This document shows, piece after piece, positions 1 through 64,000 of a DNA stretch of 64,000 nt. The DNA is from Punica granatum. Its lineage: Eukaryota; Streptophyta; Magnoliopsida; Myrtales; Lythraceae. Numbering within the stretch: position 1 is the first letter of the stretch; each line of letters begins with the position of its first letter. The translations under genes were made by a program, and so were the position numbers. The notes beneath the pieces are model-generated. The model ran no database searches. It had not been told where the DNA came from and saw only the letters and a list, made by a program, of their open reading frames with translations. The stretch is from contig NC_045129.1 in the NCBI RefSeq assembly GCF_007655135.1, positions 26,261,391-26,325,390 of the forward strand, read 5' to 3'.

Positions 1-350
1 AGGTAGGGGGTAAATACGAGGGCTAAATGGAGAGAAATGGCGGGCAATGAGTACTTAGAAATTTGATTTTTCGCAAACTGCTTGTGTAATCGGCTAATGG
101 TGACATCTGTCCTATTTAAAGTGAAGAAGTAATTAACGCCCTTAGTTCTTATATGAGCTAGTCGAACAAGGCCGCACATTGAATTGTTCGATAATTATCA
201 AAATTACTATTATAAATTCTTTGATTAGAAAGTTTTCTTTTATTCTTGTACATATATATAGCATTTTATGAATGAAATCTATTATCTTGATATATTGAGC
301 GGTCTCAATACTCAACCAACTGTCAAAATATATTAATTATCTTGTTCGGA
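1..350. other. AT-rich intergenic DNA
   Basis: AT-rich sequence with no convincing coding frame, RNA gene or repeat boundary. I see nothing specific in it. Confidence 0.5.
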
Positions 351-1690
351 AATCCTTCAATGATTATATTTTATTTTATTCATATAATATAAAATATCAA
401 TTAATAATATACCAAAATTCATGTATTACTGCACGACTTCATATTACTTAAATAATAAAATTCAATATATTATAAATATCATCATGAATTTATTATCTAA
501 GACTTTACTTTCTTTTTTGTTTTAGTTTAATAAGACTTTTTGTGAGTTCAAGTCTTTTTTACTTTTAATATCGTGAGGCAATGCGACATCACCAAGTGTC
601 ACGTTCTTATTGGTGGTGACTCGAAAAAGTTTAGCAACCAAATGCATGCATGGCCTTATGTAGCGTCTTTTTATGCGTTAGGTTAGGATTTATAATTTAT
701 ATAGACTTAGAAATCCTTCAATAATTATATTTTATTTTATTCATACAACAAAAAATAATCAATGAATAATATACCAAATTTCATGTATTACAGCGTGACT
801 TCGTATTACCTAAACAATAAAATTCAATGTATTATCAATATTATCATGAATTTATTGTTTAAGACTTTACATTTTTTTTCTCAATAAGACTTTTCATAAG
901 TTTAAGTCTTTTTTACTTATAAATCAAGGGGCAATGCGATATTGTACCAAGTGTCACGTTTTTATTGGAGGTGACTCGAAAAGTCTCACAATTAAATTCA
1001 TGCTTCATCTTGTGTAGTGTCTTTTTATGCGTTTGCTTATGATTTATAATTTATATAGATTTGAAAATCCTTCAATAATTATATTTTATTTTATTCATCC
1101 AATAAAAATGTATCAATGAATAATATACCGAACTTCATTTATTACTACGTGACTTTATTTTACCTAAACAATAAAATTCAATATATTATCAATATTATCG
1201 TGGATTAATAATCTAAGGCTTTACTTTCTTTTTTTTCTTTTTTCTTTTTTCTGGTTTAATAAGGCTTTTCATGAGTTAAAATCTTTTTTACGTATAAAAT
1301 CGTGAGGCAATGCAACATTGTATCAAGTGTCACGTTCTCATTGGTGGTGACTCGAAAAGTTTCACGATCAAAGACATGTTTGGCTTGTTTGGTTTCAAAG
1401 TACGATTTTAAAATCACACTTTAATTTAATTTTACAAATAACAAAACAAAATAACTCATCCAAAATCAAAGAGTAGGTCCCATTTATACCACTCTTTTTT
1501 CTATAACAAAACAAAATAATTCATATAAAGTCAAAAAGTGAGCTCATACATAATCATTTTACCACTCTTTTTCAAAATCAAAATCTGATTTTAAAATCCT
1601 ACTTTGAAACCAAATGCAGCAGTTTTGTCTTACCTGGCGTCTTTTTATGAGTTACCTTAAGATTAATAATTTAAAGATATAAATTTTATC
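351..1690. repeat. Three-copy tandem repeat, unit about 355 bp
   Basis: The phrase AATCCTTCAA recurs at 351, 712 and 1066, giving spacings of 361 and 354 bp. The following sequence (ATTTTATTTTATTCAT, then CATGTATTAC or a close variant, then AGTGTCACGTT, then GTGACTCGAAAAGT, then a GTCTTTTTATG block) aligns through each unit. The third unit is interrupted by a small inverted-repeat element at 1388-1614 and resumes afterwards at its GTCTTTTTATGAGTTA block, ending near 1690. The array looks like a short satellite-type or local tandem duplication. No coding potential is visible. Confidence 0.85.
1388..1614. mobile_element. MITE-like element with 29-bp terminal inverted repeats
   Basis: The left end, starting TTTGGTTTCAAAGTACG at 1388, is mirrored by the right end reading inward from 1614. 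The arms are about 29 bp with one mismatch, and the element is 227 bp. It is AT-rich and non-coding, and contains two related internal phrases (ACAAAACAAAATAA). It sits inside the third unit of the 355-bp tandem repeat. The superfamily (hAT, Harbinger or other) is not decided, because the target duplication is not clean. Confidence 0.75.
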
Positions 1691-2129
1691 TTGGGAAATT
1701 GATCCTCAACCTTTGACTACTTTTTCCTTTTCATCCTAAATCTTTATTTTTGTTCGATGTCGTCCTAAATGTTACCGATTTTGTCCCTTTTGGTCCTTGC
1801 GTTGCTTTTCCCATCCAAAACTAAGGGTTTTTAATAAATATTATTTTTTAAAAATTAATAAAATAATAAAATAATAAAAAATCAACGGCATTTTTTGGGA
1901 AGGGAGAGGGAGAGGGGGAGGGGGCAGTGGGGACCTACGCACCCCGATTGCCGCTTCGCCGATGATCTTAGTTGTCACCGGCGATCTCGCTGGAGTGGCG
2001 GTGGGCGCCGGCAGGTCTCCACCTCGCCCTCTCTGTCTCCCTTCCCTAGTTTTTTTCTTTTTTTTTTGGTAACTTCGCTTCCCCAGTTTGAGCTGCAGCG
2101 GTGGGGTCTCGAACACTTTTGAGAAGAAA
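1691..2129. other. Unassigned region with a GC-rich island
   Basis: An AT-rich lead-in is followed by a G/C-rich stretch at about 1900-2040 and a T-rich run. The short frames on both strands lack recognisable domains and are interrupted by low-complexity sequence. It has the flavour of the inside of an old DNA transposon, but I could not find a matching inverted end. Confidence 0.35.
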
Positions 2130-2580
2130 AAAAGCCTTAAAAGAAAGGGCCAGTCCGATGAGATTCAGGCAAAAAATGGAGCAGCGATCGTTGACCTGAT
2201 GGCTGTTGCCAAAATGGAGCAAATTTCTCCCATTCCGACTCAAATTTCATTGGGAAACGTCTAAAATCCTTCGTCTGAGCATCTCTCTGGTGCTTTGAAA
2301 GCTGTATCCTCTGCAGATGATCAGATAGAGTTTCTCAAAAGGTGAAAGGCACAAAGCAGGACGTCAAGAAGCAGAATGCAGCCTCTGAAAATGTTTCGAA
2401 ATCATCTTTTAACCAGCTTCCGCTTTCTTCTTACTGAAACGAGCATTTTTTCCGAAGCACTGCCATCCCACCATTTCCTCAGATTTACGAGATACTATTG
2501 CCCTCACACAAAATCACCTTCTTCCAGCCTCCAATTACAGACATGTTTCGGGATCAAACGATGTCAACCTCGCAGGCAGA
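2130..2580 (+). pseudogene. Decayed exon-like sequence, protein unknown
   Basis: Read on the plus strand, 2150-2580 shows protein-like sequence that must switch frame and pass stop codons. One part includes ADDQIEFLK, and another frame includes PPFPQIYEILLPSHKITF. An overlapping open frame from 2376 to 2693 (105 codons) ends in a hydrophobic stretch YLVIFVIAILFSLIYW that could be a membrane segment, but its start overlaps the other frame and it is probably incidental. I do not recognise the family. The call rests only on amino-acid texture and base composition unlike the AT-rich flanks. Confidence 0.3.
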
Positions 2581-2705
2581 GGGCCATGGATAGATGGAGA
2601 CCTATAGCCTACAAGAAATATACTTACTTAGTTATTTTTGTCATTGCAATTTTGTTCTCCTTAATTTATTGGAAATGTTTTCTTAGAAAATAATTTAGTA
2701 AATTT

Positions 2706-3181
2706 TATAGGGTTAAAAAATCGTGAAAGTTCTAAAATTGTGCAAATATTTAAAATTAAGTTCTAAATATATTAATTTAGCTCAAGTATTTCTAAACTTT
2801 TAGTCTGTTAGATATTCTCGATCTGAATTCGTAGTAGAAAGTTAGTGCTATTAAATCAATCCACATGGTGTCTCCTAATTAGTCGAATAATATTTTTATT
2901 TATTAAAATTTTTAAAAATCTAAAAAAAAGGGAAAAAAAGAGTGGAGAAAGGAGTCCTGCCAGGGTGGGGCTCCCCACCGGCCACCTTTTTCTAAAAATT
3001 GTAATAAATAAATTATTATTCAAATAATTAGGAGGCACATTAACTTTCAATTAGGATTTCGGATTGAAAATGTCTAATAGACTAAACGTTTAGGAATACT
3101 TGAGCCAAATTGATGTATTTAAGACTTAAATTTAACATTTTGCATAGTTTTAAAAATTCCGAGTTCATTTAGCCTATTTTA
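2706..3181. mobile_element. Foldback or MULE-like element with about 190-bp terminal inverted repeats
   Basis: The sequence from about 2706 to 2915 is mirrored, with mismatches and small gaps, by 3181 down to about 2996. For example GGCTCAAGTATTCCTAAACG on the minus strand of the right arm matches AGCTCAAGTATTTCTAAACT in the left arm. Most of the roughly 475-bp element is therefore its own inverted repeat. The short spacer contains a perfect GC-rich hairpin, GGTGGGG-CT-CCCCACC, at 2964-2979. No transposase is encoded. Target-site duplications are unclear, so the boundaries are approximate by about 10 bp. Confidence 0.75.
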
Positions 3182-4704
3182 TAATATCATTTTTTTTGCA
3201 TGATTCAGTTATTGAATTAAAATTTATCTTTTCTATTACGTCAAAAATCACAAATAAACGTTAAGAGTTTTAAATTAAACATTTTCTTAAATCGGCAAAA
3301 ATGTTAACATTTCTCTACAAATTAATAAAAAATAAGTGAATTAAATAATTTCTTGAACCTGCACTATGTGCAAGCCTGTATTTAGTCGTTGTTATAAATG
3401 AGGTTCCAAGCCACAAAAGTCATTCTTCCTGTGGGGCTCCTGAAGATACCATTATGGAAGTCCTGGAAGCATTATGGAAGTCGTTTTTGAAGATAAGAAG
3501 CCCATAAATTAATATGAAACCAAAATTTCCAGCCACAAAGCTTCTTAACGTGGGACTTGGGGTGAGCAAATGGATATGTTCAATAATAGAATATAACTCA
3601 CAATAATGTACGATAATGACATCGATGCAGAAATATGTGGATTGGATTTGGAATTCGTTAATAGAGTTGCCTTTCTGTGAGCGATTGGTGATTGATCAGA
3701 AGTGATTATCTTATATTTTATTTAATAAATCAATCGTGATAAGATGATTGATTTTCTTCGAAAATGATCATTTATATTTAGGCAAAACGGGACTTGAGGG
3801 AACCCAAATTTAGTACAAATTGATAGAAGAATATATACTTAAGGATCGTGAATGTTATGGATTGTAGGGACCCCATATTGAAAAAATAAGGAGAAATTAT
3901 AAAGAGAGCATAGCGTAGTGAGTACTTTGCCTTGTCATTAATAGGTTCCATTTGATATTAACTATTTGGGATTTCTTATCTAATCGGAATAAGCACATTG
4001 ATCTCCCTTATAACCGAAAAAGAAAAGAAGAAAAAATAAGGGAAAATTATTGATGAGTATATAAAAGTTGAATGCCACCCACCAATAGTTTGAACTTTAA
4101 GTTTTGATAAAGACTCAACTACTTGTATACCCAATAAAAATTTAATATGATATCAGTGTTAGTTTTAGGCCTCTCGCTGGCACCTTACTTGTGCATCGAG
4201 TGGCTTTGTGCTCATGCAGGTCCAGTCCAGCAGGCTGCTATGCAACACTTGATACGCTATGCTCATGTATTCACACTTCGTGTCTTAGGCTGGGTATGTA
4301 CCACCACCTAGTGGAATATTAATAGTGAACAACTGGCAAGGAGAGATTGTTATTGCTAAATGGTCTCCCATTTAGTCGAGATGACAATGATGATGGAGGG
4401 CTCCCTGGACAGTTTGATTGACTTATAGGAAGCGAGAGATTCAGCTTGAGCAATCTCCATTAAAATATGGGTAATTAACATAGGAGAAGGTCTTACCAAG
4501 ACCAGCGAAGAGTGAAAATTTTGGTTCACTATCACATGATATATAGCATTGCAAGCGCATCTCAAGCTCGTAAGCTCGACATTCCGAAAGTGGCTGCCGG
4601 TGATTGCAATGTCATCTTCATCGATTCTAATCTTTGACGGAGCAAAATTTCTTTGTCAAGTTACCCCCAGTTGCAGTACTAAACAGGACGGCTACTATAG
4701 CCAA
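3182..4704. other. AT-rich intergenic DNA
   Basis: About 1.5 kb of AT-rich sequence with scattered short frames (the longest about 70 codons, minus strand, 4356-4565) and no domain, RNA gene or paired repeat end that I can support. A small local duplication of CATTATGGAAGTC lies near 3450-3480. Confidence 0.5.
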
Positions 4705-4711
4705 ATTGGAA

Positions 4712-5687
4712 TGGGCAAATTACAAAAAAAAAAAAAACTAAATTTTGTAAAACGTCTCAGTTTTGTTCTAAATTTTGTTTTGTAATAAAAAAATCATAAG
4801 TTTTCTAAATTTTCTAAAAAATGATCCCGTTATCAATTCTATCAATTTTGCATAATTGAACTGTTAACTTCAGACCCATTTTTTACAAATCACCATCTCC
4901 CACCCTCTCCCCCTTATGTCACGCCTCTCCATCTCAGAGAACAATTTCTCCCAAATTGGAAAACCCTAACTCCCCCTTTGATTTGTGAAGTTCTTTCAAT
5001 CAGCATACTTTTGAGACTGTTTGATGAGCTGAGATCTTTGTCGCCTAGGGGAGGCAGGGTTTGCGAGTCTGTACCCACAATTTGTGTGTGGTTTGATTAT
5101 TCAATACAGAGATGTTGAAATCATTGACGAGCATCACACAAGTAACATTTTAAACGTTCATAAACAACACTCATAAAACTTTTATTAATAAACAAATAAG
5201 ATAAGTTAAATAAAAAAATTCAAAATTTCCAAAAAGTCTCAATTTCATCATAAATTTGGTATATAATGGAAAAAAAATCATGTTTTATAAATTATCTTGG
5301 AAATAACCTCTCTCCTCATTTGGGTCTCCTTGTAGTGCTCCTAAATCGGCCCCGGCTAGCATCTCCTCTCATGGACCATTTATGAGAAATTTTTTAAATA
5401 TTTTTTTTTTAAAATTACAAATCAAAATTTGAAACAAAACTTATATTTTTCTGAAAACTTATGTTATTTTTGTAAAGAAAATAAAGGATGATCAGATGAT
5501 GTATAAACTTTGTGAGTTCCGTAAAGTCGACGTAAGCTAATAGACGAAAAACTTAACAGAATAATAACAGGAAGTCAAATCTGAGACGATAATCAAAATA
5601 TGTGGATGTTTTTGTTACAAAACAAAATTTAGGACAAAACTAAGACATTTTACAAAACTTATGTTTTTCTTTTTGGTAATTTGCCCA
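4712..5687. mobile_element. 976-bp non-autonomous TIR transposon
   Basis: The left end TGGGCAAATTAC (4712) is mirrored by GTAATTTGCCCA ending at 5687. The inverted similarity extends about 90 bp inward, through TTTTGTAAAA and CTAAATTTTGTTTTGTAA blocks. The flanking target duplication ATTGGAA is exact, at 4705-4711 and 5688-5694. The interior is AT-rich with no transposase frame. It also contains a second, weaker copy of the subterminal motif near 5215-5285, so a related element may be nested inside. A 7-bp duplication is unusual for the main superfamilies; the element could be a MULE or hAT derivative with a decayed duplication. Confidence 0.8.
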
Positions 5688-5741
5688 ATTGGAAAAGCGA
5701 AAATGACATGAATTCGTCACATTGGCATCCGTGGTCCTTTC

Positions 5742-5926
5742 TGTTAGGAAAAATCAACAAGCCTACTTCGCACTCTGGTCTATCCGCAACTTAAAAGTTT
5801 AAACCAATAGATTACTAGACCATTGTCTCTTATAAACCTATGGAATTCCTCTCAACTTTTACATGTGGGATTACCTCCAACTCTCGCCATCACCATTCTC
5901 CATATAGGAGAGAAACCACCGCAACA
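5742..5926 (-). repeat. TRIM 3' LTR
   Basis: 185-bp terminal repeat, paired with 6160-6345. It is followed on its internal side by the polypurine tract at 5927-5937. Confidence 0.9.
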
Positions 5927-6139
5927 ATTCTCCCCCTGCTCGACTATGTCGAGGATTTCGTCGTAATCCCCGTGATACGACGGCAAGCAACACACTAGAC
6001 ACAACTAACTTCGAGTCGGGCTTCCACTTCCGGACTCGGATACCAATTATTAGAACCTTCATTAGCCACGAGTTCCACACTCGGGCTAAGTGTGGTGTGG
6101 GTTTCCACGCATAGTGTGTGCGCTTCCCCAGAATTGTTA

Positions 6140-6157
6140 CCTTGGGTTCTGATACCA
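6140..6157 (-). promoter_or_regulatory. TRIM primer binding site (initiator tRNA-Met type)
   Basis: The minus strand reads TGGTATCAGAACCCAAGG two bases after the end of the 5' LTR. TGGTATCAGA is the standard plant initiator-Met tRNA primer site. Confidence 0.9.
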
Positions 6158-6159
6158 CT

Positions 6160-6345
6160 TGTTAAGAAAAATCCACAGGTCTACTTCGGGTTCGATTCTA
6201 TCTACAACTCAAAAGCCTAAACCAATGGGTTGCTGAACAATTGTCTCTTATAAACCCATGGATTTTCTCTCAACTTTTCCATGTGGGATTACCTCCCAAC
6301 ACCTTCCCTCACCATTCTCCATATAGAAGAGAAACCATCCCAACA
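6160..6345 (-). repeat. TRIM 5' LTR
   Basis: 186-bp terminal repeat, paired with 5742-5926. The minus strand begins TGTTGGGATGG and ends TTCTTAACA. Confidence 0.9.
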
Positions 6346-6350
6346 CTTTC

Positions 6351-6913
6351 CAACTTGCACTAGAGATTCCGCGGCTGATTACAATTAGTCAAGAATAAAA
6401 GAGCGTACTCTGGTGATGAAGTCCCTCGTTTTGACAAGAAATATTGTACCTTTTTGATTATTTGTACTACTTATAATGGGGCCGTTGCCTTGCAAGTTGA
6501 TATCCTCACTTGTGATATATTACGCTTTAGCTGTTACATCTAAGCATCAATATAAATATATAAAAGTCGAGGTACGAAATGTTGTTCCGCCAAACCCTTA
6601 ACTCTACGTAAACTGTCTTTTCAATTCTAGTTAAATGTATCTTTACTACATTTTGTTTAGGGTCATTTTCATATTATTTGTATGTCATAATATACAATAA
6701 AATAAAATTTTTAAAAACTAAACATTTCTCAATAATTGAAAACAACTCCTCAATATATGTGATTCTTTTCTAATTTAATATACAATACATCCTATAAATC
6801 GACTATATGGAAATTCATTTTACACATCACATATCTACTCATTATAGTTTTTCTTATACTCTAAACCCTACACAATATTTTTTTTCTTATATACATGTTA
6901 TTATCTCTTAAGA
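6351..6913. other. AT-rich intergenic DNA
   Basis: AT-rich sequence between the TRIM and the truncated Ogre LTR. I see no supported feature. Confidence 0.5.
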
Positions 6914-7639
6914 TACGCGTGAGAAGGAGTCACCAGTACCTATTTACGACCCGAAAGTTGAGAGCCGATGAGTTGCCCGGGTCTAGGGGTATGTGATACA
7001 CCTAGTTTGCTAAGGCATATGGTCTTGCAGAACTCAAAGTTCCGAATTCAAGGGTTCTGTTACGTGCGGGCCTATAACCCGCACGCCCTATCGGTACTCT
7101 AGTCTATCTGGGGTTTGCCGTTTTTATTTATTTACCGCGTGAATTAGGTTACACTCGCCTTACCCATTTTGACATCGTAAATTCGAAGAGTCGATAGATT
7201 CGGGCTAAAGCCCGAGATGAGGGTAGGCCCATGCTTCGAGGATTTGGTCCGCTATCCTCACTACGGTTCACCTAACCATGATGATCGGCTCCTCGTGCAG
7301 ACCAAAACTATGAAGCATCGATTAACTCGTTTCAAGGGAAATAGGCCAACTTTGTCGGTTCTGTCTCTCAAACCATCTACTCGCCAACCAAGATTCTTAT
7401 AATGAATGTGCCAAATAATTCCCTACATTATTCTCTCAAATAATAATGAAAATTACAAATTACAAATTACAAATTTCAATGACTGAATCTCAGTCAGTTC
7501 GCGTTTTATTCCTCTCTAGCTCACCGTGGGGTTTGAACAATTGAAAAATGAATTAAGGCGAAGTGGGCTCAAGGAGCCAAGGGTCGGGTCTGACCGAACC
7601 AACGGGGGTAAGAGGTCTGTTGACCGGATGGACCGCTGG

Positions 7640-8074
7640 TGCGTGTATTACGGGCGTTTCACCACTCTCTGAAGCATGGGTAGTAGGACTCAAGGGTTTA
7701 GGTCGACTGTTGGCCCGTACCTTTGAGGCAGAGTAGAGTTCGAGGAGGCACGGTTTGGGCCCATGAGCTCTGCCATGTCGGCGACCATCTGATTGACCGT
7801 ACCCCTTAGTGTGGTAATGCGGGCAACGTCATCGGTGGAGGCGGACAGTGCTTGGGCCACCGGTAAAGGGACCGATACTTGGGCCATCGAGGAAGCTTCG
7901 TGGTGCGCTAGTGGCACGCCCACAGAGGTCAGTGGTGGCGGCGCATGCGTCGCGGGTTGCTGGGAGTAAACTAGCGTTGGCGGGGTATTCTCCTCGAAAA
8001 TAGTGGGTTGGTTGTCTTGCACCATCATTAACTGTAGTCAAGTGGGATACCGGTGCAGAGCTAGTTGTGGTTAC
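7640..8074 (-). pseudogene. gag: Ogre gag 5' fragment inside an LTR
   Basis: The minus strand from 8074 carries the untranslated leader of Ogre gag, then an open frame 8028-7690 (112 codons). This matches the N-terminus of the intact gag at 56277: THAPPP near the start, then a TTLRGTVNQMVADMAEL segment matching the intact copy's ALEGTVNQMAVNMAEL segment, then GPNRASS and GPTVD. The frame ends at a stop, and weak gag similarity continues to about 7640, where LTR U5 sequence resumes. The upstream junction at 8074/8075 falls exactly at a CTAG|GT motif joining LTR exon-like sequence to the gag leader. In an ordinary Ogre these two pieces are about 5 kb apart, with the rest of the LTR and ORF1 between them. 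Confidence 0.85.
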
Positions 8075-8426
8075 CTAGCTTCGAGGAGAGGAAAATCTGG
8101 AGGTCGGGTCGGGACAGACCCAACTAGAGGAAAACGCTCCGACAAAGAGAGGTGGCTGGCACGGGTGGTTTGGGGGGTCGTGGCCTTCGTGCACAAGCTC
8201 CTAGGGACGCCAAGGACCCTTGAACGGCCTTGGAACAACCTTGGCGAAACTCGGACCTGTGCTGACCGGAATAAGAAAAGAAACCCATGAAAGGGCAATG
8301 GAAACAAGAAAAGAAAGGATGGCACGAGGGCGGCTCAGGCGACTTCACACAGTGAGCCCTTGCTCCGGGGACGTCCGAGTATATGGCAGGAGGTAGCTCG
8401 CAAGTTGGAGGGGCTCAAACCGCCCT

Positions 8427-8433
8427 ACTTATA
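8427..8433 (-). promoter_or_regulatory. TATA box of the chimeric LTR
   Basis: The minus strand reads TATAAGT in the context GGTATAAGTAGGGC, at the place corresponding to the TATA boxes of the other Ogre LTRs. Confidence 0.6.
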
Positions 8434-8479
8434 CCTATGTTCCCTCTTTCCCATTGTTCTCTATTGTGGGCCCCCCTTT

Positions 8480-9036
8480 TTTTTGTTTGTTTGTTCTAGG
8501 GAGAGAGAGCGAGATAGGTTGTGTGGGGGAAAAGGAGTGAGCTGAAGGCTACGAGAAGGGAGTTGAGAGTGTCTGTGAAGAGCTGAGGGGAGCGAAAATG
8601 AGCTGAGGGAGTGAGTGAGAGAAAAAATGAGTTGAGGGGGATGTCGGATAAGAACTAAGGGCGTGATTTCGTATGGTGAGGTCAAAAAGGGAGGATAGGA
8701 GCTAGAGTGGTGAGGAGTGAAGGTTCTAAAGGGACTGGAGCGGTGAGGACCGGCTGATGGCTTTCGTGTTGCAGGAGAAGCAGAGGGAGCAGAGGAAGAA
8801 GAGGAGAATTAGGCAACTGGTGATGTGATCAGGCAAGTTGCTGGGGACAGTGTGAGTTGATCCGTGAGGAGAAGGAGAAGAGAAAGGACAGAGGGGAGAC
8901 TTGTCACGGGGCTGAGCTGGCCTTTGTCCTGCAGAGAAGACAGGAGAAAGAAGAAGAAGAAGAAGAAGAAGAAGAAGGGAGAGGGACAGTGATGGGGGTT
9001 CAGCTTTTGGGAGTTGTAGGGTAGAGGGAGAAAGAT
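8480..9036 (-). repeat. Purine-rich part of LTR C U3 (left half)
   Basis: The plus strand here is dominated by G and A for over 500 bp. The same bias continues at 22212-22660 on the other side of the copia insertion, showing that it was one continuous tract. Frames in it are low-complexity artefacts. A (GAA)n microsatellite lies at about 8948-8977. Confidence 0.7.
8948..8977. repeat. (AGA)n microsatellite
   Basis: About ten AGA/GAA units in a row, inside the purine-rich tract. Confidence 0.9.
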
Positions 9037-9041
9037 AAATG

Positions 9042-10618
9042 TGCTAGTTTCACGGGGCCTACGAAAGCGTAAAAGGAATAGAAATTAAAAATTTTCTACC
9101 CGTGAAACTAGATCCCAACACCTACTAGTAGAATGGGAATAGATAAAGTGTACCTGAAATCTTTTAAACCGTTGACTGAACGTCCCACGCGTGACGCCTC
9201 TATCGGTATCCACATCGACTTCTTCGACGGGACTTCGAGATCGACGGTGCTAGCGGCCAACGCTTGAAGGAAACACGGTGCGACCCTCGAAAATATTAGA
9301 CTAATGGACCAAACTAAATTGGATTCGTAATCCAATTCTTTATACACTTACATGCATATACATATCATATATGTATATCTATGCATGCATATATCTTGAA
9401 AACTTAACATTTGAGCTCCCATATATATATATATATATATATATGCATATGGGGGGCCTTATCCTGTTGAATGGTCGGTGTGGGAACTTCAATTAAGCTT
9501 CCCAAATTGTCAATTTTTCAGCCAATTTCATGCATGCAATGTGGCCATCAAATGGCCTTAGGTGGCAATGCATGGGAAGCCACATGGTCAACATGTGGTC
9601 GGCGAAGTGGCACCAATTTCGGGCCTCGTGTGTCTTTATTTCTTGTATAAATTGGGTCCAATTAATATAATTAATCGAGTCCAATTAATCGGTAAATTTA
9701 ATCTTTTTAAAATTCCGATTAACTAATCACATCATAACTCATCTAATCTCTATTAGACAGTTTTAGTGTTCAAAACCATCCCGTCGACTTGGTCGTAGTG
9801 TGTGACCATGTAGGTTCCCGATTACGTTGACAATAATATCGAAATCTCTATTTCAATATTACAAATAGTGAGTGGCATCTAGTAATGCATCACTGCTACT
9901 CAAGTAATCGGAAAGTCAATTTCTCGACGAACCTTGTGACATATGTTGTCGTGCAGTATAATCCCTTTATCCTCTATATCTCTATTGTGCCTAAGGCATG
10001 GTTGTTGTCATCCTTGTATGGCTCAATCTCTTTTTCTTGGTTTACCAGGTAAGTCTATCAGAACAAATGAGCTCAATATCCCTATATCGACTCATTTGGA
10101 TATGCATACACTTATAGACTCTGCCCACCAAGCGACCGTGAGATATCACTCCCATTATGTAGGATGGACAAATAATATGTTGGTCACTCACATTCTTCTC
10201 CAGACTCTGTAGTATACCCAATAACTGTCTTTATAACAAGCCTATTATGGTGGCATTTCACAATATCAAAGTATACAATATTACATGTAGGTAACTATGG
10301 TGACCTCAACTCAAAAGATCACTGCACCACAGTTACTATGAGATCTGCTAATGACAGTCACGTAACGACCCATGTAGCAGTCTCTTGGCGGGTCAGTCCA
10401 GTACACATTACTCCTAATGTATACCTGCGGTGTGACTCGATGTCTCCACATCCATGACCTGTCAGACTTGGTCATCAATCTACACCTACACTAGTATAAC
10501 CGCATTATCGTTGTTCTAATTAACGATAATACTTTGACTAGGGACATTTAGAAATAGTGTTCAGTCATTATAGGATCTCACAATCAAGTCACATCTGATG
10601 TCTGTTGAACCTATTATT
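9042..10618 (-). repeat. Copia 3' LTR, left part
   Basis: Matches 20482 onward. The LTR is interrupted after 10618 by the solo Ogre LTR and resumes at 15665-15801. It contains a longer (AT)n run (9421-9444) than the 5' copy. Confidence 0.93.
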
Positions 10619-13379
10619 TGTATGGACCTAAATGTGGACTCTTGTCGGGGCCTGCATCGCGCGGCTTGGGATTGTCCACCTTCCCGTGGGGACGCATGAC
10701 GGACACGCATGAGAAGAAGTCGCCACTTATCATTTTACGACCCGAAGGTCGAGAGCGGATAAGTTACCCGAGTCTAGGGGTATGGAACACCTAGTTGTTG
10801 TTAAGGCATTGATCTGTGCGGAACCGGAAAGTCCGAGTTCGGGGGTTCATGTTACGTACGGGCCTATATCCCGCGCGCCCTTTTCGGTACTCTGGTTTGC
10901 TAGGCTTGCATGTTTTATTATTTATCGCGTGGATTAAGTTGCACTCAGCTCGCACGTTTTGACACCGGAAATTTGGTGAATTAAACGATGTCGGTGAAGA
11001 AGCCGAGAAAGACGTAAACCCGTGTGTCGGGGAATTGGTTTACAATCTTGCGTTACAGTTCATCGAACCATGGAGGTTGAATCCCTGCGTGAACCAGAGC
11101 CGCGAGTTCTTGGATTTACTTTCCTTTGGGCAAGCATTAAACCGATTCGATTAATTCGACTCTCGGACCATTCGCTTATCGATTGGAATTCTTACAGAAT
11201 GAATGTACATAATAAAATCCTTACAATGCTCTCGAAAAATACAACAAAATATAAATTACAAATAGCCGAATTTCAGTCGACTTGCGTTCGGTTATTATTC
11301 CTCTCCAACTCACTGTGAGTTTAAGGAAAAAACCGACGAACTGAAATTCGATGTACGCTCTCACTGAATAGGGCGTTGGACCCTGTGAGTGATGATTAAG
11401 GCGTTGGACCCTATGATCGATGATTAGGGCATTGAACCCTAATATTATTCGACCTAGGGATCAGGCTCGACCTGCATGGTAAACAAGTGCAGAAAGATAA
11501 CACGCAACATATTAATAATAGACAAGGTGTTTGTTATTGTCAAGTGTACGTGTTTTAACAAATTATTCATCCGGGGTATTTTGGCATGCAAATCCTACCC
11601 TAGACAAACAAGCACGTGAAAATGTTTTAACATTCGGCTTTGGTTGGAAAACCTGACATATCGGGTGTCCGTAGTCAAGTTTCATGTGTGTGGATTGCTT
11701 TTTCAGTGATTCGATATTGTGACACTGAAATTACACTGAATTAATCCAAACTTGTATTTTGATTCTAGATTTGGAACCTAGAGTTTCACCTAATCATTTT
11801 CTAGTGTTTGGTTAGGTCGTGTGAAATGATTAGTCAGGTAATTGCATTTTGATACAGAATACCCGACTAGCACCCTAAACTATACTAGGATGACAGAAAC
11901 TCATCAGTGGGAATAAAAGGGGCTATGGAGATGAACCTGCGCCTGAATAGGTAGCCCTATAATATTCCGATACCGTCGTGTTTCTTTTATACTAACCCTT
12001 GGGGTGTTGACAAATTACAAAATGATGTTCTTGCCCTTGATTTAAAAATTGATTTTAAAAAAGGGAAACATCGTAATACGGGTCACCTCGGTCTGTAACT
12101 GGTGTTGACCAATTCCTTGGATCTTTCAGGGTTATGCGAGAACCCCGTAAAAGCCAAAGATTTGGTCGGTCTATTCGGAAGTGGTCTAAAAGGAACTTCT
12201 GTATTCCAACTTGAGTTACCTGAAGTCAGGTGAAACTCAAGTCAAAACACACAAGTTTCTCCTAGATGTCCATGTTACTTCGTATTGCATGTTTCGGATT
12301 TAAAGTATGCGAAGTTTGAAAAGGGCACCGGCATCGTTTTGTAATTTGTAGACGCGAGTTACAGATGAATGTCCAATTCGTGCAAAATTGTTTAAAGTCT
12401 AATGAATTAACTGTGTGAGCGTCCTGATTAACCCGTTCATGAAATTAATGCTTAGGATAATTGCCGAATGCATTAATTATGAAAACAATTCGTGACTCGA
12501 CGACCAAGACGGTTTCATAAGGATTGAGGATGATTTGGTCCAATGACTGAAAATGCCCTCATAACCGAATGGACTCGAATGAGTCATTGATACATGAATC
12601 CACGCATGTTTTGTTTGGAAAAGACATTTTCATGTGATATTGCGACGATAATGTAAATTATAAATTACACTAAGTCCGAGAACTAACTCAAAAACGAGGA
12701 GAGGAAGTCTCGTGCAACCCGTATGAGTCTAAGATCTGGCTATTTCTCCTTGGAGAAAACTGAGAGGTCTCATGGCTCACATCGGGTTCCACGAGTTTTC
12801 CCCATCCCGTTTCGAATCATTTTTTGCATGCTCAAGCGACAAACACGATAAATGACACGATTAAACAAAAGTCAGTATTGCCATGATTTAATTAACACAT
12901 TCAAACATGCAAACATGCACAAACATATTATTTAAGGAATCGATAAAACAATACCGACTTCATGCATATAGCAAACACGAGGAAACTCGGGAATCGAACT
13001 TGGATCGGGCCAAGAAGACCTTTCCTAACCCGAAAGAGACAAACTAAGCCTCGGCCACCTCTTTTTGAGGCAAACCCGAGAGCCTGTTTGCTTGCTTCGG
13101 GTCGGGATGGTGTTCCGAGAGTCGATCCAAACGTTTCCCGACATGCTGACACGTTATATAATGATGAACATGCATAATGTAACATGAAAATGCATAAAAA
13201 TTAAATCTTGCACATGAAACATGCTTAAAACTTTATATAACTCCATAAACACGCAATAAAAGTAAAAAACCCTAACTCTTCTAAGTCGAGAATGTTATAC
13301 CTAGCCTCGGGATGCGAGGAAAGAGTCAGGGAAGGGTTTGAGAGTCGGGTGACTTGGTTGAACGCTTGGAAGGACGTTC

Positions 13380-13690
13380 GGGTGCAAAGGGATACATGTT
13401 CAGGCAAGGAGAGGCACGCGACTGGGCGTGCGCTGGCGTGCACAAGCGCGGGAGGGTGCTCGGACGCATGGTCGGGTGCGTGGACGTGCGCGGAAAGGCG
13501 GGCGCACGGGACGTCATGGACGTGCTGGGCGCATGCGTGCATGCATGCACACGGAGAGACGTCGGGACGCATGGGCGCACGAGTGCAGGCACGTGCGGTG
13601 ACGAGTGGGCATGCGCGCGGTGACGAGCAGGCGTCTACGCTGAGAGCACGCGCACGGGCGCGCGCTGGCGGGTGACGCCGAGCGTCTGGG
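13380..13690. repeat. Hypervariable GC-rich array in an Ogre LTR
   Basis: Degenerate G/C-rich sequence with many GCGTGC/GCGCAC-type steps sits between conserved AT-rich LTR blocks. It gives long open frames on both strands that look like arginine/alanine/proline-rich proteins but are composition artefacts. The corresponding places in the sister LTRs (29780-29990, 42100-42245, 44290-44630, 60475-60680) differ in length and sequence. Confidence 0.75.
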
Positions 13691-14044
13691 CGTGCGGTGG
13701 GTGCACTGTTCACCCGAGAAAAAGGTAATGTCCCGAAATCACCTATTTGACCTGAAACGAAAACTTAAAGACTTCAAATGGAAAAACCAAGTTCACCAAT
13801 GAACTCCATGGGTCCAAAATGAATGGGATATGGAGTTTGAGAAATTTCAAACTTAAGTCGGGATGATGAACACCGGTTTCCGACTTAAGAACTAAAGGCC
13901 TTCTTAGGAATTTTTTTCGATTTTTCCTCTTGGCTTTGAAGTGTTGAAGCTTGTTGGTTTTAGCTATGGAGTTGAGAGCTTTTCTTAGAGTGAGAAAGCT
14001 AGTAGGAAGGTGCAAGAGGAGAAGTGATTAACTTAATCACTTTG

Positions 14045-14092
14045 GAGCAATTTATAGGCAAAGCTAATGAGCAATTTATAGGCAAAGCTAAT
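14045..14092 (-). promoter_or_regulatory. Duplicated TATA-box segment in the solo LTR
   Basis: A 24-bp unit containing the reverse complement of CTATAAAT occurs twice in tandem (14045-14068 and 14069-14092), doubling the core promoter TATA. Other LTRs of the family have one copy. The conserved AAGTGATTA/TAATCACTT dyad lies just downstream in the sense of transcription, at 14026-14043. Confidence 0.75.
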
Positions 14093-15664
14093 GAGCAATT
14101 AAGCAAAACAAAAGCACCATTAGTGGCACCATTAGCAAAAGTCGGCCACCGTAATGAAGATGAAGATAAATGTGAGCCAAGTGTTCTTGATGAAGAAGAT
14201 CCAAGAGCATTGATGAGGAGTTGAAGTGTTGTCTTCAACTTCTTCTTGATATTTTGGGCTAAGAGAGGCAAGAGAGCAAAAGAGATGAGGCCGAAAATTT
14301 TGGGGCAAGGGACGGCTGCCCTTGGGCAGCCCGTGGGTCCCACGGTCGAAGAGGAGAAATCGGAAGAAAGCTCGGGCCTCAATTGGTCGCGCATTCGAAG
14401 TTCGTGGTTTGAATTGAACGTCGAATTATCGATATACGCGAGAAAACGGATTAAATGAGCCCAAGATTGGCACATTTCGAGGAAAAATGTCCTGGGTCCG
14501 TATAAGGCTCGGAAGCCAGTTTTGCTCATTATAGGTGATCGGAGCGAAGTTAACCGCTTCTGATAGCATATCTTGTGTCTGCATCTCACGTTGATCATTT
14601 TGACATAAATTGTCAGACAACGTGAACAAGTGACCCTTAAACCGGTAATGCAAACGTGGAGCCAGAGACTTCCTAGGAGGCCGAAACTGAATTTTTCAGA
14701 ATGCTTTCTAAGTTGCTTGGGCGCTCCAGAGATCACTGTAGTCTCTGTTTGTGGAGATCGGACCTCTAAGGACTTGAAAAATACATCTGAGACCTCTAAA
14801 GCACTGCTGGGAAGGTCTAGATGAGTTGTGTGATTCATTCCGACGATTCCACGTTGAGCCTTGGAAAGGCTAGCACTGTGTAGGGTAAGCAGTAAAAAGG
14901 ACCTTCGGATATGCATTTCCACTGAAAATGACCATTTCTACTCCTCGGAGGTTATTCGGGAAACTAAGAAGGGTTTTGGCTGTCTGTTTTGCCCAATTGC
15001 GAATGTCCGCTAGAGTTTTCAGGGCAATGCAGTATGAATTTCGTTTGCCGTAATTCCGTCAGACCAGTCTCGGGTTATGCATTTCCGAAGAGAGGTATAC
15101 CCGTTTTGTCACTCAGAAGTCATTTGAAGTGTTTGTGTGGCTTCCAAGAGATAATCTGAAGCACTGCTCATGCACTGTATGCTTGTGGGGCATGGTCGTA
15201 TCTGACATTTGGAATTAACTTTTCTCCAGGAAATCGACATTTTTGGACTTCCACTAAAAAGTTGTCTGTATACAAAAAGTTGTTTTGTATAGAACAGATG
15301 ATTTACAAAATACTTTTGAAGACACTTTTCATTTGTTTGGCACTGATGTGGATTTTTGAAGTCCAATATTGGCTATCTTCCGATGATCGAGCGAACTATC
15401 GGAAAATAAGACTGTCCATGTGATATACTGAAATGCCGGTTTTGGACATTGTTTAGCTTTCTAGTCATTTTGTTGCCTTCCGGTAACCCTTAAAGTCCTT
15501 CTGTCGTATGCATATGTCATCTGCTCGATTTCGCCGACTTCAGGATGAATAGTGATTTCCTGCTCTGTCGAACCATTTTCTGTAATAATGCTCAAGTCGT
15601 GGCCGGGATCACTGCTGATAATGTAGTTTGAATTGGTGAGCCAAAATGGGGTACTGACACTATT

Positions 15665-15801
15665 CCAAGGACATTATTGTGTAAAATTAAAATTCAGTGC
15701 AACCCACATAATATTATAAATGCCTCGTATTATAATGAAATATATGTCATATTACAGAATTGATGACAGATTGCCTCTATGGCATATACCAATTTCCAAC
15801 A
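15665..15801 (-). repeat. Copia 3' LTR, right part
   Basis: Continues the copia LTR after the solo Ogre LTR. It ends CCAACA next to the polypurine tract, whose minus strand reads AAGTGGGAGAT (15802-15812). Confidence 0.93.
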
Positions 15802-16002
15802 ATCTCCCACTTGCACTAGAGCTAATCTGGCATATCCCTAATGCCTAAAGGATCTAGTGTGAGCCTCGTGCTTGCACTGTACAAGAGGCTTCATAAGTGG
15901 ATTTGCGAGATTCTCATCTGTTGGTATTCTGCATATCTTCACATCTCCTCTATCGACAATCTCGCGAATGAGATGGAAGCTCCTGAGTATATGTTTGGAT
16001 CG

Positions 16003-17520
16003 CTAGTGAGACCTGGGTTCCTTAGCCTGCGCAATGGCTCCATTATTGTCACAATAGAGTTCCATTGGGTCTGCAATGCTAGGAACCACAGCAAGTTCTG
16101 TTACGAACTTCTTGATCCAAATAGCCTCTTTTGCGGTGTTAAAGGTAGCAATATACTTGGCCTCTGTGGTAGAGTCGGCTACTGGCTCATGCTTGGAACT
16201 CTTCCAACTCACAGCACTTCCATTTAAGCTGAACACATACCCTGATTGCGATCTACTATCGTCCTTATTGGACTGGAAGCTAGCATTGGTGTAACCTCTT
16301 ACAACGAGCTCTTCTTCGCCCCCATATACCAAAAACATCTCCTTAGTCCTTCGCAAGTACTTAAGAATGTTGTTTACTGCGATCCAGTGTCTCTCACCTG
16401 CATCTGATTAGTACCAACTCGTCATGCTCAAAGCATACGAGACATCAGGTCGAGTGCATAACATGGCATACATGATGGATCCGATAGCTGATGCATATGG
16501 AATCCTACTTATGCGATCCCTCTCCTCCTGAGTAGAAGGACTCTGAGCCTTCGAAAGGCTTATGCCATGTAACATGGGCAACGATCCTTTCTTAGAATCC
16601 TGCATGCTAAAGTGCCGAAGCACTTTATCTACATATGCACTTTGACATAAGCCAAGCACTCTCTTGGATCTATCTCTATAGATCCTAATACCTAACACGT
16701 AGGTAGCTTCGCACAAGTCTTTCATGGAGAAATACATTCCCAACCAAGTCTTCATAGATTGTAGGGAATGAATGTCATTCTCGATTAGAAGTATGTCGTC
16801 TACATACAACACCAGGAAGATCACTGCGCTTCCACTAACCTTCTTGTAAACACATGATTCATCTTCATTCTTAATGAAGCCAAACTCTTTAACTGCATCA
16901 TCAAAGCGAAGATTCTAGCTCCTAGAAGCTTGCTTCAGTCCATAAATAGATTGTTGCAGCTTACAAACCTTTCCGGCACTTTGTGGATCGACAAAACCCT
17001 CAGGTTGTGTCATGTACACATCCTCGAGGAGCCTTCCATTCAGGAAAGCAATTTTGACGTCCATCTGCTAGATCTCATAATCATATTAAGCTGCAATTGC
17101 AAGCAAGATCCTAATAGATTTAAGCATCGCCACCGGGGAAAAGGTCTCGTCATAGTCAACACCATGAACTTGTTTGAAACCTTTCGCCACTAGTCGACCC
17201 TTAAAGGTAATCACATTACCTTCCATGTCGGTCTTCTTCTTAAAGACCCACTTACACCCAATGGACTTTACCCCTTCAGGTGGATCAACCAAAGTCCATA
17301 CTTGGTTAGTGTACATGGACTCCATCTCAGATCTCATGGCCTCCAGCCATTTCTCGGAGTCTGGGCCTGTCATGGCTTCCGCATAGGTTGTAGGCTCATC
17401 ACTATCTACGAGCAATACGTCATTATCTTGAGTCACGAGAAATCCATATCTCTCGGGCTCATGACGTATCCTACCAGACCTACGAGGCTCCTGTGTCACC
17501 CGTGCAGAAGATTGTGCCAC
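16003..17520 (-). pseudogene. Copia reverse transcriptase and RNase H domains
   Basis: Three open pieces, 17520-17086, 16824-16408 and 16356-16003, make up the typical copia RT and RNase H. The first includes KWLEAMRSEMESM and RLVAKGF; the second starts at FLVLYVDDIL; the third includes DDSRSQSGYVF. Stops between the pieces (near 17083, 16918 and 16405) break the frame. It is homologous to the Tnt1-like pol of many plants. Confidence 0.93.
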
Positions 17521-17699
17521 AACACCTTGTGGTTGTTCTGCAACCTTACCCGTCGACTGGTCATTGTCATTTTGTGGTAGAACTTCCCCCCAAGTCCTAA
17601 TTTCCTCCCACTTGTTCCTTTGAAGAGAAATTCTTTCTCAAGGAATATCGCAGTTCGAGCGACAAATACTTTGCCCTCGGTGGGATTATAAAAATAGTA

Positions 17700-18470
17700 T
17701 CATCGAGTTTTCTTAGGATACCCCACAAAGTAACATTTATCTGATTTAGGGCCAAGCTTATCCGAAGATAATCTTTTCACATAAGCTTCGCAACCCCATA
17801 TCTTTAGAAAAGACATATCGAGACGCTTCTCATATCACATCTCATATGGTGTCTTTTCAACTGATTTCGACGAAGCGTGGTTTAATATGAGAGCGGCTGT
17901 CTGTAGAGCATATCCCTAGAAGGAGTCCGGTAAGTCCGCATGACTCATGAAAAATCGAACCATATCTAATAATGTTCGATTCCTCATCTCAGCTACACCA
18001 TTCTGCTGTGGTGTTCCGGGTGGAGTCAGTTGGGATAAAATCCCACACTGTCTAAGATAGTCAGCAAACTTATAGCTTAAATATTCACCTCCTCGATTTG
18101 ATCGAAGAACTTTAATGCTTTTACCCAACTAATTCTCCACTTCATTCTTAAATTCCTTGAACTTTTAAAAGGATTCAGATTTGTGTTTCCTCAAATTCAC
18201 ATATCCAAATTTACTGAAATCATCAGTAAATGTAATGAAGTGAAGATACCCACCTCTGGCAAGCTTGTTCACTGGTCTACATACATCGGTATGTATGATA
18301 GCCAGAAGATCACTAGCTCACTCACCCTTTCCAGTAAAAGGGGCCTTAGTCATTTCCCCATTAAACAAGGTTCGCATGTCTCGATTGATTAAAAATCAAA
18401 TGAGTCTAGTAATCCATCCTTATGGAGTCTAAAGATGCGATTCTCGCTAATATGACCTAAACGACAATAC
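17700..18470 (-). pseudogene. Copia integrase domain
   Basis: Part of the dead gag-pol. The minus-strand frames contain IIHTDVC, then FSKFGYV, then PGTPQQNGVAEMRNRTLLD. These correspond to the copia integrase core with its first Asp and its final Glu. The frame is interrupted before QLGKSIKVL and again after LPDSF. The second catalytic Asp appears to be Asn. Confidence 0.88.
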
Positions 18471-20462
18471 CAGAGATAAGTTAGGTTCGAGTCATTCGAC
18501 TTGAGCCGTTTGGTTTCCACGTTATAAATGGGCATGTCTAGATCAAGAACATACAAACCATTACTTAAATGTGCACTGCCATAAAATACATCATTCATAT
18601 ACATAGAACAACACTTGTTCTTGATAGTGAAATAGAATCCCTTCTTGTCCAAACAAGAAACATATATTATGTTTCTACTAATAGCAGGCACATAATAACA
18701 GTCGTCAAGATCCAGTACAAGCCCAGTAGGCAAAGACAGGTGATAAGTCCCTCCAGTTAATGCAGCAACCCTTGCTCCATTTCCAACTCGTAAGTCCACC
18801 TTGCACTTTGCCAACGATCTACTATTTCTTAGATCCTGTACATTTCCACAAATGTGAGCACCACACCCGGTATCTAATACCCAAGATGTAGAAGCACTAG
18901 ATACATTGATCTTTATAACATGGATACCTGAAGTGGAAGTCTCACTTCCCTTTTTCTTCTTCAACTCCTCCAGATATACCTTGCAATTCCGCTTCTAGTG
19001 GCCACTATTACCACAATGAAAGCAGTAATCATCCTTTGCCACCTTGGCCTTGGGCTTCAATGCACCCGAGTCACACTTGGATACACCTTTAGCCTTCTTG
19101 CCTTTGCCCTTTTTCTTGGTCCCTTGGACCATCAGAACATGTGTCCCTTTGCTGATATCCTGCTCAGATGTGCTCAACATGCCAAGTAGTTCAAGCAATG
19201 TTTTGTTATAGTCATTCATATTATAGTTCATGACGAACTGACTATAACTGCTGGGCAGCGATTGTAGAATTAAATCTGTAGCCAACTCTTGACCCAGAGG
19301 AAATCCCAGTCGTCCCAGAGTCTCCATGTACCCAATCATATTGAGTACATGAGGACCTACCGGGCTGTCCTCAGTCAACTTTGCCTGAAAAAGTGCCTTC
19401 GATACGTCGAATCGCTCATGCCAGGCCTACTCTTGATAGAGCTGCCTGAGATGTACGATCATATCGTACGTCCCCATGTGCTCGTGTTGCTTCTGAAGCT
19501 CCAGATCCATGGTGGCTAGCATGAGACATCCAACGCTCACGGCATCATCTTGATGCTTCCCATAAGCATCTCTCTCAGCTTGGGTGGCATTATTAGGCGG
19601 TGGCGTAGGAAAAGGTTGGTCCAAGACATATCACTTTTTCTGCTAAGTGAGAACGATTCTCAAATTGCGGTACCAATCCAGGAAATTATTCCCGGATAGT
19701 TTTTCCTTATTAAGGATTGATAGCAAACAGAAGGCACTAGATGTGTTTACTGCCATGGAAACTACCACAGAAATACACAGAATAAGTATTATGACATAAC
19801 AATATTTAATGAGGACTTTATTAAATATTGCTCCCACTATTTTTATCAAATCAATGACCCTCACCATTGATTTGGATAATCTCATTCTCATAGCGGTCCA
19901 AGATCCATATTTCACTAAGTTCTGAGTCAGCGAGGGCTGAGACTCCCAGAACTGGCTATTTAGGTAAGGAACCCTCTTTTCCAATTGCATCGCATGCAAC
20001 TCTTGGTTAGTTGGGTGAATAACACCTTATTCCAATCTACCTTGTATATTGATGCCCAACTCCTTGCCTCTAAACTCCTAATCCTATTAGGCTTGCTCAG
20101 TTAAGTCCGACCCATTGGTAAACATTACGCCTTACCAGGATAGATGAGGGCATCCTGCGAGGGCTAGGTCTACACACTCATCGATCTTGGTCTTGACGAG
20201 CGTTACACAGTGGAAGGCTATGGACTTAATCTTTTTTAGGGATTTTAACAATATTTAAATCGATCTCACCATACACTATTATGTAACGATTACATAATGG
20301 TTCCTATGTATAACAATTATACCACTAACAGTTATGAAAGTATAACCATTATACTAACACAACTATAGCCTAGTCGAGGTCCAACAGTCATGCTAGCATC
20401 AAGCACACATGTAACAAGCATAAAATCCTATTTCATGCTTCTATCTACTCAGATTCTAACTA

Positions 20463-20479
20463 GGTAGTCTCTGATACCA
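20463..20479 (-). promoter_or_regulatory. Copia primer binding site (initiator tRNA-Met)
   Basis: The minus strand reads TGGTATCAGAGACTACC just inside the 5' LTR. Confidence 0.93.
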
Positions 20480-20481
20480 AT

Positions 20482-22206
20482 TGCTAGTTTTACGGGGCCT
20501 ACGGAAGCGTAAAAGAATAGAAATTCAAATTTTCTACTTGTAAAACTAGATCTCAAGACCTATTAGTAGAATGGGAATAGATAAAGTGTACCTGGAATCT
20601 TTTAAACCGTCGACCGAAAGTCTCACGCGTGATGCATCTACCAGTATCCACACCGACTTTCTCGACGGGATTTCGAGATCGGCGGTGCTAGCGGCCAACG
20701 CTCGAAGGAAACACGGTGCGACCCTAAAAAATATTAGACTAATGGACCAAACTAAATTGGATTCGTAATCCAATTCTTTATACACTTACACGCATAGACA
20801 TATCATATATGTTTATCTATGCATGCATATATATTAAAAACTTAACATTTGAGCTCCCATATATATATATGCATATGGGGGGCCTTATCCTGTTGAATGG
20901 CCGGTGTAGGAACTTCAATTAAGCTTCCCAAATTGTCAAATTTTCAGCCAATTTCATGCATGCAATGTGGCCATCAAATGGCCTTGCATGTGGCCATCAA
21001 ATTGCCTTAGGTGGCCATGCATGGGAAGGCCACATGGTCACCATGTGGTCGGTGAAGTGGCACCAATTTCGAGCCCCGTGTGTCTTTATTTCGTGTATAA
21101 ATTGGGTCCAATTAATATAATTAATCGGGTCCAATTAATCGGTAAATTTAATCTTATTAAAATTCCGAGTAACTAATCACATCATAACTCGTCTAATCTC
21201 TATTAGACAGGTTTAGTGTTTCAAAACCATCCTGTCGACTTGATCGTAGTGTGTGACCCTGTAGGTTCCCGATTACGTTGACAGTAATATCGAAATCTCT
21301 ATTTCAATATTACAAACAATGGGCGGCATTTAGCAATGCATCACTGCTACTCAAGTAATCGAAAAGTCAATTTCTCGACGAACCTTGTGACCAATGTTAC
21401 CGTGCAGTATAATCCCTTTGTCCTCTATATCTCTATTGAGCCCAAGGCATGGTCGTTGTCATCCTTGTATGTCTCAATCTCTCTTTCTTGGTTTACCAAG
21501 TAAGTTTATCAGAACAAATGAGCTCGATATCCCTATATCGACTCATTTAGGTATGCATACACTTATAGACTCTGCCCACCAAGCGGTCGTGAGATATCAC
21601 TCTCATTACGTAGGAGGGACAAATCCTATCTTTGTCACTCACATTCCTCTCCATGCTCTGTGGTATACCCAATAACTGTCTTTATAACTAGCATGTTACG
21701 GTGGCATTTGATAGTATTAAAGTATACAACATTACATGTAGGAAACTATTGTGACCTCAAGTTAAAGGACCACTGCACCATAGTTACTATGAGATCTGCT
21801 AATGACAGTCACGTAACGACCCATGTAGCAGTCTCATGGTGGGTCAGTCCAGTAGACATTACTCCTAATGTATACCTGCGGTGTGACTCGATGTCTCCAC
21901 ATCCATGACCTGTTAGACTTGGTCATCAATCTACACCCACACTAGTCTAACCGCATTATAGTTGTCCTAATTAACGATAATACTTTGACTAGGGACATTT
22001 AGGAATAGTGTTCAGTCATTATAGGATCTCACAATCAAGTCACACTTGATGCCTGTTGAACCTACTATTCCAAGGACATTATTGTGTTAAATTAATATTC
22101 AGCGCAACCTACACAATAACATAAATGCCTCGTATTATAATGAAATATATGTCATATTACAGAATTGATGACAGATTGCCTCTAGGGCATACACCAATTC
22201 CCAACA
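20482..22206 (-). repeat. Copia 5' LTR, 1725 bp
   Basis: Uninterrupted LTR, paired with 9042-10618 plus 15665-15801. It is preceded by the primer site and bounded on the right by the target duplication AAATG. Confidence 0.94.
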
Positions 22207-22211
22207 AAATG

Positions 22212-23065
22212 AAAGTATATTAGGCTCGGTGCAGAGGAAGGCAGGTTACAGGCGAGGATAAGAGGAAAAAGAAGAAGTAGATGGGAGACGGAGCATGCGT
22301 GTGTCAGTTGCCACAGGAGAGACCAGAGGAAGGCGAAGGAGAAAGGAGTAATAGGAGATTTCGGCTGGCCACTTGCAGGAGAAGGGAAAAGAAAAGAGGT
22401 TGCAGGTTTGTTCGATGCATCACAAGCCGCAAAGGAGAAACAGAAAAGAAGAAAAAAAGAAAGAAAAGGGGTCGGTTTATGTGGCAGGGTTGCTGAGGAA
22501 AGAAAGAGAGGGCAAGAGAGTTGTAGGTTTTGGCTCAGGGAAGTAGACTGCGCGAGGAAGAAAGAGAATAAGGAAGGAAAAAAGAAAAGGAAAAGAAAAG
22601 AAAAAGGAAATAACAAAAAAGGTTGGCGGGAAGAAACAACAAAAGAAAGTCAAACGACTGGTTTGACTTCTTTTTTTGTTTTTTGAAATTTTGTTTTAAA
22701 ATTGGAATTGACACTCCTAAGGACTAAAGTTCTCGTCTTTTCAATTGGAAGTCAGAAAAACGGTCTAGGAGCACCATCGTGCTCAGAAAAATTCATGGAT
22801 CAATGTTGTGCAATAAAATATTTTTCGACCTCAAATTTTCGTCTCCGATTTTGAAAATTGACGTTGATGTACCTAAAATTCAAAGACGTCCCTTAGGGTA
22901 TTTTTTTCTTTGAAAATTATAAAATTGGCATTAAAATTGGAAAATCTCTTATTTTCAAAAGTCATGAATGCTCGAGCAATCAACTAAAAATACTTCTCTC
23001 GCATGGAAGACATGAATGACGATTTTGGCATTTTGGAGTCGGTGGACCAAAACGGGGTGCTGACA
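22212..23065 (-). repeat. Right half of LTR C U3, purine-rich then AT-rich
   Basis: Continues LTR C beyond the copia insertion. The plus strand is strongly purine-biased to about 22660, then AT-rich. It ends at ...GGGGTGCTGACA (23065), which is the reverse complement of the conserved Ogre LTR start TGTCAGCACCCC. Confidence 0.8.
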
Positions 23066-23149
23066 GCTTGCCCCTCTTTGGTTGTGTGCTCGAGTAGAGG
23101 ATGCAGCCAAAAAATTTGTGAGGCACCCCGATTTGGGTCCAGCGACCAT
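23066..23149 (-). other. Ogre polypurine tract and 3' end of the internal region
   Basis: The minus strand ends AACCAAAGAGGGGCAAGC directly against the LTR start, a good polypurine tract. Only 84 bp of this internal region remain before another Ogre LTR begins at 23150. Confidence 0.7.
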
Positions 23150-23230
23150 TGTACGGACTCGAATTTACTCTTGTTGGGGCCCGCATGTGCGCGCCTATGC
23201 GCATGGCTTGGGAGTGTCCACCTTCCTGAG

Positions 23231-23792
23231 TGATGCAGCAGAAGACCTGGCAAGTCGGTACCTGGAGAAAAATAGGTTCTAACGACCCTATTTCGAAGGA
23301 AACAGTCTCAGGAGCAAAACTCACGGCCTTTGGCCGTGAAAAGACGAGATTTAGGCCGATTTCCATTGTTTAGGGTCTCAAACGGGCAATTTATGTTAAT
23401 TAGGGCGTTTTTTGCTATTTTAGGAAATAATTTATCTTTAAGAATATTTCGATATTTTAGGAGATAGTTTATCTTTAAGGATATTTTCTTAGTTTATCTT
23501 TAAGAATATTTCGATATTTTAGGAGATAGTTTATTTTTAAGGATATTTTATTTCTTTCGATTTATTCTCGTTTTCTCTATTTAAACGTTATAAGCCCTAG
23601 GGCAAAAAGGAGTCGTCTTTTCAGATTATCAATAAAATTCAGAGCTTTCGTGCTTTGTCCAATCTCGGATCGATTCGAGTTTGATGCCTATTTCCTAGTA
23701 TTTGTAGAATCAACAGGTATAGAAGGTCGTAGTTCCGGTATTCGTGCGCGAATCAACAGGTCTGTGACGGTTACTCGCGTTGTACGCTGTCA
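23231..23792 (+). repeat. 5' LTR of the small gypsy element
   Basis: 562 bp. It contains a TATTTAAAC promoter-like motif near 23578 and AATAAAATT polyadenylation-like sequence near 23632. A 61-bp internal tandem duplication is absent from the other LTR. Confidence 0.93.
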
Positions 23793-23794
23793 GT

Positions 23795-23804
23795 TGGTAT
23801 CAGA
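23795..23804 (+). promoter_or_regulatory. Primer binding site of the small gypsy element
   Basis: TGGTATCAGA, three bases after the 5' LTR; initiator tRNA-Met type. Confidence 0.9.
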
Positions 23805-23829
23805 CCCTACGATTGATCTTGGATCAGCG

Positions 23830-24111
23830 ATGCCGCCCAGGAGGAGGGATCATGTGGAAGATGTTCATGACCGTGACAATCTGCGACATCTGGAGCAGAG
23901 GCTAGAGCAGAGGATGGATCGTATGGTGGAGCAGCTAACACAGCAGATGGCTGCACTTATGGAGAATCAGAATCGGAGAAACCCTAATCCGAATTTTGAC
24001 CCTGATCGAGAGGAAATCGAGTATGATTCCAATTCTGAAGGGAACACGACTTTGTTTTCCGAAGAGGATCAGTCTGATGACGCATTTTTCGTGGCGGGAG
24101 GCGATGGATAG
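23830..24111 (+). pseudogene. gag: Gypsy gag N-terminal fragment
   Basis: The ATG at 23830 starts MPPRRRDHVEDVHDRD, followed by a coiled, charged segment (LEQRLEQRMDRMVEQLTQQM), typical of plant gypsy gag N-termini. The frame is open for 93 codons to a TAG at 24109-24111. No capsid core or zinc knuckle follows. In the same frame, STA1/PRP6-like sequence begins just after this stop. The upstream open frame into the LTR (from 23650) is not likely to be translated as such. Confidence 0.85.
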
Positions 24112-24345
24112 CCCGATTTCGACGAGGATGATGAGGGAGATGACAAGGGTTATGACGAGAACTGGAAATTCGATGAATTTGAGGGGAATGATGTGGGTCT
24201 TTTTGCTTCTGCGGAGTATGATGAGGACGACAAAGAGGCTGATGCGGTCTGGGAGGCCATCGACAAGAGAATAGACTCGTGAAGAAAAGATAGGAGGGAG
24301 GCGAGGCTGGAGCAGGAAATTGATAAGTACCATGCCCCGAATCAA
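24112..24345 (+). pseudogene. STA1: Captured fragment of host splicing factor STA1 (PRP6/PRPF6 family)
   Basis: The plus-strand frame contains GYDEN, FDEFEGNDVGLFASAEYDED, DKEADAVWEAIDKR, then (after an in-frame TGA at 24283-24285) RKDRREARLEQEIDKY. This matches, residue for residue over most of its length, the acidic N-terminal PRP1_N region of plant STABILIZED1, the U5 snRNP protein orthologous to yeast Prp6 and human PRPF6. About 75 codons are present. Similarity starts within a few codons after 24111 and ends near 24345. The orientation and frame are the same as the gag fragment. The single stop sits where the family has the first of two arginines. This is a piece of a host gene carried inside a retrotransposon, not a functional gene. 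Confidence 0.92.
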
Positions 24346-24556
24346 CAGATGAGGACGAGGATGTCAGATGTCTCTATCGAACCAATCACTGCGGCAGAGT
24401 ATTTTGAGTCGGGATTTTTTCCAATCATCCGTTATGAAGCATGGGTTGACATCGGTTTCCGGTCAAGTATGGAATATGTGTATGTTTGTATGGATAATTT
24501 TATCTCTAGACTCCTATGGCGAATTCGAGGGCGAATTCTCTCCACCCATGGGAGAA
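24346..24556 (+). other. 3' internal region of the small gypsy element
   Basis: Non-conserved sequence after the STA1 fragment. It ends ATGGGAGAA just before the 3' LTR and is probably the residual 3' end of the parent gypsy element. Confidence 0.6.
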
Positions 24557-25057
24557 TGATGCGGCAGAAGACTTGGCAAGTCGGTACCTGGAAAAAAATA
24601 GGTTCTGATGACCCTATTTCGAAGGAAATAGCCTCAGGAGCAAAACTCACGGCTTTGGCCGTGAAAAGATGAGATTTAGGCCAAATTCCATTGTTTAGAG
24701 GCTCAAACGGGCAATTTATGTTAATTAGGGCGTTTTTTGCTATTTTAGGAAATAATTTATCTTTAAGAATATTTCGATATTTTAGGAGATAGTTTATTTT
24801 TGAGGATATTTTGTTTCTTTCGATTTATTCTCGTTTTCTCTATTTAAACGTTGAATGCCCTAGGGCAAAAAGGAGTCGTCTTTTCAGATTATCAATAAAA
24901 TTCAGAGCTTTCGTGCTTTGTCCAATCTCGGATCGATTCGAGTTGGATGCCTATTTCCTGGTATTCGTAGAATCAACAGGTATAGAAGATCGTAGCTCCG
25001 GTATTCGTGCGCGAATCAACGGGTCTATGACGGTTACTCGCGTTGTACGCTGCGTCA
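24557..25057 (+). repeat. 3' LTR of the small gypsy element
   Basis: 501 bp, paired with 23231-23792. It differs by scattered substitutions and lacks the 61-bp duplication. Confidence 0.93.
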
Positions 25058-25932
25058 CTGAGGATGCGGGACAGACATGTGTGAGAAGGAGTCGCCACTT
25101 ACTGTTACGACCTGAAGGTCAAGGGCCGTTAAGTTATCCTGGTCTAGGGGTACGGGGTACACCTAAAATGCTAAGGCATTGGTCATTGCGAAACCGAAAA
25201 TTCCTAGTTCGGGGGTTCTATTACGTGCGGGCCTATATCCCACACGCCCTTTCGGTACTCTAGCTTACTAGACTTGCCATTTTATTTATTTACTGCGTGA
25301 TTTTAAGGTTGCACTTGACTTGCCCGTTTTGACATCGTAAATTCGGTGAAATGATCGCTTCGGGCCAAGGACCTGAAAGAAGCGTAGGCTTGCGCGTTGA
25401 GGAATCGGTTCGCTATCCTTGCGTTACAGTTCGTCGGACCGTGGTGGTCGACTCCCTGCGTGAATCGAGACCACGAGTACTCTGGCTTACTCGTCTTTAG
25501 GTAACCATAGACTTACTTGACCAGTTCAACACTTGGACCTCTTGCTCGCCGACCGGGGATCCTTACAAATGAATAAATAAATGTACAAATAAAATCCTCG
25601 CAATGTACTCTCGAATAATTACATAATACAATGGATCCCGATCGGTTTGCATTGGGCCAATATTCTGCTCCGGCTCACCGTGAGGTTTTGAATAACCGAT
25701 AGGTAAATTAAGGCAACACGGACTTAAAGAGCCGGGGGTCGAGTCCGACTGGATCGACGGACAGCAAAAGAGTCGATTGACTCTCAAGACGGCCGTGGAT
25801 GTGGTCGAGCTCCTGGGCGATTGTCAAACTACGATTCACGCACCCAATCCGAGTCATCTTTCGCTTAGACAGTACTCGAAGTAAAGCGATGACTCGAGGC
25901 TAGACCTCATTCCGCACTCAGGTTGCACGTAG

Positions 25933-26740
25933 TGCAAAGCTTAATTGAAAAGTGTAGAGCTTAATTGTAAAGTACGGAGCTTAATTGAAAGTGCAGAGTT
26001 TAGTTGAAAAGTGCGGAGCTTAATTAGAAAAGTGCGGTGCAAAAGACATGGGCGCTTGCCCGACGGTTTTGCATGATGCACGGGCACTTGCTCGGCAGAT
26101 TTGCAAGAAACACGGGTGCTTGCTCTGTGAACTTGCGGGATGCACAGGCGCGTGCCCGGCGGATTTGCAAGAAGCACAGGCGCTTGCCCGGCGAACTTGC
26201 GTAGCTTAATGGAAAGTGTAGAGCTTAATGAAAGGTACATAGCTTAATTGAAATTGCGGAGCTTAATTGAAAGTGCAGAACTTAATTGAAAGTACAGAGC
26301 TTAATTTAAACTACAGAGCTTAATTGAAAGTGCAAAGCTTAATTAAAAGTGTAGAGCTTAATTTGAAAGTGCAGAGCTTAATTGAAAAGTGTAAAGCTTA
26401 ATTGAAAAGTGCATAGCTTAATTGAAAGTGCAGAGCTTAATTAAAAGTGCAGAGCTTAATTTGAAAGTGCGAAGCTTAATTGAAAAGTGCGGAGCTTAAT
26501 TGAAAGTGCAGAGCTTAATTGGAAAAGTGCGGTGCAAAAGACATGGGCGCTTGCCCGACGGTTTTACAAGATGCACGGGCGCTTACCAGGCGGATTTGCA
26601 AGAAACACGAGCGCTTGCCCAGTGAACTTGCTGGATGCACGGGCGCTTGCCCAATGGATTTGCAAGAAGCACGGGTGCTTGCCCGGCGAACTTGCGTAGC
26701 TTAAAGGAAAGTGTAGAGCTTAATGAAATGTGTAGATCTT
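25933..26740. repeat. Composite minisatellite with a 495-bp higher-order period
   Basis: Units of about 20 bp built on AGAGCTTAATTGAAAGTGC alternate with blocks of about 41-bp units built on TTGCAAGAAGCACGGGCG and GCTTGCCCGGCG. The composite AAAAGACATGGGCGCTTGCC block appears at 26041 and again at 26536, a 495-bp step, so short arrays were amplified together as a larger unit. The frames across it are repeat artefacts. The array abuts the truncated LTR at 25932. Confidence 0.88.
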
Positions 26741-26829
26741 AATTGAAATTGTGGGGATAAAATGTGTGCATGAAGTAAAGGGCTTGCATAAAACATTGAA
26801 ATAAGTGAAAATGGATGTGAAACCCTAAA

Positions 26830-27029
26830 AGCAGTAAAGTGATAGGTGCGAAACTCAAGTGGGTGTGAAATTTGAATGCAGTAAAATGGGTGTGAAACTC
26901 GAACGAAGTGGGGTGGGTGTGAAACCAATATGCAGTGGTGTGGGTGTGAAACCCTACTGTAGTGGAATGGGTGTGAAACCCGAATGCAGTGGAGCAGGTG
27001 TGAGACCCTGACTGCAGTGGTGTGGGTGT
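26830..27029. repeat. 27-bp minisatellite, left part
   Basis: Degenerate units of about 27 bp with GGGTGTGAAACCCGAATGCA as core. They continue at 31962-32180 on the other side of the solo LTR. Because 27 is a multiple of three, minus-strand frames read through as a repeating nine-residue pattern rich in histidine and threonine or serine. Confidence 0.88.
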
Positions 27030-30000
27030 TGTACGGACCCGAATGTGGACTCTCGTCGGGGCCCGTATTGCGCGCTTTTGGATCGCGCGGCTTGGGAGTG
27101 TCCACCTTCCCGTGGGGACGCGTGACGGACACGCGTGAGAGAAGGAGTCGCCACTTATCATTTTACGACCCGTAGGTCGAGGGCGGATAAGTTACCCGGG
27201 TCTAGGGGTATGGAACACCTAGTTTGTTGTTAAGGCATTAGTCTGTGCGGAACCGGAAAATCCGAGTTCGGGGGTTCATGTTACGTGCGGGCCTATATCC
27301 CGCACGCCCTTTCGGTACTCTGGTTTGCTAGGCTTGCATGTTTTATTATTTACCGCGTGGATTAAGTTGCGCTCGGCTCGCCCGTTTTGACACCGTAAAC
27401 TCGATGAATTAAACGATGTCGGTTGAAAAGCCGGGCGAGAAGTAAATCTATATGTCGGGGAATTGGTTCACAATCTTGCAATACAGTTCATCAAACCATG
27501 GAGGTTGAATCCCTACGTGAACCAGAACCGCGAGATCTTGGATTTACTTGTATCTGGGCAAGCGTTAGACCGATTCGATTAATTCGACTCTCGGACCGTT
27601 CGCTCACCGACTGGAATTCTTACAGAATTAATGTACAAAATAAAATCCTTACAATGCTCTCGAAAACAATAAATATAAATTACAAATGGCCAAATTCCAG
27701 TCAACTCGCGTTCGGTTATTATTCCGCTCTAACTCACCGTGAGTTTAGGGAAAAGACCGAAGAACTGAAATTCAATGGACGCTCTCACTGAATAGGGCGT
27801 TGGACCCTATGAGTGTTGATTAGGGCGTTGGACCATGTGCTCGATGATTAGGGCGTTGAACCCTAATATTATTCGGCCTAGGGATCAGGCTCGACCCTCA
27901 TGGCAAACAGGTGCGGAAAGATAACACGCAACATGTTAATAACAGACAAAGTGTTTGTTATTGTCGTGTTTACGTGAATTAATAGATTATTAACGCAGGG
28001 GTGTTTTTGCAAGCAAATGCCATATGCTAAGCAATCAAACACGTGCCAATGTTTTAGCATTCGGCTTTGGTTTGAAACTTGAAAAGGAGAGTCAAATCTC
28101 ATGTGTGTGGATTGTTTTTACAGTTGTTCTGTATTGTGACACTGAATTTTCACTGAATTAGCCAAACTCGTGTTTTGACTCTAGATTTGGAATCTAGAAT
28201 TCCTCCTAACCATTATCTAGTGTTTGGTTAGGTCGAGTGAAAGGTTAATCAGCATTTTGCATGTTTTCTGACAGAGATAACCGTTCTAGTTACCCGAGTC
28301 TATGTTAGGATGACAAAAACTCATCAGTTAGATAAGAAAAGGCTATGCAGATGAACCTATCCCTGAACAGGTAGCCCGTTCTTATCCCGTACTGTAGTGT
28401 TTCTGTCATGCTAACCCTAAGGGTGTCGCTAAATTGTGAAAAGACGATTTTGCCCTTTATTTGAAAATTGTTTTCAGAAAAGGGGAAACATCGCAGTGCG
28501 GGCCACCTCGGCCTGTAGCCGGTGTCGACCAATTCCCTGGATCGTCTAGGGTTGTGCAAGAATCCCGAAAAAGCCAAAGAACTGGTCGATTTGCTCGGAA
28601 GTGATCTAGAAAGATCTTCTGTATCCTGACCTGAGTTACCTGGAATCAGGTAAAAACTCAAGTTGAGACACAGAAGCCCTTTTTAGATGTCCATGCTACA
28701 TCGGACTGCGCGTTTTGGGTTTTGAAATTGATAAGTTTGAAAAGGGCACCAACGTCATTTGACAACTCATCGACGCGAGTTATCAGTTAATGGTCGATTC
28801 GTGTAAACTTTATCATTGTGAAGTGGGTTTAATCACGTGAGCGTCCCGATTAACCCGTTCGTGAAATTAATGCTTAAGGGTTGTGCCGAATGCATTAATT
28901 GTGAAAACGATTCGCGACTCGACGACCAAGACGATTCCATAAAGATCGATGATAATTTGGTCCAATAACCGAAACTACCCTCGTAACCGAATGGACCCGA
29001 ATGAGTCATTGATACCCGAATCCATGCATGCTTTGTTTTGAAAAGACATTTTCATGCGATATTGCGACGATAATGTAAATTGCAAATTACACGAAAGCCG
29101 AGAACGAACTCAAAACGGGAAGAGGAAGCCTCATGCAACCCGTACGAGTCTAAGGGACTCTCGGTTACTTCTCCTTGGAGATAGCCGAGAGGTCCCATGG
29201 CCCGAATGGGGTTCCATGAGGTTTTCCCGTCTCGTTTTGAATCATTTCTCGCATGCTTAAATGACAAACATGATAAATGACACGATTAAACGAAAGTCGG
29301 TATCGCCATGATTTGAATAACGCATTCGAACATGCAAACATGCACAAACAAGTTATTTAAGGAATCGATAAAACAATACTGACTTCATGCATGTAAGAAA
29401 ACACGAGAAAACTCGGGAATCGAACTTGGATCGGGCTAAGAAGGCCGTTCTTAACCCGAGGAAAGCAAGCCAAGTCTCGGTTACCTCTTCTTGAGGCAAA
29501 CCCGAGAGCTCTTTTGCTTATTTCGGGTCGGGAAGGTCTTCCGAGGGTCGATCCAAACGTTTCCTGACATGCTAACATGTTAATCGAGGATAAACATGCA
29601 TGATATAATGTAAAAGTGCATAAAAATGAAGTCTTGCAAGTGAACATGCTTTGTGCACCATATTACTCCATAGCCATGCAAATAATGTAAAAAGCCCTAA
29701 CTCCTCTAAGTCAAGAGTGATTTACCTAGTCTCGGGATACGAGGAAAGAGTCGGGGAAGTGTTCGAGAGTCGGGTGACTCGGTAGAACGCTTGGAAGGAT
29801 GCTCGGGTGCAAAGGATGCACGTTCGGGTGTGCACGGAAGTTGGGCGCGTGGGTAGGCACACGGGGGCATGCGCGGGCTCGCGGGCAAGCGCGCGGGTAG
29901 GCACGCGGTGGGCGCGCGAGGCGTGCGCGGGGCGTGCGCGGGGCGCGGGCGGGCGTGCGCGGGCTGGCGCTGGACTGTCACTATTCACCCGAGAGTGACG

Positions 30001-31961
30001 ATTTTGCCCGAAATGCACTATTTGACCTGAAACAATAATTTAAAGACTTCAAATGGAAAAACCAACTTTACCAATGAACTCCATGGGTCCAAAATGAGTG
30101 GGATATGAAGTATGAGAATTTTTGAACTTAAGTCGAGATGATGAACATCAGCTTCCGACTTAAGAACTCAAGGCTCTTTTTGGATTTTTTCGTTTTTCTC
30201 TTTTCTTTCTAAGTCCTGAAACTTGCTGGTTCTTGAATGTTCTTGGCTATGGAGTTTGAGGTGATTTCTTGAAGGAAAAAGGTTGGAGAGAGTGTGTAAA
30301 AGGAGAAGTGATTATCTTAATCACTTTTTGGCCATTTATAGGCAAAGCTAATAATACAATTAGCAAAAGCAAGTGCTCTTAACCCCCATGCTTAGCAAAT
30401 TTCGGTTTGATTAAGAAAATATCAAGCCTCATCTTCTTCCATTGCATTAATGAAGAAGAGATAAGACATTGATGTGCATTGATGAGCATTGATGAGAAGT
30501 TGAGTGTTGTCTTCAACCTCTCCAAGATATTTTGGCTAAGAGAGAGCAAGTTGGCTTCTTGCATTGAATAAGAAGAAGAAGCTTCTAGAGCAAAGGGTGA
30601 CTCATCTTGGGTAGCCCGTGGGTCCCACGACCGAAGAGGAGAAACCGGGAAAAAGCTCGGGTCTCGATTGATCGCGCATTCGAGGCTCGTGGTTCGAACC
30701 GAATGTTGAATTATCGATATACGCGAGGAAACGGATTTAATGAGTCCGAGATTGACATTTTCCGTGAGGAATTGCCAAATGTCTGTACGAGGTTCGGAAA
30801 CCGGTTTTACTCCTTTTATGCATTCAGAGCGAGGTTACCCACTTCTGACAGCATATCTTGTACCTGCATCCCACGTCGGTCATTTTGACATAAATTGTCA
30901 AATTACGTGGGCACTTGTCCCTTAAGCCGGTAAATGCAAATATGGAGCCGGTGATGTCCTAGGAGGCCGAAACTGGATTTCTCAGATTGTTTTCTGAGTT
31001 TCTTGGGCGATCCGGAGATCACTGTGATCTCTGTTTGCCGAGATTGGGCCTCTAAAGATATGAAAAGTGCATCTGAGACCCTTAAAGCACTGCTCGAGGG
31101 ATCTAGATGAGTTGTGTGATTCATTCCGACGATTCCACATTGAGCGTTGAGATAAGTGACACTAGAATTGCCAACCATCCGGCGTCAAGTTTCCCCAAAG
31201 AGGACCTCCGGATATGGATTTCCACAGAAAATGGTCTTTTGTGCTCCTCGGAGGTTACTCGGGAAACCGAGAAGGGTTTTGCTGTTTGTTTTGCCCAATT
31301 GCGAATGTCCGCTGGAGTTTTCAGGGTAATATAGTGTAAACTTCGTTTGTCGTAATTCCATCAGATCGGTCTCCGGTTATGCTCTTCCGAAGAGGGGTAT
31401 GCCCGTTTTGTCGCTTGGAAGTCATTCGGGGTGCCTGTATGACTTCCAAAAGACAATCTGAAGCACTGCTCATGCTCTGTAAGATTGTGGGACATGGCCG
31501 CATCTGATATTTGGAATTAACTTTTTTCCGAGAAACCGGCATTTTTGGACTTCCACTGAAAAGTTGTCTGTATACAGAAAGTTGTTCTGTATAGAGCAGA
31601 TGATTTGGAAATGCGTTTGAAGACACTTTTCATTTGTTTGGCATCGATGTGGATTTTTGAAGTCCAATGTTGGCTATCTTCCGACGGTCGAGCGAACTAT
31701 CGGAAAATAGGACTGTCCACGTGGTACACTGGAAATGCCGGTTTTGGACATTGTTGAGCTCTCTAGTCACTCTGTTACCCTTTGGTGACCCCTGAAGTCC
31801 TTTTGTCATATGCATGTGTCATTTGCTCGATTTCGCCGACTTGAGGATGAATAGTGATTTTTCGCTCTGTTAAGTCGTTTTTCTGTATTCTGCTCAAGTT
31901 ACGGCTTGGATCATTGCTGATAATGTAATTTGAGTTGGTGAGCCAAAATGGGGTGCTGACA
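27030..31961 (-). mobile_element. Solo Ogre-like LTR (subfamily A), 4932 bp
   Basis: The plus strand runs TGTACGGACC...GGTGCTGACA. The 5-bp target duplication GGTGT is exact, at 27025-27029 and 31962-31966, in the middle of the 27-bp minisatellite. No internal retrotransposon sequence is attached. The TATA box lies at 30335-30341 (minus), with the AAGTGATTA dyad at 30306-30326. The GC-rich hypervariable stretch is at about 29780-29990. Confidence 0.95.
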
Positions 31962-32180
31962 GGTGTGAAACCCGAATACATTGGAGTGGGTGTGAAACCC
32001 TAATTGCAATGGAGTAGGTGTGAAACCCGACTACAGTGGTGTGGGTGTGAAACTCGAATGCAGTGGAACGGGTGTTAAACCTTGACTTCATTAGTGTGGG
32101 TGTGAAACCCGAATGCAATGGAGCGGGTGTGAAACCTTGACTGCAGTAGTGTGGGTGTGAAACCCGAATGCAGTGGAGTG
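31962..32180. repeat. 27-bp minisatellite, right part
   Basis: Same units as 26830-27029, separated from them by the solo LTR insertion. Confidence 0.88.
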
Positions 32181-32399
32181 GGGCGGATGCTGCCCCGAGA
32201 ATTCTGATTCGTCGGAAACTGACGTTGTTGCTGGACCGGTTGTGCTTTGCTGAAGGCTGGCTTTGCTGTTGGGCAATTGTGGTTTTGCTGACGGTGTCCT
32301 GGCCGTGCGATGAGGCATTTTACTTTGCGGGATGGCGTGTGCTGAGGGACTCGAGCTCTGGGGTGGAGCGCCTACATATCCCGAGTGATTAGGAATCAT
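32181..32399 (-). pseudogene. Possible Ogre gag C-terminal fragment
   Basis: A minus-strand frame from 32399 is rich in Pro, Gln and Ser (APPQSSSPSAHAIPQ) and then enters the minisatellite in frame. The composition resembles the P/Q-rich tail of the intact gag at 56277-58052, but there is no capsid motif. The identification is weak. Confidence 0.35.
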
Positions 32400-35389
32400 A
32401 ATCTGCTGTAGTTCTTGCTTGTTTGTGGTACCTGTGATTCTGGCATCACTCGTAAATCACGTGAGAAATACTAATGTAAGATAGGCACAGGTAAGCAGCA
32501 AAAAGAGCATCGTTGCAACACACAAATCTTTAGTTTTAGGTCACCTAAGCGACCCGTGAAGAATTTTTGCTCTGGATAGACAAAAGGGATCCCGATTTCG
32601 AAGGCCTCCCGGCGAGGCCTCTCGGATTCCTATTGGCCATGTATGGGCATATCGAGACTTTCCCGACGATGCCCTAGCAGCTCTATCAGTTGTTCAACAC
32701 GCCGTCGGCTTTGGACCCTTCTCATCAGGGTGCCGTGGGACAACTGCATTTGTAACCCGCTTGGGGGTTTCTATCCAGATTTGGTCAAACCTTGGTCTAA
32801 TCATTTCTAGAATGTTATGACTAGACAATCGAAGAGAAATGTCTGGGATTTTGTCTTTGTGGAAGCCGATTGAAGGGCGACTGTGACCCGTTTGGAGTTA
32901 TGCACAACAAAGCGGAAAGAGAAAGCTTGGGAAACGTATTGCCCCAAGCTAAAAGGATACACGCGTTCATGCCTGCAGCGAGATGTACCTCATTTTCCTC
33001 CGTCCTTCTGTTGTGTAGGCTGTCTTGAACTGCTTAGATGGCGTGCTTGGTTACCCACTGTGCTTGAGAAAGAATCTGCGTTGGACAGTTGAGCTATGTA
33101 GGAGAACTGATCGGGGATCGTGTAAGAAAAGATAACCTGGCCACTTCCCTTGGGGATCGCTAGTCCGCATGATGTGTGAGGGACTAGGGGGTCATTTATT
33201 TATCTCTTCTTTTGCTCTCATTTTGTTACGGTCACCCACCTCTCAACCTAAAGGGGATGAGCTCTCCTTTTGTCACGACCGTCCGCAAAGGGGTTTTCGG
33301 TCGCGCCTCTCTTTTTCCCTAACTTTTGTCTAGGTCGCCCCTCAAAAGGGGTTTTCAACCGAGCGGGCTTGATTCTTTTATCTCTCATGCTTACAAGGGC
33401 GGATGGCTCGAATGATTCGATCTCTGAGTGTGCTATGTTGTGTCTCCGTCGAGGAGTTGCATTTGTTGCTCCCCTTTTTGTTGGGGTTTGTTGATTTCTT
33501 TGGATTGGCGGCACCAGTGCTTTTGGTGAACATCGACATTGCCTTGCTTCGTTTGTTGGCGGGTTTTTCCTGCTTTTTTTTACTTTGTTTTCTTTTCTTG
33601 CAGCTGAGGTTTGTTTTGTGCCCCTTGAATTTGCTTGAGATTCCTCAACTTTGCATCGTCGAGGTCATTTCGGTGTGCTTGTCCTCGCGGAGACTTGTTG
33701 CGTCTTGTTGTCCCGACCCCATTTTGTAAGGGTCGACTTTCTTGGAAGTTTGACTCTTGTGCACTCGGGAGCCGAACTCTGTGTCATTTGCCCTTGCAAG
33801 CTTTATAGGTGAATTTCCCCTATCGTCTAGGAAAAGAAAATGCAGAATTGTCCCCCAGGAGTGGACAACCTAAGTTGCCCTAGTGCGAATGTTGGACGAG
33901 GATGCCCCGGTCTTCATTTGTTGAAGTGGCCCGTGGCAGGCACCTTGTGCTATCGTTATCCCCAATCATAGCTTGTTGTTCTTGCAACGCGTGCCTTTTC
34001 AAGGGTACATGCTGCTGAAGCCGTTGGATGTTCGAGGAAGACGGTTGCATCGATGCTGAAAGATTCGCTCGATTGTCCTCGTCTTCGGCTTCGTAGGGGG
34101 TACCTCATCGTCGGACACATCCCTCGTCGAAGTATAAGGAAAGGGTCCGAGATGAGTTCTCAAAGAGACGCGAACTCGTGCATTGCTCTTCGCCTGCAAT
34201 TGGTGTGTTCCTGTGAAAATCGACAAGGAAGATGGTGTGTTAGGCGATTATGCGGTGGAATATACGGTAAGAAATATAGAGTGGGCCCATGAGAAAATCC
34301 CTTTTATTCGGCGCGCGACTCATGGGATGCCGCATATGGATGACATTTGTTTTCGGGAATTTGGTCATTACCACCATAGAGTGGTTAGACCGTGATTGGG
34401 GGCCGCGTAGGCGTATTTTCCCGATTGTAGGTAGGCATGCGCAGCCGTCCTAGGGAGGGCTCGAGGAGCTAGGTCCCATGAGAACATGTGAGTCTAACAG
34501 GTCTGACAGAACTAATAGGGCGTCTCTGGACTGTCCCAATGTCCTCTTTGAAGGGCTTGTTCTAGTCGGGAGCCCATTTGAGGGAATGTACTTAAATTAA
34601 AGCAAAAGAGAGTTTAAGGAAGAGTGTGCATGTTGCCCCAGCATATAGTTGGCGGCAACGGTAGACGACGGGTGGGACCCATTCTTTGGTCGGAGGTGCG
34701 ACCATGCAAGTGACTTTCGCAGCGTATGGACTGGGCCATACTCTGTTTATTGAAACAGTTATTTGCGATCTTTGTGGAGGGGGGTGGGAACTCATTGTTG
34801 AAATCCCAAGGAGTTGGATGAGAGATGTTTGTTGTCTCAATTGTGGTCGTTCAACATTCAGGCAACCTTCTTATTGGGTATTTCCTACAATGGGAAAAAG
34901 AAACAATGAAGGGGCAAGAACTGTTCGCAATTTCAATGCAAAGGTGTAGGTAAACAAATTGGTCTTGTAGGCGTCGTGCAAGCACGCCAAAAGACATGCG
35001 TTGATATGCTGAACGTGCATTTATGAGCTGGTGTGAACATGCTTAGACATGTGTGAGGTGCGCTTGATCGCTGGTAGATACGTGAGGTCACGTGGAGAGA
35101 TGTGCGTCCGATCATGAGGTGACGCTCTCTGTTAGGAAGAAGTTAGTGTTGGTTAGTCTCGCCTTAGAAGGTGGGTCAGCCCTCGGTCCACGGCTCGCCT
35201 TGCCATGGAGGAAGGGTGAAGGCCGCAGGTGACCTGCCCACGAAATTTGGCACGACTCTCCTGTCGTGCGGGGTGAGTGGCCAGGATGAACGGCCTCTGG
35301 TCACAGCACGTCTCGCCATGGAGAGGTGAAGACCGCGAGTGGTCTACCCGGGAAGGTTGGCACGACTCGCCTATCGTTGTAGGACCTGG
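32400..35389. other. Unassigned internal region, no recognisable domain
   Basis: Three kilobases lie between the possible gag tail and the decayed ORF1 of the minus-strand Ogre. Where gag would be expected (from about 35.3 kb leftward) I find no capsid motif. A two-copy imperfect duplication lies at about 35160-35390 (unit about 130 bp, shared core GGCACGACTC). Short frames on both strands (for example 33403-33729 plus, hydrophobic, and 34686-34949 plus, with two CxxC pairs) match nothing I know. It may be a diverged internal region, an inserted unknown element, or foreign sequence. Confidence 0.4.
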
Positions 35390-35619
35390 TAGTTGTTGTG
35401 CAAAAATAAACATATAAACAGATAGAATGCATGTAATGCATGAGTTTTCAAACGCTAATGCTATTGCATTGATTTGATTCAAATTCCTTAATTTACAAAG
35501 ATAGTTCATTTGAAAAAGGGAACTTAAACATTAAATCGATAAACTATTGCGCTCGGTAGCCAAGTGAGCGCTAAGTAGGTTCGAGCGAAGCAAAGATGTT
35601 GTTGGCGGACTATACCTAA

Positions 35620-36740
35620 GGATGGGAAAACTTTCCGCTTTTGCTTGTGCTCAATTCCAACATGACGCTCAAGTGCGTCTTCTCCCTATCCGAGCTCTCC
35701 TCGTGTGTGCACGTGCCTGAGCTATCTCTTGCAGAAGCTCTCTATGTTCTGTAAGCTCTGTTCCGGCCTCAGCGATCTCTTGGTGGAGTCGATCTAAGAG
35801 ACTGTAACTCCATACGCCTAGTTGCTTGGTAGGAGCTTTCGGCTTCAAGAGGGGCTATTAGGACCCAAGGAATGGATGTGGGGTCCGATAGGTGAAATCG
35901 GGCCACATACGTTGAAGTGGCACTGTATGCTCGCTCTTCATCTGTAGGGTGCTCTGGAAAGTATAGGTCTTGCATGAGACGGGTATCCCAGAGTTGATGA
36001 ATCAACCTGATCCTCATGAATCTTTCTGAAGCTGAAGGTGCGGAGTCTGCCCATACAATCGTAAGGATCACAGTTTCCCTCACGGGAATATCCTGTAGAC
36101 CACCGAGCTGTCTGATCACTCGATTTGCTTGAATGTAGTCAAGAGACCTTACGATCTCGGCCATGAGGGCTTCCACATAACTACGACCTTCGATCACTTG
36201 ATGGACGACTTGAGTGAGTGCCCCGTCTATTAGAGGCGACATGCTAGGAAACATGACGGTCTCGAAGATAAGGAGGAGAAACGCATGGCAAACATCGCGT
36301 TGATAAGTGCGTCCCTCTGCGTTGAGTGCACGGACGTATGTCCAGTCGATGAGCCAATTAATCTGGATGTTATGTTCCCACCCAAGGAGGAGTTCTTGCT
36401 AGGCTTCCTCAATCTTGATGCCCAAGAGGACAGATAATCAGTTGGACGTTGTAGCAAACAGATTGGGTATCACAATGTCAATAAGGGCTCTGTATTCTTC
36501 AATAGTAGGGGCCAGCTTTGTCTCGTGAAAGTTGAACATCGCGTGCTGGGGATCCCAAAACCCGACAACGGCCTTAAGGAGGTTCCAGTTGAGGGGCATT
36601 TCGACGTACTCGTGTATCTCCCCCAAGATATCGGAGATGTAAGCTTGGTTGATTGGGCGGAGGGCATCCTGGATGCGCCTGATTTGTCGACCTGGTGGAT
36701 CGATGCGGTAAAGCTTGGGACGGGGATCCAAGTGATCCAT
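35620..36740 (-). pseudogene. Ogre ORF1 (plant-mobile-domain-like), decayed
   Basis: The ATG at 36740 starts a frame containing RIQDALRPINQAYISDILGE and VGFWDPQHAMFNFHETKLAP, homologous to ORF1 at 54464. After a frame break near 36457-36254 it continues as VEALMAEIVRSLDYIQANRV, YFPEHPTDEERAYSAT, and a C-terminal arginine-rich coil that ends near 35620. Compared with the copy at 54464, an in-frame segment of about 110 codons is missing between SLDY and NRVIRQLGG (near 36140). ORF1 is an extra protein encoded before gag in Ogre elements. Its function is unknown, and its fold resembles the plant mobile (aminotransferase-like) domain family as I remember it. Confidence 0.85.
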
Positions 36741-36748
36741 CCTTACCT

Positions 36749-37332
36749 AAATGGAACAAATGACGGTTTAATGTTTAAGACCAAACCGATGCAATATCCT
36801 AAGTTGTTTAAAACATGCATGCAATACAAAATGGTAAAATTATAACTGTTTTTACACTATACATCGCTCTTTGTAAAAAACAACAAAAGACCCACCTAAA
36901 AGAAAAACTATGGGCCGACTTAAAGACTCGACTTTGGGTCGGTTGATGGCATTGAAGGCAATTTTGGTCCAGTATGACGGTCCCTGTTTATGCATGGATT
37001 AGGTGCTACCGAGATAACAACTAACTAGGAATGGGGGCTCCCGATTAAAAGGGAGTGAATTCCTTGAAATTGAGCGAGGATCTTTGGGGGCCGATCCGGT
37101 GGCAGCGCCGACTTGATCCGTTCCGTTACTCGGAACCTCTAACTAACCTAGCTTCCTAATTTGACGCTCGTGGGATTTTGAACGTGGTACTTAGAAACCC
37201 GCTAGAATGATGCGATGCAAGTGTAGAAAATAAATGTGCATGAAGTAAATGTGCTTAAAATAAATGTACAAAAAGCGATAAATAAACATGTAAGCAAATA
37301 AACGGGATCGAGCTCGAACCCACTAAGTATGA
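36749..37332 (-). other. Ogre 5' leader (minus-strand element)
   Basis: Untranslated leader between the primer site and ORF1. It aligns with 53865-54457 and 63166-63741. A block reading CAGGGACCGTCATACTGGAC on the minus strand (near 36970-36990) is almost identical in all three copies. Confidence 0.75.
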
Positions 37333-37350
37333 TCCCCAGTGGAGTCGCCA
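37333..37350 (-). promoter_or_regulatory. Ogre primer binding site
   Basis: The minus strand reads TGGCGACTCCACTGGGGA, three bases after the end of the 5' LTR. It is identical to the site at 53847-53864. From memory this is the tRNA-Arg type used by Ogre elements. Confidence 0.85.
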
Positions 37351-37353
37351 AGC

Positions 37354-40300
37354 TGTACGGACCCGAATGTGCTCTCTCATTGGGGCCTGCATTCGCGCTT
37401 TTGGATCACGCGGCTTGGGAGTGTCCACCATCCCGGAGATGTGTGACGGACACACGTGAGAAGGAGTCCACTTACTATTTTACGACCCGAAGGTCGAAGG
37501 TCGATAAGTTACTCGGGTCTAGGGGTATGAAACACCTAGTTTTGTTAAGGCATTGGTCTGTGCGGAACTGGAAAGTCCGAGTTCGGGGGTTCACGTTCCG
37601 TGCGGGCCTATATTCTGCACGCCCTTTTGGTACTCTAATTTGCTAGGCTTGCAAATTTATTTATTTATCGCATGAATTAAGTTGCGCTCGGCTGGCACAT
37701 TTGACACAAAAAATTCAGTGAACTAAACGATGTTGGTTGAGAAGCCGAGAGAGAAGTTGGCCCATATGTCGGGGAATCGGTACACTATCTTGCGTTACAG
37801 TTCATCAAACCATGATGGTTGAATTTCTGCGTGAACTAGAACCGCGAGATCTCAAGATTACTTTTATCTTGGAACACACGGGATCGATTCGATTGGTTCG
37901 ACTATCGGACCGTTCACTCACCGACTGAGATTCTTACAGAATGAATGTACAAAGTAAAGTCCTTACAATGAGCTCTAAAAAATAATACAACAAATTATAA
38001 ATTACAAATGATTGAATCTCAGTCAGCTCGCGTTCAGTTATTATTCCACTCTAACTCACCGTGAGTTTGGAAAAGTACCGAAACTGAATTCAATTACGCA
38101 CTCAGTGAATAGGGCATTAGACCATGTGTGCGATGATTAGGGCGTTTAACCCAAGTGCTATGCCTATGGGTTGGGCTCGACCCGCATGACAATCAGGTGT
38201 AGAAAAGTAACAAGCAGCATGCAGAACAAACAAGGTGTTTGATTTTTGCCGTGTTTACGTGAATTAGCAAATTGTTAGTCCGAGGTATTTTGGCATACAA
38301 ATCCTACCCTAGACAAACAAACGCATGCAAACATTTTTGCATTCAGTTTTGCTTTGAGAACCTGACAAACTGGGTGCCCGTAGTCAAGTATCGTGTGTGT
38401 GGATTGCTTTTACAATTGTTCTGTATTGCACCACTGAATTGCTTACAGATTAATGCACAACAAATCTGTTGTCCAAAAGCCTAGAACCTGAAGTTCTATC
38501 CTACCACTACCCGTGTGTGCTTAAGTCAGATGCATGATTAGTCAGGTAATTGTATTTTTTTGATCCAGAGAACCCGACTAAATACCCGAAGCTACGTTAG
38601 AATGACAGAAACTCAACAGTTGGATAAGAAGGAGCTATGCAGATGAACCTGCACCTAAACAGGTAGCCCATTCCTATCCTGATACCGTCGAGTTTCTGTC
38701 AAACTAACCCTAAAGGTGTCACCAAATTATAAAATGACGCTTCTGCCCTTGACTTGAAAAGTTGTTTTCGAAAAAGGGAAATAGCGCAATGCGGGCCAAC
38801 TTGGCCTGTAACCGGTGCCGACCAATTCCTTGAATTTTTCAAGGTTATGCGAGAACCCCGTAAAAGCCAAAGATTCGGTCAATCTATCCGGAAGTGATTT
38901 CGAAAGAACTTTTGTATTCCGACCTGAATTACCTGAAAGCAGGTAAAACTCAAGTCAAAACACACAAGTCTTTCCTAGACATCCATGTTACATCGTATCG
39001 CGTGTCTCGGGTTTGAAAGTATGTAAATTTTGAAAAGGGCATTAATGTCGTTTTGTAATTCGTTGACGCGAGTTATCGATTAATGTCCAATTCGTGCAAG
39101 ATTGTTAAAATTGAGTGAATTAATCGTGTGAGCGTCCCGATTAACTTGTTCGTGGAATTAATGCTTAAGGATTATAGCTGAATGCATTAAATGTGCGGGT
39201 TATAGACAATCAGACGGATCATGAATTGATCCACTAAATTGAGTCTGAATACCCAAAAAGCTTAATTTAATGAAAATGATTCATGATTCGGCGATCATGG
39301 CGGGTCTAGAAAGGTCGAGAATAATTTGGTCAAAATGACCAAAATACCCTCGGAGCCTAATGGACCCGAAAGAGTCACCGATACACCAATCCATGCATGT
39401 TGCTTGAAAAATAATATTTTTAAAGGTGTTTCAATGTGGGATTTGCGATGATATTAAAATTGCAATTTGCACACAATTCGAGAAACGGACCTAAATCGGG
39501 AAGATGAAGCCTCATATAACCCGAATAAGTTCATGAGGTTCTCGGCCTCTACTCCTTGGAGAAATCTGAGAGATCTCATGGCCCAAGCTGGGTTCCACGA
39601 GGTTTCCTTGTATCATTTCAATCGTTTCTCGCGTGCTTAAACATCAAACATGACAAATAGCACATATTTGACAGAAGTCGGTATTGCCATGATTTGATAA
39701 CACGTTTAAAATATGCAAACATGCACAAACATGTTATTTAAGAAATCGATAAAACAATACCAACTTTATGAATGCGGGAAAACATAACGAAACTTAGGAA
39801 TCAATTTGGATCGGGACAAGGAGACCATTTCTTGCCCAAAAAGGTCAAAACAATACTCGATCACCTCACTTGTAGGTAAACCCGAGAGGTATTTTGATTG
39901 TTCCAGGTCGGAACGGTCTCCTTGACTACGATCCAAACGTTTCCCGACATGCAAGCACATAGCACGAGGACATACATGCATAATATAAAGTGAAAGTGCA
40001 TAAAAATATAATCTTGCAAGTGAAACATGCCTTATATGCCATATTATTCCATAAACATGCAAGAAATGTAAAAACTTGTACGGACCCGAATGTGGACTCT
40101 CGTCGGGGCCCGCATTGCGCGCTTTTGGATCGCGCGGCTTGGGAGTGTCCACCTTCCAGTGGGGACGCGTGACGGACACGCGTGAGAGAAGGAGTCGCCA
40201 CTTATCATTTTACGACCCGTAGGTCGAGGGCGGATAAGTTACCCGGGTCTAGGGGTATGAAACACCTAGTTTGTCGTTAAGGAATTGATCTGTGCGGAAC

Positions 40301-43300
40301 CGGAAAATCCGTGTTCGGGGGTTCATGTTACGTGCGGGCCTATATCCTGCACGCCCTTTCGGTACTCTGGTTTGCTAGGCTTGCATGTTTTATGATTTAC
40401 TGCATGAATTAAGTTGCACTCGGCTCGCATGTTTTGACACCGGAGATTCGGGTAACCAAACGATGTCGGTTGAGAAAGCCGAGAGAGAAGTAAACTCGTA
40501 TGTCGGCCTAGGGATCAAGCTCGACCCGCATGGCAAACAGGTGCGGAAAGATAACAAGCAGCAGGTAAATAACAGACAATGTGTTTGTATTCACCGAATG
40601 TACGTGGATTAGCAAGTTTATTAACCCGGGGTTTTTTGGCATGCAAATCCTACCCTAGACAAACAAACGTGTGCCAATGTTTTAGCATTCGACTTTGGTT
40701 TGAGAACCTGACATATCGGGTGTCCGTAGTCAAGTTTCGTATATGTGGATTGTTTTTACAGTGATTTGGTGTTGTGACACTGAATTACCACTGAATTGAT
40801 CCAAACTTGTATTTTGACTCTAGATTTGGAACCTAGAGTTCCACCTAACCATTTTCTAGCATTTGGTTAAGTCGAGTGAAATGATTAGTCTGGTAATTGT
40901 ATTTTCGATACAGAATACCCGACTAGCACCCTAAACAATGCTAAGATGACGCCAAATCACAAAATGATGTTCTTGCCCTTGATTTATAAATTTGTTTTCA
41001 AAAAAAGGGAAACAACACAATATGGATTTGAAAGTATGAGGGTCTTGAAAAAGGGCATTAACATCGTTTTGTAATTCGTCGACACGAGTTACAAATTAAT
41101 GTCCAATTCGTGCAAAGTCGTTTAAATTGAATGAATTAACCGTGTGAACGTCCCGATTAACTCGTTCGTGGAATTAATGCTTAAGGGTTGTGTCGAATGC
41201 ATTAATTGTGAAAACGATTCGTGACTCGACGACTAAGAAGATTCCATAAGGATCGAGGATAATTTGGTTCAATGACCGAAACTACCCTTGTAACCGAATG
41301 GACCCGAATGAGTCATCGATACCCAAATCCATGCATGCTTTGTTTTGAAAAGACATTTTCATGCGATATTGCGACGATAATGTAAATTGCAAATTACACG
41401 AAAGCCGAGAACGGACTCAAAACGGGAAGAGGAAGCCTCATGCAACCCATACGAGTCTAAGAGGCTCTCGGTCACTTCTCCTTGGAGATAACCGAGAGGT
41501 CCCATGGCCCGAATGGGCTTCCACGAGGTTTCCCCGTCTTTTTTTGAATCATTTCTCGAGTGCTCAAACGACAAACACGATAAATGACACGATTAACTAA
41601 AGTCGGTATTGTCATGATTTGAATAACGCATTCGAACATGCAAACATGCACAAATAAGTTATTTAAGGAATCGATAAAACAATACCGATTTCATGCATGT
41701 AAGAAAACACGAGAAAACTCGGGAACCGAACTTAGATCGGGCTAAGAAGGCCGTTCTTAACCCGAGGAAAGCAAGCCAAGTCTCGGTTACCTCTTCTTGA
41801 GGCAAACCCGAGAGCTCTTTTGCTTATTTCGGGTTGAGAAGGTCTTTCGAGGGTCGATCCAAACGTTTCCCGACATGCTAACATGTTATATGATGACGAG
41901 CAAGCAAAATATAACATGAAAGTGTATGAAAATTAAGCCTTGCAAGTTAAACATGCATAAAACGCCATATTACTCCATAGCCATGCAAATAATGTAAAAA
42001 GCCCTAACTCCTCTTAGTCAAGAGTGATTTACCAAGCCTCGGGATACGAGGAAAGAATCGGGGAAGTGTTCGAGAGTCGGGTGACTCGGTAGAACGCTTG
42101 GAAGAGTGCTCGGGTGCAAGGGCATGCACGTTCGGGGAGCTAGGCGCTCGGGGCGTACGGCTGGAGTGCACGGTAAGCGCGCGGGAGGCGTCAGGCATGC
42201 GGCTGGATGCGCGGGCGCGCGGGAGCGTGCGGCTACTGGTGCACTGTTCACCCGAGAGAACGTCCTTCACCCGAAATCACCTAAATGACCTGAAATGTTA
42301 AGCAAATGACTTCAAATCAAAAATCTAAGTTCATAAATGAACTCCTTGGGTCCAAAACATGTGGTCCATGGAGTTTGAGAATATTTGAACTTAAGTTGGG
42401 ATGATGAACATCGGCTTCCGATTTAAGAAACTCAAAGCTTTCTTCGGGTTTTCTTCGGTTTTTCTCTCTTGGTTTTTGAAGTGTTGAAGCTTGCTGGTTT
42501 TGGCTATGGAGTTGAGAGTTTTTCTTGAGGGAGAAAGCTTGGAGAGAGTGTGCAAGAGGAGAAGTGATTAACTTAATCACTTTGGGGCTATTTATAGGCA
42601 AAGCTAATGGGCAATTAAACAAAAGCAAGCACACTTAACCCTCCCATTAGCAAATTTCGGTTTGCCTAATAAGGATGAGGATGAATGTGAGCCAAGTATC
42701 CTTCATGTGGAAGAGCCAAAACCATTAATGAGCATTGATGAAGGCTTGAGTGTTGTCTTCAAACTTCTTGGATATTTTCATGCAAAAGTGCAAGTTGGCT
42801 TCTTGCATTGAAGAAGAAGAAGAAGCTTCTAGAGCAAGGGGTGACTCATCTTGGGTAGCCCGTGGGTCCCACGACCGAAGAGGAGAAACTAGGAAAAAGC
42901 TCGAGTTTCAATTGATCGCGCATTCGAAACTCGTGGTTCAAATTGAATGTTGAATTATCGATATACGCGAGGAAACATATTTAATGAGTCCGAGATTGAC
43001 ATTTTCCATGAGAAATTGCCAAATGTTTGTATGAGGCTCGGAAGCCGGTTTTGCTCCTTTTATGTATTCAGAGCGAGGTTACCCACTTCTGACAGCATAT
43101 CTTGTATCTGCATCTCACGTCGGTCATTTTGACATAAATTGTCAAATTACGTGGGCATTTGTCCCTTAAGCCGGTAAATGCAAATATGGAGCCGGAGATG
43201 TCTTAGGAGGCCGAAACTGGATTTCTCAGATTGCTTTTTGAGTTTCTTGGGCGATTCGGAGATCACTGTGATCGTTGTTTGTCGAGATTGGGCCTCTAAG

Positions 43301-46300
43301 GATAGGAAAAGTGCATCTGAGACCCTTAAAGCACTGCTCGGGGGGTCTAGATGAGTTGTGTGATTCATTCCGACGACTCCACATCGAGCCTTGAGAAGGC
43401 TAGCATTGTGTAACGTAAGCATCCGGCGTCAAGTTTCCCCAAAGAGGACCTCCGGATATGGATTTCCATTGAAAATGGTCTTTTGTGCTTCTCGGAGGTT
43501 ACTCGGGAAACCGAGAAGGGTTTTGCTGTCTGTTTTGCCCAATTGCGAATGTCCGCTGGAGTTTTCAGGGCAATGTAGTATGAACTTCGTTTGCCGTAAT
43601 TCCATCAGACTAGTCTCCGGTTATGCTCTTCCGAAGAGGGGTATGCCCGTTTTGTCATTCGGAAGTCATTTAGAGTATCTGTATGGCTTCCAAAAGACAA
43701 TCTGAAGCACTGCTCGTGCTCTGTATGATTGTGGGGCATGGCCGCATCTGATATTTGGAATTAACTTTTCTCCGAGAAACCGGCATTTTTGGACTTCCAC
43801 TGAAAAGTTATCTGTATACAGAAAGTTGTTCTGTATAGAGCAGATGATTTGCAAAATGCCTTTGGAGATACTTTTCATCTATTTGGCATTGGAGTAGATT
43901 TTTGAAATCCAATATTGGCTATCTTCCGACGGTCGAGCCAACTATCGGAAAATAGGCCTGTTCGTGTGAACTCTGGAAATGCCGGTTTCGGACATTGTTG
44001 AGCTCTCTAATCACTCTGTTGCTTCTTGATGACCCCTAGAGTCCTTCTGTCATATGCATGTGTCATTTGCCTGATTTTGCCAACTTGAGGATGAATAGTG
44101 ATTTCTTACTCTGCCGAGCCTTTTCTGTATTCTGCTCAAGTCGTGGCTTGGATCATTGCTAATAATGTAATTTGAATGAGTGAGCCAAAATGGGGTGCTG
44201 ACAAAGCCTGAGCTCCTCTAAATCGAGGATATTATACCTAGCCTCGGGATACGAGAAAAGAGTCGAGGAAGGGTTGGAGAGTTGGGTGACTCGACTGGGC
44301 ACGATGAGGGGTGCTTAGGTGCACAAGCAAGGGCTTTCAGGGCGCTGGAGCGTATGGTAGAGCGAGCAGGGGCATGCGCGAGCGTGTCCAAGAAGCGGAC
44401 ATGCGCGCGTAGGGAATCGAGTGCGCGAGGACGGTGCTGGCGAATGTGCCGCTAGGCGTTAGGCGTGCGCGCGAGGACAGGACGTAGCACTAGCGGAATG
44501 TGGACGTGCATGCGTGTGAGAGCGAGCGTGTGGCAGAGCACTTGGAATGCTGCTGAACGTCTGGAGCGCACTGCTGAGCGCCTGGGGGTGCGGCTGAGCG
44601 TCCGAACATGCAATCGAGATGCCACTACTCACGGGATCAACCTGAAATGATAAGATAGGAGCCTTAAAATAAAAATCTAGGTTTGGAAATGAACTCCATG
44701 GGTCCAACACATGGAATATGGATTTTGGTTAAGTTCGGATTTAAGTCGGAATAGTGATCACTGATTTCCGACTTAAGTTCTAAGGATTCGTTTGCTTGGT
44801 TTCGGTTTTCCTTGGGCTAATGTGGTTGCTGCTAGTTGCTAGGGAGTTGAGAGCATTTCCTAGAGGGAGAAAACTAGAGAGAGTGTGCAAGAGCAAAAGT
44901 GATTAGCTTAATGAACTTTATGCAATATATAGGCAAAGCTAATGAACAATTAGTGAAAGTAAAGTGCAATTAGGGGCATGCTTAGTAAAAGTCGGTTAGC
45001 TTAATGAAGATATGGATGAATCTCCACCAAGTATCCTTCATGAAGAAGAAGCCAAATGCATTAATGGTTTAGAGTTGATGTTGGACTGTAGAAGTGAAAC
45101 ACTTAGATATTTTTGTGCAAGTGGACAAAGAGGAAGGGAGGTGGCACCTTTCTTTGTCAAGAGCAAGGGGAAGAAGATGCCGTGGGACTCGCTTAGGTTG
45201 GAGTTGAGTCGGGAAAGCTCAGATGTTGATCAATTGCATGTTCGAGTTTCGTGATTTGAAAGAACAACGTATTGACAATGTGCGTGAGGAAACAATCCCG
45301 ATGAGCCTAAGATTGCTCATTTGGCATGAAAAATGCTCAGATGGTCATGAAGCTCGGAAGCCGGTTTTGCTCATTTTAAGTTATCAGAGCGAAGTTAACC
45401 GTTTCTGATGGCATATCTTGGATCTGTGTGCTGCGTTGGTCACTTTGATATGCATTGTAAGTATAGTTGACCCTTAAGCTGGTATTGCAAATGTGGAGCC
45501 GGAGACGTCCTAGGAGGCCGAAACTGGATTTCTCAAATTGCTTTCTGAGTTTCCTGGGCGATCCGGAGATCTCTGTGATCTCTGTTTGTTGAAAACGGAC
45601 CTCTAAGGACTAGAAAAATACACCCGAGACCTTTAATACACTACTCGGGAGGTTTAGATGAGTTGTGTAGTTCAGTCCGATGATTCCACATTGAGCCTTG
45701 GGATGGCTAGCACTGTGTAGGGCAGTTGTCCAACATCAAGGTTCCGCAAAAAGGACATCCGGATATGGATTTCCACTGAAAATGGCCTTTTCTGCTCCTC
45801 GAAGGTCACTCGGAAAACTAAAAGGGGTTATGCTGTCTGATTTGCCCAATTGCGTTTGTTCGCTGTAGTTTTCAGAGCAATGCAGGGTCAACTTCGTTTG
45901 CCGATATTCCGTCAGACCAGTCTCCGGTTATGCATTTTCGAAGAAAGGTATGCTTGTTCTGTCGCTCGAAAGTCATTCGATGTGTCTACGTGGCTTCCAG
46001 GAACATATCTGTTGTGATGCTCATGCTCTGTATGTTTGTGGGACATGGCTATGTCTGACGTTTGGCATTAACTTTTCTCTGATGAGCGGCACTTTTGGAC
46101 TTCCACCGAAAAGTTGTCTATATTTAGAAAGTTGCTCTGTATAGAGCAGATGATCTACAATATGTGTTTGATGACACTTTTCATCTGTTTGGCACCGATG
46201 TGGATTTTTGGAATCCAATATTGGATATTTTCTGATGGTTGAGCGAACCATCGGAAAATAGCACCGTCAACTTTGTACTCTATAAAATGCCGGTTAGGGG

Positions 46301-46512
46301 ATTGTTTGGCTTCTGCTCGCTCTGTTAGCTTTTGATGACTAAGGAAGTTCTTTTGTTGTTTGTCCATGTCATCTGTTTGTGCCCTGCTGACTTGAGGATG
46401 AATAATGATTCATTACTCTATTGAGCCTTTTTCTGCATCAACACCCAAGTCATGGTTTGATTGGCTATTGATATTATTGCTCGGACTAGTGAGCCAAAAT
46501 GGGGTGCTGATA
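37354..46512 (-). mobile_element. Ogre 5' LTR (minus), split by a nested LTR
   Basis: LTR parts 37354-40076 and 44204-46512 add up to about 5.03 kb and are flanked internally by the primer site. The right end reads GGTGCTGATA, a mutated form of the usual GGTGCTGACA. The TATA region is near 44926 and a GC-rich stretch lies at 44290-44630. It shares a segment of about 90 bp (around 39196-39290) with the LTR fragment at 47290-48878 that is missing from the other A-type LTRs, so these two form a sub-branch. It is inserted into integrase coding sequence (46513 onward). Confidence 0.88.
40077..44203 (-). mobile_element. Solo-type Ogre LTR (subfamily A) with internal deletions, 4127 bp
   Basis: Ends are TGTACGGACC and GGTGCTGACA, inside the larger LTR. 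The flanks AAACT (40072-40076) and AAGCC (44204-44208) may be a decayed target duplication. It is about 0.8-0.9 kb shorter than its sisters because of at least three deletions, at about 40505, 40944 and 41022, each at a short repeated motif. The TATA is at 42591-42597 and the AAGTGATTA dyad at 42562-42582. There is no internal region. Confidence 0.88.
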
Positions 46513-47250
46513 GAGTGCAAATGGGAGCATTTCGTGCTAGTCCTTATAATTCATCATCATTTTTTCGATGATTTTCTTGATATTCTTATTCGCAGTTTCC
46601 ACCACATCGTTCATTTCGGGACGATATGGTGTGGAGTTGCAATGCTGGATCTTGAACTGCGCACAGAGCTCGTTGATAACATTGTTGTTCAGATTCTTGG
46701 CATTGTCGGTGATGATGGTCGCGGGGACCCCATAGCGGGCGATGATGTCTCGCTTAAGGAATCGTGCCACGGCCTTTACAATAACTAATGCAAGTGTGAT
46801 GGCTTCGATCCACTTGGTGAAGTAGTCGATCACCATCAGGATGAAATAGTGTCCATTGGATGCTTTGGGAGAGATAGGGCCAATCACATCGATGCCCCAC
46901 ATTGAAAAGGGCCATGGCGACTCCATCGGGTGCAGTTCATTGGGCGGTGCCTTGATATGATTGGCAAAGACCTTGTACAAGTGGCAGTGCCTGACGTACT
47001 TGACGCAGTCGGTTTCCATCCTCGGCCTACAAGCGGCAATCGATTTCAAGGTGAAGGAGCTGGAGGTATTCAGCGACTCCTTGCTCACAATCTTCCAGAC
47101 GTTGGGGCAATGAAAGACGAAGGACGCAAAGCTGGTGCCATGGGGTCCCTTGGCTACCCAGGGCCGCTGACCTTGCCTCAAAATTCCATCGGGAGTCCGT
47201 GGTGACATCCGATCGGACTTGTGCCAATCGGGTCTATTGCGCTTGTTCGG
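46513..47250 (-). pseudogene. Ogre/Tat integrase fragment
   Basis: The minus-strand frame (47289-46537, with earlier part out of frame) contains ELHPMESPWPFSMWGIDVIG, NGHYFILMVIDYFTKWIEA, TIITDNAKNLNNNV and ETANKNIKKI, the core of a Ty3/gypsy Tat-clade integrase. The catalytic D, D and E positions are visible. The zinc-binding HHCC region upstream is only partly preserved. A TAG interrupts just before HEMLPFAL, and the gene is then cut by the Ogre LTR that starts at 46512. The other half was not found in the window. Confidence 0.9.
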
Positions 47251-47289
47251 GTTTGTTAAACAAAAAACAGCCCGAACCCGACCCACCAA

Positions 47290-48878
47290 AGGTCCAACCT
47301 AACTTTTTACAGTCCCATCCCGCATCTCGAGACTATGTATTACCATTCCCAACTTAGAGGTGCTAGGTCTTTTGTATTTTCATTCTGTTTATGGAGTTAT
47401 AAGGGGTTTTATGCATGTTTTACTTCCAAGTTTTAATCGTTCTGCAATTTTCATGTTATATCATTCATGTTTATCATCGTTTAACATGCTAGCATGTCGA
47501 GAAATGTTTAAATCAAAGTCGAGGAAACCATATCGACCCGAAAAAGCCGAGATACCTCTCGGATTGACCTCTTGGAGAGGTAACTGAGGGTACTCTTGAC
47601 TTTTTCAAGTCAAGACCGGTTTCCTTGCCCCGTTTTGAGTTGCTTCCCGAATTTGTATGCTTTCCCGCATCCATGGAGCCGGTATTGTTTTATCGATTTC
47701 GTAAATAACGTGTTTGTGCATGTTTGTATGCTTGACAAACTCTTGGCAATACCGGGTTTGTTATATACGTGTCATTTATCGTGTTTAACGTTTGAACATG
47801 CGAGAAATAGTCAAAATTGGGTTAAAGAGAACACTTAAAACCCAAAACGGGTCAAGGAAACCCATGGCTATTCCTAAGAGGAAAGAGCCGAGAGTTCTTT
47901 GACCTTAATCGGGTTAAGAACGGTCTCCGATTTTGTGTAAATTGCAAATTTTAATATTATCGCAAATCTCGCATGCTAACAACTTTAAAACATTGTTTTT
48001 AAAGTAAAAATGCATAAATTCATGTATCGGTGACTCTTTCGGTGCCATTTGGACTCCAAGGGTATTTTGGTCATTTTGAAAAAATTATCCTCGGCCTTCC
48101 TAGACTCGTCTTAGTTGCCTTGTCATGAATTGTTTTCATTAAATTAAGCTTTTCAAGTACTCAGACTTCATTTAGTGGATCCATTCATGATCTGTCTAAC
48201 TGTCTGTAACTCGCACATTTACTGCATTTGTCATGTAATTTTAAGCTATAAATCCACCAACGGGTTAATCGGGATGTTCACACGATTAAATCCACTTGGC
48301 ACTGATAAGTTTGGATGAATTGGTAATTAACTGATGACTCACGTCGATGAGTTGTCAAATGACATTAATGTCCTTTTCAAAACTTGTCTATTTCAAAAAC
48401 CCAAAACGCGCGGTCCAATGTAGCATGGACGTCTAGGAAGAACTTGTGTGTCTCAACTTGAGTTTTACTTGATTTCAGGTAACTCAGGTCATGATACAGA
48501 TGATCTTTTTAGATCACTTCCGGTTAGGTCGACACCGGCTACAGGCCGAGGTGGCCCTCACTGCAATGTTTCCCTTTTCTAAAAACAATTTTCAAATAAA
48601 AGAGTAGAATCGTCTTTTCACAATTCAACGACACCCCTATGGTTAGCTTGACAGAAACACTATAGTATCAGGATAAGAATAGGCTACTTGTTCAGGTGCA
48701 GGTTCATATGCAAAGCCTTTTCTTATCCACTGATGAGTTTCTATCATCCTATAGTAGACTCGGGTAACTAGAATGGTTATCTCTGTCACAAAACATGCAA
48801 AATGCTTATTAACCTTTCACTCGACCTAACCAAACACTAGATAATGTTAGCTGGAACTCTAGGTTCCAAATCTAGAGT
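47290..48878 (+). mobile_element. Ogre LTR fragment (plus strand)
   Basis: Aligns with 60750-61990 of the complete LTR on the right, running in the plus orientation from just before the CTAG motif into U5. The start is truncated against the integrase remnant. At 48878 it is interrupted by Ogre B, after the phrase TAGGTTCCAAATCTAGAG, which in the complete LTR continues TCAAAATACA. The rest must lie beyond the window. Confidence 0.85.
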
Positions 48879-51800
48879 TGTCAGCACCCCATTTTGGCCC
48901 ACCAGCTTCCCACATGAGAACCTCCGACCGAAGCCCAGGTTATTATTCATCACCCGACGAGCAGAGGCGAACATGCGGTCACAGAGTCATGAACGACGGG
49001 AGAGGGACATGACCCAATGAGAAAACAGGGAAGAGCAATCAGAAAAGGCAAACAGACGATAAATCTCAGAGCAATGGGAGCTGGCACTGCGGCACTATTC
49101 ATCACCGAACCACTGAAGCACCGAAAGGTGCCTAATATGGGACTCTAAAAATCCCTCTCAGTGCCAAAGTGACCAGCGACACGTCCGGGCACATTTCCGG
49201 GGCATACCGCATAAGCCGAGACACCCCGATCTCTCGCGGACGCCTTTTCTGACAGGGCTCCCGGGGCCCGCTCCACTGACAAGTAAACGACCCCTTAAAA
49301 CGGGCCTACAAGCACCCAGGGACCACCGAGGTCATGGGACAAGCTTCAGACGACCATTTGGAACTCTACAGGGCTCCCCGAGGGACGTTTCAGTGGTAGC
49401 AAACGCCTCCCGATGAATCTTCGAGGCACATTCACGGAAAATAGATATCACAGCGATCCCCGAACACCTCAAGACATTCGGGGAACACTGAGAAAGCCCC
49501 AGTCACAAGTCCCTAGGTCTTCCCGGGCCAACGGTCTTCGGTCGGGGACAACGAGCCAACGATGTCCCACGAAGCAAAAGGGTCACCGAAACGAATGTTA
49601 AGATGCACAAAGAGCAATCGGGGACCGGGAGCACTCAATTCCACTCCGAACGTCCAAACAGGGCAAAACCGACTCTCGAGGCGCCGAGTCACCCGAACGT
49701 TCGTTCACACGACGCATGGTGATATTAGGCTCATTCAAATCCTCTTCGTTCAAGCATTCCAAATCTACAAATTAATTGGACATCGGAGATCCGATGCGAG
49801 CTCAATCAAGTCTCAAGCGTTTTCCGGCTTTTCTCTCAATCAAATGGGACCCACAGCTCAGCCAAGCCAAGTCGTCAAGCCGCGGCTCAACCCCAATCCA
49901 CAGCTCAACCCCTCAAGCTCGGCTGGCCGCAATTAGCCGCGGCTAAAACCCTCCCCCGTCGGCTCCATCTCCAATCCCGGCGGCTCCAAGCCCTCCCGAC
50001 CACAAAATTCAAATTTCCCTCACATCTATCACCTCTCATCATCCATCCATCACACCCATCACTCTTACCCTTGCTTCCCCTACACTCAACATGACACAAA
50101 CCCCTCCCTAATCTTCCCTCCAATTTCGGCAGCCCTTGCTTAGGGTCCAAAACCGTGATCAACTTCCCTTAATCACACAGTTAGCCTAGCCTATAAAGCC
50201 CCATCCATCATTAAGCTTAATCACTTCTTAATTCTCCTTCTCTCTCAAGCCAATCTCTCTCAAGAATCCTCTCAAGCTCCAGCCCACTCCCACTCATTCG
50301 TCCAGCCCGTGCCAAGGCCAAAACAGGCCAAAACCATCGGGAAACCACCCGGTTTTCCGGCAACCACCCGACCCGACTTGAACCAAAAATCACCAAACTC
50401 CCTAGCCTACATATTTTCCATCCCCTAAGTCCATTTCCGGGCTTAGATTGCTCATTTGAAGCCTCCGTCAACGTGTTTTGGCCGTGAGAAGAATCGGCTC
50501 TTTAGGACGCTAGACGCGCGCACCGAGCCTCAACAACGTGCCATTTCGCTCAACGACTTTGCCGAGTCATGCCATCACGTTCAAAGGGTTCCTCACAACC
50601 CTCACCCTCTCTCGTGAAGAGGTGGTCACGATCCGAGGGCCGGTCCACCGTGCACAACCATCACTTCATCGTTCCTTCTCTTACCGGGTTATTTGCTTTC
50701 GCACCGAAATTTCTCTCACTGTTTCGGGTTCATCTAGGGCTTGGCACGTTCGGGTCTGCCCATGGACATCTAGATCTGCTTCTTAGGAGTCCAACGAGCC
50801 TAACCCCGCACCGTGCCGTGGCCAGAGTTCGCGTGCCTACCCGTTTTCCTCGGACTGCCGCGGCTGCCTCCTCTCGGGTCTCTCAACCCGTTACACTCAA
50901 GCCGAGTCTTGCGACTCTCAAGGCTGCTTCCCCGACTCTTTTCCTCGCACATCGAGGCTAGGTAACGTCTCTTTGCAACTTAGAGAAGCTAGGATCCTCG
51001 ATTCTTGTTCGTGTGAAACGTTTATATGATTTAAAGAACCGAATGCATGAAAGTTTCCATTTTTTTCTTTCGGATCTACGCCTCCCATGCATTTCCATGC
51101 AACGTGCGTCCATTATGTTCCCATATACGACCATGCCGTGTCCGTATAATGCTCAAGCTTGCGTGCCATGACGGGAAACGGCTCGGATCCGGACTGGAGA
51201 GGCTCCCTTAGCCACGGATTGAGCCATGGGACTCACGGCCAAGTCTCTAGGGAGAGACCCGTGAGTCCCCTTGGCCCATCCGAGGCTAGGGCGGTCTCCC
51301 TCGTCCCGAAAGGGTCGGCTCCTATGTTTTTTTGTATCGTAGGTCGTATGTAACGCGATAGCATGATGGGAAATGATCCGAATCGGGGCCGAAGAAATTT
51401 TCCCGACTCGCGTGGGCCATGGAAGCTCACGGCCCTCCTTGGAGGAATGTGGCCGAGAGCTCCCTTGGACCACTTGAGTCCGGGAAGCTTTCTTCCACCT
51501 CGAGACGAGCCGATTCCCGTGTTTTATCCATTTAGTTATTATTTGAGTCAATGCCGTCTTTGTTGTTTTTCGTTTGAATAACCCGTTTGTGTGTGTTGTG
51601 TGATTTTATGTGATTATGGTTGTAACGGTGCCGAGATAACCGAAACGTGTATCATTATCTTGATTGACTTGTTATGAATGTAAGAAACGATTGAAACCGG
51701 TGTAAGAGACCGCCCAAGATCCGGGGATGAGTCAAGGAGATACTCGGTTACTTCCCTAGGGGTGTGACCGAGTGTCCCATGACACTCCTCAAGTCTAGAC

Positions 51801-53843
51801 CGACCTCTTTCCCCGCTTGGAAGTCGGTTCTTGGAATTGTTTTGCGATTGTACTTGTCGTTTAATTATCGATCATGTATCAACTACTCATTAGATATATT
51901 AGTTTCGGGTAAGCACCTATTAAACCCGTAGTTGTGATGTAAATTCATAAATGTCGAAGAATCTCACGAACGGGATAAACGGGACGCATCATTCGGCTAA
52001 TTAAGTCACTTGGATTAAATAATTGGGCAAAACGATCCTCAATTTGTAAACGCATCGATGATTTACGGAACGGTGAAAATGCCCTTTTTTCATTAAAAAG
52101 CCCACAATTTCAAAATACCGAGACACGTAACACGAAGACGTCTAACGAGTACTCGCGTGCTATGACTCGAGTCCGGGCCCGATTTGAGGCGGCCCGAGTC
52201 AAGATGCGCGAGTCCTTCTTAGACTTCTTCGTGTAACGCGATCTCCGATTTAAACACGAATGTTGCAATTTTATCATCCAAGGGCATAATCGTCATTCCA
52301 TGATTCACCGATACCCTAGGCTTTAGGGAGTTGGAAACACTTAGAACTATGGACGAGAAAGGACAACCTGTTTCGGTGAGAGTTTCATTCGCGCAGCCCA
52401 TTTCGTTCATTTTCAGCGTTTCTTTCTTCTTATTGTAGATTCGGTGGGGAGCATTTTATTTCAGTTACAAAACACGAACAACCGGATTAATCATACATTC
52501 GGCCTAATCAAACACTAGACAATGGATAGGTGGAATGATAGATTCCAATCTAGAGACAAAACACGAGTTTGGCTAATTCAGTGAAACCGCAGTGTCACCT
52601 CACTGAATAAGAGTCTTAAAACAAACACACGCATGTAATTGGCTTAGAGCCCCATTCTAATCCACCGTCTATGTTTGCCTAGGTTAGATACATTGTTTGC
52701 TAACCAACCCCGGTTAATAACTGATTAAATCACGTACATTCGGCTTAATACATAACTTGTCTGTATTCACCGATACTTATCAGTTGTTGTCTGTATTTCA
52801 TCAGTTTTATCAGTTTTCTTCTGTTTTATTCTTGCTTTTGCTGATTCGTCGCGATTCGGGCCCGAGCCCATAGGTTACATGTTACACGGGGTCCAATGCC
52901 CCAAACTACCGAACACGAGGTCCAACGCCTCCTAATTCACTGAGCGCGTGCAACCCGAGTGCGGAATGGGATCTAGCCTCGGTTCACCGTCACACTCCGA
53001 ATGCGACCTATGAGGAAGGCAAATTTGGATTGGGCGCGTGAAACGGGTTTAGATATTACCCGGGAACTCCATCGGTCCATCGGATACAGTGAGAACCAAC
53101 CGGTTCTCCCGTAAACCGTTGGATCGATCGGACCCGACCCCCGGCTCTTTGAGCCCGCGTTGCCTTAATTTGTTTATCGGTCGTTCAAAATACACGGTGA
53201 GTCGGAGTGGATTATTGGCCCAATGCAAACCGATTGGGATCCATTCACTCATTCATTTGTAAGGATCCCCGATCGGCAAGCGAGAGGTCCGAGTGTCGAA
53301 CCGGTCAAGTCGGTCCATTGTTACCAAGAGATGAGCAAGCTCGAACACTCGTGGGCTCGGTGCGCGCAGGGAATCGACCATCACGGTTCGATAAACTGTA
53401 ACGCTAAGATAGTGAACCGATTCCTCGACGCACAAGCCTACTCATCTTTCGGATTATTGGCCCAACTTGATCAATTCATCGATTTTACGGTGTCAAAATG
53501 GGCGAGTCAAGTGCAACCCTAAATCACGCGGTAAATAAACAAAAACGGCAAGCCTAGCAAACTAGAGTACCGAAAGGGCGTGCGGGATATAGGCCCGCAT
53601 GTAATAGAACCCCCGAATTCGGAATTTTCGGTTCCACATGACCATTGCCTTAGCATTTAGGTGTACCCCGTACCCCTAGACCCGGGCGACTCAACGGCCC
53701 TCGACCTATAGGTCATAAACAGTAAGTGGCGACTCCTTCTCACACGTGTCCGTCGCGCGTCCCCGGGAAGGTGGACACTCCCGAGCCGCGTTGCATAGGC
53801 GCGCGCATGCGTGCCCCGACAAGATAAAATTCGGGTGCGCATA
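48879..53843 (+). repeat. Ogre B 5' LTR, about 4965 bp
   Basis: Runs TGTCAGCACCCC...GTGCGCATA. It is GC-richer and clearly different from the A subfamily except at both ends and in blocks of U5. The TATA box is TATAAAG at 50192-50198. A splice-donor-like CTAG|GTAACG lies at 50961/50962. Confidence 0.9.
50192..50198 (+). promoter_or_regulatory. TATA box of Ogre B LTR
   Basis: TATAAAG in the context GCCTATAAAGCCCC, at the same relative place as TATAAAT in the A-type LTR. Confidence 0.75.
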
Positions 53844-53846
53844 GCT

Positions 53847-53864
53847 TGGCGACTCCACTGGGGA
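53847..53864 (+). promoter_or_regulatory. Ogre B primer binding site
   Basis: TGGCGACTCCACTGGGGA, following the LTR end by three bases. Confidence 0.88.
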
Positions 53865-54463
53865 GATACTTAGTGGGTTCGGGCTCAATTCCGTTTGCTT
53901 GCTTGCATGTTTATTTATTGCTTTCTGTACATTTATTTTAAGCACATTTATTTCGCGCATAGTTATTTTACGCACTTACATCGCATCATTCTAGCGGGTT
54001 TCTAGGTACCTTGTCCGAAATCCCACGGGCACCGAAATAGGAAGCTAGGTTAGTCAGAGGTTCTGAGTAAGGGAACAAATCGAGTCGGCTATGCCACCGA
54101 ACCGGTCCCCAAAGATCCTCGCTCGATTTCAAGGAATTCACACCCTTGAGTCGGGAGCCCCCATCCCTAGTTAGCGGTTCTCCCAGTAGCACCGAAAACC
54201 ATGCATACACAGGGACCGTCATGCTGGACCAATTTTTGCCTCCATGCCGTCAACCGACCCAAAAGTCGAGTCCTTGAGTCGGCCCGTAGTTTTTTTAGGA
54301 CGGGCATTTTGTTGTTTTCTGTAAGAAAGAGCGATGTATACTGTAAAGAACACGACTATAGTTTACCTTTCCGCACTGCATGCATTTTTTCCAAAAACCT
54401 TAAGACATTGCATTGGTTTGATTCCTAAGACGTTAAGCCGGCATCTCCTCCATCTAGGTAAGG
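53865..54463 (+). other. Ogre B leader
   Basis: Untranslated leader. It contains the conserved CAGGGACCGTCATGCTGGAC block (near 54210-54230) and ends with a pyrimidine-rich stretch and CATCTAG|GTAAGG immediately before the ORF1 ATG at 54464. Confidence 0.75.
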
Positions 54464-55920
54464 ATGGACCGCCCGGCTCCCGGTCTCAGACTCGAAGCGA
54501 TCACGCCACCAAGACAAGACATCATGTGCATCCGGAGGACTCTCCGGCCGGTGGATCACGCTTTCATCCGGGGCATCATCGGAGATGTGGTCATGTTCAC
54601 CGAAACCCCGGTGGATTGGATCTTCTTGAGGACCGCCATCGAATTTTGGGATCCCGAGCACGCAGTATTCAACTTCCAGGGGACGAAGTTAGCCCCTATG
54701 ATCGAGGAGTACACCACACTCATCCAGAGGCCTACGCCCACGACCTACGACATCTTCGTGCCTAACCCATTCACGACCGTCAGAGTCAGCTCTCCAATCT
54801 TCTCCACATACCTACTCAAGACATCCACGAGGAGCTTCATCAGAGGTGGGATCAAGGCATCAGGATTGCGTGGCTCTCTAATTGGACACTCCTCCGCGCA
54901 ATGACACCTATAACGGCTTCCTATTAGCGCGATGCCTGTCATGGATTCCTGCTCTTGGTCTTCGGCACTCTCCTGTTCCCGTACTCGCCGAACCTCATTG
55001 ACGGGGCTATAGCCCAAGTCGTCCTCCAAGCGGTGGGAGGCCATAGTTACGTGGACGCTTTATTTGCCGAGATCGTTAGGTCTCTTGACTATGTTAGGGA
55101 GGTTTGGCGCGGCAGGATGAGGGGATCCCCGCACCTACTGCAGACTTGGTTTCTCGCGCACGTCCGCCCCTTTTTCTTATCACATCCGTTCTCCTACATC
55201 TGCGACGAGCGTTCGTTGATCGAACACCTTGCACCAGTCATCCCGCCTCCCGAGCACAGTTTCTCGGAATGGAGGCGTTTGTGGTGTGAGTTGACGCCCG
55301 CACGGTTCTTATGGGTCGCCCGATGGAATCCCAGTGGCCCCATGATCACGGGATGTCCCGGAATTGTGGGAGTTCCCCTTCTCAGCCACTTGGGGAGCAC
55401 GCTCATATTCCTCAACCGGGTAATCAGACAACTCGGCGGCCTACAGAACATTCCCGCCGAGGCGGACCGCCTACCTTTCCGTATCCAATGGGCCGACTCT
55501 ACGTCCATGGGCCCTGCAAGATTCCTACAGATTCGGGAGATCCGCCGCCAACGGGACGTTAGCACCATATAGCGTTTGTACTTCCCCGAGCACCCCATCG
55601 ACGAAGAGCGAGCATTCTCCGCCACATCAGCATATGTGGCCCAGTTCTACCCGTAGGGATCGACACCGCCACAACGGTCCCAGGCCACCCCGACTCCTCG
55701 AGCTACATCTACCCTCGCTCCCGAAGCCAAAAGCTCCATCCAAGCGGCCATGCACGCGGAGCTACGGGCCGTCAGGGAGGAACGAGATAGGCTCCGTTGC
55801 AAGCTTGTTGATTCCCGCGCAGAGGTCACGGACTACAAGGAGCTTCAGACGGAATTGACTCGAGCACGCGCCCGAGTCGCACATCTAGACCGGGAGATGG
55901 CCCGTTTGAGCGCATAGTTG
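54464..55920 (+). pseudogene. Ogre B ORF1 (plant-mobile-domain-like), broken
   Basis: The ATG at 54464 follows the conserved AGGTAAGG. The N-terminal part contains TLRPVDHAFIRGIIGD, IEFWDPEHAVFNFQGTKLAP and NPFTTV. A frame break near 54783 is followed, in another frame, by a TAG at 54925 and a long open stretch 54928-55572: FGTLLFPYSPNLIDGAIAQV, YICDERSLIEHL, LTPARFLWVARWNPSGPMIT, NRVIRQLGG. A second frame break near 55560 leads to YFPEHPIDEERAFSAT and a C-terminal charged coiled coil (55740-55912) with further stops. The complete protein would be roughly 480 residues. ORF1 is the extra upstream gene of Ogre elements; its function is unknown. I recall the same family as abundant in pomegranate (DUF7745-like). 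Confidence 0.88.
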
Positions 55921-56276
55921 GACCGAGTGCACAAAAGGGCACGCAACCTCGCCCACCCCTAGGATTAGCGGATGCGCCCATTTTTGCCCTCGCTCGGACT
56001 TACGCCGCTTTCAAGGGGCCACCGAGCGCAAAGGGATGTCGGCTTTACGTTTACGTTCCTTTTTTCTTCCGTGCGTTGTATTTTGTAAAATTATGGAACT
56101 CGAATCTGATCAATGCAATGACATTAGCATTTCGAAAACTCATGCATCTCATACATCTCATTATCTTATTTACTCCGCGCTTGTCCTTCAGAATATCGCA
56201 TGGTCCTTACACATTCTTGTAATCTAGGTGATCGCAACTGGCGTCGCACCGTTACCCGACTCGTCAACGTCTCAGG

Positions 56277-58052
56277 ATGGCGGAATGGGATCAAGCCGAT
56301 ATCTCCGAGGAAGTTAATCCGTCGGTCCTGGTTCATTCTCAACCACCCCTGACGCACGCGCCGCCGCCTCCGACTCCCGCAGGTGTGCTCCCAGCGTATT
56401 CAGGCGCCCCCTCAACACATCTCCCGTCCCCAACGTCTTCAGGGGCGCCCCTTCCACAAGCCCCACTGACGTCGTCCACCTCCGACGATCAAGCCCGCAT
56501 CATGGCACTTGAGGGCACGGTCAACCAAATGGCCGTCAACATGGCAGAACTGCTCGCCCTACTTAGAGGGCCGAACCGTGCCTCCTCGAGCTCCACGCCT
56601 CCACCGGGGCAAGGGCCGACAGTCGACCCAGCACCCGGGATTCCACCGACCCAAGCCCCTGAGAACATGGATGCGCCCGCCCCACCAACGCTGCATACCT
56701 CCATGGCTCAACCTTTCACCAGCCCATATCCGCCACCGCCGGCCCCCACGGCCGTCCCTCTTCCACCGACGGCATTCCTCACTTCAGATCAGGTCTTATC
56801 CGCGCCACCGCCTGTTTCCATGCCGGCCCCGGCTGCAGCCTATACAGTCCCTCCGCCGACGGTTTTCCCGACCTCAGGTGCACCTGCTCCGATTCACTTC
56901 CAAACCACGGAGTTTCCACCCTACTCATCGCTACAACCCCATGCCAGCCTCTCTTACTCGGCGCCACCCCCCATAAACACCACCTTCCACGAACCAGGTA
57001 CGCCCACTCATGCGGCCCAGTTCGCCTCACCAACACACTTCTTCCCCGAGGCTGACGCCGAGCAAGAGCGCAGACTGAAGCGAATGGAAGAAACAATACG
57101 AGCCCTGCAAGCAAATGATGCTCGACCCGATACGCGCTACGGTGACTGCAGTTTATTCCCAGGCATGCGGCTGCCCCCGAAGTTCAAAATCCCGGAGTTC
57201 AAGGCCTACGGGGGCACGACGGATCCACGCCACCATCTCCGCCATTACCGGGGGAAGATGCTACAGTATTGGGAGTACGAGGAGTTCATCATCCACTCCT
57301 TCCAAGACAGCCTATCGGGATCCGCTCTCGATTGGTTCATGTCTTTGAAGGTCGAGGACATTCCGACGTGGGAGGACCTCTCCCGGAAGTTTATTGACCA
57401 ATACCGATATTGCGCGGAAGCGCCTCCCACCCTCTTGGAACTGAGCACAAAAGAGATGTCGCGGGGCCAAAGGTTCGAAGAGTACGCTGCTAAGTGGCGT
57501 GCCCAAGCGGCGAAACACATCCCTCCGATCAGCGAAGCACAACAGGTTCAGTTGTTTCATTCCACGCTGAGAGGGATATATTATTCGCACCTGTTGGCCC
57601 ACACCTCTTCATTCTCCGACCTCATCGAGGCCGGGAAAAAGCTTGATTTGGGGATCAAGCTCGGAAGAATGGAGGGCCCCGCCGACAAAAGAAAGGAGCC
57701 ATCAAAGAAGGCCCCCACAATGTCCCCGTCTTCCGGCGGGAGGAGAGGAAAGGAAGTCACGGTTAACGCCGTCAATACGGCACATCAGGCGTCCCAACAA
57801 TATTCGGTGGATCTCACGACCACACCGACTGCCGCTCCTACATACTTCCCTCCACCTCCACAGCATCAACCTCAGTCGATTTATTACTCAACTTCGCCGG
57901 TCCCGCCGACAATGACCTCGCAATCATACGACCCCTACGCGCCCGCGTCAGCTCAATCCCCTCAGCCTAGGCCCCCGGTGTCGAGAGCTCCTCCACCGGC
58001 GCAACAGAACCCCACCTCGCAGGGTCCACAGGTCGGCACCTCGCAACACTGA
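56277..58052 (+). CDS. gag: Ogre B gag polyprotein, 591 aa
   Basis: The longest intact frame in the window. Residues 1-265 are rich in proline, alanine, serine and threonine. A short helix (EQERRLKRMEETIRALQ) lies at about 260-280. The capsid-type retrotransposon gag domain follows at about 300-470: FKIPEFKAYGGTTDP, YWEYEEFIIHSFQDSLSGSA, FIDQYRY, RFEEYAAKWRAQA. The tail from about 480 is P/Q-rich. The ATG is the first after the leader and acceptor-like CTAG|GT at 56227/56228. The stop at 58050 is in the same frame as the downstream zinc-knuckle/pol frame (next in-frame stop at 58104), so gag and pol were probably one reading frame now cut by two stops. It would form the virus-like particle that packages element RNA. 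Confidence 0.9.
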   Translation: MAEWDQADISEEVNPSVLVHSQPPLTHAPPPPTPAGVLPAYSGAPSTHLPSPTSSGAPLPQAPLTSSTSDDQARIMALEGTVNQMAVNMAELLALLRGPNRASSSSTPPPGQGPTVDPAPGIPPTQAPENMDAPAPPTLHTSMAQPFTSPYPPPPAPTAVPLPPTAFLTSDQVLSAPPPVSMPAPAAAYTVPPPTVFPTSGAPAPIHFQTTEFPPYSSLQPHASLSYSAPPPINTTFHEPGTPTHAAQFASPTHFFPEADAEQERRLKRMEETIRALQANDARPDTRYGDCSLFPGMRLPPKFKIPEFKAYGGTTDPRHHLRHYRGKMLQYWEYEEFIIHSFQDSLSGSALDWFMSLKVEDIPTWEDLSRKFIDQYRYCAEAPPTLLELSTKEMSRGQRFEEYAAKWRAQAAKHIPPISEAQQVQLFHSTLRGIYYSHLLAHTSSFSDLIEAGKKLDLGIKLGRMEGPADKRKEPSKKAPTMSPSSGGRRGKEVTVNAVNTAHQASQQYSVDLTTTPTAAPTYFPPPPQHQPQSIYYSTSPVPPTMTSQSYDPYAPASAQSPQPRPPVSRAPPPAQQNPTSQGPQVGTSQH

Positions 58053-58106
58053 CCCCGCAGACAATACACACCCCTACCCGCTCCCCTCTCTCATATATAT
58101 CGATAA

Positions 58107-58512
58107 CTTTTGGCGGGAAATCAGATTCAGCCGATATCCCCGGGTCCGAACTTCGACTCGTCTGTTCAGGATCAATCCAAGCACTGCGAATATCATCACG
58201 GCGCGCCGGGGCACACTCTCGACAATTGTTGGAGGTTGCGGGACGAAATTCAGAGGAGGATCGACAGCAACAGACTCACTTTCAACGCCGTCAGGCCTCC
58301 AAATGTGCAGGCCAACCCCCTCCCGGACCATAGGCCGAGTTCGGGGCCATCCATCAACATGATCTCTATATGCGTCTCGGAGAGGGACGAAGAAGCGCAG
58401 GAGAATCCCCTTCCCTTCGTGATCAATTACACTCCCGAAGAATTCACAGTCGGGTTCACGGGACACGAGGCCTCGTCGGCCCCATTCGTTGTCGACACCC
58501 CTGCCTGGGAAC
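58107..58512 (+). pseudogene. Ogre B gag zinc knuckle and start of pol, truncated
   Basis: Same frame as gag, after stops at 58050 and 58104. It contains a zinc knuckle variant CEYHHGAPGHTLDNC (C-x2-H-x5-H-x4-C) at about 58184-58228, as in Tat-clade elements. The pre-protease region PFVINYTPEEFTVGFTGHEA follows. The frame is then cut after PFVVDTPAWE by the LTR of the next Ogre (58513). The protease active site lies downstream of the insertion and is not present here. Confidence 0.88.
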
Positions 58513-60111
58513 TGTCAGCACCCCATTTTGGCTCACCTTTCCAAACGATGATATCAGCAATGATCCAAGCCACAACCTGAGCAGAATACAGAAAAACGAC
58601 TTAACAGAGCAGAAAATCACTATTCATCCTCAAGTCGGCAAAATCGGGCAAATGACACATGCATATGACAGAAGGACTCCAGGGGTCACCAAAGGGTAAT
58701 AGAGTGACTAGAGAGCTCAGCAATATCCAAAACCGGCATTTTCAGTATATCACACGGACAGTTCTATTTTCCGATAGTTCGCTCGATCATCGGAAGACAG
58801 CCAATATTGGACCCCAAAAATCCACTCCAATGCCAAACAGATGAAAAGTGTCCCCAAAGGCATTTTGCAAATCATCTGCTCTATACAGAACAACTTTCTG
58901 TATACAGACAACTTTTCAGTGGAAGTCCAAAAATGCCGGTTTCTCGAAGAAAAGTTAATTCCAAATATCAGATGCAGCCATGCCCCTCAATCATACAGAG
59001 CACGAGCAATGCTTAATATTGTCTTTTAGAAGCCATACAGACACTCTGAATGACTTCCGAATGACAAAACGGGCATACCCTTCTTCGGAAGAGCGTAACC
59101 GGAGACTGGTCTGATGGAATTACGGCAAACGAAGTTCACACTACATTGCCCTGACAACTCCAGCGGACATTCGCAATTGGGCAAAACAGACAGCAAAACC
59201 CTTCACGGTTTCCCGAGTAACCTCCGAGGGGCACAAAAGGCCATTTTCAGTGAAAATCCATATCCGGAGGTCCTCTTTGGGGAAACTTGACGCCGGATGC
59301 TTACCTTACACAATGCTAGCCTTCTCAAGGCTCAATGTGGGATTGTCGGAATGAATCACACAACTCATCTAGACCCCTCGAGCAGTGCTTTAAGGGTCTC
59401 AGATGCACTTTTCATATCCTTAGAGGCCCAATCTCAGCAAACAGAGTTCGCAGTAATCTCCGGATCGCCCAAGAAACTCAGAAAGCAATCTGAGAAATCG
59501 AGTTTCGGCCTCCTAGGACATCTCCGGCTCCATATTTGTATTTACCGGCTTAAGGGACAAGGGCCCATGTAATTTGACAATTTATGTCAAAATGACCGAC
59601 GTGGGATGCAGATACAAGATATGCTGTCAGAAGTGGGTAACCTCGCTCTGAATGCATAAAAGGAGCAAAACCGGCTTCCAAGGCTCATACAGACATTTGG
59701 CAATTTCTCACGGAAAATGCCAATCTCGGACTCATTAAATCCATTACCTCGCGTATATCGATAATTCGACGTTCAATTCAAACCACGAACTTCGAATGCG
59801 CGATCAATCGAGACCTGAGCTTTTTCCCGGTTTCTCCTCTTCGGTCGTGGGACCCACGGGCTATTCAAGATGAGTCACCCTTTACTCTAGAAGCTTCTTC
59901 TTCTTCTTCAATGCAAGAAGCCAACTTGCACTCTTGCTTGAAAATATCCAAGAGTTTGAAGACAACACTCAAGCCTCCATCAATGCTCATCAATGCTCAT
60001 CAATGTCTTATCTCTTCTTCATTAATGCAATGGAAGAGGATGAGGCTTGATATTTTCTAAGCATGGGGGTTAAGAGCACTTGCTTTTGCTAATTGTGTCA
60101 TTAGCTTTGCC

Positions 60112-60146
60112 TATAAATGGCCCAAAAGTGATTAAGATAATCACTT
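60112..60146 (+). promoter_or_regulatory. Ogre A LTR core promoter with dyad at the predicted start site
   Basis: TATAAAT at 60112-60118 is followed by AAGTGATTA-AGA-TAATCACTT at 60126-60146, a dyad with 9-bp perfect arms. Transcription would start 25-35 bp after the TATA box, at or just past the dyad. The same pair is present at 42597-42562, 30341-30306 and (with doubled TATA) around 14026-14090 on the minus strand. Confidence 0.7.
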
Positions 60147-60474
60147 CTCCTCTTACACACTCTCTCCAACCTTTCTCTTTCAAGAAATCCTCTCAAACTC
60201 CATAGCCAAGAACACTCAAGAACCAGAAAACCTCAGCACTTAGAAGGAAGAGAAAAGAAAACCGAAAAGATCAAAAGAGAGCCTTGAGTTCTTAAGTCGG
60301 AAGCTGATGTTCATCATCCCGACTTAAGCTCAAAATTTCTCAAACTTCATATCCCACTCATTTTGGACCCATGGAGTTCATTGGTGAAATTGGTTTTTCC
60401 ATTTGAAGTCTTTAAATTATTGTTTCAGGTCAAATAGTGCATTTCGGGTGAAATCGCTACTCTCGGGTGAATAG

Positions 60475-60680
60475 TGACCCGCCAGCGCCAGCCGCGCGCA
60501 CGCCCGCGCACGCCCGCGCGCACGCCCGCCCGCCAGCGCGCACACCCGCGCACGCCCGCGCGCGCGCCCCGCGCGCACGCCCTGCACGCCCGCGCGCCTG
60601 CCCGCACCCCGCGCACGCCGCGCGCCTCCCGTGCATTCCAGCCGTATTCCCAGTGCACCTAGCTCCCCGAACGTGCATCC
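60475..60680. repeat. GC-rich alternating array in Ogre A LTR
   Basis: Dense CGCGCACGCCCG-type repeats with long purine-pyrimidine alternation, within the transcribed part of the LTR. The open frames here are compositional artefacts. Confidence 0.85.
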
Positions 60681-63147
60681 TTTGCACCCGAGCATCCTTC
60701 CAAGCGTTCAACCGAGTCACCCAACTCTCGAACACTTCCCCGACTCTTTCCTCGTATCCCGAGGCTAGGTAAATCACTCTTGACTTAGAGGAGTTAGGGC
60801 TTTTTATATTTTTGCATGGCTATGGAGTACTATGGTATTTTATGCATACTTAACTTGCAAGACTTAACTTTTATGCAATTTTATGTTATATTATGCATGT
60901 GTATTACCTTATAACTTGCTAGCATGTCGGAAAAAGGTTTGGATTGTTGTTTGGAAGACCATCCCGACCCGGAAATGGCAAGTGACCTCATGGCCAAGTC
61001 TCTAAATGGGATGGCCGAGACTTGAGTTGCTCTTTTCGGGTTAAGATTGGTCTCCTTAGCCCGATCCAAGTTATTTTCCGAGTTTATTTTGTTGTTCTTG
61101 CATGCATGAAGCCGGTATTATTTTATCGATTCCTTAAATAACTTGTTTGTGAATGTTTGCATGTTTAAATGAGTTAATCAAATCATGGTAATACCGGCTT
61201 TTGTCAAAACGTGTTATTCATGATGTTTGATGTTTGAGCATGCGAAAAATGATTAAACCAAGACAAGGAAATTCTTTGTGATTTGAATCGAGCCATGAGA
61301 GTATTCGGCCATCTTTGACAAGGTGAAGCCGAGGGCTTCTTGGCCCTTTTTGGATCAAGAATGATTTCCTTATTTCGAGTTTAATTCATTTCTCGGATTG
61401 TACGAAAGTGTAATTTCGATATTTCCACGATTCCCATGTTAAAACATCGATTACATGTCTTTTCAAAACAAAACATGCATGGATTCGGGTATCGTTGACT
61501 CATTCGGGTCCATTCGGTTACGAGGGTAGTTTCGGTCATTGGACCAAATATCCTCGATCCTTACGGATTCGTGTTGGTCGCCGAATCACGAATCGTTTTC
61601 ACAATTAAAGTATTCGGCAATAACCTTAAGCATTAATTCCACGAACGGGTTAATCGGGACGTTCACACGGTTAATTCATTCCATTTAAATAACTTTGCAC
61701 GAATTGGACATTAATTTGTAGCTCGCGTCGACGAATTACAAAACGGTGTTAATGCCCTTTTCAAAACCCTCAAATTTTCAAATCCTTATTGTGTTGTTCT
61801 CCTTTTCTGAAAACAAATTTTCAAATCAAGGGCAAGAACATCATTTCGTGATTCGCCGACATCCTAGCGCAGTTTAAGATGTCAGTTGGGTATTCTGTAT
61901 CAAAATACAGTTATCGGACTAATCATTTCACTCGTCTTAACCAAATCCTAGAAAATGGTTAGGCGGAACTCTAGGTTCCAAATCTAGAGTCAAAATACAA
62001 GTTTGGATCAATTCAGTGGTAATTCAGTGTCACAATACAGAACAACTGTAAAAGCAATCCACATACATGAGATTTGACTCTCTTTGTCAAGTTCTCAAAA
62101 CAAAGCCGAATGCTAAAACATTGGCACGTGTTTGATTGCTTAGCATATGGCATTTGCTTGCAAAAACACTTTTGGATTAATAAACTTGTTAATCCACGTA
62201 CATTCGGTAAATACAAAACACCTTGTCTGTTATTAACATGTTGCGTGTTATCTTTCCGCACTTGTTTGCCATACGGGTCGAGCTTGATCCCTAGGCCGAA
62301 TAATATTAGGGTTCAACACCCTAATCATCGAGCACAGGGTTCAACGCCCTAATCAACACTCACAGGGTCCAACGCCCTATTCAGTGAGAGCGTCCATTGA
62401 ATTTCAGTTCTTCGGTCTTTTTCCCTAAACTCACGGTGAGTTAGAGTGGAATAATAACCGAACGCGAGTCGACTGGAATTCGGCCATTTGTAATTTGTAT
62501 TTATTGTTTTCGAGAGCATTGTAAGGATTTTATTTTGTACATTTATTCTGTAAGAATTCCAGTCGGTGAGCGAACGGTTCGAGAGTCGAATTAATCGAAT
62601 CGGTCTAATGCTTGCCCAGATACAAGTAAATCCAAGAACTCGCGGTTCTGGTTCACGCAGGGATTCAACCTCCATGGTTCGATGAACTGTAACGCAAGAT
62701 TGTGAACCAATTCCCCGACACACGGGTGTACTTCTCTCTCAGCTTCTCCACCGACATCGTTTAATTCATCGAAGTTACGGTGTCAAAACGTGTGAGCCGA
62801 GTGCAGCCTAATTCATGCGGTAAATAAAACAAAAATGCAAGCCTAGCAAACCAGAGTACCGAAAGGGCGTGCAGGATATAGGCCCGCACGTAACATGAAC
62901 CCCCGAACACGGATTTTCCGGTTCCGCACAGATCAATGCCTTAACGACAAACTAGGTGTTCCATACCCCTAGACTCGGGTAACTTATCCGCCCTCGACCT
63001 ACGGGTCGTAAAAAGATAAGTGGCAACTCCTTCTCTCACGCGTGTCTGTCACGCGTCCCCACGGGAAGGTGGACACTCCCAAGCCGCGCGATCCAAAAGC
63101 GCGCAATGCGGGCCCCGACGAGAGTCCACATTCGGGTCCGTACAGCT

Positions 63148-63165
63148 TGGCGACTCCACTAGGGA
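63148..63165 (+). promoter_or_regulatory. Ogre A primer binding site
   Basis: TGGCGACTCCACTAGGGA, one base different from the other two Ogre primer sites. Confidence 0.87.
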
Positions 63166-63747
63166 CATACTTAGTGGATTCAGGCTTGATCTGTTTGCTT
63201 GCTTGCATGTTCATTTACCGCTTTCTGCAACTTTCTCGCTTATCTATTTTACGCATATTTACTTTTTTGCATTTGGATTGCATCATTCTAGTGGATTTAG
63301 GTACCACGCTTGAAATCCCACGAGTGGCAATCTAGGAAGCTAGGTTAGACAGGGGTTCGAAGTAGGGGTACGGCGCGCGGTTCGACTGTCGCTTAGGCCT
63401 TGAAAAGAATCCCGCCCGATTTCATGGAATTGATACCCTTGAGTCGGGAGCCCCCATCTTAGTTAGTTGCTATCCCGGTAGCACCTAAACCATGCATAAA
63501 CAGGGACCGTCATGCTGGACCAAAATTGCCTTCATGCCGTCAACCGACCCAAAGTCCGGTCTTTGAGTCGGCCCCTAGTTTTCTTTTAGGCGGGCCTTTT
63601 GTTGTTTTTCTACAATGAGCGATGTACATTGTAATAGATACAGATATACTTTACTTTTCTGCACTGCATGCATGTTTTCAAAACAATCTAGGACATTACA
63701 TCAGTTTGTTTATAAACATTAAACCAACATCTCTCCATTAGGTAAGG
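63166..63747 (+). other. Ogre A leader
   Basis: Aligns with the leaders of the other two Ogre copies. It contains CAGGGACCGTCATGCTGGAC near 63500 and ends CCATTAG|GTAAGG just before the ORF1 ATG. Confidence 0.75.
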
Positions 63748-64000
63748 ATGGATCGCTCGCATCCCTGTCTTAGGCTCGATGTCATCATCATGCCATCTGC
63801 GGACATTACTCGCCTTTGGAATACATTCCGCCCAGTTGACCGTGCATTCCTCCGACTCATCATAGGAGACTTGCCATTACTCGCTGATTCCCCCATTGAC
63901 TGGACCCTACTCAGAACTGCTATTAGTTTTTGGGACACTCAGCGGGCCGTATTCAGTTTTCAGGGGTCAGAGCTAGCTCCCACAGTAGAGGAGTACGCGG
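63748..64000 (+). CDS. Ogre A ORF1, N-terminal part (runs off the window)
   Basis: The ATG at 63748 opens a frame of 84 codons without a stop to the window end. It contains TFRPVDRAFLRLIIGDLP, ISFWDTQRAVFSFQGSELAP and VEEYA, matching the start of ORF1 at 54464. The start is supported by the conserved AGGTAAGGATGGA context in all three copies. ORF1 is the extra Ogre protein of unknown function, related to the plant-mobile-domain-like family. Confidence 0.85.
   Translation, partial: MDRSHPCLRLDVIIMPSADITRLWNTFRPVDRAFLRLIIGDLPLLADSPIDWTLLRTAISFWDTQRAVFSFQGSELAPTVEEYA

Follow-up and report, generated by a model that had tools for sequence, protein, structure and literature searches.

The window, that is, the whole 64-kb stretch of DNA analysed here, lies on contig C3 of the 320-Mb pomegranate (Punica granatum) genome and contains one copy of a small LTR element at 23231-25057, all of whose features are read on the forward strand. 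The element is bounded by the 5-bp target site duplication CTGAG, present exactly at 23226-23230 and 25058-25062 as an earlier note on this DNA had reported. Its 5' LTR (23231-23792, 562 bp, TG...CA, with a 63-bp internal duplication) and its 3' LTR (24557-25057, 501 bp) have 25 mismatches over 498 aligned bases. Between them come the primer binding site TGGTATCAGA (23795-23804), presumably of the initiator tRNA-Met type and found also in the autonomous relative L072, the N-terminus of gag (23830-24021, carrier type A), a short acidic stretch (24022-24054), the gag linker (24055-24120), the cargo described below and, ahead of the 3' LTR, a 3' carrier sequence with the terminal purine tract GGGAGAA (24502-24556). 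In the autonomous relative L073 the same linker lies between the zinc knuckle and the protease; in the window element the cargo slot follows it directly. The internal region measures only 764 bp and a Pfam search of the gag frame found no polymerase, which, together with the paired TG...CA LTRs and the 5-bp duplication, bears out the description of the element as a non-autonomous LTR retrotransposon. TRIMs are very short elements without gag coding, and the window element, with its gag start and its 501-562 bp LTRs, is not one of them; the element is also, we assume, smaller than a LARD. It is nested in another repeat, an element-free copy of which, on the minus strand at 53242-53839, can be aligned (84%) over the junction of the two flanks, the join omitting two bases of the target duplication. 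Elsewhere in the window, a repeat of about 3.2 kb occurs at least three times (28740-31961, 41049-44203 and 58512-61785, one of them inverted), with shorter relatives near 13.7-15.7 kb, and minisatellite-like arrays lie at 25930-26530, 26859-27007 and 27789-27872, their units being about 19-20, 27 and 28 bp long.

The cargo begins with a segment of the spliceosome gene STA1/PRP6. The earlier note had placed this homology at 24112-24345; it holds for 24121-24341, where 205 of 221 bases (93%) agree with the intact pomegranate STA1, an open single-exon gene of 1028 codons from its ATG at C2:41514684 onward. The protein search returned Pfam PRP1_N (E 1.8e-15) and human PRP6 (about 1e-12, PDB search), and with the host-gene match this rules out a chance resemblance. 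The segment does sit on the strand and in the frame of gag; the gag-STA1 fusion that had been envisaged cannot be made by the window copy, because two in-frame stops, TAG at 24109-24111 and TGA at 24280-24282, break the frame. The element's frame, used as query, brought up 120 proteins; 97 are from P. granatum, and the other 23 match STA1 alone, none of them matching the gag probes. The idea of a single-gene cargo did not survive, since the sequence behind STA1 belongs to a second gene that the first reading had overlooked. Past a short bridge, GAATCAACAG (24339-24348), the next 153 bp (24349-24501) are exon 2 of protein phosphatase 2C 22 (PP2C22), and the residues encoded after STA1 are those of the pomegranate protein (P0085).

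The boundaries of this second piece are those of splicing. Host PP2C22 has four exons (C8:7430644-7433125); its exon 1 ends in CTTCTCTT followed by GTAAGT, and its exon 2 opens with ATGAGGACG after CTGACGCAG. The cargo opens with this same ATGAGGACG, i.e., with the first base of the exon, exactly at the splice acceptor. In the copy L020 it continues through exons 3 and 4 with both introns gone, precisely so save for the bases common to the exon ends, and exons 3 and 4 were matched in four of 40 typed copies (L036, L052, which is the L020 locus, L053 and L054), all of gag type B; protein matches at C4:29429151, C2:12127613 and C4:26777674 are likewise contiguous across PP2C22 exons. Because these long copies carry exons 3 and 4 without introns, the PP2C22 cargo is derived from spliced RNA, the source introns being precisely absent. 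Host STA1 has no intron in the captured stretch, and the RNA origin of the STA1 piece therefore follows solely from the element that it shares with PP2C22. The long form ends in GAACGT followed by AATTTTATCTCT, and the short form, to which the window copy belongs, joins exon 2 (GATAATTTT) to ATCTCT, the outcome that a deletion between TAATTTT repeats would give; the TAATTTT at 24495-24501 is, by comparison with L020, the presumed scar of the loss of exons 3 and 4.

The element is a member of a family with the same cargo, as the earlier note had considered. Scoring of 126 of 139 candidates gave 109 genomic matches to the STA1 segment, namely the gene itself and 108 others, window included, some of which are two pieces of one copy or lie on unplaced contigs, and the copy number of the STA1 cargo is about a hundred. 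The fetched loci, drawn from the better-scoring ones and not at random, held 47 cargo places, nine in one array on C4 and 38 elsewhere, and 36 of these 38 are flanked by a pair of LTR-like repeats (one pair of only 99 bp). For 36 LTR pairs of at least 300 bp, taken from 40 places with one locus entering twice because of a duplicate contig, the median divergence is 0.099 (range, 0.026-0.167), corresponding to about 4 to 7 million years with the two substitution rates usually applied in LTR dating. Exact 5-bp duplications were found at 11 of 40 places (10 different loci) by a strict script, which missed the window's own CTGAG, having matched only part of its LTR.

The C4 array (C4:19964234-19975123) consists of nine STA1-PP2C22 units arranged head to tail with a period of 1326 bp and about 98-99.9% alike, and here an element has thus turned into a tandem repeat. 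Three gag-linker units about 1.2 kb apart at C2:35916142-35918873 are perhaps another small array. In public annotation, some open reading frames of the elements are named after host proteins, such as a phosphatase or an isomerase (P0011, P0015 and P0133); P0011, annotated as protein phosphatase 2C 22, combines parts from gag, STA1 and PP2C22 that belong to such an element, and P0133 is an STA1 piece joined to an RRM protein.

The LTRs of two autonomous relatives are alike along the whole window LTR (76-88%), and the relative with a readable start shares the gag start and the primer site of the window element. The gag proteins of autonomous relatives, P0088 and P0122, have the same N-terminus followed by a gag core without STA1, and genomic matches to P0122 run through gag without cargo. 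The alternative named in the earlier note, that the STA1 stretch is an ordinary part of the parental gag, is thereby ruled out. As to the gypsy type named in the earlier note, which would call for an autonomous partner with reverse transcriptase (RT) ahead of integrase as in Ty3/gypsy, P0125 contains gag, a zinc knuckle and an RT match below the cut-off, and for P0117 RT and integrase zinc-binding domains are listed. Such gag-pol relatives with related LTRs probably moved the non-autonomous elements in trans. Two gag carriers bear the double cargo, type A in 17 and type B in 23 of the 40 typed copies. In the cargo tree the host sequence groups with the long B copies (support, 82/69), and five changes, whether gains or losses, are required for the A label, two of them forced by well supported branches; the cargo thus switched gag carrier more than once, with moderate support. 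In the order of events that we favor, the double cargo would have arisen as the long form on gag type B, been shortened by deletion between its two TAATTTT copies, then spread, and changed its gag carrier at least twice.

The slot behind the gag linker has received other host genes as well. A search with the gag-linker portion of P0102 found 32 proteins, all of them from Punica. Pfam recognized aconitase, an ABC transporter, glutaredoxin and GH1 in four of the first ten linker proteins, and a kinase with P450, transketolase, an RRM, two CHD pieces, an ABC transporter and SURF2 in seven of the second ten, whose remainder comprised one gag-pol and two without a Pfam match. P0124, in which SURF2 stands before the linker and not after it, and P0104, named subtilase by its source but without a Pfam match, were left out of the tested cargoes. 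Introns are absent from five cargoes, PP2C22, GH1, transketolase, kinase and aconitase, the loss in the latter four being read from a contiguous cargo against split best host matches: GH1 at C6:16756228-16757187 versus C4:28159989-28161197, the kinase at C1:49572109-49573605 versus C6:443101-444729, aconitase at C1:9797782-9798555 versus C6:4303706-4304473, and transketolase at C7:10873643-10874506 (75% like P0134, with one stop) versus C5:24506034-24507027 and C4:11588422-11589328. Glutaredoxin offered no usable contrast, its best host match being one exon and its element copy lying in three pieces. Upstream of the aconitase frame there is an LTR end about 90% like that of the window together with a primer site with one difference, and this one end of the aconitase copy is the LTR evidence around cargoes other than STA1-PP2C22. 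On the strand of the GH1 cargo and about 270 bp downstream of it lies a transketolase piece (C6:16755754-16755954), perhaps the sign of a second double-cargo element. P0039, P0042, P0044 and their relatives carry the same gag-linker with a different cargo (ITKSIKELRDLGECLPNLDSGNLD...), P0039 and P0042 being without a Pfam match.

Taken together, we consider it very probable that a Bs1-like non-autonomous LTR family of pomegranate has acquired spliced exons of host genes again and again, by template switching. Pieces of spliced host mRNA would be taken up during reverse transcription, and the polymerase would switch template at short shared sequences. The joints of the cargo are suggestive in this respect. 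The autonomous linker (L073) reads GACGAGGAGGAAGAAATT and STA1 reads GGTGAGGAGGAGGAGGAT; the copies join the two within a GAG-rich stretch in which GAGGAGGA is common to both, and this would be the switch point between linker and STA1, with GAA/CGAA serving likewise between STA1 and the LTR-derived bridge. The bridge itself, GAATCAACAG, occurs also in the LTR directly before a GT (GAATCAACAG|GT, 23707-23718), and a second donor-like site, CGAATCAACAG|GT, follows at 23749-23761, the donor function of both GT sites being putative; the element has three CAGGT sites only, all in its LTRs. Of 40 copies, 25 show the last bridge bases before the ATG, TCAACAG, without change, 13 with one deviating base and two with two; AATCAACAGGT is present in both autonomous LTR ends read (L071 and L072) and exact in only 18 of 36 fetched loci. 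To judge from these letters, the bridge looks like an LTR-to-exon splice joint with the LTR cut at its GT donor, and PP2C22 probably entered, though we hold this step with distinctly less assurance than the capture of spliced exons as such, as a chimeric mRNA in which the LTR donor had been joined to exon 2. No LTR was found in or near the source genes at the fetched PP2C22 (3.8 kb) and STA1 (6 kb) loci, and the proposed chimeric transcript is therefore one without a surviving source insertion at these loci. In retroviral oncogene transduction, chimeric LTR-to-exon transcripts are packaged and recombined by template switching; the present case differs in being a plant retrotransposon, with a chimeric RNA suggested by one junction only. 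If the LTR-splice-donor route is true, transcripts should exist that join an LTR ending in AATCAACAG to the first bases of host exons, and the family makes this route of capture directly testable.

The bridge might also have arisen by template switching alone, through a switch into a partly processed PP2C22 RNA at the acceptor, with CAG kept and TCAA added as filler. The intron before exon 2 indeed ends in CAG, and filler bases are common at template switch points; however, the intron bases further up (CTGACG) were not kept, and the filler TCAA is the sequence that the LTR has at its CAGGT sites, an agreement which, given CAG, would arise by chance about once in 256. We therefore regard this route as a serious but less likely alternative to the chimeric mRNA. 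Capture of gene fragments at the DNA level, in the style of Helitrons or Pack-MULEs, is by contrast so improbable that it hardly competes: it is described as common in plants in the relevant part of PMC13317346, but introns are absent from five cargoes, the STA1 copies have LTRs, and no intron sequence was seen among the cargo copies read. The absence of introns rules out genomic DNA as the source. Pack-MULEs would have terminal inverted repeats, Helitrons their own ends, and both would keep introns; here the introns are lost, and no inverted repeats of at least 20 bp were found in 21000-28000 at the settings used.

As to the effect on the host, the cargo is most likely a passive passenger sequence. 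Selection might have kept the STA1 piece, e.g., if it were functional within a shortened gag and so aided packaging; we think this unlikely, and selection on the STA1 cargo is not established. In its favor, a long open frame is kept in many copies with STA1 cargo, and in 41 STA1 copies the ratio of amino-acid changing to silent changes is 87:20 for those in single copies versus 21:15 for those in at least four (p 0.008), with no such drop in 42 PP2C22 pieces (50:14 and 29:10). However, the contrast is gone with transitions only (40:16 and 19:14, p 0.25), STA1 and PP2C22 do not differ clearly in the shared variant class (p 0.15), and 11 of the 41 STA1 copies have in-frame stops. The gag part (15 pieces; 78:18 in single copies, 21:10 in at least four) keeps its signal with transitions (p 0.006), for which descent from a working gag may account. 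Less likely still, the element might silence STA1 via small RNAs and could thereby weaken host control of transposons. STA1 is a pointed cargo because, in the part of PMC3794598 concerned, it acts in RNA-directed DNA methylation (RdDM), the pathway that such silencing would touch, and the 89-95% identity of the cargo to STA1 in 40 copies speaks for the idea.

Plant LTR gene capture has been described mainly from one or few copies. In the pomegranate family, dozens of copies can be dated, the source genes are intact, there is a candidate for the helper family, and long as well as short forms exist beside several cargoes behind one linker; capture, trimming and spread can therefore be ordered within one family, which is well suited to studying how exons of the host are collected by retrotransposons. 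It is tempting, and a little short of an even chance in our estimate, that this one family is an exon-collecting platform with a fixed post-linker slot, an LTR donor fusing to downstream exons, a microhomology tract, about a hundred copies and two gag carriers.

A search of the open-licence literature returned no paper on this family, in queries that rarely named pomegranate or STABILIZED1, and such absence is not proof. The closest relative in kind is maize Bs1, in which, according to the portions of PMC13317346 and PMC7264820 concerned, fragments of several host genes are joined in one element. The pomegranate element likewise has pieces from more than one host gene in sense orientation and in the gag frame (broken by the two stops in the window copy); unlike Bs1, it carries other genes, its family comprises about a hundred copies, both long and short, and two gag carriers, and sister copies have other genes behind the same linker. 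Host fragments inside LTR elements are likewise described from rice, sorghum and maize (672 and 1,343 genes, in the relevant section of PMC3726574). At least 189 LTR captures are given for maize in the part of PMC2774510 that bears on them, where, under the conditions of that survey, no single element combined fragments from more than one standard nuclear gene; the pomegranate element, in contrast, has two host genes in one unit. In the corresponding part of PMC7264820, open reading frames attributed to transduction are stated to have one or few copies. Against such single-gene and few-copy cases, a family of about a hundred copies that reuses one slot and bears a double cargo derived from spliced RNA is an unusual variant. 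The pepper NLR retroduplications are similar in that mostly non-autonomous LTR elements amplify host genes; they concern a single gene family and, according to the pertinent part of PMC5664825, about 72% lie in elements that have neither gag nor pol, whereas the pomegranate cargoes are unrelated genes behind a gag linker. Finally, the family resembles the pomegranate LARDs, which are recently expanded non-autonomous LTR derivatives, and the passages on them in PMC5999313 speak of no host gene cargo such as the one carried here.
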